From the NCBI RefSeq assembly GCF_020379485.1, contig NW_026014632.1:1-64000 (forward strand): DNA of 64,000 nucleotides. Direction: 5' to 3'. The stretch comes from Brassica napus (taxonomy: Eukaryota; Streptophyta; Magnoliopsida; Brassicales; Brassicaceae). The position numbers were made by a program, and so were the translations under genes. Of the stretch, positions 1 to 64,000 are shown piece by piece. Numbering within the stretch: the first letter of the stretch is position 1; every line of letters begins with the position of its first letter. The notes beneath the pieces were generated by a model. It made no database searches, was not told where the DNA came from, and saw nothing but the letters and a program-made list of their open reading frames with translations.

Positions 1-113
1 GTGGTTGGAATGGTTCCAGCTGGTAACACCCTGGTCTGTTCACACCATCCTGCCCCTGCTCCAGACGCTCCAGTTGCCCTCCTTTCCTTTCCGAGATTTA
101 TACCTTCTTGTAC
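1..113 (-). pseudogene. gag 5' fragment of a Tekay-like retrotransposon, cut by window edge
   Basis: This stretch aligns with the first codons of the gag gene of the complete element further right (around 47290-47403). It carries the same lysine/arginine-rich start region. Compared with that copy it has at least three small indels (an extra G in a GGGC run and losses in the GCAG and GGTG stretches), so the frame is broken. The rest of the element lies outside the window on the left. Gag would form the cytoplasmic particle in which the element RNA is copied; this copy cannot encode it. Confidence 0.75.
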
Positions 114-223
114 CTTAGGAGTTACAAACACAAACAAAAGGTTAGTCCACAACTGAACACACAAACCTCAATCACTCCTAAGTTAATCAGTACAAAAGAT
201 TACTTAGAACCCAACTATCTCAC
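114..223 (-). other. putative intron in gag leader (second copy)
   Basis: An ATG at 224-226 (minus strand) is followed at once by GTGAG, and the gag frame resumes after an AAG acceptor at 114-116. The layout and 110-nt length are identical to the intact element at 47404-47513. See that entry for the argument. The intron call is inference from splice-site look and frame, not from transcript data. Confidence 0.4.
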
Positions 224-288
224 CATGAGTCCAAACGGCCAAGTGTGTGGTGAGCTAGGATAACCCAACAAATCCTAGAATCAAGAAT

Positions 289-300
289 GCTCTGATACCA
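289..300 (-). other. primer binding site, tRNA-iMet type
   Basis: Read on the minus strand this is TGGTATCAGAGC, the classic complement to the 3' end of plant initiator methionine tRNA. It lies three bases inside the LTR, as expected for minus-strand DNA priming of a Ty3/gypsy element. It fixes the orientation of this element as minus. Confidence 0.9.
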
Positions 301-303
301 ACT

Positions 304-1983
304 TGTAAGACCGATCCTGGATTCCCCAATCCAACCAGACCGCGGCCTCACCAACAATGCAACCAGTTTCATTTACATATTCAAGTTCAAGTGTTAAATA
401 ATTCTAAGTCTTTTCAGAGTTTTGAGGTTCCACATTCACACTTAAACAATCCAACATCGACTAGGGCAAATAGATATTTCATAGATAATAACCAAGGTTC
501 ATACATCATTCATCATCCTAATAAATAGATCACACACTAGAATCGCATAAGTTCACAAGTTGCACATAGGCTACAATAATTACACAATTTTCAGAATCAA
601 CCAATCAACACACATCTTCCCATGGCTGCGGTCCTCATGGTGCTTTTTCCTTACCACGGTCCATTTCTGGTCCTGGATCCAACACAAACAACACACAATC
701 ACAAGGTTAGATTACAAACAAGAATCAGTTCACATTGCATGGTCGGATCCAATCTAGTCAAGAACAATCATCAAAAATGTCAAATCTGACCCCTTTAAAA
801 AGAGATCCAAATACCAAATAAATTCATGATAAATCATGACAATTCAGAAGAAAAATATTCCCATAATCAGATTCAAAAGAACCGGCTCAGATCATAGTGA
901 TCTCGGCCATGAACAGCCCACACAAGAACAAGGGGCTTTCATGGGGATTTGATCAGGCCAGGCCTTAAGATCGATAGATCCTTCCCTGTAATATCATAAA
1001 ACAATCGATAGTACAATATATATGAAGAAAAACGAGTAGAAGAAGTCAGAGTAAGGAGTGGCCAATCGATCCAAACGGCCAGACAGACTCACACGGCCAT
1101 CATCCACGGCCTTGTCCGGTTACTCTTGGCCACACCTCTCACCTAGGAGTTCGGTCTCCAGGGGCGACTTCCTCTCTTTCTCCTTTGCCTTCTCCTTGTC
1201 TTTCTGCCTCAAATCCATCCTCTTGATCACACGCCCAACACACCAGGAACACTCAAGAACAATCTCTTGGATCAAATCGGCCAATCCAAGGTTTGTGTCT
1301 CTCTTTCTCTCTTGAATTTTCTCTGTGTTTCTCTCTGTGTGAAAGTGAGTAAAAATCGACCAGAATGGAGAAATGAGAGAGAGAGGACGACTTAAACTGT
1401 CCCCAACCGCCTGGGCGAACAGTTACCCAAAATCACATCCCTTCTTCCCAAAACCGTCCCATAACCGCCCATTGGCGGTTTCTCCCTTTTCTTCCTTTGA
1501 CAAATCGATCACTGAGCCTCAGCTCACACTCTGGAAGCTTGCCCACTCCCTGTCCCAAGCCTAAGACCAATTTGGTCGAACCGTCCTGCACCCAGACCAT
1601 CGGCTCGCCCAGTAACCGTCCCGGACTCGTCCACACTGATCCGAACCAGAACGCACCGTTCACCGGATTGAGCTGACCTCCAGCTGTTCCCAGCTGAGTG
1701 AGATAGTCCACCAGCTCCTGTGAGCTGAACAGATCATGGTGAACTGAATACCAGCTGAACCGAGCTGATTGAACTCAAACCAACACCGTCCAGCTGCCTA
1801 AACACTCACTCAACTCCTTTACCCTTGTTTCCATCGTATCCTGGTTAAGTCTCAGCTGACTGATGCCCTTAACCTTCATTCAGGACCATGATACGCTTGT
1901 CTCAAGGTCTAATGACCTGACTGGTGCGTCTCCCTGCACCATGGCCCATCCGGGCGATCCTATCTAGGATCGGGGACATGACA
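304..1983 (-). repeat. LTR of a minus-strand Tekay-like element (its 5' LTR)
   Basis: The LTR runs from TGTAAGA to GACATGACA on the plus strand, that is TG...CA in element orientation. It is collinear over its whole length with the two LTRs of the intact element at 40710-42411 and 47592-49292. It differs by scattered substitutions and small indels, so it is an older insertion than that one. It is followed at 1984 by the reverse transcriptase sequence of another element on the plus strand, which shows nested insertion. The partner LTR and the left target duplication are outside the window. A CAGCTG-rich stretch lies at about 1660-1860. Confidence 0.9.
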
Positions 1984-2105
1984 GCACCAGTCCTATTTGT
2001 TAAGAAAAAGGATGGTAGCTTTAGGTTGTGCATTGATGATAGGGGTTTGAACAGGGTGACTGGGAAGAACAAGTACCCTTTACCCAGGATTGATGAATTG
2101 CTGGA
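1984..2105 (+). pseudogene. reverse transcriptase fragment of a plus-strand Ty3/gypsy element
   Basis: Translation gives a short piece of the RT palm and fingers, with [18 protein letters not shown] followed by [19 protein letters not shown]. It matches residues ~228-267 of the intact pol at 42388-45816, with Tyr to Asp and Val to Gly changes. It is cut on the left by the nested LTR. On the right it joins abruptly to the non-coding 3' tail at CTGGAATCATAAACC. The catalytic Asp-Asp motif is absent. The insertion must have hit the RT gene of a more complete relative of the short-internal elements seen later. Confidence 0.85.
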
Positions 2106-2627
2106 ATCATAAACCTTATTGTCCAGGAAGGACTTAAGGAAACAGAACAATCTGTTAGGACTCATGTAGAGTGACCAGCCTAAAGATTGGAACATGTTCG
2201 CTAGGACTTGGCTGGTGCATCGAGTGGCTTGGAGATTGGTTGAATCTACTAAGACTTGAGTACTCAGTATGTCCTAGGTACTGAATTTGATCTGGTCATG
2301 GAACTAGAGGCGTTCTACATGGACTTGGTGTCTACTACGAACGCAACCTGGAGAGTTGGGTCAGTGACACAAGTCATGTCTTTGTATGGGTGCTTGATGG
2401 ACCACTTGATAAGATTTTGGGTTAAATATCTATCAAGTGGGGGAGACTTGTTGTATATATGATGACCAAGATGTGGTCAGTGAGAAGGAACAAGGTGGGA
2501 GATGCAACGAATTGATTAGAAAGAACCAATCGAGCATGCTCCATGTTCCGGGTACAAAGGGTTCGGATGGACCTTTGTCATGAGACAAGAGGTTAACACC
2601 ACTGGATTCGAGGACGAATCCTTTGTA
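2106..2627 (+). other. non-coding 3' internal region of the same element
   Basis: This stretch holds no convincing gene. It is collinear with the 3' ends of the two short internal regions (about 37610-38133 and 51230-51750). It contains the same landmarks: the TCATAAACCTTATTGTCC start, the GATTCGAGGACGAATCC stretch and the following PPT. The last few codons of an ancestral pol frame are recognisable just before the PPT. Confidence 0.75.
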
Positions 2628-2640
2628 AGTGGGGGAGACT
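2628..2640 (+). other. polypurine tract
   Basis: AGTGGGGGAGACT lies directly before the LTR start TGTCATG and is identical in position and sequence to the tracts at 38134 and 51751. In Ty3/gypsy elements this RNase H-resistant stretch primes plus-strand DNA. It shows that the LTR beginning at 2641 is the 3' LTR of its element. Confidence 0.85.
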
Positions 2641-5583
2641 TGTCATGTCCCCGATCCTGGATAGGATCGTCCGGACGGACTGCGGTGCGAGGAAACGCAC
2701 CATTCAGGTCATATGACCTAAAGACAAGTATATCATGGCCTGAAGGTAAGGTTAAGGGCATCAGGGAGCTAAGGCATAGCTAATCCAAGAAGGAGACAAG
2801 CTCAAAGGAGCTGGACAAGCGAGCTGGTAGCTGGACAAGATCCAGGTGAAGCTCGATGAAGTGAGTGATCAGAATGGATCATGGGAAAACTAAGTCTAGG
2901 TCTGGAAATTGACCAAGGGACTTAGAAGGATTGAAGAAGATAAAGGAAGCAAGCTGGACACAGTGTATAACAGCTGGGCGATGCAGTAAGCAAGCTCGAC
3001 CAGCTAGGTGAAGTGTAGTGCAGCTCGGTGTAGCTCACTGAAGTGTAGGTCAGCTCCCTGAGCTGGATGGTCTAGCTCACTCAGCTGTATCAGCTGGGAT
3101 CAGCTCAACTCAGCTGGACTGAGTGTTCGAGTCTTGGGCAGTTGGTTCGGGTCGGGACAGTGACCAGGGCATGTGGAAGACCCATGTGTACCAATGGGCT
3201 GGAGGGCTCTTGTGGTTGGGTCATGGGCGTGGGCAATCAGTCTGGGCCTTGTTTGGACTTGTCCAGGAGTGGTTTGGCAGTTCCAGGGCGTGTGGTAACT
3301 GCCATAGGCGAAAGGGTGCAATCTGTACCATTGATTAAATCAATGGCCAGAAATGATACCGAAGGGATGCAATGGTTAAGAAGTAACCACCCCTTCTCCT
3401 ATATAAGGAAGGCAAGTCCGTGCCTTTGCAGGCACGCCAGGGCTTCCTTCTACACCCTGAAACACAAAGAATCCAGAGAAAAAATACAGAGAGTTGGTTG
3501 GATTCCCAATCCAAGACCCATGGTGGTGTGAAGGCCATAAAGAGACAGTTTTGGGGCAGATCAAGGGGGAAGTTGAGAACGACCCTCTGAACGGTTTTGA
3601 TCATTGTTAACAACACCCAAAGCCTTATCTGGAGCCTGTGAACACACGCAAATGGTGAGGAAAGGAGGGAGTTGGCCGGAATCCATTCCCAAGGGCCAAT
3701 GCAGCCTTAAAGGGAGATTGGTGTGGAAAGCAGTTTCATGGGAAACAAAGAGGGAAGTGATGCACGACCTTTGGATGGTGATTGATCATGGATGATCATG
3801 TCTAAGGCTTCCTCTGTGTCTTGGGAAACACACGCAATGGTTAGGAGAGAAGGGGGAAGGCTTGACTCCACTCTCAAAGGCATGAACAGCCTTGAAGATG
3901 GATGCAGTATAGAAACTGGTTTCATGGAAGTTCCATGGAAGGAGGGATGGGCACGAACCATGGTTAGATCTTATCAATACTGGGAGTATGTGATAAGGGT
4001 TTGATGAAGGCGTGCTAGGAGGAGCATGGACGCCCCTGATGAGGTAACAGGTGGGGACTGCAGACCATTTGACATAGTCTGGTACACTATGGGCAGATCT
4101 GGTCCTGCAGTACCTTACACCTACTTGTTTTATGATTATTAATCATATTATCCTTCTTCTTATGATTGAGATTGATGATTAGACATAGTAGCACTGAACC
4201 ATGGCTTGGCCGGTTCAGAAGAACCCTCCATGGCCTTGGTTTGGCAGCTAAGTCTGGATCTCCTACTTCCTGATGGATTATGGCGATCTGACTTTGGAAT
4301 CCTCTTAGTGGTGAATTATCATGAATTATCATGGTATTTGGGGATTTTTATCTGATTGATTTAGAGATGGTCCCTTGGGCCGGTTCGGCTGATCTTGGCC
4401 GAGATCTATGGGATGGAGGCGGTTCTGGGAAATCTGATTGGACCATTCTCTTAGTTAGATTTATCATGAACTGTCATGAATTTTAATTGATTTTTGGAGC
4501 AGGTTTGCTTGGGGTCAAAATTGCACCTGAGGGCATATGGGTCAGATCCTTGTGTTAGGATATCTGATCATATGTTTGTGTGCTGGAACATATTGTCACT
4601 TATGATATTGATCATAAGGAATTGCTGGTTATCAACCTTGGTGTTGGTAAGGCAGGCCGTGTGTGATCTGATCATGGGCAAGGATGGACGACCTGATCCT
4701 TGGATGATGGATCAAGGTGTCTGATCTGATTGGTCGAAGGATGCACCGGTGGTAAGAGCAACACTAATCAGGTTCAGTGGGACATGGTTCCATGACTGAT
4801 TAGGAAGTATGAAGACTCATCAGTTCTGAGTCATGTGGGGTGGTTGGTTGATTGACTCAGGATCTGATGGGTATTGTTAGTCCATGAGCTGGACTTGGTA
4901 TCATAAGTTGATAAGGCAAAGGATGTGGGACAGTGCATGAGCCGGTAAGGGCCAGATGCATGTCCTTAGCTGTTTGAAGACTTCTCAAGGGTTACTTATG
5001 TCTTGGGGATGGTTGGCTGAATGACTAAGTACCTAAGGGAGTTGTTTTTTTGTGTGTAAAGGAGCTGGACGCAGTATATGGCAGCTGGCCATAGCTCGGT
5101 CCTAGCTCAGTTCGAGTGTGACAGCTCGATCAGCTGGTTTATGAGTTCATTCAGCTAGAGTAGCTGGGCCGATGAGCTAACAAGCTCTTGGGTGTGCAAA
5201 GGTATGATCTAGCAATGTTGCATAGATCTAGATAGAATGGTTAGGGGAATGGAACCTCAGATTTTTATGCCTTGATTTGGGTTCGGGATTGACCTTGGAG
5301 CTAGCTGGTAGTTGAGTATACTAACCATTAGCCGAGGTGATTCGACCAGACAGTATTATATTGGTTATAGACCAATGGTTAAGTAGTACTATTCCGCTGT
5401 GCATAAGTTGAAAGGATCTAGCTAGGGAATGACTAAGGTAGTCTTGAGCTAGGATCTGAGTTAGCCCTCGCCAATGGGCGATATTTTAAATAAAGGGCAA
5501 AATTTTTAGAGGTTCGGTCCGGGTATGGACTGAGCGATGTGAGGCATCGACCGCGGCCTAGTCGGCCGGGATCGGGTCTTACA
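2641..5583 (+). repeat. 3' LTR (LTR a) of a short-internal Tekay-related element
   Basis: The LTR opens with TGTCATGTCCCCGATCC and ends with GATCGGGTCTTACA; it is collinear with LTRs b to e (29103, 33147, 38147 and 51764). It contains a TATA box (3400-3406), an AGCTGG/CAGCT-dense stretch before it (about 2790-3120) and another near 5060-5190. After its last base there is no PBS; the minisatellite follows directly, as expected for a 3' LTR of an element that landed in the array. The ORFs of 60-130 codons within it show no known domain and are not called. Confidence 0.88.
3400..3406 (+). promoter_or_regulatory. TATA box of LTR a
   Basis: TATATAA is followed by an A/G-rich segment at the position where sister LTRs have TATAAAA (33907, 38907, 52524). 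It is the likely core promoter, setting transcription start some 25-35 bases downstream. Confidence 0.6.
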
Positions 5584-5745
5584 ACGGATGTCATGTGTGT
5601 GCTGACGGACACAGACGGACACAGACGGACACACACGGACAGCCCTGGACGTCCTGTGTGTGCTGGCGGACACCCACGGACGTCCTGCATGTACTGACCC
5701 AGACAGCCCACGTGGGCCAAATCACTGAACAGTCCACGGGAAGGG
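5584..5745. repeat. minisatellite, left segment
   Basis: The stretch is made of the same 10-bp (GGACACACAC-like) and 21-bp (GGACGTCC...GTGCTGAC) modules as the main array, plus one linker with CCCACGTGGGCC and the CACGGGAAGGG end. It stops within a linker exactly at the target duplication of the CRM-like element; the rest of that linker resumes at 12761. It is therefore the left end of the array at 12766-29102. Confidence 0.95.
5741..5745. repeat. target site duplication AAGGG (left)
   Basis: AAGGG directly precedes the 5' LTR and recurs directly after the 3' LTR at 12761-12765. Its normal context in the array linker (CACGGGAAGGGTCAGCGTG) is restored if the element is removed. Confidence 0.95.
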
Positions 5746-6699
5746 TGATGTGCCCCAGTCCGAGGATCAGTCCATGGAATCAGATCAGAACGTCCGGAAC
5801 AACGCAACTGAGGTTCAGTCCATCGATCGGGCCGAAAAGACTGCTCGAGCCGTGTATCGTCTTGACCCACACTCGTTCGGATTGGAGCTTCAGGATAACC
5901 CACGACCATATGGCCAAATCAACCGTACAGAAGTTTGCCTTTCCCGTCCTGTTCGTCATGCTAAGTCCATCGGTCAAGTCAGAAGTGAAGTTGATCGAGT
6001 GGAATCCAAATTTGACCACGGTCTCTCTCTCTCTTAAGCCGTCTCGGCCGAACCGGCGATCGTTCTGATGAACTGATCCGACACTTCGATCAGTTGATGA
6101 ACTTTGATCAGCCAAATCTCTCTAAGGCAAGACTCTCTTGAGGTTGTCCAAAGACTTAGCCACCTTTTGGTCCGGCACAGTCCATGAAAATCACCCGTCC
6201 GTACATGAAGACCGTACCGGCCGTGTACTGCTCCATACCGCGGGACGTGCTATCAGTTACACCGAACCTGGACAAGATTAGCCGAAGAGTTCAAATCGAC
6301 CAGTCAACATTATTTTCTGTGCTTTGACTAGATCTGGTCTTCTATCTATTTTCTATGTCTCTTTTTCATACATTTTTATTTATTATCTTTGACTACAGTT
6401 GTATAAGTAAGAGAACGCATCCTTGAAATAAGATAATCGATTTTCCTTATTCATTTTGAGATTTCTTTCTTTGTTCTTTGATTAGAACATTCTTGTTCCC
6501 TTGGTGAGGCTATCTCCAAGTGAATCCCCTTTCTTTGAGCCGGACTTGTGTGTCAAATCAAGCGGCCATTGAGAGTTCTAGTAGTATCATTGGGTCTTCC
6601 GCATCCCTTTGTGTCACTAAACAATCCATCAGTTCTCTATCTTCAGATCGAGTTCATATCATCAGATCCGGTTGAGTGTTCGTTCCTTAGGGTTCTTCA
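5746..6699 (+). repeat. 5' LTR of the CRM-like element
   Basis: The LTR starts TGATGTGCCCC and ends GGGTTCTTCA. It is collinear with 11798-12760. A TATA-like TATAAGT lies at 6402-6408, after a T-rich stretch. ORFs of ~100-160 codons within it are the leftover pol tail frame also seen in the 3' LTR or its antisense, so they are not called as genes. Confidence 0.93.
6402..6408 (+). promoter_or_regulatory. TATA-like box in 5' LTR
   Basis: TATAAGT in an AT-rich setting, matched in the 3' LTR by TATATAA at 12459-12465. It is the best candidate for the core promoter of the element. Confidence 0.5.
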
Positions 6700-6701
6700 A
6701 G

Positions 6702-6713
6702 TGGTATCAGAGC
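6702..6713 (+). other. primer binding site, tRNA-iMet type
   Basis: TGGTATCAGAGC starts two bases after the 5' LTR. It is complementary to the 3' end of initiator Met tRNA, the usual primer in plant CRM and other chromoviruses. Confidence 0.92.
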
Positions 6714-7187
6714 CACTCTTCCGGTATCTCTTTTCATCCATCTTCTCATCTATCATTTTCTTCAAAAAAAAAAAGAAATTCTTCTTCTATCTATCTTTGA
6801 ATCCGGGCCCCGCTTTACCATCCATATATATTAAAATAAAAGAAAGAAAGATCTAATCAAAAAAAAAAAAAAAGAAAGAAAATATATCAAAAGTTTTCAA
6901 TTGTGGTTTGGTGGTGGAAGAGTAAGCCTGCTGGCCGAGGAGAAACCCGGCCTTGGAGGTGGTTAATACCGATTCCCCTTGTTAAATCTCTTATCTTTAT
7001 ATCTTGTCTCTTGGGTGTTTCACTTGGGATTCTCATTTTGGGTATCTAGTTTGTTCTCTTAGAACTTTGAGGGAAACTCTCTTGTGTGACTACCAAATTG
7101 AGTGAAACACGTGTGTGGGCAAGGATAAACACCTGAGTGTGTGAGGTTTTTAATCTAACTTTACCTTGTTTAAGTTTTCAGGTAGCC
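6714..7187 (+). other. untranslated leader of the CRM-like element
   Basis: There is no gene here. The leader contains two A-rich runs (about 6767-6777 and 6858-6874) and T-rich stretches. It ends with TTTTCAGG just upstream of the gag ATG, which looks like a splice acceptor. A spliced leader is possible but unproven. Confidence 0.6.
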
Positions 7188-8290
7188 ATGGATAGTGAAG
7201 ATGAAAGAAACCGACCCGGAAATTCACATGCCGGATTATCTAACTTGCAAATGTGTGCTCTCAATGATTCTATGTCTAACTTGTTGAATACAGGTTTGGA
7301 GGCAATCCATCAGAGGCTAGATGAACTTCAGGGCCATCCAGTCAGCCACGAACCAGAAAGATGACCATCCAAGGAGGAACAGCCGTCCGACCTAGAAATC
7401 CGAGAAGAGTCTTATGATGATGATCGATCCATCAACTGTCCAAGGAGAGTTCCTAGGCATCAAAACCGAGGTGATGTCAATCCCTTTGGTAGAAATGAAA
7501 GAACCAATGATGGCTTGGGTGGTTTGAAATTGAAAATTCAAGTTTTGATGGCAAAAATGATCCGGATGCTTTTCTTGAATGGGAAAGAAAAATTGAACTT
7601 GTGTTTAATTGTCAAAATTTTTCTGATATTAAAAAGGTTAGACTTGCTGCTGCTGAGTTACTGGCTATGCTATTAACTGGTATGATCGAGTTTGTGACTA
7701 GCAGGAGGAGAGCAGGTGAGGCGCCAGTTGATACATGGGATGAGCTTTCCCTGCTGATGCGGAGACGCTTTTTTCCCGACCATTACCACAGAGATCTACA
7801 CCATAAACTCAGGCGTTTGCTTCAAGTTTCTAAGTCAGTTGAGGACTATCACCAGGAGATTGAGACCTTGATGATCAAAGCTGATGTAGAAGAGCCCTTA
7901 GACGCCACCATGGCCAGATTTTTACCGGCTCAACTGGGACATACAAGACCGCATGGAGCTGGAAGACTATGACAGCATGGAGCAGATGTTACACAAGGCC
8001 GTGCTGATCGAGCAACAAGTCAAGAGAAAGGGTCTCACTAAACCGACCTTTGCTTCTAAAACAACCTTTGCTTCCAAGCCAAACTATCAAGACAAGGGTA
8101 AGTCTTCTTCCACAACAAATACAGCTTTTCAGACAAATGTCCCTGCTCGTGTTAATAGAGAAAAGAAAGAAAAGAAGCTACCAAACGAACCAGAGACATC
8201 CAATGCTTTAGGTGTCATGGCCTGGCCACTATGCCAACCGATGTCCAAACCAAAAGGTGATGGTGCTCATGGAGAATGGAGAAGTCGAAT
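7188..8290 (+). pseudogene. gag of the CRM-like element, broken
   Basis: The ATG at 7188 opens a frame (MDSEDERNRPGNSHAG) that ends in a TGA at ~7362. Gag-like sequence then continues in other frames. The retrotransposon gag domain is clear around 7530-7920 (FLEWERKIELVFNCQNF, then FFPDHYHRDLHHKLRRL), followed after a frameshift near 7920 by MEQMLHKAVLIEQQVKRKG. A degraded CCHC zinc knuckle (GHYANRCPNQK) lies near 8215-8255. At least one stop and two or three frameshifts prevent a full product. Gag would package element RNA; the zinc knuckle would bind it. Confidence 0.85.
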
Positions 8291-9178
8291 CTGAAGAAGA
8301 CAAGAAGGATATCGGACCAGTGTATGATGATGATCATGAGGAAGAAGAACTTGACTTCCGGTTCATGGTCCCCTTTGTTACTAGGAAGGTCTTGGACGAC
8401 ACCATTGATCCCATCTTTGATGAGGAGGTCGATGGAGGGATCAATGAGTTTGCTCGACCTTCGTGGAGAGTTCTGATCCGATCTATGATGAGGATGTTTT
8501 TGATGAGCCAAGCCATGGTTCACTACTGGTTACTAGGCGTGCCTTGAGTGTCCAACCAAAATCCAATGACAAAGAACAAAGGGAGAATCTCTTTCACTCT
8601 AGATGTCTCATATCTGATAAAGTTTGTTCTTTAATTATTGATGGAGGTAGTTGCACTAATGTGGCTAGTGACACCCTTGTAAAGAAACTTGGGCTTGTTA
8701 CTCGGCCTCTTTCTCGTCCTTTCAGGTTGGAGTGGCTCAATGAGTCCGAGAACAGTATGTGAAGGAGCAAGTCACGGTTCCACTCTCCATTGGCCGATAT
8801 GAGGATGAGGTTGTTTGCAATGTGCTTCCCATGGATGCTTGCCATGTTCTCTTGGGCCGGCCTTGGCTATTTAACAAGAAGGCAGTGCATGATGGTTTCA
8901 CAAACCGCACTCATTTGATCATAAAGGAAAGAAGATCACCTTGGTGCCTTTGTCGCCTTCGGAAGTCCATCAAGACCAGGTCCAACTTAAGAAGAACCAA
9001 GACCAAGACTCTAAAGCTGATAAACCTGAGACCAGTACCAGAAACTCCAACTTCTTTGTCAAAGAAAGTCAGGTAAGGAAGTCTCTTTGCTCTCAAAAGC
9101 CATTCTCTTACTGATTTATAAAGAGTCTCTCTGGCCTCATCTTCTTCTGACCTTGCACCGGAGATTCTGAGTGAGTTT
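8291..9178 (+). pseudogene. protease region of the CRM-like element, broken
   Basis: After an acidic spacer (EEDKKD, DDDHEEEELDF), the frame at 8463-8762 carries LIIDGGSCTNVASDTL, the aspartic protease active-site region in the CRM form (Asp-Gly-Gly). A nearby frame (8759-9076) continues with LLGRPWLFNKKAVHDG, the C-terminal flap side of the fold. Frameshifts near 8530 and 8760 separate the parts. The enzyme would cut the Gag-Pol polyprotein. Confidence 0.8.
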
Positions 9179-10838
9179 TTAGGTATCTTGCAGGATTATT
9201 CTGATGTGTTTCCAGAAGAAAATCCCAAAGGATTGCCACCGGTGAGAGGCATGAGCATCAGATCGATCTCGTCCCGGGCGGGCCTCTCTACCGAACCGCC
9301 AGCGTACCGCACCATTCCGGTCGAGAGACAAGGAACTGCAGAAACAGATCAAAAACTTGCTTGAGAAGGGATACATCAGAGAGAGTCTCAGTCCTGTGCC
9401 GTGCCTGTTCTACTTGTACCAAAGAAGGATGGCTCCTGGAGGATGTGTGGACTGCCGGCCATAAACAACATCACAGTAAAGTCTCGACATCCTATCCCTC
9501 GTCTTGATGATATGCTTGATGAACTCCATGGTTCTAAGTAGTTTTCTAAGATAGATTTGAGAAATGGCTATCATCAGATTAGGATGAAAAGGTGATGAAT
9601 GGAAAACGGCCTTTAAAACAAAACTAGGTTTGTATGAGTGGCTTGTCATGCCCTTTGGTCTCACTAATGCACCTAGTACTTCCATGCGCCTAATGAATCA
9701 TGTCTTGAGGTGTTTTATTGGTCATTTTGTTGTGGTTTACTTTGATGACATTCTTATTTACAGCAAAAGCCTTGATGAGCACCAACAGAACTTGAAATCT
9801 GTTCTTGAAGTCCTTAGAAAGGAACGTTTGTTTGCTAACCTTGGAAAGTGTTATTTTGGCACAGATCATGTGGTCTTTCTAGGTTTTGTTGTAGGTGCAG
9901 ATGGCTTGAGAGTGGTCGAGCAGAAGGTCCAAGCAATCCGGGACTGGCCGATTCCGACCATCATTGGTGAATTAAGAAGCTTCCATGGCCTTGCCGGCTT
10001 CTATAGGCGATTTGTTCAAAACTTCAGTACCTTGGCCGCTCCTCTTATTGAAGTAATCAAGAAGAACGTGGGGTTCAAATGGGGACCAGCTCAGGAAGAA
10101 GCATTCGAAATCCTTAAAGGGAAGTTGACTCACGCCCCTTTACTTGTACTTCCAGATTTTTCTAAAGCTTTTGAAATCGAATGTGATGCTTCTGGTGTTG
10201 GTATTGGTGCTGTGTTGATGCAGGATGGAAAATCAGTGGCTTATTTCAGTGAGAAGCTTGGAGGAGCTATGCTCAACTACCCCACATACGACCAAAAACT
10301 CTATGCCTTGGTGAGGGCCCTTCAAATGTTGCAGCACTATCTTTGGCCTAAGGAGTTCATCATCCACACTGATCATCAGTCTCTAAGACACCTTAAGGGT
10401 CAGCAGAAGCTCAACAAGAGGCATGCTCGTTAGATGGAGTTCATTGGGACATTCCCTTATGTGATCAAGTACAAACATAGTAAGGAGAATGTTGTGGCCG
10501 ATGCATTGTCTCGAAGGTATACTCTTCTCTCAGCCCTTGAAACAAAATTGCTTGGTTTTGAGTTTATCAAAGATTTATACGCATCTGATCAAGATTTCAA
10601 AGAGGTTTTCCGAAAATGTTCCAAGGTCGCTTATGGAAAGTATTTTCAAAACTCTGGATTCCTATTCCTTGATAACCGCTTGTGCGTGCTCCAATGTTCT
10701 TTGAGGGAGTTGTTTCTCAGGGAAGCTCATGGAGGAGGTCTTATGGGACACTTTGGTGTTAAGAAAACTTACAAGGCGGTTCATGATCACTTCTATTGGC
10801 CAAGCTTGATGAAAGATGTGGAACGGATATGTAGCTGA
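9179..10838 (+). pseudogene. reverse transcriptase and RNase H of the CRM-like element, broken
   Basis: The RT N-terminal part (9180-9630) is recognisable but frame-shifted, with an in-frame TAG near 9540 (HGSK-stop-FSKIDL). From 9630 a 267-codon frame carries [13 protein letters not shown], the catalytic [11 protein letters not shown] (~9730-9762), the RT thumb and then RNase H with [16 protein letters not shown]. It ends at TAG (10431-10433) where related elements have Trp. RNase H continues in the same frame from 10434 (VVADALSRR), followed by the integrase zinc-binding region ([18 protein letters not shown]) up to a TGA at 10836. These are point stops rather than large losses, so decay looks gradual. 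Confidence 0.88.
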
Positions 10839-11797
10839 TGTGTGGTGTGCAAGAAGTCTAAGTCCAAATCTTCAAACCACGGTTTGTATTCTACACTTCC
10901 TATTCCTTCTCATCCTTGTGTAGACATTTCTATGGATTTCGTGTTAGGATTGCCAAGGTCTAAGTCTGGACGAGATTCAATCTTTGTTGTTGTAGACAGA
11001 TTTTCGAAAATGGCTCATTTCATTCCTTGTCATAAAACTGATGATGCCACACAAGTTGCTGATTTGTTCTTTAGAGAGATTGTTAGATTGCATGGAATGC
11101 CTAACACCATTGTATCTGATCGCGATTCTAAGTTCCTTAGTTATTTTGGAAAACCTTATGGTCTAACTAGGAACATGATTGATGATTTTCACAACTTGTC
11201 ATCCGCAAACTGATGGTCAAACTGAAGTTGTTAATCGAACCTTGTCTGCTCTGCTTAGATCTTTGGTTAAAAAGAATCTTAGGCTTTGGGAAGAATGCTT
11301 ACCAAATGTTGAGTTTGCTTACAATCATGCAATGCATTCTGCTACAAAGTTTTCTCCTTTTGACGTTGTTATGGGTTTAATCCTTTGTGCCCACTTGATC
11401 TTTTACCTTTGCCTTTGAGTGAAAGAGTTAGTACAGATGGCAAGAGGAAGGCGGCCACTATCAAAAAGCTACATGAACAGGTTCATGCAAACATTGAGGC
11501 CAAGACCGAGATCTATAAAAGATATGCCAATCAGAAAAGAAAGGAGGTTATTTTCAAAGAAGGTGATCTTGTCTGGGTTCACTTGAGAAAGGAGCGATTT
11601 CCGGAAGAAAGAAAGTCTAAACTTATGCCTCGGGTCGATGGTCCATTCCAGATCCTTAAGAAGATCAATGACAATGTTTATCAGGTTGATCTTCAAGGTA
11701 AGTATGACATTTCTTCGAGCTTTAACGTTTCTGATCTTTCCTCTTTTCTTGTAGATGATCCGGATTTGTGGTCAAATCCTTTTGAAGAAGGAGGGAA
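10839..11797 (+). pseudogene. integrase of the CRM-like element, broken
   Basis: The frame at 10842-11213 has the second Cys pair ([10 protein letters not shown]) and the catalytic core with [11 protein letters not shown] and [13 protein letters not shown], which supply the first two catalytic Asp. After a frameshift near 11180 the glutamate-bearing [16 protein letters not shown] follows, then a second shift near 11400. The C-terminal part has [13 protein letters not shown] and [14 protein letters not shown], the GPF-type module. This last frame stays open through the PPT and far into the 3' LTR, to 12341. Confidence 0.87.
11781..11797 (+). other. polypurine tract of the CRM-like element
   Basis: A purine run containing GAAGAAGGAGGGAA lies directly before the TGATG of the 3' LTR. 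It doubles as coding sequence (FEEGGN) of the pol tail. Confidence 0.85.
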
Positions 11798-12760
11798 TGA
11801 TGTGCCCCAGTCCAAGGATCAGTCCATGGAATCAGATCAGAACGAGGATCAGAACGTCCGAAACAACGCAACTGAGGTTCAGTCCATCGATCGGGCCGAA
11901 CAGACTGCTCGGGCCGTGTATCGTCTCGACCCGCACTCGTCCGAATTGGAGCTTCAACATAACCCGCGACCAGATGGCCAAATCAACCGTACTGAAGTTC
12001 GCCTTTCCCGTCCTGTTCGTCATGCTAAGTCCATCGGTCAAGCAGGAAGTGAAGTTGATCAAGTGGAATCCAAATCCGACCATGGTCTCTCTCTCTTAAG
12101 CCATCTCGGCCGAACCGGGGATCGTTCTGATGAACTGATCCGACACTTCGATCAGTTCATGAACTTTGATCAGCCAAATCTCTCTAAGGCAAGACTCTTA
12201 AGGTTGTCCGAAGACATAGCCACCTTTTGGTCCAGAACAGTCCATGAAAATCACCCGTCCTTACATGAAGACTGTACCGGCCGTGTACTGCTCCTTACCG
12301 CGGGACGTGCTATCAGTTACACCGAACCTGGACAAGAGTAGCCGAAGAGTTCAAATCGACCAGTCAACATTATTTTCTGTGCTTGACTAGATCTGGTCTT
12401 CTATCTATTTTCTATGTCTCTTTTCATACATTTTTATTTATTATCTTTGACTACATGTTATATAAGTATGAGAACACATCCTTGAAATAAGATAATCGAT
12501 TTTCCTTATTCATTTTGAGATTTCTTTCTTTGTTCTTTGATTAGAACATTCTTGTTCCCTTGGTGAGGCTATCTCCAAGTGAATCCCCTTTCTTTGGGCC
12601 GGACTTGTTTGTCAAATCAAGCGGCCATTGAGAGGTATAGTAGTATCATTGGGTCTTCCGCATCCCTTTGTGTCACTAAACAATCCATTGGTTCTCTATC
12701 TCTTCAGATCGAGTTCATATCATCAGATCCGGTTGAGTGTTCGTTCCTTAGGGTTCTTCA
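11798..12760 (+). repeat. 3' LTR of the CRM-like element
   Basis: The LTR runs from TGATGTGCCCC to GGGTTCTTCA and is followed by the AAGGG duplication. The frame that starts in integrase (11385) continues here for about 180 codons, with an acidic, Asn/Gln-rich start ([16 protein letters not shown]), and stops at 12341. A TATA box lies at 12459-12465. Confidence 0.93.
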
Positions 12761-12765
12761 AAGGG
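12761..12765. repeat. target site duplication AAGGG (right)
   Basis: AAGGG follows the 3' LTR and matches 5741-5745. The next bases (TCAGCGTGCTGAGTCC) are the regular continuation of the minisatellite linker. Confidence 0.95.
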
Positions 12766-13299
12766 TCAGCGTGCTGAGTCCAACGACCAACGTGCTGATA
12801 TGTGTACTGATGGACACCCACAGACGTCATGTGTGTGCTGACGGACACACACGAACACAAATGGACAGCCACGGATGTCCTGTGTGTACTGACGGACACC
12901 CACGGACGTCCTGTGTGTGCTGATGGACACCCACGGACGTCCTGTGTGTACTGAACAGACAGCCCACTTGGGCCAAAATCACCCTAACAGTCCACGGGAA
13001 GGGCCAGCGTGCTGAGTCCAAGGACCAGCGTGCTGATATGTGTACTGATGGACAGCCACAGACGTCCTCTGTGTGCTGACGGATAGCAACAGACACCCAC
13101 GGACGTGCTGTGTGTGCTGGCGGACACCCACAGACGTCCTTTGTGTACTGAACAGACAGCCCACGTGGGCCAAAATCACCAAAACAGTCCACGGGAAGGG
13201 CCAGGGTGCTGAGTCCAAGGACAAAAATGCTGATATGTGTACTGATGGACAGCCACAGACGTCCTGTGTGTGCTGACGGACACACACGGACACACATGG

Positions 13300-16200
13300 A
13301 CAGCCACGGACGTCCTGTGTGTGCTGACGGACACACACATACGTCCTGTGTGTGCTGACGGACACCCACGGACATCCTGTGTGTGCTGACGGACACACAC
13401 GGACACACACGGACAGTCACAGACAGTCACGGACGTCCTGTGTGTGCTGACGGACAACCACGGACAGCCACAGATGTCCTGTGTGTGCTGGCGGACACCC
13501 ACTGACGTCCTTTGTGTACTGAACAGACAGCCCACGTGGGCCAAAATCACCCAAACAGTCCACAGGAAGGGCCAGCGTGCTGAGTCCAAGGACCAACGTG
13601 CTGATATGTGTACTGATGGACAGCCACGGACGTCCTGTGTGTGCTGACGGACACACACAGACACACACGGACGTCCTGTGTGTGCTGACGGCCACCCACG
13701 GACGTCCTGTGTGCTGACGGATACCCACGGACGTCCTTTGTGTACTGAACAGACAGCCCACGTGGGCCAAAATCACCCGAACAGTCCACGGGAAGGGCCA
13801 GCGTGCTGATAAGTGTACTGATGGACAGCAACGGACATCCTGTGTGTGCTGACGGACACACACGCACACACACGGACATCCTGTGTGTGCTGACTGACAC
13901 ACATGGACGTCCTATGTGTGCTGACAGACAGCCACAGACAGCCACGAACGTCCTGTGTATGCTGGCAGACACCCACAGACACACACGGGCACACACGGAC
14001 AGCCACAGACGTCCTGTGTGTGCTGACGGACAGCCACTGACAGCCACAAACGTCCTGTGTGTGCTGGCGGACACCCACGGACGTCCTGTGTGTACTGAAC
14101 AGACAGCCCACGTGGGCCAAAATGACCCAAACAGTCCACGGGAAGGGCCAGCGTGCTGAGTCCAAGGACCAACGTGCTGAGTTCAAGGACCAACGTGCTG
14201 ATATGTGTACTTATGAACAGCCACGGACGTCCTGTGAGTGCTGACGGACACAGACGGACACACATGGACACACACAGGCAGCCACGGACATCCTGTGTGT
14301 GCTGACGGCCACCCACGGACGTCCTGTGTGCTGACGGACACCCACGGACGTCCTTTGTGTACTGAACAGACAGCCCACGTGGGCCAAAATCACCCGAACA
14401 GTCCACGGGAAGGACCAACGTGCTGATATGTGTACTGATGGACAGCCACGGACGTCCTGTGTGTGCTGACGGACACACACAGACACACACGGACAGCCAC
14501 GAACGTCCTGTGTGTGCTGACGGACACCCACGGACGTCATGTGTGTACTGAACAGACAGCCCACGTGGGCCAAAATCACCCAAACAGTCCACGGGAAGGG
14601 CCAGCGTGCTGAGTCCTAGGACCAGCGTGCTGATATGTGTACTGAAGGACAGCCACGGACACACACAGACGCACACACATGTCCTGTGTGTGCTGACGGA
14701 CACACACAGACACACACACACGTCCTGTGTGTGCTGACGGACACACATAGATGTTCTGTGTGTGCTGACGGACAGCCATTGACAGCCACGAACGTCCTGT
14801 GTGTGCTGGCGGAGACCCACAGACACACACGGACACAGACGGACAGCCACAGACGTCCTGTGTGTCCTAGCGGACACCCACAGACATCGTGTGTGTACTG
14901 AACAGACAGCCCACGTGGGCCAAAATCACCAAAACAGTCCACGGGGAGGGCCAGCGTGCGGAGTCTAAGAACCAACGTGCTGATATGTGAACTGATGGAC
15001 AGACACGGATGCCCTGTGTCTGCTGACGGTCACAGACGGACACACACAGACAGCCACAGACGTCCTGTGTGTGCTGGCGGACACCCACAGACATCCTGTG
15101 TGTACTGACCAGACATCCCACGTGGGCCAAAATCACCCTAACAGTCCACGGGAAGGGCCAGCATGCTGAGTCCAAGGACCAGCGTATTGATATGTGTACT
15201 GATGGACAGCCACGGACGTCCTCTATGTGCTGACGGATAGCCACAGACACCCACGGACGTCCTGTGTGTGCTGGGGGACACCCACAGACGTCCTTTGTGT
15301 ACTGAACAGACAGCCCACGTGGGCCAAAATCACCAAAACAGTCCACGGGAAGGGCCAGGGTGCTAAGTCCAAGGACAAAAAAGCTGATATGTGTACTGAT
15401 GGACAGCCACGGACGTCCTGTGTGTGCTGATGGACACACACGGACACACACAGACAGCCACGGACGTCCTGTGTGTGCTGACGGACACCCACGGACGTCC
15501 TTTGTGTACTGAACAGACAGCCCACTTGGGCCAAAATCACCCGAACAGTCCACGGGAAGGGCCAGCGTACAGATATGTGTACTGATGGACAGCCACTGAC
15601 ATCCTGTGCGTGCTGACGGACACACACGCACACACACGGACGTCCTGTGTGTGCTGACGGACACACATGGACGTCCTGTGTGTCCTGACAGACAGCCACG
15701 GACAGCCACGAACGTCCTATGTATGCTGGCAGACACCCACTGACACAGACGGGCACACACGGACAGCCACAGATGTCCTTTGTGTGCTGACGGACAGCCA
15801 CTGACAGCCACAAACGTCCTGTGTGTGCTGGCGGACACCCATGGACGTCTTGTGTGTACTGAACAGACAGCCCACGTGGGCCAAAATGACCCAAACAGTC
15901 CACGGGAAGGGCCAGCGTGCTAAGTCCAAGGACCAACGTGCTGAGTTCAAGGACCAACGTGCTGATATGTGTACTGATGAACAGCCACAGACGTCCTGTG
16001 AGTGCTGACGGACACACACGGACACACACGGACACACAAAGGCAGCCACAGACATCCTGTGTGTGTTGGCGAACACCCACAGACGTCCTGTGAGTACTCA
16101 ACAGACAGCCCACGAGGGCCAAAATCACCCGAACAGTCCACGGGAAGGGTCAGCGTGCTGAGTCCAAGGACCAACGTGCTGATATGTGTACTGATGGACA

Positions 16201-19200
16201 GCCACGGACGTCCTGTGTGTGCTGACGGACACACACAGACACACACGGACAGCCACGGACGTCCTGTGTGTGCTGACGGACCCCCACGGACGTCATGTGT
16301 GTACTGAACAGACAGCCCACGTGGGCCAAAATCACCCAAACTATCCAAGGAAGGGCCAACGTGCTGAGTCCAAGGACCAGCGTGCTGAGTCCAACGACCA
16401 GCGTGCTGATATGTGTACTGAAGGACAGCCACGGACTTCCTGTGTGTGCTGACGGACACACACAGAGACACACACACGTCCTGTGTGTACTGAGGGACAC
16501 ATATAGACGTCCTGTGTGTGCTGACGGACAGCCATTGACAGCCACGAACGTCCTGTGTGTGCTGGCGGACACCCACAGACACACACAGACACAGACGGAC
16601 AGCCATGGACGTCCTGTGTGCCCTGGCGGACACCCACAGACATCTTGTGTGTACTGAACAGACAGCCCACGTGGGCCAAAATCACCCAAACAGTCCACGG
16701 GGAGGGCCAGCGTGCGGAGTCCAAGAACCAACATGCTGAAATGTGAACTGATGGACAGACACGGACGTCCTGTGTGTGCTGACGGTCACAGACGGACACA
16801 CACAGACAGCCACAGACGTCCAGTGTGTGCTGGCGGACACCCACGGAAATCCTGTGTGTACTGACCAGACATCCCACGTGGGCCAAAATCACCCGAACAG
16901 TCCACGGGAAGGATGAGCGTGCTGAGTCCAAGGACCAACGTGCTTATATGTGTACTGATGGACAGCCACAGACGTCCTATGTGTGCTGGCGGACACCCAC
17001 GGACATCCTGTGTGTACTGACCAGACATCCCACGTGGGCCAAAATCACCCGAACAGTCCACGGGAAGGGTGAGCGTGCTGAGTCCAAGGACCAACGTGCT
17101 TATATGTGTACTGATGGACAGCCACGGACGTCCTATGTGTGCAGACGGACACACACGGACACACACGGACAGCCCCGGATGTCCTGTGTGTGCTGACGGA
17201 CACACACGGACGTCCTGTGTGTGCTGATGGACACCCACACACGTCTTGTGTGTGCTGACTGCTGACGGACACCCACAGACGTCCTGTGTGTACTGAATAG
17301 ATAGCCCACGTGGGCCAAAATTACCCGAACAGTCCATGGGAAGGGTTAGCGTGCTGAGTCCAACGACCAACGTGCTGATATGTGTACTGATGGACAGCCA
17401 CAAACGTCATATGTGTGCTGACGGACACACACAGACACACACTGACACACACGGAGACACACGGACAGCCACGGATGTCATGGGTGTACAAATGAACACC
17501 CACGGACGTCCTGTGTGTGCTGATGGACACCCACGGACGTCCTATGTGTACTGAACAGACAGCCCACGTGGGCCAAAATCACTCGAGCCGTCAACGGGAA
17601 GGGCCAGCATGTTGAGTCCAAGGACCAGTGTGCTGATATGTGTACTGATGGACAGCCACGAACGTCCTGTGTGTGCCGACAAACACACACGGACGTCCTG
17701 TGTGTGCTGACAGACACACACGGACGTCCTGTGTGTGCTGATAGACAGCCTCAGATAGCCACGAACGTCCTGTGTATGCTGGCGGACACACACGGGTCTT
17801 ACACAGCGTGCGGAGTCCAAGAACCAACGTGCTGAAATGTGAACTGATGGACAGACACGGACGTCCTGTGTGTGCTGACGGTCACAGACGGACACACATG
17901 GACAGCCACAGACGTCCTGTGTGTGCTGGCAGACACCCACGGACATCCTGTGTGTACTGACCAGACATCCCACGTGGGCCAAAATCACCCGAACAGTCCA
18001 CGGGAAGGGTCAGCGTGCTGAGTCCAACGACCAACGTGCTGATATGTGTACTGATGGACAGCCACAGACGTCATATGTGTGCTGACGGACACACACGGAC
18101 ACACACGGAGACACACGGACGTCCTGTGTGTGCTGACGGACACAAACAGACGTCCTGTGTGTGCTGACGGACACCCACACACGTCCTGTGTGTGCTGACT
18201 GCTGACGGACACCCACGGACGTCCTGTGTGTACTGGATAGACAGCCCACGTGGGCCAAAATCACCCGAACAGTCCACGGGAAGGGGTTAGCATGCTGAGT
18301 CCAACGACCAACGTGCTGATATCTGTACTGATGGACAGCCACAGACGTCATGTGTGTGCTGACGGACACACACGGACACACACGGACACACACGGACACA
18401 CACGGACAGCCACGGATGTCATGTGTGTACAGACGAACACCCACGGATGTCCTGTGTGTGCTGATGGACACCCACGGACGTCCTATGTGTACTGAACAGA
18501 CAGCCCACGTGGGCCAAAATCACCCGAACCGTCCACGGGAAGGGCCAGCATGTTGAGTCCAAGGACCAGTGTGCTGATATGTGTACTGATGGACAGCCAC
18601 GGACGTCCTGTGTGTGCTGACAGACACACGCGGACGTCCTGTGTGTGCTGACGGACACACACGGACGTCCTAGCCACGGATAGCCACGAACATCCTGTGT
18701 ATGCTGGCGGACACACACGGACACACACAGACAGCCACAGACGTCCTGTGTGTGCTGACGGACAGCCACAGAAAGCCACAGACGTCATGTGTGTGCTGGT
18801 GGACACCCACGGACGTCCTCTGTACTGAACAAACAGCCCACGTGGGCCAAAATCACCCAAACAGTCCACAGGAAGGGCCAGCGTGCTGAGTCCAAGGACC
18901 AACGTCCTGATATGTGTACTGATGGATAGCCACGGACGTCCTGTGTGTGCTGACGCACACAAACGAACACACACGGACAGCCACGGACGTCCTGTGTGTG
19001 CTGGCGGACACCCACAGACGTCCTGTGTGTACTGACCAGACAGCCCACGTGGGCCAAAATCACCCGAACAGTCCACGGGAAGGGTCAACGTGCTGAGTCC
19101 AAGGACCAACATGCTGATATGTGTACCGATGGACAGTCACGGACGTCCTGTGTGTGCTTACGGACACACACGGACAGCCTCGGACGTCCTCTGTGAGCTG

Positions 19201-21117
19201 ATGGACACACACGAATGTCCTGTGTGTGCTGACGGACACCCACGGACGTCCTGTGTGTACTGAGAAGACAGCCCACGTGGGCCAAAATCACCCGAACAGT
19301 CCACGAGAAGGGCCAGGGTGCTAAGTCCAAGAACCAATGTGCTGATATGTATACTGATGGACAGCCACGGACGTCCTGTGTGTGTTGACGGAAAACACAG
19401 ACACACATGGACAGCCACGGACTTCCAGTGTGTGTTGACGGGACACACACGGACGTCCTGTGTGTGCTGACGGACACCCACAGACGTCATGTATGTGCTG
19501 ACGGACACACACGAACAGTCACAGACGTCCTTTGTGTGCTGACGGACAGCCACGGACGTCCTGTGTGTGCTGACGGACACACACGGACGTCCTGGGTGTG
19601 CTGACAGACAGCCACGGACAGCCACGAACATCCTGTGTATGCTGGTGGACACCCACAGACACACACAAACACATACGGACAGCCACATACGTCCTGTGTG
19701 TGCTGACGGACAGCCACATACAGCCACAGACGTCATGTGTGTGCTGGCGGACACCCACGGATGTCCTGTGTGTACTGAACAGACAGCCCACGTGGGGCAA
19801 AATTACCCAAACAGTCCACGGGAAGGGCCAGCGTGCTGAGTCAAGGGACCAACGTGCTGATATGTGTACTGATGGATAGCCACGGACATCATGTGTGTGT
19901 TGACAGACACAGACGGACAAACACGGACAGCCACGGACATCCTGTGTGTGCTGGCAGACACCCACGGACGTCCTGTGTGTACTGACCAGACAGCCCACGT
20001 GGGCCAAAATCACCCGAACAGTCCACAGGAAGGGTCAATGTTCTGAGTCTAAGGACCAACATGCTGATATGTGTACTGATAGACAGTCACGGACGTCCTG
20101 TGTGTGCTGACGGAGACACACGGACAGCCCCGGACGTCCTTTGTGTGGTGACGGACACACACGGACATCCTGTGTGTGCAGGCGGATACCCACGGACGTC
20201 CTCTATGTACTGAACAAACAGCCCACGTGGGCCAAAATCACCCAAACAGTCCACGAGAAGGGCCAGCGTGCTGAGTCCAAGGACCAATGTGCTGATATGT
20301 ATACTGATGGACAGCCACCGACGTCCTGTGTGTTCTGACGGACACACATGGACACACATGGACAGCCACGGATGTCCTGTGAGTGCTGATGGACACACAG
20401 GGACACACATGGACAGCCACAGACGTCGTGTGTGTGCTGAAGGACACACACGGACGTCCTATGTGTGCTGACGGACACCCACAGACATCTTGTGTGTGCT
20501 GACGGACACACACAGACAGTCACGGACGTCCTGTGTGTCCTAACGGAGAGCCACGGACAGCCCCGGACGTCCTGTATGTGCTGGCGGACACCCACGGACG
20601 TCCTGTGTGTATTGAACAGACAGCCCACGTGGGCCAAAATCACCCAAACAGTCCCCGGGAAGGGCCAGCGTGCTGAGTCTATGGACCAACGTGCTGATAT
20701 GTGTACTGATGGACAGCCACGGACGTCCTGTTTGTGCTGATGGACACACACGGACAGACACGAACACACATGGACAGCCACGGATGTCCTGTGTGTGCTG
20801 GCGGACACCCACAGACGTCCTGTGTGTACTGAACAGACAGCCCAGGATGTCCTGTGTGTGCTGAGTCCAAGGAACAACGTGCTGATATGTGTACTGATGG
20901 ACAGCCACGGACGTCATGTGTCTTCTGACGGACAGACACGGACACACACGGACAGCCATGGACAGCCACAGACGTCCTGTGTGTGCTGGCGGACACCCAC
21001 GGACGTCCTCAGTGTACTGAACAGAGAGCCCACGTGGGCCAAAATCACCCAAGCAGTCCACTAGAAGGGCCAGCGTGCTAAGTCCAAGGACCAACGTGTT
21101 GATATGTATACTGATAA
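13300..21117. repeat. large tandem duplication, copy A (~7.8 kb)
   Basis: Distinct landmarks recur at a constant offset of 7818 bp: for example 13444 and 21262, 14238 and 22056, 15227 and 23045. The offset falls slightly to 7807 by ~19.4 kb and to ~7703 by ~20.7 kb. Boundaries are placed where similarity starts (about 13300) and where the block begins again (about 21118). They are approximate to some tens of bases because all sequence here is repetitive. Confidence 0.9.
13530..13541. other. example of the linker palindrome with a G-box core
   Basis: GCCCACGTGGGC is a perfect 12-bp palindrome around CACGTG, followed by CAAAATCACC. The same palindrome occurs in almost every linker, with rare variants such as CCCACTTGGG (15519) and CCCACGAGGG (16107). 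CACGTG is the G-box bound by plant bZIP and bHLH factors; that any protein binds here is inference. Confidence 0.7.
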
Positions 21118-24100
21118 ACAGCCACGGACGTCCTGTGTGTGCTGACGGACACACACATACGTCCTGTGTGTGCTGACGGACACCCACAGACATCCTGTGT
21201 GTGCTGACGGACACACACGGACACACACGGACAGTCACGGACAGTCACGGACGTCCTGTGTGTGCTGACGGACAACCACGGACAGCCACAGATGTCCTGT
21301 GTGTGCTGGCGGACACCCACTGACGTCCTTTGTGTACTGAACAGACAGCCCACGTGGGCCAAAATCACCCAAACAGTCCACGGGAAGGGCCAGCGTGCTG
21401 AGTCCAAGGACCAACGTGCTGATATGTGTACTGATGGACAGCCACGGACGTCCTGTGTGTGCTGACGGACACACACAGACACACACGGACGTCCTGTGTG
21501 TGCTGACGGCCACCCACGGACGTCCTGTGTGCTGACGGACACCCACGGACGTCCTTTGTGTACTGAACAGACAGCCCACGTGGGCCAAAATCACCCGAAC
21601 AGTCCACGGGAAGGGCCAGCGTGCTGATATGTGTACTGATGGACAGCCACGGACATCCTGTGTGTGCTGACGGACACACACGCACACACACGGACATCCT
21701 GTGTGTGCTGACTGACACACATGGACGTCCTATGTGTGCTGACAGACAGCCACAGACAGCCACGAACGTCCTGTCTATGCTGGCAGACACCCACAGACAC
21801 ACACGGGCACACACGGACAGCCACAGACGTCCTGTGTGTGCTGACGGACAGCCACTGACAGCCACAAACGTCCTGTGTGTGCTGGCGGACACCCACGGAC
21901 GTCCTGTGTGTACTGAACAGACAGCCCACGTGGGCCAAAATGACCCAAACAGTCCACGGGAAGGGCCAGCGTGCTGAGTCCAAGGACCAACGTGCTGAGT
22001 TCAAGGACCAACGTGCTGATATGTGTACTTATGAACAGCCACGGACGTCCTGTGAGTGCTGACGGACACAGACGGACACACATGGACACACACAGGCAGC
22101 CACGGACATCCTGTGTGTGCTGACGGCCACCCACGGACGTCCTGTGTGCTGACGGACACCCACGGACGTCCTTTGTGTACTGAACAGACAGCCCACGTGG
22201 GCCAAAATCACCCGAACAGTCCACGGGAAGGACCAACGTGCTGATATGTGTACTGATGGACAGCCACGGACGTCCTGTGTGTGCTGACGGACACACACAG
22301 ACACACACGGACAGCCACGAATGTCCTGTGTGTGCTGACGGACACCCACGGACGTCATGTGTGTACTGAACAGACAGCCCACGTGGGCCAAAATCACCCA
22401 AACAGTCCACGGGAAGGGCCAGCGTGCTGAGTCCTAGGACCAGCGTGCTGATATGTGTACTGAAGGACAACCACGGACACACACAGACGCACACACATGT
22501 CCTGTGTGTGCTGACGGACACACACAGACACACACACACGTCCTGTGTGTGCTGACGGACACACATAGATGTTCTGTGTGTGCTGACGGACAGCCATTGA
22601 CAGCCACGAACGTCCTGTGTGTGCTGGCGGAGACCCACAGACACACACGGACACAGACGGACAGCAACAGACGTCCTGTGTGTCCTAGCGGACACCCACA
22701 GACATCGTGTGTGTACTGAACAGACAGCCCACGTGGGCCAAAATCACCAAAACAGTCCACGGGGAGGGCCAGCGTGCGGAGTCCAAGAACCAACGTGCTG
22801 ATATATGAACTGATGGACAGACACGGATGCCCTGTGTCTGCTGACGGTCACAGACGGACACACACAGACAGCCACAGACGTCCTGTGTGTGCTGGCGGAC
22901 ACCCACGGACATCCTGTGTGTACTGACCAGACATCCCACGTGGGCCAAAATCACCCTAACAGTCCACGGGAAGGGCCAGCATGCTGAGTCCAAGGACCAG
23001 CGTATTGATATGTGTACTGATGGACAGCCACGGACGTCCTCTATGTGCTGACGGATAGCCACAGACACCCACGGACGTCCTGTGTGTGCTGGGGGACACC
23101 CACAGACGTCCTTTGTGTACTGAACAGACAGCCCACGTGGGCCAAAATAACCAAAACAGTCCACGGGAAGGGCCAGGGTGCTGAGTCCAAGGACAAAAAA
23201 GCTGATATGTGTACTGATGGACAGCCATGGACGTCCTGTGTGTGCTGATGGACACACACGGACACACACAGACAGCCACGGACGTCCTGTGTGTGCTGAC
23301 GGACACCTACGGACGTCCTTTGTGTACTGAACAGACAGCCCACTTGGGCCAAAATCACCCGAACAGTCCACGGGAAGGGCCAGCGTGCAGATATGTGTAC
23401 TGATGGACAGCCACTGACATCCTGTGCGTGCTGACGGACACACACGCACACACACGGACGTCCTGTGTGTGCTGACGGACACACATGGACGTCCTGTGTG
23501 TGCTGACAGACAGCCACGGACAGCCACGAACGTCCTATGTATGCTGGCAGACACCCACTGACACAGACGGGCACACACGGACAGCCACAGATGTCCTTTG
23601 TGTGCTGACGGACAGCCACTGACAGCCACAAACGTCGTGTGTGTGCTGGCGGACACCCATGGACGTCCTGTGTGTACTGAACAGACAGCCCACGTGGGCC
23701 AAAATGACCCAAACAGTCCACGGGAAGGGCCAGCGTGCTGAGTCCAAGGACCAACGTGCTGAGTTCAAGGACCAACGTGCTGATATGTGTACTGATGAAC
23801 AGCCACAGACGTCCTGTGAGTGCTGACGGACACACACGGACACACACGGACACACAAAGGCAGCCACAGACATCCTGTGTGTGTTGGCGAACACCCACAG
23901 ACGTCCTGTGAGTACTCAACAGACAGCCCACGAGGGCCAAAATCACCCGAACAGTCCACGGGAAGGGTCAGCGTGCTGAGTCCAAGGACCAACGTGCTGA
24001 TATGTGTACTGATGGACAGCCACGGACGTCATGTGTGTGCTGACGGACACACACAGACACACACGGACAGCCACGGACGTCCTGTGTGTGCTGACGGACC

Positions 24101-27100
24101 CCCACGGACGTCATGTGTGTACTGAACAGACAGCCCACGTGGGCCAAAATCACCCAAACTATCCAAGGAAGGGCCAACGTGCTGAGTCCAAGGACCAGCG
24201 TGCTGAGTCCAACGACCAGCGTGCTGATATATGTACTGAAGGACAGCCACGGACTTCCTGTGTGTGCTGACGGACACACACAGAGACACACACACGTCCT
24301 GTGTGTACTGAGGGACACACATAGACGTCCTGTGTGTGCTGACGGACAGCCATTGACAGCCACGAACGTCTTGTGTGTGCTGGCGGACACCCACAGACAC
24401 ACACAGACACAGACGGACAGCCACGGACGTCCTGTGTGTCCTGGCGGACACCCACAGACATCTTGTGTGTACTGAACAGACAGCCCACGTGGGCCAAAAT
24501 CACCCAAACAGTCCACGGGGAGGGCCAGCGTGCGGAGTCCAAGAACCAACATGCTGAAATGTGAACTGATGGACAGACACGGACGTCCTGTGTGTGCTGA
24601 CGGTCACAGACGGACACACACAGACAGCCACAGACGTCCAGTGTGTGCTGGCGGACACCCACGGACATCCTGTGTGTACTGACCAGACATCCCACGTGGG
24701 CCAAATCACCCGAACAGTCCACGGGAAGGGTGAGCGTGCTGAGTCCAAGGACCAACGTGCTTATATGTGTACTGATGGACCGCCACGGACGTCCTATGTG
24801 TGCTGGCGGACACCCACGGACATCCTGTGTGTACTGACCAGACATCCCACGTGGGCCAAAATCACCCGAACAGTCCACGGGAAGGGTGAGCGTGCTGAGT
24901 CCAAGGACCAACGTGCTTATATGTGTACTGATGGACAGCCACGGACGTCTTATGTGTGCTGACGGACACACACGGACACACACGGACAGCCCCGGATGTC
25001 CTGTGTGTGCTGACGGACACACACGGACGTCCTGTGTGTGCTGATGGACACCCACACACGTCTTGTGTGTGCTGACTGCTGACGGACACCCACAGACGTC
25101 CTGTGTGTACTGAATAGATAGCCCACGTGGGCCAAAATTACCCGAACAGTCCATGGGAAGGGTTAGCGTGCTGAGTCCAACGACCAACGTGCTGATATGT
25201 GTACTGATGGACAGCCACAGACGTCATATGTGTGCTGACGGACACACACGGACACACACGGACACACACGGAGCCACACGGACAGCCACGGATGTCATGG
25301 GTGTACAAATGAACACCCACGGACGTCCTGTGTTTGCTGATGGACACCCACGGACGTCCTATGTGTACTGAACAGACAGCCCACGTGGGCCAAAATCACT
25401 CGAACCGTCAACGGGAAGGGCCAGCATGTTGAGTCCAAGGACCAGTGTGCTGATATGTGTACTGATGGACAGCCACGGACGTCCTGTGTGTGCTGACAAA
25501 CACACACGGACGTCCTGTGTGTGCTGACAGACACACACGGACGTCCTGTGTGTGCTGATAGACAGCCTCAGATAGCCACGAACGTCCTGTGTATGCTGGC
25601 GGACACACACGGGTCTTACACAGCGTGCGGAGTCCAAGAACCAACGTGCTGAAATGTGAACTGATGGACAGACACGGACGTCCTGTGTGTGCTGACGGTC
25701 ACAGACGGACACACATGGACAGCCACAGACGTCCTGTGTGTGCTGGCAGACACCCACGGACATCCTGTGTGTACTGACCAGACATCCCACGTGGGCCAAA
25801 ATCACCCGAACAGTCCACGGGAAGGGTCAGCGTGCTGAGTCCAACGACCAACGTGCTGATATGTGTACTGATGGAGAGCCACAGACGTCATATGTGTGCT
25901 GACGGACACACACGGACACACACGGAGACACACGGACGTCCTGTGTGTGCTGACGGACACAAACAGACGTCCTGTGTGTGCTGACGGACACCCACACACG
26001 TCCTGTGTGTGCTGACTGCTGACGGACACCCACGGACGTCCTGTGTGTACTGGATAGACAGCCCACGTATGCCAAAATCACCCGAACAGTCCACGGGAAG
26101 GGGTTAGCATGCTGAGTCCAACGACCAACGTGCTGATATGTGTACTGATGGACAGCCACAGACGTCATGTGTGTGCTGACGGACACACACGGACACACAC
26201 GGACACACACGGACAGCCACGGATGTCATGTGTGTACAGACGAACACCCACGGATGTCCTGTGTGTGCTGATGGACACCCACGGACGTCCTATGTGTACT
26301 GAACAGACAGCCCACGTGGGCCAAAATCACCCGAACCGTCCACGGGAAGGGCCAGCATGTTGAGTCCAAGGACCAGTGTGCTGATATGTGTACTGATGGA
26401 CAGCCACGGACGTCCTGTGTGTGCTGACAGACACACGCGGACGTCCTGTGTGTGCTGACGGACACACACGGACGTCCTAGCCACGGATAGCCACGAACAT
26501 CCTGTGTATGCTGGCGGACACACACGGACACACACAGACAGCCACAGACGTCCTGTGTGTGCTGACGGACAGCCACAGAAAGCCACAGACGTCATGTGTG
26601 TGCTGGTGGACACCCACGGACGTCCTCTGTACTGAACAAACAGCCCACGTGGGCCAAAATCACCCAAACAGTCCACAGGAACGGCCAGCGTGCTGAGTCC
26701 AAGGACCAACGTCCTGATATGTGTACTGATGGATAGCCACGGACGTCCTGTGTGTGCTGACACACACAAACGAACACACACGGACAGCCACGGACGTCCT
26801 GTGTGTGCTGGCGGACACCCACAGACGTCCTGTGTGTACTGACCAGACAGCCCACGTGGGCCAAAATCACCCGAACAGTCCACGGGAAGGGTCAACGTGC
26901 TGAGTCCAAGGACCAACATGCTGATATGTGTACTGATGGACAGTCACGGACGTCCTGTGTGTGCTGACGGACACACACGGACAGCCTCGGACGTCCTCTG
27001 TGAGCTGATGGACACACACGAATGTCCTCTGTGTGCTGACGGACACCCACGGACGTCCTGTGTGTACCGAGAAGACAGCCCACGTGGGCCAAAATCACCC

Positions 27101-28836
27101 GAACAGTCCACGAGAAGGGCCAGGGTGCTGAGTCCAAGAACCAATGTGCTGATATGTATACTGATGGACAGCCACGGACATCCTGTGTGTGTTGACGGAA
27201 AACACAGACACACATGGACAGCCACGGACTTCCAGTGTGTGTTGACGGGACACACACGGACGTCCTGTGTGTGCTGACGGACACCCACAGACGTCATGTA
27301 TGTGCTGACGGACACACACGAACAGTCACAGACGTCCTTTGTGTGCTGACGGACAGCCACGGACGTCCTGTGTGTGCTGACGGACACACACGGACGTCCT
27401 GGGTGTGCTGACAGACAGCCACGGACAGCCACGAACATCCTGTGTATGCTGGTGGACACCAACAGACACACACAAACACATACGGACAGCCACATACGTC
27501 CTGTGTGTGCTGACGGACAGCCACAGACAGCCACAGACGTCATGTGTGTGCTGGCGGACACCCACGGATGTCCTGTGTGTACTGAACAGACAGTCCACGT
27601 GGGGCAAAATTACCCAAACAGTCCACGGGAAGGGCCAGCGTGCTGAGTCAAGTGACCAACGTGCTGATATGTTTACTGATGGATAGCCACGGACATCATG
27701 TGTGTGTTGACAGACACAGACGGACAAACACGGACAGCCACGGACATCCTGTGTGTGCTGGCAGACACCCACGGACGTCCTGTGTGTACTGACCAGACAG
27801 CCCACGTGGGCCAAAATCACCCGAACAGTCCACAGGAAGGGTCAATGTTCTGAGTCTAAGGACCAACATGCTGATATGTGTACTGATAGACAGTCACGGA
27901 CGTCCTGTGTGTGCTGACGGAGACACACGGACAGCCCCGGACGTCCTTTGTGTGGTGACGGACACACACGGACATCCTGTGTGTGCAGGCGGATACCCAC
28001 GGACGTCCTCTATGTACTGAACAAACAGCCCACGTGGGCCAAAATCACCCAAAAAGTCCACGAGAAGGGCGAGCGTGCTGAGTCCAAGGACCAATGTGCT
28101 GATATGTATACTGATGGACAGCCACCGACGTCCTGTGTGTTCTGACGGACACACATGGACACACATGGACAGCCACGGATGTCCTGTGAGTGCTGATGGA
28201 CACACAGGGACACACATGGACAGCCACAGACGTCGTGTGTGTGCTGAAGGACACACACGGACGTCCTAGGTGTGCTGACGGACACCCACAGACATCTTGT
28301 GTGTGCTGATGGACACACACAGACAGCCCACGTGGGCCAAAATCACCCAAACAGTCCCCGGGAAGGGCCAGCGTGCTGAGTCTATGGACCAACGTGCTGA
28401 TATGTGTACTGATGGACAGCCACGGACGTCCTGTTTGTGCTGATGGACACACACGGACAGACACGAATACACATGGACAGCCACGGATGTCCTGTATGTG
28501 CTGGCGGACACCCACAGACGTCCTGTGTGTACTGAACAGACAGCCCAGGATGTCCTGTGTGTGCTGAGTCCAAGGAACAACGTGCTGATATGTGTACTGA
28601 TGGACAGCCACGGACGTCATGTGTCTTCTGACGGACAGACACGGACACACACGGACAGCCATGGACAGCCACAGACGTCCTGTGTGTGCTGGCGGACACC
28701 CACGGACGTCCTCAGTGTACTGAACAGAGAGCCCACGTGGGCCAAAATCACCCAAGCAGTCCACTAGAAGGGCCAGCGTGCTAAGTCCAAGGACCAACGT
28801 GTTGATATGTATACTGATGAACAGCCACGGACGTCC
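21118..28836. repeat. large tandem duplication, copy B (~7.7 kb)
   Basis: This copy follows copy A head to tail and repeats the order of its modules and even its rare variants, such as the GGTCTTACACAGCG oddity at 17795 and 25612. In stretches compared by eye the copies differ at about one base in a hundred. A deletion of ~104 bp (about 28270-28330) removes one module group in B. The near identity points to a recent event. Confidence 0.88.
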
Positions 28837-29102
28837 TGTGTGTGCTGACGGACACACACGGACACACATGGACAGCCACGGACGTCATGTGTGTGCTGAT
28901 GGACACACATGAACGTCCTGTGTATGCTGACAGACACCCACGGACGTCCTGTGTGTGCGGACGGACATAGACGGACAGTCATGGACGTCCTGTGTGTGCC
29001 GAGAGACATCCACGGACAGCCCCAGACGTCCTGTGTGTGCTGGCGGACACCCACGGACGTCATGTGTGTACTGAACAGCAGCTGGGGTAAAATCACCCAA
29101 AC

Positions 29103-32029
29103 TGTCACGCCCCCAATCCTGGAAAGGATTTGTCGGGACGGCCATGGTTCGAGGAAACGTACCAGCCAGTCTTAGGACATCAAGGCAAGCGTTCCATGGT
29201 CGAGAAAGAAGGTTAAGAAGATAAGGAAACTTAGACTTAACCTTATATAAGCTAAGAGACAGCTAGGACGAGTAAGACGGTAACTGGACGAAGTAGACGA
29301 GTAGCTCGGCCAGCTCAACGAAGTTAGGTTTAGTTCACTCCAGCTCAGTCCCTACTAAATCACCTCCATTAGCTGGACTAGTAGCTCACTCAGCTGAGGC
29401 AGCTGGGAGTCAGCTCACCTCAGCTAGACGGACTGTTCGGGTTTTAGGCCGATGGTCCGGGTCCGGGTCAGTGGTGGGCTTTGAGGTCCGGCCATGAGGC
29501 CACGGGCTGTTGGGTCTTTGGACAAGGCTGTGGGCTAAGTCCAGGAGGCTTGGGGCGTGGGTTGGGCTTATGATCGACCCCAAACCCAATTAGAAAGGAC
29601 GATGGGATGCAAGTGGCCAAGGGGGCACAACCCTTGGCCGATGGTGCCCGTTCGATAGCAAGTCGTGCCTGTTCGTGGGGCAAGACTTACCCCCTCGTTT
29701 TCTATAAACATGGGGCCTCTCCTGTTGGTTTCATTATCCAATTCCAGAGTAAAATACTCAGACAAAAACGTAGAGAGAGAGAGAGAGAGAGAGTCTCGGC
29801 CAAGAGATCGGCCAGAAAAGGGACGGTCGTGGTGGTTTTGTATCTCCGGCAAGGAGAACGGTTTAAGAGAGAGGAGGCCGTGTGGTTATGAATACCCAAG
29901 GCATAGAGAAAGGTATGGAGAAGGACTCCAAAGCCGTGGTTCAGTCAGATAGGGTCAGTGGGTAACCACCGACTCATCGGCTAAGACAATCGGACAGTCC
30001 GAACCGGTCTAGCCATGGGCGTTTGAATTGTGTCCTATTCTTCTCATTCTTTTCATCCAATTCTTCTTCAACTCCTTCTGTACATTGGCTTCGCCTTGTT
30101 GATGTGTTGGGATTGGTTATAACCGTGGTTCTGGTAGAGTAATGCGGTCGCGGTCCATAACCGACGAGTTAGGCGCGCGCATGGTCTAAACCGGCCTCAG
30201 GTGATCCGATTGGATAGGGGCGGTTCTGTTCTGTTATGAACGGTTGCAACCCTTCCCTGAGCAGTCAAAATGGTTCATGACTTGGGTAGGTTAAGGCGTG
30301 ATCCTTTGGCCATAGGCCGGACACACGCACGGACCAGACAGTCCATACGGACGGTTAGGTCGAACGGTTGGAGCATCTGAATGGGTGCGAGATGCCAAGG
30401 GTCATGAGTTGCCAAGAGGCACGAGTGTCCAAAGAGTACTAGTTCCCAAAGGGTGTGAGTTCCAAACGGTGCCATTGGTTCAAGGCTTAGGCCGAACCAA
30501 GTGGACAGTCCGCGGCTGCATAGTCGAACGGACGGATGGTTAGTTTAACCGGAGTGTTGCATAGCAAGGTCTGATCGGTTGCAAGGCAATCCGGTTGGGT
30601 CTTGGGCCTTACTCTGTGGTATGGGTCCAGGCTTTGGGTCGGATCAGGTAAGAAGGTCCGTGAGACTTTGGGCCAGACTTATAACTGGCCGATCGCACCT
30701 ATCTCTTAACCAGACGGTTAGACGGGACTATGGACTATCCGACTATGGTTGGATGGTTCTAGTCGCAAAGGCTAAGTAGGATATCTTACAATCAACCTCG
30801 GGTTGGTGAGTAGGATAGGCGCCATATGCCTTATGTAGGGCGTAGACCCACATGATGGCAATGGAAGGCCGGTTATATCAGTACATGCTAAGTGGACGAA
30901 GGCTTATCAAGTCTAGTGGTCGGATCATGTTTCATGACGATGGTTCGATGGCCGAGCACTAGTATGGATAGTCACGTTTCTGGAGTAAGAGTATTGGTGT
31001 GATGCTTCTATATATCAACCTTGGTGTTGATAGCTTCGGTATTGGCTAAGAGCCATGACGAAGTGTATGGCTAGTAATATGTGTCGTAGACCATAGGTAC
31101 TAAGCCTAGGTGTGATTGTTAATGGAAAGCCGTAGATATGATCATTGGTTAGTATGGACGACTTGACCTCTGGATGATGGTTCAAGGTGTTGGAACTAAT
31201 CTGATTTAGGAATGCATCGGTTGGTATGAACAAGTCATATCTGTTGTCTGGGTTATATCTCAAGGCCGATCAGGCCAGATGATGACTCATCAGTTCCAAG
31301 TCATGTGAGGAAGGTTGGTTGATTGACTTAGGATCTAATGAGCTTTGTCAGTCCATAAGATGGACTTGGTACTATTGCCTATAAGGCAAAAGGATTTTGG
31401 ATTGTGCATGAGCCGAGAAAGGCCAGATGCAAACCCTTATCCTTTCAAAGACTTCTCAAAGGTTACTTAGGTCTTTGGGGATGGTTGCTTGAATGACTAA
31501 GTACCTAGGGGAGTTGTTTGATGCAGGAATCAAGATAAGGACCTTAAGTAAGATCATTGAGTGATCGTGGTCCAGCTGTCAAGCAAGATCAATTTGAGTC
31601 AATGGAGGACCGATGAGCTAATAAGCTCCATAGATGTGGCAAAGGTATGATCTAGCATTTTCTTATGTAGATCTAGATAGAATGGTTAAGGGGAATGGAA
31701 CCTCAGAATCGTATGGCTTGGTTTGGGTTTAGGATGGACCTTTAAGCTAATTGGAAGTTGAGTAAACTGACCAAGGCTAAGGTGATTCGACCAGACAAGT
31801 GTTAGATAGGTTTTAGACCAATGGTTTACTAGAGAATAATCCGCTGCGTATCTGTTGAAATGATCTAGGCTATTAATGACTAGGGAAGTCTTTAGCTAAG
31901 ATCTAAGTTAGCTCTAGCCTTTAGGCGATATTATAAATAAAGGGCAAAAATTAAGAGGTTCGGCCAGGAAGTGGACCGAGCGACGTGAGGCATCGACCGC
32001 GGCCTAGGAGGCCAGGATTGGGTCTTACA
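29103..32029 (+). repeat. LTR b, diverged 5' LTR of the LTR chain
   Basis: The LTR opens TGTCACGCCCCC and ends GATTGGGTCTTACA, and is followed by a PBS. It is collinear with LTR c to e but clearly more diverged, with its own substitutions throughout, so it is a different subfamily or an older copy. It follows directly on the minisatellite (AAAATCACCCAAAC), as a 5' LTR inserted in the array would. TATAAA lies at 29703-29708, and a (GA)n run at about 29773-29792. No gene is supported within it. Confidence 0.88.
29703..29708 (+). promoter_or_regulatory. TATA box of LTR b
   Basis: TATAAA at the same place in the LTR as in the sister copies, about 70 bases upstream of a GA-repeat stretch. Confidence 0.5.
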
Positions 32030-32640
32030 AGTTGGTATCAGAGCATGCTTGATCCTGTTTAGGACAACGCTCTAAGATGTTGGTTTCCAAACCCCAATTA
32101 TTTCTGAAAACTATGATGACTATGAAACCTTAGTTGGGGTGAGCCAAGAAAGAGTTGAGGTAAGCTAGGGTATGATGCTTGTGAATGTGGGAGTTCTAAG
32201 ATGAACCGGCTTAGCCAAGATACATTTTCCAAGGGCAAGATCCTAAAAACAGAAATGTTGGTCGATCTAGTTATTTAGAAGTAATAGACGGGTTGGAAGG
32301 GATGGAAGCAATGCAAAACTTGTTAATGGATTACCTGGACAAGGGAAGTAACATGGACCATAGAGTGGCTTAGGTTGAAATAAACGTGCAGCACTCTACT
32401 GAAGTTAAGTGTTATCCCTTGATGGCCGTTTATAATACGTAAATCATATGCAATGTTAAATCTGACTCAAAGGAGACACTACATGACCAGTACACGAGTC
32501 GACTTGTGATCAGATGGATCAGCTAGGACGCGGTATAAGTCAAGGTAGGTTTCCTTAGATCTAGTTGGATGGAATGAACCAATTCCAATCTGAATCCGTC
32601 CAAGGAAAAAAAATGAGGAAACTCATGATGTTTGTTCCAA
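32030..32640 (+). other. PBS and leader of the LTR b element
   Basis: The PBS TGGTATCAGAGC is at 32033-32044. The leader is collinear with 35891-36450 (landmarks AATTATTTCTGAAAACTATGATGAC, GTGCAGCACTCT and GGTTTCCTTAGAT), but no coding sequence follows. Near 32600 it breaks into an A-run and unrelated sequence before a piece of minisatellite. I see no gene here. Confidence 0.8.
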
Positions 32641-32644
32641 TCAA

Positions 32645-32772
32645 TGGACAGCCTGGCGGACACCCAGAGACACACACAAACATACACGGACAGCCTTGGA
32701 CATCCTGTGTGTGCTGACGGACAGCCACAGACAGCCACAGGACGTCCTGTGTGTGCTGGCGGACACCCACAC
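32645..32772. repeat. minisatellite fragment captured in the internal region
   Basis: About 130 bp of 10- and 21-bp modules (GGACAGCC, GGACATCC...GTGCTGAC, GGACACCCAC) lie isolated from the main arrays, between the leader above and an inverted protease fragment. One 21-bp module has an inserted base (CACAGGACGTCC). Confidence 0.9.
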
Positions 32773-33131
32773 CCACTCTTAAACTGCACCCTTCCTCTAT
32801 GACAGTCCAGAGTGGCCCGGTTCTTTCCAAGCCAGTCCATGCCTAATATCACCTCATGATTCTTAAGGCAGACCACAACCAGATCCATAGGCATAACTCT
32901 ATCCTGGATAACTATTGGGATATCCTTTACTCTCCCTAATGAATGCATTACGTGCCCACCGGCCGCATTCACTATGCAAGGATCATCCTCCGTTTCCATC
33001 TGGAACAACCCTTTTCCGATCATATCTGGGCTCACAAAGCTGTGTGTAGCTCCAGTATCAAACAGTACGTGTGTTTCCACACCACCAATACATAGGGTCC
33101 CTACATAAGACCCACCTTTTCTAATCATTTA
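32773..33131 (-). pseudogene. inverted protease fragment of a Tekay-like element
   Basis: On the minus strand the frame reads [20 protein letters not shown], the aspartic protease active site (Asp-Thr-Gly). It continues through [17 protein letters not shown] to RVQFKS, and then runs directly into minisatellite without a stop. It corresponds to residues 1-100 of the intact pol plus some codons upstream, but with many differences, so it came from another lineage member. Its orientation is opposite to the surrounding LTRs. The 201-codon chimeric frame is a by-product, not a gene. Confidence 0.85.
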
Positions 33132-33146
33132 ATCCATTCTAAGTTC

Positions 33147-35890
33147 TGTCATGTCCCCGATCCTGGATAGGATCGCCCGGACAGACTTTAGTGCGCGGAG
33201 ACGCACCAGTCAGGTCACATGACCTAAATACAAGCGTGTCATGGTCCGAAACGTGGTTAAGGGAATCAGGTATCTGGAACTTAACCAAATTAAGGCAGAT
33301 GCAAGCTCAAAGGAGCTGGACAAGCGAGCTGGTAGCTGGACGAGATCCAGGTGAAGCTCAATTGAAGTGGGTGATCAGAATGGATCATGGGAGAACTAAG
33401 TATAGGTATGTAAATAGACCAAGGGACTTAGAAGAATTGAAGAAGATAAAGGAAGCAAGCTGGACACAGTGTATAACAGCTGGGCGATGCAGTAAGCAAG
33501 CTCGACCAGCTAGGTGAACTGTAGTGCAGCTCAATGTAGCTCACAGAAGTGTAGGTCAGCTCCCTGAGCTGGATGGTCTAGCTCACTCAGCTGGGTCAGC
33601 TGGGGATCAGCTCAACTCAGCTGGACTGAGTGTTCAAGTCATGGGCAGTTGGGCCGGGTCTGGACAGTGGCCGGGCCATGTGGGCGACCCGGGTGTACCG
33701 ATGGGCTGGTTGGCTCTTGGGATTGAGCCAGGATCTTGGGAAATCCGTGTGGGCTTGTTTGGACTTGTCCAGGAGTGGATTGGCAAGCCCAGGGCGTCTG
33801 GAAACTGCCTGAGGCGAATAGGTATGATCTGGACCATTGATTAAATCAATGGCCAGAAATGATACCGAAAGGGTGCAACCTTTGGAAAGGTAACTGCCCC
33901 TTCTTCTATAAAAGGCAGGCAAGTCCGTGCCTTTTCAGGCACGCCAGGGCTTCCTCCTACACCCTGAAACACAAAGAAACACAGAGAAAAGACAGAGAGT
34001 TGGTCGGATTCCCAATCCAAGACCCATGGTGGTGTAAAGGTCATAAAGAGGCAGTTTTGGGAGAGATCAACGGGTGAAGTTATGAACGACTTTCTGGTGG
34101 TTTTGATCCGTGATGTTATCACCCAAAGCATCCGTGAGAACACACGCAAAAGGTGAGGAAAGAAGGTAGATGACCGGAATTCATTCCCAAAGGCCAAGAC
34201 AGCCTTAAGGAGAGAGGTGTGTGGGAGGGCAGTTTCATGGAAGTGCAAGGGGAGTTATGAACGACCCTGTGGTAGGTTTTCACCACGGATGAACACGTCC
34301 TAGGCTTCCCCTGTATCTTGGGAACACACGCAAATACCCAGGAGAGAAGGGAGAAGGCCGGACTTCCCTCACAATGGCATGAATAGCCTTGAAGGTGGAT
34401 GCAGTGTAGAAACTGGTTTCATGGAAGTTCCATGGAAGGGATCAGGGGTGCGACCCATGAATGGATCTTATCAATACAGGAGGTATGTGATAAGTACTGA
34501 TAGACGCGTGCACTGTAGGAGCATGGCCGAACATAATAAGGAAAGGCACTTGATCTAATCAGATCATGTATAAGGTAACTGATTTTATAATTACTTTCAA
34601 GGTTATGTTTCTGTCTCTTGTGGTGCGGTTAAGGCCAAGTATGGCACGCCCCTTGAAGACCATATGTTGTGATGTAAACTAAGGATCCAGGACCCTGAGA
34701 TAAGGGGCAGATCTTAGTTGATCTAACTCATCCATGTGGGATGGAAGTTAGAGGCCACTCATTGGATAGTGATCCATGTTGGATCATGGTGTGTGTGTTA
34801 GTTCTGATCATGGTGTGAATCAATGATCCGAATCATGGAGGAGACACATGGGCGAGAGCTAACTTAGATCATGGAACCAGCAGCAAGCCGTGGAGGCGAG
34901 TAAGGCTAGTACTAAGTGGCATGGACCACAAGTATGGGGCCGGTGTGTTTATCTAAAGAAGGCCGTGTGTAATCTTTTCTTTGGCAAGGATGGATGACCT
35001 GATCCATAGGTGATGGATCAAGGTGTCTGATCTGATTGATCAAAGGATGCACCGGTGGTAAGAGGAGGAATGATCGGCTTCGTTGGGACATGGTTCCATG
35101 GCCTGTTAGGTACGTGTGAAGACTCATCAGTTCTGGTTCATGTGGGGTGGTTGGTTGATTGACTCAGGATCTGGTGGGCGTTGTTATTCCATGAGCTGGA
35201 CTTGGTATCATAAGTTGATAAGGCAAAAGGATGTGGGACAGTGCATGAGCCGGTAAGGGCTAGATGCATGTCCTTAGCTGTTTGAAGATTGTTGGCTGTG
35301 GGGATTGTTGGGGATTGTTGGCTGAATGACTAAGTACCTAAGGGAGTTGTTTTGTGTGTGTAAAGGAGCGGGACGCAGTGTATGGCAGCTGGCCATAGCT
35401 CGGTCCTAGCTTAGTACGAGTGTGACAGCTCGATCAGCTCGTCTATGAGTTCATTCAGCTAGAGTAGCTGGGCCGATGAGCTAACAAGCTCCGTGGATGT
35501 GGCAAAGGTATGATCTAGCAATGTTGCATTGATCTAGATAGAATGGTTAGCGAAACGGAACCTCAGATTTGTATGACTTGGTTCGTGTTCAGAATCAACC
35601 TTGGAGCTAGCTGGTAGTTGAGTATACTAACCATTAGCTGAGGTGATTCGACCGGACAAGTATTAGATTGGTTATAGACCAATGGTTGATGATATTATTC
35701 CGCTGCGTATGTGTTGTATTGATCTAAGCTAGGAAAGACTATGGTAGTCTTGAGCTAAGATCTGAGTTAGCCCTCGCCTATGGGCGATGTTTTAAATAAA
35801 GGGCGAAAATTTTGAGAGGTTCGGTCAGGGTATCGACCGAGCGACATGAGGCATCGACCGCGGCCTAGTCGGCCAGGATCGGGTCTTACA
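33147..35890 (+). repeat. LTR c of the tandem LTR chain
   Basis: The LTR starts TGTCATGTCCCCGATCC and ends GATCGGGTCTTACA, 2744 bp. It is very close to LTR d and LTR e, but is shorter through deletions near 34850 and elsewhere. TATAAAA is at 33907-33913. It carries no PPT before it (the inverted protease piece abuts it) and is followed by a PBS, so it acts as a 5' LTR for the internal region at 35891. Confidence 0.92.
33907..33913 (+). promoter_or_regulatory. TATA box of LTR c
   Basis: TATAAAA preceded by a C/T-rich stretch (CCCCTTCTTC), conserved with 38907-38913 and 52524-52530. Likely core promoter. Confidence 0.6.
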
Positions 35891-35893
35891 AGT

Positions 35894-35905
35894 TGGTATC
35901 AGAGC
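35894..35905 (+). other. primer binding site, tRNA-iMet type
   Basis: TGGTATCAGAGC three bases after LTR c; the same as in the autonomous relative. Confidence 0.9.
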
Positions 35906-36623
35906 ATGCTTGATCCTGTTACGGACAGTGCTTAAGGATGCTGAGTTCCAAACCGAAATTATTTCTGAAAACTATGATGACTTGGAACCTTAGCTGTTGT
36001 CAGCCAAGGGAGAGTTGAGGTAAGATTGGGTTTCATGCTTGAGAACGGGGAAGTTCCAAGATGAGCCGGCTTAGCCAAGATACACTCTTCCACGGCAAGA
36101 CCCTGAAAACATAAAGGTTAGTTTATCTAGTTATTTGGGAATAGTAAACGGATTGGATGATGGACGCAATGCAAGATCTTTGTATGGACGACCTGGACAA
36201 GGGAAGTAACATGGACCAGAGAGTGGCTTAGGTTGAAAGAAACGTGCAGCACTCTCTTGGAGGTAAATGTTATCCCTTGGTGGCCGTTCAAAACAAGTGA
36301 GCATATGCAATGTTCATGTTAGTCTAAGGGAGACGCTACATGGCTAGTACATGAGTGGGCTTATGATCAGATGGATCAGCTTGGACTCAGTGTAAGTCAA
36401 GGTAGGATTCCTTAAGATTGAGTGAATGGAATGGATCAATTCCAAGAGGAATTGGAAACACGATGTTAAGTATCTTAGTATGATGAGGATTGAGGTATAC
36501 TATAAACACTTTTGTGAATGGTATGGGACGTTCACAGATGTGTGATGCTTTGGAGAATGGTATGGGACATTTTCCAAATGTGTGATCAAACCGAGATCCT
36601 ACTCATCTAAGTACTTAATGATC

Positions 36624-37240
36624 GGTGGTGTGGAAACACATTATTTGATACTGGAGCTACACATAGTTTTGTGAGTCCAAGTATGATTGGAAAAGGTTTG
36701 TTCCAGTATGGAACATGGGACGGTCCTGAACGAGTGAGTAGGACAAGTTATGAACTCACTCGGTCTGGTAAAGGACATCCCTGTGGTGATCTTGGATAGG
36801 CCGATGCCTATAGATCTGATTGTTGTCCCCCTCAAGCATCATGAAGTGATCTTGGGCATGGACTGGTTGGGAAAGTATCGGGCAACTCTAGATTGTCACC
36901 GGGGAAGGGTGCAACTTGAGAACGAGTTTGGACCCCCGATTAAGTACCAAGGAATCAAGCCAACCTCTTGTAGTTTGGTGGTTTCAGCAGTCCAAGTAGA
37001 ACGGATACTTGGAAATGGTTGTGAGGCCTTTTTGGTTACCATTTACACTGATGAGGTTGTAGGGGCCTGTGACCCAGAGGGTATACCGTTGGTTCGGGAA
37101 TTTCAGGAAGTGTTTGGGGCACTACAGGGCATTCCCCCTGATAGGGCTGACCCATTCATCATTGAATTGGAACCTGGAACGTCCCCATTATCTAAAAGTC
37201 CATATAGAATGGCACCAGCTAAGATGGCTGAGCTGAAGTC
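36624..37240 (+). pseudogene. protease and early RT remnant in internal region 1
   Basis: The start (GGTGGTGTGGAAACACA) is followed by a 4-base loss that throws the LFDTGA active site out of frame. A second deletion near 36735 removes the AAGG codons. After it an open frame of ~170 codons (to 37262) reads [33 protein letters not shown] and [16 protein letters not shown]. It then leaves homology at the point where the intact pol continues into RT. The retained length of open frame suggests recent origin, but no active enzyme can come from it. Confidence 0.88.
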
Positions 37241-37480
37241 GATCAAGTCCAGTGAGGGATGAGGATCGCAGCACAACCAAGTCGGAGATTGACCTATGGT
37301 TGGGGTGAGACGGTTAAGTCCTGGAGTGGACCAGAACCACAATATGATCAAGTCCGTCAAAGGATGAGGATCAGGACACGACCTACTCGGAAATGGACCT
37401 ATGGTCGGGGTGTAACGGTCTAGTCCCTGAGTGGACCAGGACTGGAATATGATCACGTCCTAAATGGACCAGGATCAAAA
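37241..37480 (+). repeat. 105-bp direct repeat in internal region 1
   Basis: Copies start at 37241, 37346 and (partial) 37451, each with GATCA(A/C)GTCC. The full ones share GACCTATGGT(T/C)GGGGTG and GAGTGGACCAG. The same repeat with the same 105-bp period is at 50868, 50973 and 51078. It begins exactly where the pol homology ends, so it belongs to the sequence that replaced the rest of pol. Confidence 0.85.
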
Positions 37481-38133
37481 TATGACAAAGTCAAGTTTGG
37501 ACAGAAGTCAAGTTGAGGCGGTTTAGTCTTGTAAGGGCTTAGATGGCAATATGGCCAAGCTGGGAGAGGCTGTGGCTGGTTAAGGAATGATCCAGTAATT
37601 GGGGGCTGGAATCATAAACCTTATTGTCCGGGAAGGACTTAAGGGAACAAAACAATCTGTTAGGACTCATGGTAGAGTGATCAACCTAAAGATTGGAACA
37701 TGTTCGCTATGACTTGGCTGGTGCATAGAGTGGCTTTGAGATTGGTTGAATCTTCTAAGACTTGAGTACGCAGTATGTTCCTAGCGACTGAATTTGATCT
37801 AGTCATGGAACTAAAGTGTTCTACATGGACTTGGTGTCTACTAGGAACGCAACCTGGAGAGTTGGGTCAGTGACACAAGTCATGTCTTTGTATGGGTGCT
37901 TGATGGATCACTTGATAAGATTTTGGGTAAAATCTCTATCAAGTGGGGGGAGACTTGTGTAGATGGTGATCAAGACGTGATCAGTGAGGAGGGACAAGGA
38001 GGGAGATGCAACGAATTGGTTAAGAAGAACCAATCGAGCATGCTCTATGTTCTGGATGCAAAGAATTCGGTTGGAATCTTTTGTCTTCAGACAAGACGGC
38101 AACACCACAGGATTCGAGGACGAATCCATCCTA
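37481..38133 (+). other. non-coding 3' part of internal region 1
   Basis: There is no supported gene. The stretch is collinear with 2106-2627 and 51110-51750. It contains short repeated phrases (TCAAGTGGGGGAGACTTG at ~37940 resembles the PPT, an apparent second PPT copy) and the GATTCGAGGACGAATCC remnant of the pol end. Confidence 0.7.
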
Positions 38134-38146
38134 AGTGGGGGAGACT
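38134..38146 (+). other. polypurine tract of internal region 1
   Basis: AGTGGGGGAGACT directly before LTR d; identical to the tracts before LTR a and LTR e and to that of the Tekay-like element. Confidence 0.88.
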
Positions 38147-38906
38147 TGTCATGTCCCCGATCCTGGATAGGATCGTCCGGACAGACTTTAGTGCGAGGAG
38201 ACGCACCAGTCAGGTCACATGACCTAAAGACAAGCGTGTCATGGTCCAAAACGTGGTTAAGGGAATCAGGTAGCTGGAACTTATCCAAAATAAGGCAGAT
38301 GCAAGATCAAAGGAGCTGGACAAGCGAGCTGGTAGCTGGAAGAGATCCAGGTGAAGCTCGATTGAAGTGGGTGATCAGAATGGATCATGGGAGAACTAAG
38401 TATAGGTCTGGAAATACACCAAGGGACTTAGAAGAATTGAAGAAGATAAAGGAAGCAAGCTGGACACAGTGTATAATAGCTGGGCGATGCAGTAAGCAAG
38501 CTCGACCAGCTAGGTGAAGTGTAGTGCAGCTCAATGTAGCTCACTGAAGTGTAGGTAATCTCCCTGAGCTGGATGGTCTAGCTCACTCAGCTGGGTCAGC
38601 TGGGGATCAGCTCAACTCAGCTGGACTGAGTGTTCAAGTCATGGGCAGTTGGGCCGGGTCTGGACAGTGGCTGGGCCATGTGGGGGACCCGGGTGTACCG
38701 ATGGGCTGGTTGGCTCTTGGGATTGATCCAGGAGCTTGGGCAATCCGTGTGGGCTTGTTTGTACTTGTCCAGGAGTGGATTGGCAAGCCCAGGGCGTCTG
38801 GAAACTGCCTGAGGTGAATCGGTATGATCTGGACCATTGATTAAATCAATGGCCAGAAATGATACCGAAAGGGTGCAACCTTTGGAAAGGTAACTGCCCC
38901 TTCTTC

Positions 38907-38913
38907 TATAAAA
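38907..38913 (+). promoter_or_regulatory. TATA box of LTR d
   Basis: TATAAAA in the same context as in LTR c and LTR e. Confidence 0.6.
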
Positions 38914-40704
38914 GGCAGGCAAGTCCGTGCCTTTGCAGGCACGCCAGGGCTTCCTCCTACACCCTGAAACACAAAGAAACACAGAGAAAAGACAGAGAGT
39001 TGGTCGGATTCCCAATCCAAGACCCATGGTGGTGTGAAGGTCATAAAGAGGCAGTTTTGGGAGAGATGAAGGGGGGAAGTTATGAACGACTTTCTGGTGG
39101 TTTTGATCAGTGATGTTATCACCCAAAGAATCCTACAGGGCCTGAGAACACACGCAAATGGTTAGGAAAGAAGGTAGATGACCGGAATTCATTCCCAAAG
39201 GCCAAGACAGCCTTAAGGAGAGAGGTGTGTGGGAGGGCAGTTTCATGGAAGTGCAAGGGGAGTTATGAACGACCCTGTGGTAGGGTTTCACCACGGATGA
39301 ACACGTCCTAGGCTTCCCCTGTATCTTGGGAACACACGCAAATACCCAGGAGAGAAGGGAGAAGGCCGGACTTCCCTCACAATGGCATGAATAGCCTTGA
39401 AGGTGGATGCAGTGTAGAAACTGGGTTCATGGAAGTTCCATGGAAGGGATCAGGGGTGCGACCCATGAATGGATCTTATCAATACAGGAGGTATGTGATA
39501 AGGATTGATAGAGGCGTGCACTGGAGGAGCATGGCCGAACATAATAAGGAAAGGCACTTGATCTAATCAGATCATGTATAAGGTAACAGATTTTATAATT
39601 ACTTTCAAGGTTATGTTTCTGTCTCTGGTGGTGCGGTTAAGGCCAAGTATGGCACGCCCATTGAAGACCATATGTTGTGATGTAAACTAAGGATCCAGGA
39701 CCCTGAGATAAGGGGCGGATCTTAGTTGATCAAACTCATCCATGTGGGATGGAAGTTAGAGGCCACTCATTGGATAGTGATCCATGGTGGATCATGGTGT
39801 GTGTGTTAGTTCTGATCATGGTGTGAATCAATGATCCGAATCATGGAGGAGACCCATGGGGATCCTTGTACATGAGTAACCATGTGGGGTGCAAGTTCCA
39901 ATTCATTTGGAACCAGCAGCAAGCCGTGGAGGCGAGTAAGGCCAGTACTAAGTGGCATGGACCACAAGTATGGGGCTGGTGTGTTTATCTAAAGAAGGCC
40001 GTGTGTAATCTGATCTTTGGCAAGGATGGATGACCTGATCCATAGGTGCTGGATCAAGGTGTCTGATCTGATTGATCAAAGGATGCACCGGTGGTAAGAG
40101 GAGGACTGATCGGCTTCGTTGGGACATGGTTCCATGGCCGGTTAGGTACGTGTGAAGACTCATCAGTTCTGGGTCATGTGGGGTGGTTGGTTGATTGACT
40201 CAGGATCTGATGGGCGTTGTTTTTCCATGAGCTGGACTTGGTATCATAAGTTGATAAGGCAAAAGGATGTGGGACAGTGCATGAGCCTGTAAGGGCCAGA
40301 TGCATGTCCTTAGCTGTTTGAAGACTTCTCAAGGGTTACTTATGTCTGTGGGGATTGTCGGCTGAATGACTAAGTACCTAAGGGAGTTGTTTTGTATGTG
40401 TAAAGGAGCTGGACGCAGTATATGGCAGCTGGCCATAGCTCGGTCCTAGCTCAGTTCGAGTGTGACAGCTCGATCAGCTGGTCTATGAGTTCATTCAGCT
40501 AGAGTAGCTGGGCCGATGAGCTAACAAGCTCCGTGGATGTGGCAAAGGTATGATCTAGCAATGTTGCATAGATCTAGATAGAATGGTTAGGGAAATGGAA
40601 CCTCAGATTTGTATGACTTGGTTCGTGTTCAGAATCAACCTTGGAGCTAGCTGGTAGTTGAGTATACTAACCATTAGCTGAGGTGATTCGACCGGACAAG
40701 TATT

Positions 40705-40709
40705 AGATT
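40705..40709. repeat. target site duplication AGATT (left)
   Basis: AGATT precedes the element and recurs at 49293-49297. The empty site is seen intact in LTR e at about 54322, where TATTAGATTGGTTATAGACC is unbroken. Confidence 0.97.
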
Positions 40710-42411
40710 TGTAAGACCCGATCCTGGATTCCTCAATCCAACCAGACCGCGGCCTCACCAAACAATGCAACCAATTCCATTTTTCATATTCAAGTTCAAG
40801 TGTTAAATAATTCTAAGTCTTTTTCAGAGTTTTGAGGTTCCAACATTCACACTTAAACAATCAAGCATCAACTAATGAAAATAGATACTTCATAGATATT
40901 AACCAAGGTTCATACATCATTCATCATCCTAAATAATAGAATACATACTAGAATCGCATAAGTTCACAAGTTGCACAATAGGCTACAATAATCACACAAT
41001 TTTCAGAATCAACCCAATCACCACACATCTTCCCATGGCCGCGGTCCTCATGGTGCTTTTCCCTTACCACGGTCCATTTCTGGTCCTGGATCCAACACAA
41101 ACAACCACACAATCACAAGGTTAGATTACAAAACAAGAATCAAATCACATTGCATGGTCGGATCCAATCTAGTCAAGAACAATCATCAAAAATGTCAAAT
41201 CTGACCCCTTTAAAAAGAGATCCAAATACCAAATAAAATTCATGATAATTCATGATAATTCAGAAGAAAAATATTCCCATAAACAGATTCAGAAGAATCG
41301 GCTCAGATCATAGTGATCTCGGCCATGAACAGCCCACACAAGAACAAGGGACTTTCATGGAAATTGGATCAGGCCAAGGCCTTAGGATCAATGAATCCTT
41401 TCCTGTAACAACATAAACCATTCCAAAGCACAACATATAAGAAGAAACAGAGTAGAAGAAGTCAGAGTAAGGAGTAGCCAATCGATCCAAACCGGCCAGG
41501 CTCACACGGCCATCATCCGCGGCCTTGTCCGGTTACTCTTGGCCACACCTCTCACCTTAGGAGTTCGGTCTCCAGGGGCGACTTCCTTCTCTTTCTCCTT
41601 TGCCTTCTCCTTGTCTTTCTGTCTCAAATCCATCCTCTTGATCACACGCCCAAACACACCAGGAACACTCAAGAACAATCTCTTGGATCAAATCGGCCGA
41701 TCCAAAGTTTCTGTCTCTCTTTCTCTCTTGAATTTTCTCTGTGTTTCTCTCTGTGTGGAATGAGTAAAAACCGACCAGAATGATCAGAAATGAGAGAGAG
41801 AAGACGATTTAAACTGTCCCCAACCGCCTGGGCGAACAGTTACCAAAATCCCTTCCTTTCTTCCCAAAACCGTCCCATAACCGTCCCATAACCGCCCTTG
41901 GCGGTTTCTCCCCTTTTCTTCCTTTGGCAAATCGATCACTGAGCCTCAGCTCACACTCTGGGAGCTTGCCCGCTCCCTATCCCAAGCCTAAGACCCATTT
42001 GGTCGAACCGTCCTGCACCCGGACCATCGGCTCGCCCAGTAACCGTCCCGGACTCGCCCACACTGATCCGAACCAGAACGCACCGTTCACTGGATTGAGC
42101 TGACCCCCAGCTGTTCCCAGCTGATTGAGCTAGCCCACCAGCTCCTGTGAGCTGAACAGATCATGGTGAACTGATTACCAGCTGAACCGAGCTGATTGAA
42201 CTCAAACCAACACTCGTCCAGCTGCCTAAACACTCACCCAGCCCCTTTACCCTTATTTCCATCGTATCCTGGTTAAGTCTCAGCTGACTGATGCCCTTAA
42301 CCTTCATTCAGGGCCATGATACGCTTGTCTCAAGGTCTAATGACCTGACTGGTGCGTCTCCCCGCACCATGGCCCGTCCGGCCGATCCTATCTAGGATCG
42401 GGGACATGACA
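40710..42411 (-). repeat. 3' LTR of the Tekay-like element
   Basis: In element orientation it begins TGTCATGTCCCCGATCC at 42411 and ends GGGTCTTACA at 40710. It carries an inverted repeat CCGATCCTAGATAGGATCGG close to its start and a CAGCTG-rich stretch after it. The last 24 bases of the pol frame, with the stop, lie inside it. Confidence 0.95.
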
Positions 42412-45400
42412 AGTCTCCCCCACTAACTTGGGATTCGTCCTCGAATCCATGTTAAGTGTTTCATCAGGAAGAAATTGTCTGTACCACTCCGGATACATTG
42501 TTTTCATCTTTGCTTCTGTTTCCCAAGTGATGAGGTCTTTACCATTGTAATCCCACACCACTTTGATCATGGGAACTGTCTTCTTTCTCATAGCTTTCTC
42601 TGACCGATCCACAATCCGAACCGGCAAGGTTTCCAAAGTCAGGTCCTTACCAAGGTCAGCAGGAACCTCAGGCAAGACAATGTCTTGTTCAGACAAGCAT
42701 TTCCGGAGTTGGGATACATGGAACACATTGTGGTATGCATCCATTGCCGATGGCAAGTCCAACTTGTATGCCACTGCACCCACTCTCTCTATGATCCTGA
42801 ATGGACCCAAGTACCTAGGGTCCAGTTTCTTTCGTCCAGAAATCCTGGTCCTACCCTTAAAGGTAATCATCTTGAGATACACCAGGTCATTGACCTCAAA
42901 CTCAAGATGTTTCCTACGCTTGTCCGCATAGCTCTTTTGGCGGTCCTGCGCCTCTTTCATCTTCTCTTTGACCATCCTGATCTTCTCAGTGGTCTGTTCT
43001 ACAATCTCAGGTCCCAACATGCTACGCTCCCCCACTTGGGTCCAGCATAGGGGTGTCCTGCACGGCCTACCATACAAAGCCTCATATGGCGACATACCAA
43101 TGCTTGTATGGAAGCTGTTATTATAAGCAAACTCCACTAAAGGTAAGTGTTTTTCCCAAGACTCTCCCCAGTCTAACACACATGCCCTTAGCATATCCTC
43201 TAAGGTTTGGATTGTCCTTTCAGACTGCCCATCCGTTTGAGGATGATAAGATGTGCTCATATTCACTCTGGTTCCCAAGGCCTTTTGGAAAGCCTGCCAG
43301 AAATAAGATGTAAATCTTGGATCCCTGTCCGAGACAATGCTTGCTGGAACACCATGCAACCTCACTATCTCGTCTAGGTACACTTGCACTATCCTGTCGA
43401 CCCCATCCCCTTTCTTGATGGGTAGGAAATGAGCCGACTTGGTCAGCCGATCAACCACAACCCATACCGCATCTTTCTTATTCCTGGTCGTGGGAAATCC
43501 AGTCACAAAGTCCATTGTGATGTGATCCCATTTCCATTCTGGTATGGGTAGGTTCTGAAGTAGACCACTGGGAACCTGATGTTCTGCCTTCACCAGTTGA
43601 CAAGTGGGACACTTAGCCACCCACTCTGCAACATCAGATTTCATCCTCACCCAATGGTAGTACCTTTTCAGATCCCTATACATTTTGTTCAGTCCAGGAT
43701 GAACTGAAAACTTGGACTTATGAGCCTGTCTCATAATCTCTTCTTTGAGTTCCTTATCATTAGGAACACTGACCCTACCATTGACCAAGATGGTACCATT
43801 GTCAGTTGTCTGGTACTCAGTCTTGTCATTGGCGGCTACCTTCTTTAGATTTTCATCCAGGCCCTGAGCTTGCCTGATCCTGGTCAGGAGATCGGCCTGG
43901 TTCACCGCCTCCAATCCCAGTGGCTCATCTGAACCAACCAAGGTATTGAGGTTCAAGGACCTGATCATCCCTTCCAGTTCATCCGCCTCCCTCTCAGATG
44001 ACACTTCAGCCCTTCTGCGGCTCAAGGCATCAGCCACTAGGTTAGCTTTCCCAGGATGATAAGCTATGTCCAGATCATAATCTGCAACAAATTCCATCCA
44101 TCTCCTCTGCCTTAAGTTTAACTCAGGCTGAGTGAATATGTACTTCAAACTCTTATGGTCTGTGAGTATTTGCACCCTGGCACCATAAAGATATGATCTC
44201 CATATCTTTAATGCAAATACTACTGCAGCCATCTCCAAATCATGGGTTGGATAGTTACCCTCATGCTTCCTTAACTGCCGGGAAGCATAGGCTATCACCT
44301 TCCCATGTTGTGTCAAAACACAACCAAGACCAGTTATGGATGCATCCGTATACACCACATAAGGCTGATCAGCCTCAGGCAACACCAGGACAGGTGCATT
44401 AGTCAACATGTTCTTGAGTGCTGCAAAACTTTTCGCACACTCCTCAGACCATGTGAACCTCACGTCCTTGCCTGTCAGCTTAGTCATAGGTTGAGCTATG
44501 CTCGAGAACCCCTTGACATATTTCCGGTAATAACCAGCCAACCCTAAGAAGCTCCTCACTTCCGTAGCATTCTTTGGCTGTGGCCATTCCTGGATACATT
44601 TGATCTTATCTTGATCCACTGAGACTCCTTTATCAGACACCACATGCCCAAGGAATCCAATGCTCTTCTGCCAGAAGCTACACTTGCTTAGCTTAGCAAA
44701 GAGCTTCTGTTCTCTCAGGCGGCCCAACACCGCCCTAAGGTGTCTTTCATGGTCCTCCTTTGTCTTGGAATACACGAGTATATCATCAATGAAGATGATC
44801 ACAAACTCGTCCAAGTATTCCCTGAAGATGCCGTTCATCATCTTCATGAATGCAGCAGGTGCATTGGTCAGTCCGAACGGCATGACCACAAACTCATAGT
44901 GACCATACCTAGTTCGGAATGCTGTCTTCCTCACATCACCTGGTGCAATGGGGATCTGATGATACCCAGAGGCCAAGTCAATCTTGGAGAACCACTTGGC
45001 TCCACGGAGTTGGTCCAACAACTCATCAATCCTGGGTAAAGGGTACTTGTTCTTCACAGTCACCCTGTTCAAACCCCTATAATCAATGCACAACCTAAAG
45101 CTACCATCCTTTTTCTTAACGAATAGGACTGGTGCTCCCCAAGGTGATACACTAGGGCGTATGAACCCCTTCTCAAGCAACTCCTCAAGTTGCTTCTTCA
45201 GCTCTGCCATCTCAGCTGGTGCCATTCTATATGGACTTTTTGATAACGGGGCCGTTCCAGGTTCCAATTCAATGATGAATGGGTCAGCCCTATCAGGGGG
45301 AATGCCCTGTAGTGCCCCAAACACATCCTGAAATTCTCGAACCAACGGTATACCCTCTGGGTCACAGGCCCCTACAACCTCATCAGTGTAAATGGTAGCC

Positions 45401-45861
45401 AAAAAGGCCTCACAACCATTTCCAAGCATCCGTTCTACTTGGACTGCTGAAACCACCAAACTACAAGAGGTTGGCTTGATTCCTTGGTACTTGATCGGGG
45501 GTCCAAACTCATTCTCAAGTTGCACCCTTCCCCGGTGACAATCTAGAGTTGCCCGATACTTTCCCAACCAGTCCATGCCCAAGATCACTTCATGATGCTT
45601 AAGGGGGACAACAATCAGATCTATAGGCATCGGCCTATCCAAGATCACCACAGGGATGTCCTTAACCAGACCGAGTGAGTTCATAACTTGCCCTCCGGCC
45701 GCACTCACTCGTTCAGGACCATCCCATGTTCCATACTGGAACAAACCTTTTCCTATCATACTTGGACTCACAAAACTATGTGTAGCTCCAGTATCAAATA
45801 GTGTGTGTGTTTCCACACCACCAATACTTAAGGTCCCTACACAAGACCCGTCAAAGTATAT
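42388..45861 (-). CDS. pol: pol polyprotein: protease, RT, RNase H, integrase, chromodomain-like tail
   Basis: The frame is open from a TAG at 45862-45864 to a TAG at 42388. Numbering from the GTG (Val) codon at 45816, the protease active site is LFDTGA (Asp8). RT has SKID (Asp280) and the catalytic IFIDDIL (Asp344-Asp345). RNase H has YTDAS (Asp491), Glu528, Asp553 and ADALSR. Integrase has the zinc site His699, His706, Cys736, Cys739 and the catalytic triad Asp769, Asp830, Glu866 with 35 residues between the last two. A GPF-type module (YLGPFRIIE, ~1002) and a chromodomain-like end ([19 protein letters not shown], ~1081) follow. All catalytic residues are present, so the enzyme part looks functional. 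It is in the same frame as gag and needs readthrough or another way past two stops. There is no ATG near its start, as expected for a polyprotein piece. Confidence 0.93.
42412..42424 (-). other. polypurine tract of the Tekay-like element
   Basis: On the minus strand AGTGGGGGAGACT directly precedes the 3' LTR. It is also translated, as part of the C-terminal VGETC of pol. Confidence 0.92.
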
Positions 45862-45873
45862 CTATCCATCCTA
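45862..45873 (-). other. two in-frame TAG codons between gag and pol
   Basis: Gag ends with a TAG at 45871-45873, followed by Asp-Gly and a second TAG at 45862-45864. The frame is otherwise open and unchanged from gag to pol. Most plant chromoviruses of this kind are remembered as having one uninterrupted gag-pol frame, so these are either recent disabling mutations or a suppression site. No frameshift separates the two genes. Confidence 0.9.
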
Positions 45874-47403
45874 GATTCCATACCATGCAATTCTACTGGA
45901 ATTGTAAAAGTAGTTGTCTAGAGTGTTACCATTGATCGCTTGGAAAGGCCGAGCCCCATCCACATCCTTGGATAGCTCATACACACGAGGTGTGGAGGTC
46001 TGGCCTCGTCCCTGAACTGGCCTGCTAGCCTCCCCACGTCCCTTACTTTGGTTGCCTTGCAACTTAGGGCAGTCCCTGCGGTAGTGGCCCTTCTGGCCGC
46101 AGTGGTGACAGGTCCTGGACTCACCCAACGGACTTGGACAATCCTTGGCTGAGTGATCCATCTTACCACATCGAGTGCAGGCACCCATGGCCTTCCAGCA
46201 CTCTCCACCGTGGTATCGTCCACACTTAGGGCACTCTGACCTACCACTTGAGGTTTTACCCTCCTCGGTCGAGTCCCTCTTCCTCTTCTTGTCACCACTC
46301 TGACCCGAGGATACCACCACACTCTTCAGCTTCTGCTTACCCTCCTCGGTGAGGTTGGTCTCCAGCAAGGCCATCCTCTCAACCAACTCAGAAACCGTGT
46401 GGAACTTACAAACAGAACAGTAGGTTCGAAGTTCCACCCTTAGGCCTCGGATGAACCTTCGGACTTGAACCTTCTCATCCTCCAGTTCTCTTCCCACATA
46501 CCTTCTGAGTCGGTTGAACTCTTCTTCATACTCACGAACAGTCCTCCGTCCCTGAGTCAAGTCCAGGAACTTGGACTCCAAACGATCCCACGCCTCAGCA
46601 GGAAAGTACTTATGGTTGAACTCAACCTCAAAGTCAGCAAAATGCTCAATGGTGCCATTGGTACGCTTGTCCAAAGCTAACCACCAGTTATGTGCATCTC
46701 CCTCCAGGAAGTGTACTGCTATGTCCTTCTGGTAGTCCTCAGGACAACGCGTGGACTTGAAGTTCCGAACCAACCGGGTTCTCCACTCGTCCGCCTCCAT
46801 AGGATCAACACTTCCAGCAAAGTGTTTGGTTCCCAACTTGGAGATATGCTCCAGCACCTTCAGGTAGTCCATACCATGCACTGGCCTGACCGGTGGGTCT
46901 ATCTCAATCACCTCGGCCACACGGCCAGCACCAACATCGGTCACTCCAGCAGCAACCCGAACCGGGGGATTAGCCTGTCCTACGGACGAGTTCACCAATG
47001 GTGTGAACGCCTGTGTCAAGGAGGCTATCTGAGCTCCCATGACCTGCATAGCTTCCACCAAGCCCCTTATGGTCGGCTCAATGACCTCCTCAGCACCAGT
47101 GACCCGAACATTGTTTGCATCAACATTCTGGCCACTCCCAGCACCAACGTTGGATGACCCAGTATCTTCTCCATGGACTTGCTCTTGTTGCTCGTCCACA
47201 TTAGTTTCATTAACCTCAGTAGGAAGAGTTGGACCCACTGGGAGTCCGGTGGCATTATCCACCTGCTCCACCAGAGCCGGTAGCACTGTGGTTGGAATGG
47301 TTCCAGCTGGTAACACTCCGGTCTGTTCAGCACCATCCTGCCCCACTGCTCCAGACGCCCCAGTCGCCTCCTTTCCTTTCCGAGATTTATACCTTCTTGT
47401 TCC
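45871..47403 (-). CDS. gag: gag of the Tekay-like element (main exon)
   Basis: About 510 codons are open. The N-terminal part is basic (GTRRYKSRKGKEATG), followed by a low-complexity Val/Thr/Gly-rich segment. The retrotransposon gag domain lies in the middle (WRTRLVRNFKSTRCPEDYQ, AEAWDRLESKFLDLTQG). Three cysteine knuckles close the protein: a short CPKCGRYHGGEC, then CTRCGKMDHSAKDC and CHHCGQKGHYRRDC, of which the last is a perfect CCHC RNA-binding knuckle. The frame has no ATG near its 5' end; upstream in frame there is only a TGA before 47454. I therefore favour a start at the ATG 47514-47516, joined by splicing. The product would coat element RNA in cytoplasmic particles. Confidence 0.88.
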   Translation of the reverse strand, partial: GTRRYKSRKGKEATGASGAVGQDGAEQTGVLPAGTIPTTVLPALVEQVDNATGLPVGPTLPTEVNETNVDEQQEQVHGEDTGSSNVGAGSGQNVDANNVRVTGAEEVIEPTIRGLVEAMQVMGAQIASLTQAFTPLVNSSVGQANPPVRVAAGVTDVGAGRVAEVIEIDPPVRPVHGMDYLKVLEHISKLGTKHFAGSVDPMEADEWRTRLVRNFKSTRCPEDYQKDIAVHFLEGDAHNWWLALDKRTNGTIEHFADFEVEFNHKYFPAEAWDRLESKFLDLTQGRRTVREYEEEFNRLRRYVGRELEDEKVQVRRFIRGLRVELRTYCSVCKFHTVSELVERMALLETNLTEEGKQKLKSVVVSSGQSGDKKRKRDSTEEGKTSSGRSECPKCGRYHGGECWKAMGACTRCGKMDHSAKDCPSPLGESRTCHHCGQKGHYRRDCPKLQGNQSKGRGEASRPVQGRGQTSTPRVYELSKDVDGARPFQAINGNTLDNYFYNSSRIAWYGI

Positions 47404-47513
47404 CTTAGGAGTTACAAACACAAACAAAAGGTTAGTCCACAACTGAACACACAAACCTCAATCACTCCTAAGTTAATCAGTAGAAAAGATTACTTAGAAC
47501 CCAACTATCTCAC
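47404..47513 (-). other. putative 110-nt intron splitting the gag start codon from gag
   Basis: On the minus strand ATG (47516-47514) is followed by GTGAG, a good plant donor. About 80 bases on there is CTAAC, a branch-point consensus, then a T-rich tract (TTTTGTTTGTGTTTG) and an AAG acceptor at 47404. Removal puts ATG in frame with GGAACAAGAAGG of gag, phase 0. The intron contains stops in all relevant frames. The same features are kept at 114-223 in an older copy. Inference: not supported by transcripts here. Confidence 0.5.
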
Positions 47514-47576
47514 CATGAGTCCAAACGGCCAAGTGTGTGGTGAACCAATAACCCAACAAATCCTAGAATCAAGAAT

Positions 47577-47588
47577 GCTCTGATACCA
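47577..47588 (-). other. primer binding site of the Tekay-like element
   Basis: TGGTATCAGAGC on the minus strand, three bases inside the 5' LTR; tRNA-iMet type. Confidence 0.93.
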
Positions 47589-47591
47589 ACT

Positions 47592-49292
47592 TGTAAGACC
47601 CGATCCTGGATTCCTCAATCCAACCAGACCGCGGCCTCACCAAACAATGCAACCAATTCCATTTTCATATTCAAGTTCAAGTGTTAAATAATTCTAAGTC
47701 TTTTTCAGAGTTTTGAGGTTCCAACATTCACACTTAAACAATCAAGCATCAACTAATGAAAATAGATACTTCATAGATATTAACCAAGGTTCATACATCA
47801 TTCATCATCCTAAATAATAGAATACATACTAGAATCGCATAAGTTCACAAGTTGCACAATAGGCTACAATAATCACACAATTTTCAGAATCAACCCAATC
47901 ACCACACATCTTCCCATGGCCGCGGTCCTCATGGTGCTTTTCCCTTACCACGGTCCATTTCTGGTCCTGGATCCAACACAAACAACCACACAATCACAAG
48001 GTTAGATTACAAAACAAGAATCAAATCACATTGCATGGTCGGATCCAATCTAGTCAAGAACAATCATCAAAAATGTCAAATCTGACCCCTTTAAAAAGAG
48101 ATCCAAATACCAAATAAAATTCATGATAATTCATGATAATTCAGAAGAAAAATATTCCCATAAACAGATTCAAAAGAATCGGCTCAGATCATAGTGATCT
48201 CGGCCATGAACAGCCCACACAAGAACAAGGGACTTTCATGGAAATTGGATCAGGCCAAGGCCTTAGGATCAATGAATCCTTTCCTGTAACAACATAAACC
48301 ATTCCAAAGCACAACATATAAGAAGAAACAGAGTAGAAGAAGTCAGAGTAAGGAGTAGCCAATCGATCCAAACCGGCCAGGCTCACACGGCCATCATCCG
48401 CGGCCTTGTCCGGTTACTCTTGGCCACACCTCTCACCTTAGGAGTTCGGTCTCCAGGGGCGACTTCCTTCTCTTTCTCCTTTGCCTTCTCCTTGTCTTTC
48501 TGTCTCAAATCCATCCTCTTGATCACACGCCCAAACACACCAGGAACACTCAAGAACAATCTCTTGGATCAAATCGGCCGATCCAAAGTTTCTGTCTCTC
48601 TTTCTCTCTTGAATTTTCTCTGTGTTTCTCTCTGTGTGGAATGAGTAAAAACCGACCAGAATGATCAGAAATGAGAGAGAGAAGACGATTTAAACTGTCC
48701 CCAACCGCCTGGGCGAACAGTTACCAAAATCCCTTCCTTTCTTCCCAAAACCGTCCCATAACCGTCCCATAACCGCCCTTGGCGGTTTCTCCCCTTTTCT
48801 TCCTTTGGCAAATCGATCACTGAGCCTCAGCTCACACTCTGGGAGCTTTCCCGCTCCCTATCCCAAGCCTAAGACCCATTTGGTCGAACCGTCCTGCACC
48901 CAGACCATCGGCTCGCCCAGTAACCGTCCCGGACTCGCCCACACTGATCCGAACCAGAACGCACCGTTCACTGGATTGAGCTGACCCCCAGCTGTTCCCA
49001 GCTGATTGAGCTAGCCCACCAGCTCCTGTGAGCTGAACAGATCATGGTGAACTGATTACCAGCTGAACCGAGCTTATTGAACTCAAACCAACACTCGTCC
49101 AGCTGCCTAAACACTCACCCAGCCCCTTTACCCTTATTTCCATCGTATCCTGGTTAAGTCTCAGCTGACTGATGCCCTTAACCTTCATTCAGGGCCATGA
49201 TACGCTTGTCTCAAGGTCTAATGACCTGACTGGTGCGTCTCCCCGCACCATGGCCCGTCCGGCCGATCCTATCTAGGATCGGGGACATGACA
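47592..49292 (-). repeat. 5' LTR of the Tekay-like element
   Basis: It is nearly identical to 40710-42411: one T-run indel near the PBS end and four substitutions, including GAGCTT for GAGCTG and CACCCA for CACCCG, were seen by eye. It should contain the promoter for the minus-strand genes; I could not single out a convincing TATA box. Confidence 0.95.
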
Positions 49293-49297
49293 AGATT
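49293..49297. repeat. target site duplication AGATT (right)
   Basis: AGATT follows the 5' LTR and continues as GGTTATAAACC, the rest of the split LTR d. Confidence 0.97.
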
Positions 49298-49518
49298 GGT
49301 TATAAACCAATGGATGATGATATTATTCCGCTGCGTATGTGTTGTATTTATCTAAGCTAGGAAAGACTATGGTAGTCTTGAGCTAAGATCTGAGTTAGCC
49401 CTCGCCTATGGGCGATGTTTTAAATAAAGGGCGAAAATTTTGAGAGGTTCGGTCAGGGTATCGACCGAGCGACGTGAGGCATCGACCGCAGCCTAGTCGG
49501 CCAGGATCGGGTCTTACA
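49298..49518 (+). repeat. LTR d, second part
   Basis: Continues LTR d after the nested element and ends GATCGGGTCTTACA, followed by a PBS. It is collinear with the last 220 bp of LTR c and LTR e. Being followed by a PBS and preceded (at 38134) by a PPT, this one LTR serves two internal regions. Confidence 0.95.
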
Positions 49519-50251
49519 AGTTGGTATCAGAGCATGCTTGATCCTGTTACGGACAGTGCTCAAGGATGCTGAGTTCCAAACCGAAATTATTTCTGAAAAC
49601 TATGATGACTTGGAACCTTAGCTTTGGTGAGCCAAGCGACAGTTGAGGTAAGATTGGGTTTCATGCTTGTGAATGGGGAAGTTCCAACATGAGCCGGTTT
49701 AGCCAAGATACACTCTTCCACGGAAAGACCCTGAAAACATAAAGGTTAGTTTATCTAGTTATTTGGGAATAGTAGACGGATTGGATGATGGACGCAATGC
49801 AAGATCTTTGTATGGACGACCTGGACAAGGGAAGTAACATGGACCAGAGATTGGCTTAGGTTGAAAGAAACGTGCAGCACTCTCTTGGAGGTAAATGTTA
49901 TCCCTTGGTGGCCGTTCAAAACAAGTGAGCATATGCAATGTACATGTTAGTCTAAGGGAGACGCTACATGGCTAGTACATGAGTGGGCTCGTGATCAGAT
50001 GGATCAGCTTGGACTCAGTGTAAGTCAAGGTAGGATTCCTTAAGATTGAGTGAATTGAATGGATCAATTCCAAGAGGAATTGGAAACAAGATGTTAAGTA
50101 TCTTAGTATGATGAGGATTGAGGTATACTATAAACACTTTTGTGAATGGTATGGGACGTTCACAGATGTGTGATGCTTTGGTGAATGGTATGGGACATTT
50201 TCCAAATGTGTGATCAAACCGATATCCTACTCATCTAAGTACTTAATGATC

Positions 50252-50867
50252 GGTGGTGTGGAAACACATTATTTGATACTGGAGCTACACATAGTTTTGT
50301 GAGTCCAAGTATGATTGGAAAAGGTTTGTTCCAGTATGGAACATGGGACGGCCTGAACGAGTGAGTAGGACAAGTTATGAACTCACTCGGTCTAGTAAAG
50401 GACATCCCTGTGGTGATCTTGGATAGGCCGATGCCTATAGATCTGATTGTTGTCCCCCTCAAGCATCATGAAGTGATCTTGGGCATGGACTGGTTGGGAA
50501 AGTATCGGGCAACTCTAGATTGTCACCGGGGAAGGGTGCAACTTGATAACGAGTTTGGACCCCCGATTAAGTACCAAGGAATCAAGCCAACCTCTTGTAG
50601 TTTGGTGGTTTCAGCAGTCCAAGTAGAACGGATACTTGGAAATGGTTGTGAGGCCTTTTTGGCTACCATTTACACTGATGAGGTTATAGGGGCCTGTGAC
50701 CCAGAGGGTATACCGTTGGTTCGGGAATTTCAGGAAGTGTTTGGGGCACTACAGGGCATTCCCCCTTATAGGGCTGACCCATTCATCATTGAATTGGAAC
50801 CTGCTACGGCCCCATTATCTAAAAGTCCATATAGAATGGCACCAGCTAAGATGGCTGAGGTGAAGTC
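50252..50867 (+). pseudogene. protease and early RT remnant in internal region 2
   Basis: It has the same 4-base loss before the LFDTGA site and the same second deletion as at 36624-37240. The open frame from ~50377 to 50889 reads [18 protein letters not shown] and continues to [14 protein letters not shown]. It is not expected to give an active protease. Confidence 0.88.
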
Positions 50868-51100
50868 GATCAAGTCCAGTGAGGGATGAGGATCGCAGCA
50901 CAACCATGTCGGAGATTGACCTATGGTTGGGGTGAGACGGTTGAGTCCTGGAGTGGACCAGAACCGCAATATGATCAAGTCCGTCAAAGGATGAGGATCA
51001 GGACACGACCTACTCGGAGATGGACCTATGGTTGGGGTGTAACGGTCTAGTCCCTGAGTGGACCAGGACTGGTATATGATCACGTCCTAAATGGACCAGG
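50868..51100 (+). repeat. 105-bp direct repeat in internal region 2
   Basis: Copies start at 50868, 50973 and (partial) 51078, the same unit as at 37241. The remaining stretch up to 51750 is non-coding and collinear with 37481-38133. Confidence 0.85.
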
Positions 51101-51763
51101 ATCGTAATATGACAAAGTCCGGTTTGGACAGAAGTCAATTTAAGGCGGTTTAGTCTTGGGCTAAGATGGCAATATGGCCAAGCTGGGAGAGGCTGTGGCT
51201 GGTTAAGGAATGATCCAGTAATTGGGGGCTGGAATCATAAACCTTATTGTCCGGGAATGACTTAAGGGAACAAAACAATCTGTTAGGACTCATGGTAGAG
51301 TGATCAACCTAAAGATTGGAACATGTTCGCTAGGACTTGGCTGGTGCATCGAGTGGCTAGGAGATTGGTTGAATCTTCTAAGACTTGAGTACGCAGTATG
51401 TTCCTAGCGACTGAATTTGATCTAGGCATGGAACTAAAGTGTTCTACATGGACTTGGTGTCTACTAGGAACGCAACCTGGAGAGTTGGGTCAGTGACACA
51501 AGTCATGTCTTTGTATGGGTGCTTGATGGATCACTTGATAAGATTTTGGGTAAAATCTCTATCAAGTGGGGGAGACTTGTGTAGATGGTGATCAAGACGT
51601 GATCAGTGAGGAGGGACAAGGAGGGATATGCAACGAATTGGTTAGGAAGAACCAATCGAGCATGCTCTATGTTCTGGATGCATTCGGTTGGAATCTTTTT
51701 TCTTCAGACAAGACGGCAACACCACAGGATTCGAGGACGAATCCATCCTAAGTGGGGGAGACT

Positions 51764-54546
51764 TGTCATGTCCCCGATCCTGGATAGGATCGTCCGGACA
51801 GACTTTAGTGCGAGGAGACGCACCAGTCAGGTCACATGACCTAAAGACAAGCGTGTCATGGTCCAAAACGTGATTAAGGGAATCAGGTAGCTGGAACTTA
51901 ACCAAAATAAGGCAGATGCAAGCTCAAAGGAGCTGGACAAGCGAGCTGGTAGCTGGACGAGATCCAGGTGAAGCTCGATTGAAGTGGGTGATCAGAATGG
52001 ATCATGGGAGAACTAAGTATAGGTCTGGAAATAGACCAAGGGACTTAGAAGAATTGAAGAAGATAAAGGAAGCAAGCAGGACACAGTGTATAACAGCTGG
52101 GCGATGCAGTAAGCAAGCTCGACCAGCTAGGTGAAGTGTAGTGCAGCTCAATGTAGCTCACTGAAGTGTAGGTCAGCTCCCTGAGCTGGATGGTCTAGCT
52201 CACTCAGCTGGGGCAGCTGGGTATCAGCTTAACTCAGCTGGACTGAGTGTTCAAGTCATGGGCAGTTGGGCCAGGTCTGGACAGTGGCCGGGCCATGTGG
52301 GAGACCCGGGTGTACCGATGGGCTGGTTGGCTCTTGGGATTGAGCCAGAAGCTTGGGCAATCCGTGTGGGCTTGTTTGGCCTTGTGCAGGAGTGGATTGG
52401 CAAGCCCAGGGCGTCTGGAAACTGCCTGAGGCGAATGGGTATGATCTGGACCATTGATTAAATCAATGGCCAGAAATGATACCGAAAGGGTGCAACCTTT
52501 GGAAAGGTAACTGCCCCTTCTTCTATAAAAGGCAGGGAAGTCCTTGCCTTTGCAGGCACGCCAGGGCTTCCTCCTACACCCTGAAACACAAAGAAACACA
52601 TAGAAAAGACAGAGAGTTGGTCGGATTCCCAATCCAAGACCCATGGTGGTGTGAAGGTCATAAAGAGGCAGTTTTGGGAGAGATCAAGGGGGGAAGTTAT
52701 GAACGACTTTCTGGTGGTTTTGATCCGTGATGTTATCACCCAAAGCATCCTACAGGGCCTGAGAACACACGAAAATGGTGAGGAAAGAAGGTAGATGACC
52801 GGAATTCATTCCCAAAGGCCATGACAGCCTTTAGGAGAGAGGTGTGTGGGAGGGCAGTTTCATGGAAGTGCAAGGGGAGTTATGAACGACCCTGTGGTAG
52901 GTTTTCACCACGGATGAACACGTCCTAGGCTTCCCCTGTATCTTGGGAACACACGCAAATACCCCGGAAAGAAGGGAGAAGGCCAGACTTCCCTCACAAT
53001 GGCATGAATAGCCTTGAAGGTGGATGCAGTGTAGAAACTGGTTTCATGGAAGTTCCATGGAAGGGATCAGGGGTGCGACCCATGAATGGATCTTATCAAT
53101 ACAGGAGGTATGTGATAAGGATTGATAGAGTCGGGCACTGGAGGAGCATGGCCGAACATAATAAGGAAAGGCACTTGATCTAATCAGATCATGTATAAGG
53201 TAACTGATTTTATAATTACTTTCAAGGTTATGTTTCTGTCTCTTGTGGTGCGGTTAAGGCCAAGTATGGCACGCCCCTTGAAGACCATATGTTGTGATGT
53301 AAACTAAGGATCCAGGACCCTGAGATAAGGGGCGGATCTTAGTTGATCTAACTCATCCATGTGGGATGTAAGTTAGAGGCCACTAATTGGATAGTGATCC
53401 ATGGTGGATCATGGTGTGTGTGTTAGTTCTGATCATGGTGTGAATCAATGATCCGAATCATGGAGGAGACACATGGGGATCCTAGTACATGAGGAACCAT
53501 GTGGGGTGCAAGGTCCAATTCATTTGGAACCAGCAGCAAGCTGTGGAGGCGAGTAAGGCCAGTACTAAGTGGCATGGACCACAAGTATGGGGCCGGTGTG
53601 TTTACTAAAGAAGGCCATGTGTAATCTGATCTTTGGCAAGGTTGGATGACCTGATCCATAGGTGATGGATCAAGGTGTCTGATCTGTTTGATCAAAGGAT
53701 GCACCGGTGGTAATAGGAGGACTGATCGGCTTCGTTAGGACATGGTTCCATGGCCGGTTAGGTACGTGTGAAGACTCATCAGTTATGGGTCATGTGGGGT
53801 GGTTGGTTGATTGACTCAGGATCTGATGGGCATTTTTATTCCATGAGCTGGACTTGGTATCATAAGTTGATAAGGCAAAAGGATGTGGGACAGTGCATGA
53901 GCCGGTAAGGGCCAGATGCATGTCCTTAGCCGTTTGAAGACTTCTCAAGGGTTACTTATGTCTGTGGGGATGGTTGGCTGAATGACTAAGTACCTAAGGG
54001 AGTTGTTTTGTGTGTGTAAAGGAGCTGGACGCAGTATATGGCAGCTGGCCATAGCTCGGTCCTAGCTCAGTTCGAGTGTGACAGCTCGATCAGCTGGTCT
54101 ATGAGTTCATTCAGCTAGAGTAGCTGGGCCGATGAGCTAACAAGCTCTGTGGATGTGGCAAAGGTATGATCTAGCAATGTTGCATAGATCTAGATAGAAT
54201 GGTTAGGGAAACGGAACCTCAGATTTGTATGACTTGGTTCGTGTTCAGAATCAACCTTGGAGCTAGCTGGTAGTTGAGTATACTAACCATTAGCTGAGGT
54301 GATTCTACCGGACAAGTATTAGATTGGTTATAGACCAATGGATGATGATATTATTCCGCTGCGTATGTGTTGTATTGATCTAAGCTAGGAAAGACTATGG
54401 TAGTCTTGAGCTAAGATCTGAGTTATCCCTCGCCTATGAGCGATGTTTTAAATAAAGGGCGAAAAATTTGAGAGGTTCGGTCAGGGTATCGACCGAGCGA
54501 CGTGAGGCATCGACCGCGGCCTAGTCGGCCATGATCGGGTCTTACA
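51764..54546 (+). repeat. LTR e, 3' LTR ending the LTR chain
   Basis: It starts TGTCATGTCCCC after a PPT and ends GATCGGGTCTTACA, 2783 bp. TATAAAA is at 52524-52530. The uninterrupted TATTAGATTGG at ~54318 shows the empty target of the nested element in LTR d. It is followed directly by minisatellite, not by a PBS, so it is the 3' end of the chain. Confidence 0.94.
52524..52530 (+). promoter_or_regulatory. TATA box of LTR e
   Basis: TATAAAA in the conserved context CCCCTTCTTC-TATAAAA-GGCAGG. Confidence 0.6.
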
Positions 54547-55137
54547 AGAATGCTGAGTCCAAGGACCAACGGGCTGATATGTGTACTGATGGACAGCCAC
54601 TGACGTCTTGTGTTTGTTGACGGACACACACGGACACCCACGGACAGCCACGGATGTCCTGTGTGTGCTGACGGACAGCCACAGACAGCCACAGACGTCC
54701 TGTGTGTGCTGGCGAACACCCACGGACGTCCTGTGTGTACTGAACAAAAAGCCCACGTGGGCCAAAATCACCCAAACAGTCCACGGGAAGGGTCAACGTG
54801 CTGAGTCCAAGGACCAACATGCTTATATGTGTACTGATGGACAGCCACGGATGTCCTGTGTATTCTGACGGACAGACACGGACACACACGGACACATACG
54901 GACAGCCACGGACGTCGTGTGTGTGCTGATGGACAGCCACGGACGTCCTGTGTGTGCTGGGGGACACCCATGGACGTCCTCTGTGTACTGAGTAGACAGC
55001 CCACGTGGGCCAAAATCACCCAAACAGTCCACGAGAAGGGCCAGCGTGCTAAGTCCAAGGACCAACGTGCTGATATGTATACTGATGGACAGCCACGGAC
55101 GTCCTGTGTGTGCTGACGGACACACACAGACACACAT
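54547..55137. repeat. minisatellite, second array, left part
   Basis: Modules and linkers are identical in type to the main array, starting inside a linker (GCTGAGTCCAAGGACC) after LTR e. They stop within a run of 10-bp modules (ACACAGACACACAT) at the CACAT target duplication. ORFs of 65-141 codons in it are repeat by-products. Confidence 0.96.
55133..55137. repeat. target site duplication CACAT (left)
   Basis: CACAT precedes TGTAGAAACC and recurs at 58774-58778 after GGTGTTACA. ACACACATGGACAGCC is a common phrase of the array, so removing the insert restores a normal module sequence. Confidence 0.9.
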
Positions 55138-58100
55138 TGTAGAAACCCGTTAAAAAAAAAATAATTATTTAGTGGTCATACCGCGGGCAATGGATGGTCG
55201 AAGAATTGATCATGGGTGAACCATAAGCTGCTGGACCATGGTTAGAAAAGTGTTAGATTGATCAGAAGGATGTTTTGGAAGCATAACATTTTTGGAAGCA
55301 CGACGGTTTAGAAGCTCGACGTTTTTGAAGACTGACGTTTCTTCATCACGAAGTTTTCTCGGAATATCTTCGTATCAGTAAAATATTATTCTGAAGACAT
55401 TATAAGTCGGAAGCAGGATGGGAATTAAGCAGGATGGGAAGCAAGCACGACGGGATTGAAGCACGACGGGAAAACCCGAAGTTGGGCGAAAACCCTAATT
55501 TCGGTATTACGATATTCTTTGAGGAAGCCGGAGGCTCGGGAAATATTTTTAAAGGATATCAGACATCATCTGTAGTTTATTAAAAATATTCAGAGAATCA
55601 GAATGGGAGCAGAAAAATATTCGGGATTGATTGCGGGTCAGAAATTCACAAGAAGGGTCGAAATCGCGCAAAGAAACCGAGAAGCTCGAGGTGGCTTGAT
55701 CAGAAGGGATAAGAACGTGGTGGCAACTGTCTAACCAGCTGAGTGTCAAGAGAAGCTCGAGGTGTCGCCGTGCATGGAAGCTGCACATGCAGCTTGACAT
55801 GTAGGAGCACGAGGTGGATTAGCCAAGCACGAGATGTCGCAACGCATGCAACCGAAGCATGCTGATCGACATGTGTGTGATGCTGTGGCGCCTTGCATGA
55901 GCTCCAGTCATGCAGCCTGACATCTGGGAGGAGTGGTGGCGTCCTGCATGTGTCCTGGACATGCAGCCAGCCATGTGGAGCACGAGGTGTCGCCGTGCAT
56001 GCGTCCGGAGCCATGCGGAGCGACACACGGGCTGCCACCAACCTGAAGCTGATTGGCTGGTGTCTCCTATAAATACCCCACGACCCCAGCTCATTTCTTC
56101 ACATCCAGACCTGTCCAAACAAAGTTAAAACCTTGAGAGAAAAGTAGAAAAAGAAAGCAAGTGATTCCGAGCTATTTCGAGAGTTTTAGAGAGTTTTCGA
56201 GATCAGTTCTGTATTGATTTTGAGTCATCGCCTTGGGAAGGTTCTGTCCAACTGAAGGTCAATCAAGTGAAGATCAGATCAGATGGGAGTCAAGTCAACG
56301 TGGCTATTGAGAGAGAGAGAGAGAAAGGAAGTGATCGATTCTAGAGTATGGTCGATTCTGAAGACCGATACTCCACCGAGAAGGCCAGTTCCGTCCAATC
56401 GGCGATTCTCTACGATTGTGACGCGGAAGCTCTGTCCAATTGAATTCGTCCAAGCCAGTAATATTATATGATGGTCAAGTGGAGGTGCTGCCCAGAGTTA
56501 GTTCAGAACCACGGGTTCAGATCAGTCGAAGTTCTGTTCGATACTCCGCCGGGAAGTCCGAAGAACTGTCTAAGAGCTAAAGGAGGTTCTGTCCAGATCA
56601 GGCCGTCCAGACCTGTTAGTGTCTTCATGATCAAGCCGAGGGTCTGTCCAAGTCGAGGTTAGTTCAGTCCAGTCCAGTCAAGGTGTCCCTTGGGTTTTGG
56701 CCAAGTCCTCTCCGATCAACCAGCAGCTTCTCGCCTAGAACACTGTGAGTTGGTTTGTTTGAATTTCACTTGGAATTTAGGGTAGATCGAGTCTGCATAT
56801 AGATTAGAATGATCACGTTATTGAATGGTAGAGTCCTTAGGGTTATTTTATTTATGGAACCGGACTCAGTTTAGCAAGGGCTAAGCTGAGATGAATGGAA
56901 TTAAGACTGAGTTAATAACCTGACTAGGACTAGGGCTAGGATGCATCATGTTTTCTATTATTGCGTGTTGATATTGTTGAGTGCAGGTTCCCGTTATCTT
57001 TAAAGATAGTTTCTCAGCGGGAGGCTGGACTATCTGGGTAATGGTTTGATTGTATTGTTTAGTATTGATATTATTGTTTAGTAGTTAGTACTAAGGGTCT
57101 TAGGCCATATAGGCCGGACTACTGGTACTACTGGTTTGTGTTGTAGAGTTGAGTGTCTAGTTAGGATCTGGAACTTTGGCTTTAGGTTAGGTTCTAGATT
57201 GAGTTTGTTTTGTTGTGAGTGTGCCGACAGTATGTGCGTGACCCGCCCATACTAGGCATGTGTAGGGGTGATTAGTGTTTCCTCGGCCTCGTACCCAGCG
57301 GGTTCAAGGAAACCCCTTATTCGCTGGATCGGGAAGACTCAGACGAACGGTGTCATGTACTATGGCTGAGTATTACACGACGGTGTAATGTGGCAGTGAC
57401 CCGAAGGACTGTGGGCTGTCGCGCGGTGACCCGAAGGACTGTGGGCCGCGGTCGGTTGAAAGTTCCTTCTTCTGGCCTTTGTGGTAGGAAGATAGGATAT
57501 TGCCGATAGGGAGGAGGAACACGAAGTCACCAGGGCCCAGGTTAGAGTGTTGTGTTAGAGTGTCGTAGAGGGTTATGGAACCCTCGAGTTAGTGTAGCAC
57601 CGATATACGGTGTTACAAGTTAGATCGAGTCGTAGTTACTCATAGTCTTATTAGTGTGATTGTGTTTGTGGTTGATTGATTTGCTTGCAGGTTCTGACAT
57701 TAAGTCCTAAGTCTGGCTTAGGTACCGGATTAGGCTTGATGTGTATTTTGTTAGTGTAGGCCTTACGTTGGCCTATATGTGTTTGAGTGATTGCTTGTGA
57801 AGGGTGGTGGATATTAAAGCTATGCGGTATCATTGGTTGGCCGATCATGTTCTTGTTTGATTGTTGGTCGATCGGCCAATGGTATTTGTATAGTCTAAGT
57901 GTCTAACACTACATGAGTACTGAACTCAAGCGTATATATGGTTAACTAGGGATTGCTTGTTGACTTGTTTTAATGCAGGTTCCCGTTACTTGAAGCTAGA
58001 TCATGGCAGGAGGCCAAGTCTAACTTAGTAACGGTTTGCTTAGCCTTAGCTTTTATTGCATGCTAGGGCTAGATTGATTGTTATTTTGGGTTGTCTGGGT

Positions 58101-58773
58101 AGAGTCTAGGTTGCGGGTAGAGGCCGCCAGCTCACTGAGTAATACTAGATTACTCATCCAACTCCGTTGTCCTTTTTGCAGGTTGCTTTAGGTAAGGATG
58201 ATCGGATAGCTTCGTGCTGGACGTTAGGACCGCCGGTGTAGATTTTCATGCCTTTTGTAAACGGTATTGTGAATTGTGTTATGTTGACTCGATTTGGCAT
58301 TAGGCCGGGCCCAGTCTTGAATTATTCAATGTATGAATATTTCTTGAATCAATAAAAGTAATTTTTTTATATGCGCCTCATGAGTACTCTGATATTTGAC
58401 TAGTCCGGTCTAACACAATGTTAGGTCTAGGTACGGGTTGAAAAGCCTTAGGCCTTGATCTAACGGAAAACGCTAACTCTAGGTACGGGTTGCAAAGCCT
58501 TATGCCTTGACGCAGCGGGACGAGTTAGTGGATGAACTGGTCTAGGTCGTGGAGTAAAGTTTGTGACTCTGACCGGATTGTCCCTAGCCCGTCACGTAGC
58601 GCTTCCGAACCATGGTGTTGGGTTGGACGGTCAGTCATGTTCTTGTTTGATTGTTGGCTGGCCGGTTGGCCTTTCATCTCCAACCCTTGGTGTGGGTCGT
58701 CCGTCGGTCATGTTCTTGTTTGATTGTTGGCCGGTGGGTCGACCTATGCTTAGGACGGTTCAGGGGTGTTACA
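55138..58773. mobile_element. 3.6 kb solo LTR (or LTR-only element) of another family
   Basis: The insert runs TGTAGAAACC to GGGGTGTTACA, TG...CA, flanked by a 5-bp duplication. It carries no pol or gag similarity. It has a plausible promoter: ATTGG at ~56052 and TATAAATA at 56068-56075. Short repeats inside include three copies of CATGTTCTTGTTTGATTGTTGG (57847, 58637, 58709; written here only as a marker by position) and two of CTAGGTACGGGTTG. The length is typical of the longest plant gypsy LTRs, so a solo LTR left by LTR-LTR recombination is likeliest; a large non-coding element cannot be excluded. If it is an LTR, transcription from the TATA box would run on the plus strand. Confidence 0.75.
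56068..56075 (+). promoter_or_regulatory. TATA box in the solo LTR
   Basis: TATAAATA with an ATTGG (inverted CCAAT) about 15 bases upstream, followed by a C-rich stretch and CATTTCTTCACATCC, a typical plant start region. Confidence 0.6.
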
Positions 58774-58778
58774 CACAT
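58774..58778. repeat. target site duplication CACAT (right)
   Basis: Matches 55133-55137; followed by GGACAGCCACGGACGTCC, regular minisatellite. Confidence 0.9.
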
Positions 58779-59800
58779 GGACAGCCACGGACGTCCTGTG
58801 TGTGCTGACGGACACACACGGATGTCCTGTGTGTGCTGACAGACACCCAAGGATGTCCTGTGTGTGCGGACGGACACACACGGACACACATGGACAGTCA
58901 CGGACGTCCTATGTGTGCTGACAGACAGCCATGGACAGCCCTGGACATCCTGTGTGTGCTGGCGGACACCCACTGACGTCCTGTGTGTACTCAACAGACA
59001 GCCCACGTGGGCCAAAATCACCCTAACAGTCCCTGGGAAGGGCCAGCGTGTTGAGCCCAAGGACCAACGTGCTGATATGTGTACTAATGGACAGCCACTA
59101 ACGTCCTGTGTGTGCTGATGGACACACACGGACACACACGGACACACACAGACAGCCAAGGATGTCCTGTGTGTGCTGACGGACACCCACGGACGTCCTG
59201 TGTGTGCTGACGAACACCCACGGACGTCCTGTGTGTACTGAACAGACAGCCCACGTGGGCCAAAATCACCCGAACAGTGCAAGGGAAGGGCCAGCGTGCT
59301 GATATGTGTACTGATGGACAACCACGGACGTCCTGTGTGTGCTGAAGGACACCCACGGATGTCCTGTGTGTGCTGACGGACACACACGCACACACACGGA
59401 CGTCCTGTGTGTTCTGACTGACACACACGTACGTCCTGTGTGTGATGACAGACAGCCACGGACAGCCACGAACGTCCTGTGTATGCTGGGGGACACCCAC
59501 AGACACACACGAACACACACGGAAAGCCACAGATGTCCTGTGTGTGCTGACGTACAGTCACGGACAGCCACAAATGTCCTTTGTGTGCTGGCGGACACCC
59601 ACGGACGTCCTGTGTGTACTGAACAGACAGCCCACGTGGGCCAAAATGGCCCAAACAGTCCACGGGAAGGGCCAGCGTGCTGAGTCCAAGGACCAACATG
59701 CTGATATGTGGATGGACAGCCACGGACGTCCTGTGTGTGCTGACGGCCACAGACGGACACACACGGACACACACAGACAGCCACGGATGTCCTGTGTGTG
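58779..59800. repeat. minisatellite, second array, right part
   Basis: About 1 kb of 10- and 21-bp modules with three linkers (58998, 59249, 59630) containing CCCACGTGGGCC. It ends in the middle of a 21-bp module (GTCCTGTGTGTG) and abuts the RNase H end of the minus-strand CRM-like element without a target duplication, so this junction is a rearrangement. The frame from RNase H stays open through the array on the minus strand down to 59266. Confidence 0.95.
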
Positions 59801-60780
59801 GTCTGGCCCCTCAAATACTTAAGAGTCTCATGATCTGTATGAATAATAAACTCTTTAGACAAAAGATAATGTTGCCAAGTTTCAAGCGACCTTACTAGAG
59901 CATATAGCTCTTTATCATAGGTGGGGTAATTGACGGCGGCTCCACTCGATTTCTCACTGAAGAAAGCCACTGGCCGGCCTCCTTGGGTCAGTACGGCTCC
60001 TATCCCTGTCCCTGAAGCATCACACTCAATCTCAAAAGTTTTATCAAAGTTAGGAAGAGTTAGAACCGGTGCATGTGTCAAACTATATTTAAGCCTATTG
60101 AAAGACTCCTCTTGGGCAGGGCCCCAAGCAAAGGTTACATTCTTTTTGATCACGGAGGTCATTGGGGCGGCAATGGTACTGATGTCCTTCACAAATCGTC
60201 GATAGAAACTGGCCAGTCCATGGAAGCTGCGGATATGTCCGATCGTGGTCGGGGTCGGCCAGTCTTGTATTGCCTTGATCTTCTCCTCATCAACCTTCAG
60301 TCTCTGTGAACTCACAAAAAAGCCAATGTAAGGTCGGAGGACCTCATTCATGAGTCTCATGAAGGTGCTAGGGGCGTTGGTAAGGCCAAACGGCATCACC
60401 AGCCACTCGTATAGACCTTGCTTGGTCTTGAAGGCGGTTTTCCACTCATCTCCTTCCTTCATGCGGACTTGATGGTATCCACTCCTGAGATCAATCTTAG
60501 AAAACACAATAGACCCACTCAGTTCATCCAACATATCATCTAATCTAGGTATAGGGTACCGATATTTGATGGTTATGTTGTTGATGGCTCGGCAGTCCAC
60601 ACACATGCGCCACGTCCCATCCTTCTTAGGCACTAGTAGGACCGGGACTGCACAGGGACTAAGGCTCTCGCGGATGTAGCCTTTGTCCATGAGATCTTGG
60701 ACCTGCCGTTCCAGCTCCTTAGCTTCCTCAGGGTTGACACAGTAAGCGGCTCGGTTTGGTAGTGGCGCGCCAGGGTACAA
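59801..60780 (-). pseudogene. RT and RNase H of a second CRM-like element, truncated
   Basis: The frame begins in the protease/RT linker ([17 protein letters not shown]), and carries [31 protein letters not shown] and [15 protein letters not shown]. It then jumps from PYIGFFV to [16 protein letters not shown]: roughly 50 residues with the YFDD catalytic motif are missing, in frame (junction near 60316). RNase H follows ([36 protein letters not shown]) and is cut off at ~59801 where minisatellite starts. Integrase and the 3' LTR are absent. The protein would have no RT activity. Codon-level integrity is otherwise good, so truncation rather than slow decay disabled it. Confidence 0.9.
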
Positions 60781-61290
60781 GATCGATCTGATGTTCTATG
60801 CCACGGACAGGGGGTAAACCGGCCGGAATCTCATCAGGGAAGACATCCTTGTAACGTCCCATGAGGTCTTGTACTACGTCCGGTACTTCAGGAGCTTCTA
60901 AACCTGAAAAAGAACCTTCCTTAAAGATCATTAGTAGCACCTGCGTCTCATGTTGTATTGATTTAAGCACTTGTCCGGAAGTCATGTAAAGGTTAGTGTT
61001 ACTTACCTGGCCAGAGTGCGTCATTGCCTTCTGCATATCATGAACTTCTTGAGGGCTGAGAGGTGCTAGGCTGTGCTTCTTGTTGTTGAGGACGAAACTG
61101 TAGATGTTGGTGCGACCATGGTGAAGTGTCTCCTTGTCAAACTGCCACGGCCTTCCTAGAAGTATATGGCCGGCTTGCATGGGCACAACATCACACTTGA
61201 CCTGGTCTTGGTACTTGCCAATACTGAAGGACACAACAACTTGTTCGGCAATCTTGAGCTCAGTCTCATCATTGAGCCATTTGAGACGGT
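60728..61290 (-). pseudogene. protease C-terminal part and linker of the second CRM-like element
   Basis: The frame reads FSIGKYQDQVKCDVVPMQ and LLGRPWQFDKETLHHGR, then a linker to YKDVFPDEIPAGLPPVRG before a frameshift near 60780 into RT. It is separated by a frameshift near 61295 from the protease active site upstream. Confidence 0.85.
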
Positions 61291-61633
61291 ATGGTCATGG
61301 ATGGGCAGTTTTGACCAACCCTAGCTTATCAACAAGATACTTGCTAGCCACGTTAGTACAAGATCCGCCATCTATGATCAAACTACATACCTTGTGATCA
61401 ACACTACATCTGGTGTGGAAGATGTTCTCCCGCTGGATGATCTCTGGGTCAAAGAGGGTGCTAAGAGCTCTCCGGGTCACTAGCAGCTCGCCTGTCTCCG
61501 GGTAGTCGGTTACTTCCTCATCAGAGATCACTGTCGTGGTCTCTGCCTCATCTTGGGATTCATACTCGCCATCCCCCTTTAGGACCATCACTCGTTTGTT
61601 TGGACAATCCCGAGCGTAGTGGCCCTTGCCCTT
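61291..61633 (-). pseudogene. zinc knuckle end and protease active site of the second CRM-like element
   Basis: This part reads KGKGHYARDCPNKRVMVLKG, an acidic spacer (YESQDEAETTTVISDEE), and the protease signature LIIDGGSCTNVASKYLVDK. It lies in another frame than gag because of an apparent 2-base loss between 61633 and 61634, inside the CCHC knuckle between its second Cys and the Lys that follows. It stops at ~61295. Confidence 0.85.
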
Positions 61634-62669
61634 ACACATAACAAATGATGTCACGAGTACGCAAAGTTTGGGCTTGAGTCTTACCCTGCTCCGGCTTAGA
61701 TGCATTAGACGATTCAGCCTGGTTTGTCTTGAATCGGCTCTCAATCTCAATCGTCTTGCCCTTGTCGCCTTGCTTTGAACCCGGTTGAGTCCAAGCAGGT
61801 TTGCTGCGGCTGGTACTGGCCGTCTTGCGCTTGATGTGCTGCTCGGCTTGCGTAGCAAAGTGCAATAGATCGTTGAAGTCTTCATATTGTTGTCTCTCCA
61901 CCTTGCAGGAAATGCGGTCTTGCAGCCCTTCCAGGAATTGGGACATCATTGTCTCCTCGGGCTCGTCGGTCTCAAGCTTATTCCTAAGTGCCTCGAACTC
62001 CTCAAAGTACTCCTCCACAGTCTTAGTTCCCTGCGTAAGTTTACGAAAACGTTTTAGCACATCACGCTGGTAGTAAGATGGAATGTACCTCGTGTGAAGC
62101 TTGGTCCGCATCTCGGTCCAATTACGTGCTCTCCACACTGGCCCGGACTTAGCAACGTCTCGATCCCACCACGAAAGAGCATTGTCCGTCAGCTGGGCTG
62201 CTGCTAGGGCAACCTTCTTGGCCTCACTATATTGGTAATAGTCGAAGATGTACTCCATGCGCTTCTCCCACACGATGTAGGCATCCGGATCAACCTTGGC
62301 GGCAAACGTTGGGGGATGAAGCTTAAGCGCCTTGCCTCCCAACCAGGGCTCTTCCTCCTCTCGGTCTCGACCTCCTCTATGGTCGCGGCCTCCTCCTACT
62401 TGGGCCCGGGGTCCTCGCGCGTTCCTCCTACCTCCCCGGTTTGGCCTCTCCTTGTCCTGACTGCGCGTATCATCGGTACTGTCCGCGTCCGAGTCAGTGT
62501 AATGCGGATCCGGCTGATGCCTTCCTGGTGGTCAAGGTCCGTTGGGCCTGCCTCCCTGCCGTAGCTGAGCAAGATCGGCGGTGATAGTCCTAAGGCTCGC
62601 CCTCAGTTCTTCATTGTCAGCTAGGAGCTGAGCGTTTATGGCCGCTTGGTCTTGACCTACATCTCCCAT
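61634..62669 (-). pseudogene. gag of the second CRM-like element
   Basis: The ATG at 62667-62669 opens MGDVGQDQAAINAQLLADNE, a predicted short coiled coil. A TGA interrupts at ~62534 (NGP-stop-PPG). The same frame then holds an Arg/Gly-rich stretch and the gag domain (FAAKVDPDAYIVWEKRMEYI, SWWDRDVAKSGPVWRARNW, YYQRDVLKRFRKLTQGTKTV) down to CYV, where the frame is lost. Only one stop and one frameshift break it. Sequence upstream ends in TTTTCAG, which resembles a splice acceptor as in the first CRM-like copy. Confidence 0.87.
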
Positions 62670-62875
62670 AGTTCTCTGAAAAGATACTCAAAGAAAGATT
62701 AAAAGGTAAGAGGGGGGTTAAATAGTTGCTTGGGTTGGATACTTTGAGTATCGACCAATACTAGGAGTAAATGCAAAAAGTTAAGACAAAATCGAATCAA
62801 GTTTGAAAAAGGAAAGAGGGAAAATATTTTTTTTGATTTTCGAAAACTTGGAAAAAAAGTAAAACTACTTTAATA
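62670..62875 (-). other. leader of the second CRM-like element
   Basis: No gene. Immediately upstream of gag (minus strand) lies a T-rich stretch ending TTTTCAG, then A/T-rich sequence. No PBS or LTR is found before the next element begins at about 62876, so the 5' end is missing, probably displaced by the insertion to the right. Confidence 0.6.
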
Positions 62876-63560
62876 TTAGGGAAGTTTACTAAAATGACAC
62901 TAATTAGTTATGTTATTACTAGAATGACTTATATTTTTTGAAATTTATTAAAATATTTTTTTGGTCGAAATTGCCCATACACATAGTTATAACAAAAAAA
63001 AAATATTACCCAAATGCCCTTATTATTTAATCGACGGCCGATTTGTTTTCAAAAAAATAAATCTATCGACCAATAAGTCTATTTATAAAATCTGTGTAGA
63101 AAAAAAAAACTACTATTAAAGTGGTGGCAGATTTTTTAGAAAACGTCAGATTTGTTCACACGGCAGATTTAATTGTCAGATTTGATTAAAAAACAGATTT
63201 TTAAGAATATGTCTATCGAATATGGTAGTAGATTATTTCTAAATGGTAGATTTATAAAATCAACTTATTTTTTTCTGGGTAGGTTTACTTTTTGTGATCG
63301 ACTTATTTTCTTAAGGCAGATTTATATAGCCGATTTAAGATTGTTGACAGACTTTTTTTTTTATGAAGTGGCAGACTTTTTCTTTACGTGATAGCAGACT
63401 TTTTGTTTATGTTGCGGCAGATTTATTAATGAAAATCTGGGTTTATGTACAACAATTTTAATTTCGACCCGGTTTACTAATAATTCCGAATCTGGTTTAG
63501 TTTTTAGGTTAATTAAACTTAGAATTAGGGAAATTTTGTACTTGTCGTCATCTCTTTCAT
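62876..63560 (+). mobile_element. AT-rich terminus of a probable MULE (VANDAL-like) transposon
   Basis: The composition changes sharply to AT-rich at about 62860. The stretch begins ATTAGGGAAGTTTACTAAAA and continues TGACACTAATTAG, a beginning of the kind seen in plant MULEs of the VANDAL type, as far as I remember them. A dozen or so copies of a short motif (GGCAGATTT, GTCAGATTT, GCAGACTTTTT) crowd into 63030-63430. The other end and its 9-bp target duplication are beyond the window. No gene is seen in this part. Confidence 0.5.
63030..63435 (+). repeat. cluster of short subterminal repeats (GCAGATTT-like)
   Basis: The motif (G/C/T)AGA(T/C)TT(T) recurs irregularly, for example at ~63126, 63147, 63164, 63176, 63194, 63250, 63317, 63349, 63371, 63393 and 63417, mostly in one orientation and often preceded by GGC or GC. 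Spacing is not constant. In MULEs such subterminal repeats are binding sites for transposase or for anti-silencing proteins; this role here is inference. Confidence 0.6.
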
Positions 63561-63639
63561 CCCTCTTCTCTTCCTTTTCAAGTTGTTTCTTTTCATTCTA
63601 TTTTAAACACTTGTTGCAATCCTTATTGGTTGGAGAAAC

Positions 63640-64000
63640 ATGGATCACATCATTCTGGTTTGTGGAAAGTGGAAATTTGAAAGAAAAAAATGGTTATTTG
63701 AAGTGGATAATGATCAAGGTAGTAAATTACTTGCAGCTAACGAGGAAACTAGATATGAAGATTTTGTGAAAACCATATATGAGGATTATGAAGTTGATTT
63801 CGCAGAACACGAGTTGGAGCTAACGTACGTTTTGCCAAAACCTAAACTGGTCAAGGAAAACCTCGATACCCCTCCTGTGAAAGTAAGAAACGATAGGCAA
63901 TTTCATGGATTTTTGTGTCTTCACAAAGTCGAAAACGTTAGACTCTGTGTAGAGTTTAAACTGAAGAAAAAAGAGGTTGAAGAAGCTAGCAAAGAACCAG
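63640..64000 (+). CDS. start of a probable MULE-encoded protein, runs off the window
   Basis: The ATG at 63640 opens 120 codons without a stop to the window edge. It reads MDHIILVCGKWKFERKKWLF, then a central acidic segment (TRYEDFVKTIYEDYEVDF), the phrase LDTPPVKVRNDRQFHGFL and a Lys/Glu-rich end. This order (ILVCG.W start, YEDF/IYEDY, TPPV..NDRQ) is what I remember from the N-terminal region that precedes the DNA-binding and transposase domains in many plant Mutator-like proteins. The catalytic part would be beyond the edge. Its position just inside an AT-rich terminus with subterminal repeats fits a MULE gene. An intron could follow. It is the only open frame in this end of the window with ordinary coding composition. 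Confidence 0.6.
   Translation, partial: MDHIILVCGKWKFERKKWLFEVDNDQGSKLLAANEETRYEDFVKTIYEDYEVDFAEHELELTYVLPKPKLVKENLDTPPVKVRNDRQFHGFLCLHKVENVRLCVEFKLKKKEVEEASKEP

What the first reader, a model, noticed from the sequence alone, without database searches (positions are those of the whole stretch)
12766..29102. Minisatellite with a two-module 10 bp / 21 bp grammar
The array is not one repeated unit. It is text written with 10-bp words and 21-bp words, most opening with GGAC or close variants (AGAC, TGAC), in varying order, punctuated by a ~94-bp linker. The linker itself has an optional 21-bp part. Both lengths are close to one and two turns of B-DNA (about 10.5 bp), so every GGAC start stays on roughly the same face of the helix whatever the order. 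I know of no described plant satellite with this grammar. The module structure is seen directly; the helical meaning is inference.
Basis: partly seen in the sequence, partly recalled or inferred. Interest (0 to 1): 0.85.

Follow-up and report, generated by a model that had tools for sequence, protein, structure and literature searches.

The report
Modular mustard-family pericentromere satellite DNA
This is a block of repetitive DNA of the kind found beside Brassica centromeres, built from 10-letter and 21-letter words in a largely fixed word order and broken up by jumping genes; it is probably an already named repeat whose inner structure is more orderly than expected.

Summary
The array is real. 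A parse of 12762-29103 gives 475 ten-bp words (469 exactly 10), 280 twenty-one-bp words (271 exactly 21) and 58 linkers (usually 43+21+30 = 94 bp; the 21-bp part occurs 0, 1 or 2 times), leaving 62 of 16,342 bases unassigned. The order is not free. Two 21-bp words never meet (0 of 280; shuffles average 80). Each monomer is linker-(T1-5 W)2-11, and word spelling depends on position. The best helical period is 10.33 bp, not 10.5; most of the phasing follows from word lengths. The array is mainly two 7.8-kb copies (about 99% identical), resumes elsewhere in the window, and is split at two places by LTR-bounded insertions with clean target-site duplications. One antisense frame matches 298 "proteins"; of the 120 listed, 108 are named Brassica rapa or B. 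napus, 1 B. oleracea, and 11 are unnamed. The helical-function reading is not supported. The linker palindrome GCCCACGTGGGC is unusually conserved in the window; support elsewhere is weak.

The parts
12761..29102 (+). Main satellite array: 58 monomers of form A B(0-2) C (T1-5 W)2-11, a few with an extra partial linker
   Evidence: Parse of 12762-29103 with 62 of 16342 bases unassigned, grammar counts
13300..20519 (+). First copy of the 7.8-kb higher-order unit
   Evidence: 98.98% identical over 7220 columns to 21118-28326, shift 7818 bp; 63 differences in 7209 aligned bases by MAFFT
21118..28326 (+). Second copy of the 7.8-kb higher-order unit
12956..13049 (+). Example linker A(43)+B(21)+C(30) = 94 bp
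   Evidence: Parse
13524..13566 (+). Example linker part A with the palindrome GCCCACGTGGGC followed by CAAAATCACC
   Evidence: Parse; lowest-diversity stretch of the linker
5584..5745 (+). Left part of the same array, separated by a retrotransposon insertion
   Evidence: Parse; target-site duplication AAGGG at 5741-5745 and 12761-12765; without the insert an A|B linker junction is restored
5746..12760 (+). Ty3/gypsy retrotransposon (gag, RT/RNaseH, integrase SH3-like tail) inserted in the satellite; not part of it
   Evidence: Pfam; LTR pair 93.4% by BLAST, 95.6% over 948 aligned bases by MAFFT, gaps ignored
32643..32775 (+). Small satellite fragment in scrambled retrotransposon sequence
54547..55137 (+). 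Satellite block between LTR ends
55138..58773 (+). LTR-like-bounded insertion in the satellite (possibly a solo LTR), TSD CACAT; not part of it
   Evidence: no internal repeat pair over 150 bp in the self-comparison
58774..59802 (+). Continuation of the 54547-55137 satellite block, ending at a truncated retrotransposon RNaseH region

Best explanation
It is a pericentromeric heterochromatin satellite of the Brassica A genome, most likely the family published as TR238. The monomer is a composite: a 94-bp linker followed by a head TW, a variable middle of T(n)W blocks and a tail TW (T = 10 bp, W = 21 bp). Arrays grow and vary by gain and loss of modules (slippage of 10-bp T words, unequal exchange of 31-bp TW blocks, monomers, ~0.9-1.8-kb blocks and a 7.8-kb higher-order unit). 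They decay faster at CpG sites, as expected of methylated DNA, and act as a sink for LTR retrotransposons. Shown: anatomy, hierarchy, module-sized indels, insertions with TSDs, Brassica relatives. Inferred: methylation, heterochromatin, the slippage and exchange mechanism, identity with TR238.
For: Parse and grammar. The 7.8-kb copies differ by one 1-bp and one 10-bp gap, the latter one T word. Of 15 gaps between three older duplicated block pairs, 7 are exact sums of 10 and 21 (21, 20, 21, 20, 10, 21, 61), 29 and 32 are near, 45 and 16 are not, and four are 1-2 bp. CpG transitions between the two 7.8-kb copies 15 against 802 unchanged bases, CHG 8/1256, CHH 13/2010. Two inserts with perfect 5-bp TSDs, AAGGG and CACAT. 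Of the 120 listed antisense 'protein' hits of 298, 44 are B. napus (29 on one 47.1-Mb contig), 64 B. rapa, 1 B. oleracea, 11 unnamed (recounted); 111 of these 120 carry the linker-core peptide. Published: PCRBr and TR238 A-genome-specific (PMC2233773 passages); Peri-SRs PCRBr and TR238 on A01, A05, A06, A09, TR238 87,407 hits, and those pericentromeres invaded by CRM and Tekay LTR elements (PMC10106856 section 9).
Against: No TR238 sequence could be compared. 238 bp is a rare spacing here (2 of 57; modes are 207 and 350). One B. oleracea protein (P0048) carries the composite satellite, at odds with strict A-genome specificity. Rfam finds no family at gathering threshold in the window, although TR238 was found near rDNA derivatives (recalled from the Lim 2007 abstract). 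PMC5740159 does not list TR238 among its ten major Brassica repeats in the passages shown. The window's own species and chromosome position are not established; the genome search did not complete.
Confidence: 0.7

Rival explanations
1. Helical-register satellite: word lengths are held by selection at multiples of the DNA turn so that GGAC sites stay on one face of the helix or nucleosome.
For: Word starts within 150 bp are in register at 10.33 bp (0.817 vs 0.726 +/- 0.026 in shuffles, 0 of 200 reach it); jittering the linker length by up to 5 bp halves the register within 300 bp (0.767 to 0.389 +/- 0.054).
Against: At 10.5 bp there is no long-range coherence (R 0.034); fully shuffled module order gives 0.409 +/- 0.055 against 0.507 (17 of 300 reach it), and shuffled monomer order 0.553 +/- 0.071 (215 of 300 reach it). 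One fixed linker length is close to a single observation. Off-register changes also occur: 15 T or W words of other lengths and 16 unparsed inserts of 1-7 bp.
Confidence: 0.08
2. The satellite arose from the tandem-repeat-bearing 3' untranslated region of an LTR retrotransposon, as published for other plant satellites.
For: It lies directly against LTR ends in several places; such origins are published (search listing only).
Against: At two insertions the satellite is the target, with duplicated 5-bp sites (AAGGG, CACAT) on both sides. I saw no element in the window with the satellite between its coding region and 3' LTR, but this was not tested systematically, and the origin of the 32643-32775 scrap is open.
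Confidence: 0.1
3. A protein-coding repeat gene on the minus strand.
For: Minus-strand frames within the main array are open for up to 359 codons, and annotation pipelines call similar 'hypothetical proteins'.
Against: 31-bp and 10-bp units shift the frame; overlapping frames are open at once; 119 of the 120 listed hits have no Pfam domain.
Confidence: 0.01

Closest known systems
TR238 (Lim et al. 2007; B. rapa pericentromere)
   Same: Degenerate tandem repeat, Brassica A genome, found on few chromosomes, in pericentromeres with PCRBr and with CRM/Tekay elements (passages; section)
   Different: Reported unit of 238 bp; here linker spacings are 155-515 bp and 238 is a minor class. Sequence not compared; no module grammar in the passages read
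CentBr1/CentBr2 (176-bp Brassica centromere satellites)
   Same: Brassica heterochromatic satellites
   Different: 176-bp unit; no 176-bp linker spacing here
Minisatellites/VNTRs and composite satellites with higher-order repeats (recalled)
   Same: Short GC-rich words, copy-number changes, higher-order duplications
   Different: Two word classes with strict syntax plus a constant linker

Membership tests
TR238 | Sequence identity to the published repeat | not testable with these tools
   Lim et al. 2007 not held; no sequence in the passages and section read
TR238 | 238-bp unit | tested here: inconclusive
   238 bp is 2 of 57 linker spacings; modes 207 and 350
TR238 | A-genome specificity | tested here: inconclusive
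   108 of 120 listed hits (of 298) are B. rapa or B. napus, one is B. oleracea, 11 unnamed; which B. napus contigs are A or C is not known
TR238 | Pericentromeric location on a few chromosomes, mixed with LTR retrotransposons | tested here: inconclusive
   Ty3/gypsy mosaic present; listed hits cluster on a few contigs; the window's location unknown
Satellite DNA with higher-order repeats | Tandem monomers plus a repeated multi-monomer unit | tested here: met
   58 monomers; 7818-bp unit, two copies at about 99%
CentBr | 176-bp unit | tested here: not met
   No 176-bp linker spacing among 57

The most novel reading that the evidence does not exclude
The linker palindrome GCCCACGTGGGC (with CAAAAT) is a protein-binding box of the satellite, kept by function in the way of a CENP-B box, with the T/W text as a variable-length spacer between boxes held in helical register.
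Probability: 0.08. Interest if true: 0.7.

Novelty: new member of a known kind. Interest (0 to 1): 0.38.

Why it matters
If it is TR238, the family gains a real anatomy: a composite monomer with a strict word syntax, where a reference unit of 238 bp hides a variable-number system. That would explain why it was called degenerate, gives probes (the linker) for pericentromeres of crop Brassicas, and shows how gene annotation there can be polluted by satellite 'proteins'. The syntax also lets slippage, unequal exchange and CpG decay be counted separately in one array.

Tried and rejected
Linker string (22 bases, exact) searched in IMG/VR and GTDB contigs: 0 matches each. Rfam at gathering threshold: none. 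tRNA: none. Papers with four of the repeat's own strings: 0; '238 bp' degenerate Brassica repeat: 1, irrelevant; a word-length query: 0; a Brassica minisatellite query gave 13 papers, listing only. TR238 and pericentromere queries gave the papers read in part. RNA folding of two monomers gave z -2.06 and -2.58, modest, and to be expected from GGACGTCC beside CACACA/TGTGTG; not pursued.

Conservation of the linker palindrome: in a set with most of the second 7.8-kb copy dropped (A starting in 21100-28330 left out), CCCACGTGGGCCAAA is the least diverse 15-bp stretch (permutation p 0.0009; for 12, 18 and 20 bp p 0.018, 0.002, 0.002), and its CpG has 0 transitions in 35 copies (2 are CT) against 45 of 183 in W (Fisher p 0.0002). 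Copies are not independent, so these p values are too small. In Brassica proteins the same codon comparison is much weaker: H or C in 26 of 254 for the linker against 72 of 431 for W, p 0.02, with other residues left out (13 and 16); the first 120 proteins alone gave 19 of 200 against 57 of 355, p 0.04. So it is kept only as the novel case.

CpG decay against consensus: transitions 10.3% at CpG, 4.2% CHG, 5.4% other G/C, 2.7% A/T; word ends were left out there and copies are not independent, so the copy-to-copy count is the cleaner one.

Full report
What is there. The region 12761-29102 is a satellite array. I wrote a dynamic-programming parser with five modules: T (10 bp, six spellings), W (21 bp, two spellings) and linker parts A (43), B (21) and C (30), any order allowed, with penalties for gaps and an unassigned state. 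On 12762-29103 it covers all but 62 of 16,342 bases: 475 T, 280 W, 58 A, 61 B, 63 C. The library was read from this same sequence, so the parse is descriptive. The parse-free check is that 389 of 444 GGAC-to-GGAC gaps of at most 62 bp fall on sums of 10 and 21, against a fraction of 0.20 +/- 0.04 in 50 dinucleotide shuffles.

Grammar. Each of the 280 W follows a T directly and none follows W (within-monomer shuffles: mean about 80, minimum 62, of 1000). T-runs before W are 1 (176), 2 (45), 3 (35), 4 (21) and 5 (3), unassigned bits ignored. Of 58 A-led monomers the first T-run is 1 in 56 and the last is 1 in 56; W per monomer ranges from 2 to 11; B occurs 0, 1 or 2 times in 6, 46 and 6. A few monomers hold an extra partial linker (C is 63, A is 58). 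Spelling depends on place. The T before the first W is most often GGACAGCCAC (35 of 62), the T before the last W is GGACACCCAC (44 of 58), and the commonest inner T is GGACACACAC (70 of 182). The last W has A at its 16th base in 98% of 55, where the other three classes have G in 90-96%; the next-to-last W has G at its 20th base in 69% of 54, where the other classes have A in 84-100%. The unit is therefore a templated composite monomer with an elastic middle, and the simplest core is a 31-bp TW with extra T words.

Helix. Global best period is 10.33 bp (R 0.507, first half of the array, 382 words); at 10.5 bp R is 0.034. Shuffling all modules gives 0.409 +/- 0.055, with 17 of 300 reaching the observed value; shuffling whole monomers gives 0.553 +/- 0.071, 215 of 300 reaching it. 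Within 150 bp the register is 0.817 at 10.33, above module shuffles (0.726 +/- 0.026; 0 of 200 reach it), and at 10.5 it is 0.522 vs 0.449 +/- 0.032 (3 of 200 reach it). Jittering each linker by up to 5 bp lowers the register within 300 bp from 0.767 to 0.389 +/- 0.054. Since 10 + 21 = 31 = 3 x 10.33, register comes with the word lengths; the local excess is explained, in my reading, by the absence of WW. That last step is inference.

Hierarchy and change. 13300-20519 and 21118-28326 are 98.98% identical; by MAFFT they differ at 63 of 7209 aligned bases plus gaps of 1 and 10 bp. At module level the copies differ by one lost T and an end effect. Older duplications of about 1.78, 0.94 and 0.95 kb (94.7%, 93.0% and 89.5% identical) differ by gaps of 2, 21, 20, 21, 29, 20; 1, 16, 45, 10, 2; and 1, 32, 21, 61 bp: 7 of 15 are exact sums of 10 and 21, and six (1, 1, 2, 2, 16, 45) fit no such sum even loosely. 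Between the 7.8-kb copies, CpG transitions are 15 against 802 unchanged CpG bases, CHG 8 against 1256, CHH 13 against 2010, with 27 transversions. That is about three times the rate at CpG, consistent with methylation, though counts are small. Ages computed there use a rate recalled from memory (about 0.3 My for the duplication, about 1.5 My for the 5746-12760 element).

Surroundings. The satellite occurs also at 5584-5745, about 32643-32775, 54547-55137 and 58774 to about 59802. Two inserts split it: a Ty3/gypsy element at 5746-12760 with TSD AAGGG, which breaks an A|B linker junction, and an LTR-like stretch at 55138-58773 with TSD CACAT. Element 40710-49292 (TSD AGATT, LTRs 4 differences in 1701) is nested inside another element rather than in the satellite. 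For the satellite borders at 5583/5584, 29102/29103 and 54546/54547 no perfect matching TSD was found among the boundary pairs tried. Pfam names gag, protease, RT, RNaseH and integrase domains among the flanking frames; the labels CRM-like and Tekay-like used in my notes are recall and were not tested.

Relatives. The antisense frame 22685-23764 finds 298 proteins, 120 listed: 44 Brassica napus (29 on a 47.1-Mb contig with locus tags within YC2023_065979-066397, 8 on a 69.2-Mb contig, 7 on three others), 64 B. rapa (19 subsp. trilocularis; 45 on three contigs), 1 B. oleracea and 11 unnamed (tallied by eye, partition checked). All 120 align to the main array (best-HSP identity 40-71%, median 50%) and 111 of 120 hold the linker-core peptide. 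A search from the one B. oleracea protein found 285, 120 listed; apart from the query itself and one unnamed row these are B. rapa and B. napus. A flanking gag frame is 97-100% identical to B. rapa pieces that cover up to about 30% of it, and 98-99% to two longer unnamed ones. I read the satellite hits as spurious gene calls on satellite DNA, useful as tracers of its location.

Literature. PMC2233773 (passages) names a 238-bp degenerate tandem repeat, TR238, A-genome-specific together with PCRBr. PMC10106856 (passages; section 9 in full) places PCRBr/TR238 on A01, A05, A06 and A09, counts 87,407 TR238 hits, and says 37.00% and 34.41% of 773 full-length LTR elements in those pericentromeres are CRM and Tekay. 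PMC6092429 and PMC5740159 were seen as passages; the second does not list TR238 among its ten major repeats in the passages shown. Lim et al. 2007 was not held. No paper found holds the repeat's letters or, as far as the listings show, describes this grammar; these searches cover openly licensed papers only.

Verdict. A real and unusually orderly composite satellite of Brassica pericentromeric type, probably TR238. The word syntax appears undescribed in what I could read; the helical function is not supported; the conserved palindrome in the linker is worth one binding test.

Noticed in passing
12827-28884, minus strand: Long antisense frames in the satellite (up to 359 codons) resemble 298 'hypothetical' or unnamed proteins, nearly all listed ones from Brassica; very probably annotation artefacts.
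   Followed up: yes
40710-49292: Young nested Ty3/gypsy element (TSD AGATT, LTRs differing at 4 of 1701 bases) with open gag and pol frames on the minus strand.
   Followed up: partly
33147-54546: LTR-internal-LTR-internal-LTR arrangement of one element family, suggesting unequal recombination between LTRs.
   Followed up: no
32643-32775: A 130-bp satellite scrap between an internal retrotransposon fragment and an inverted protease fragment, like filler DNA from break repair.
   Followed up: no
29070-29102: The last linker before the LTR start is altered, with its palindrome lost.
   Followed up: no
59803-62531: A minus-strand Ty3/gypsy element cut off within RNaseH where it meets the satellite, with no LTR seen at the junction.
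   Followed up: no
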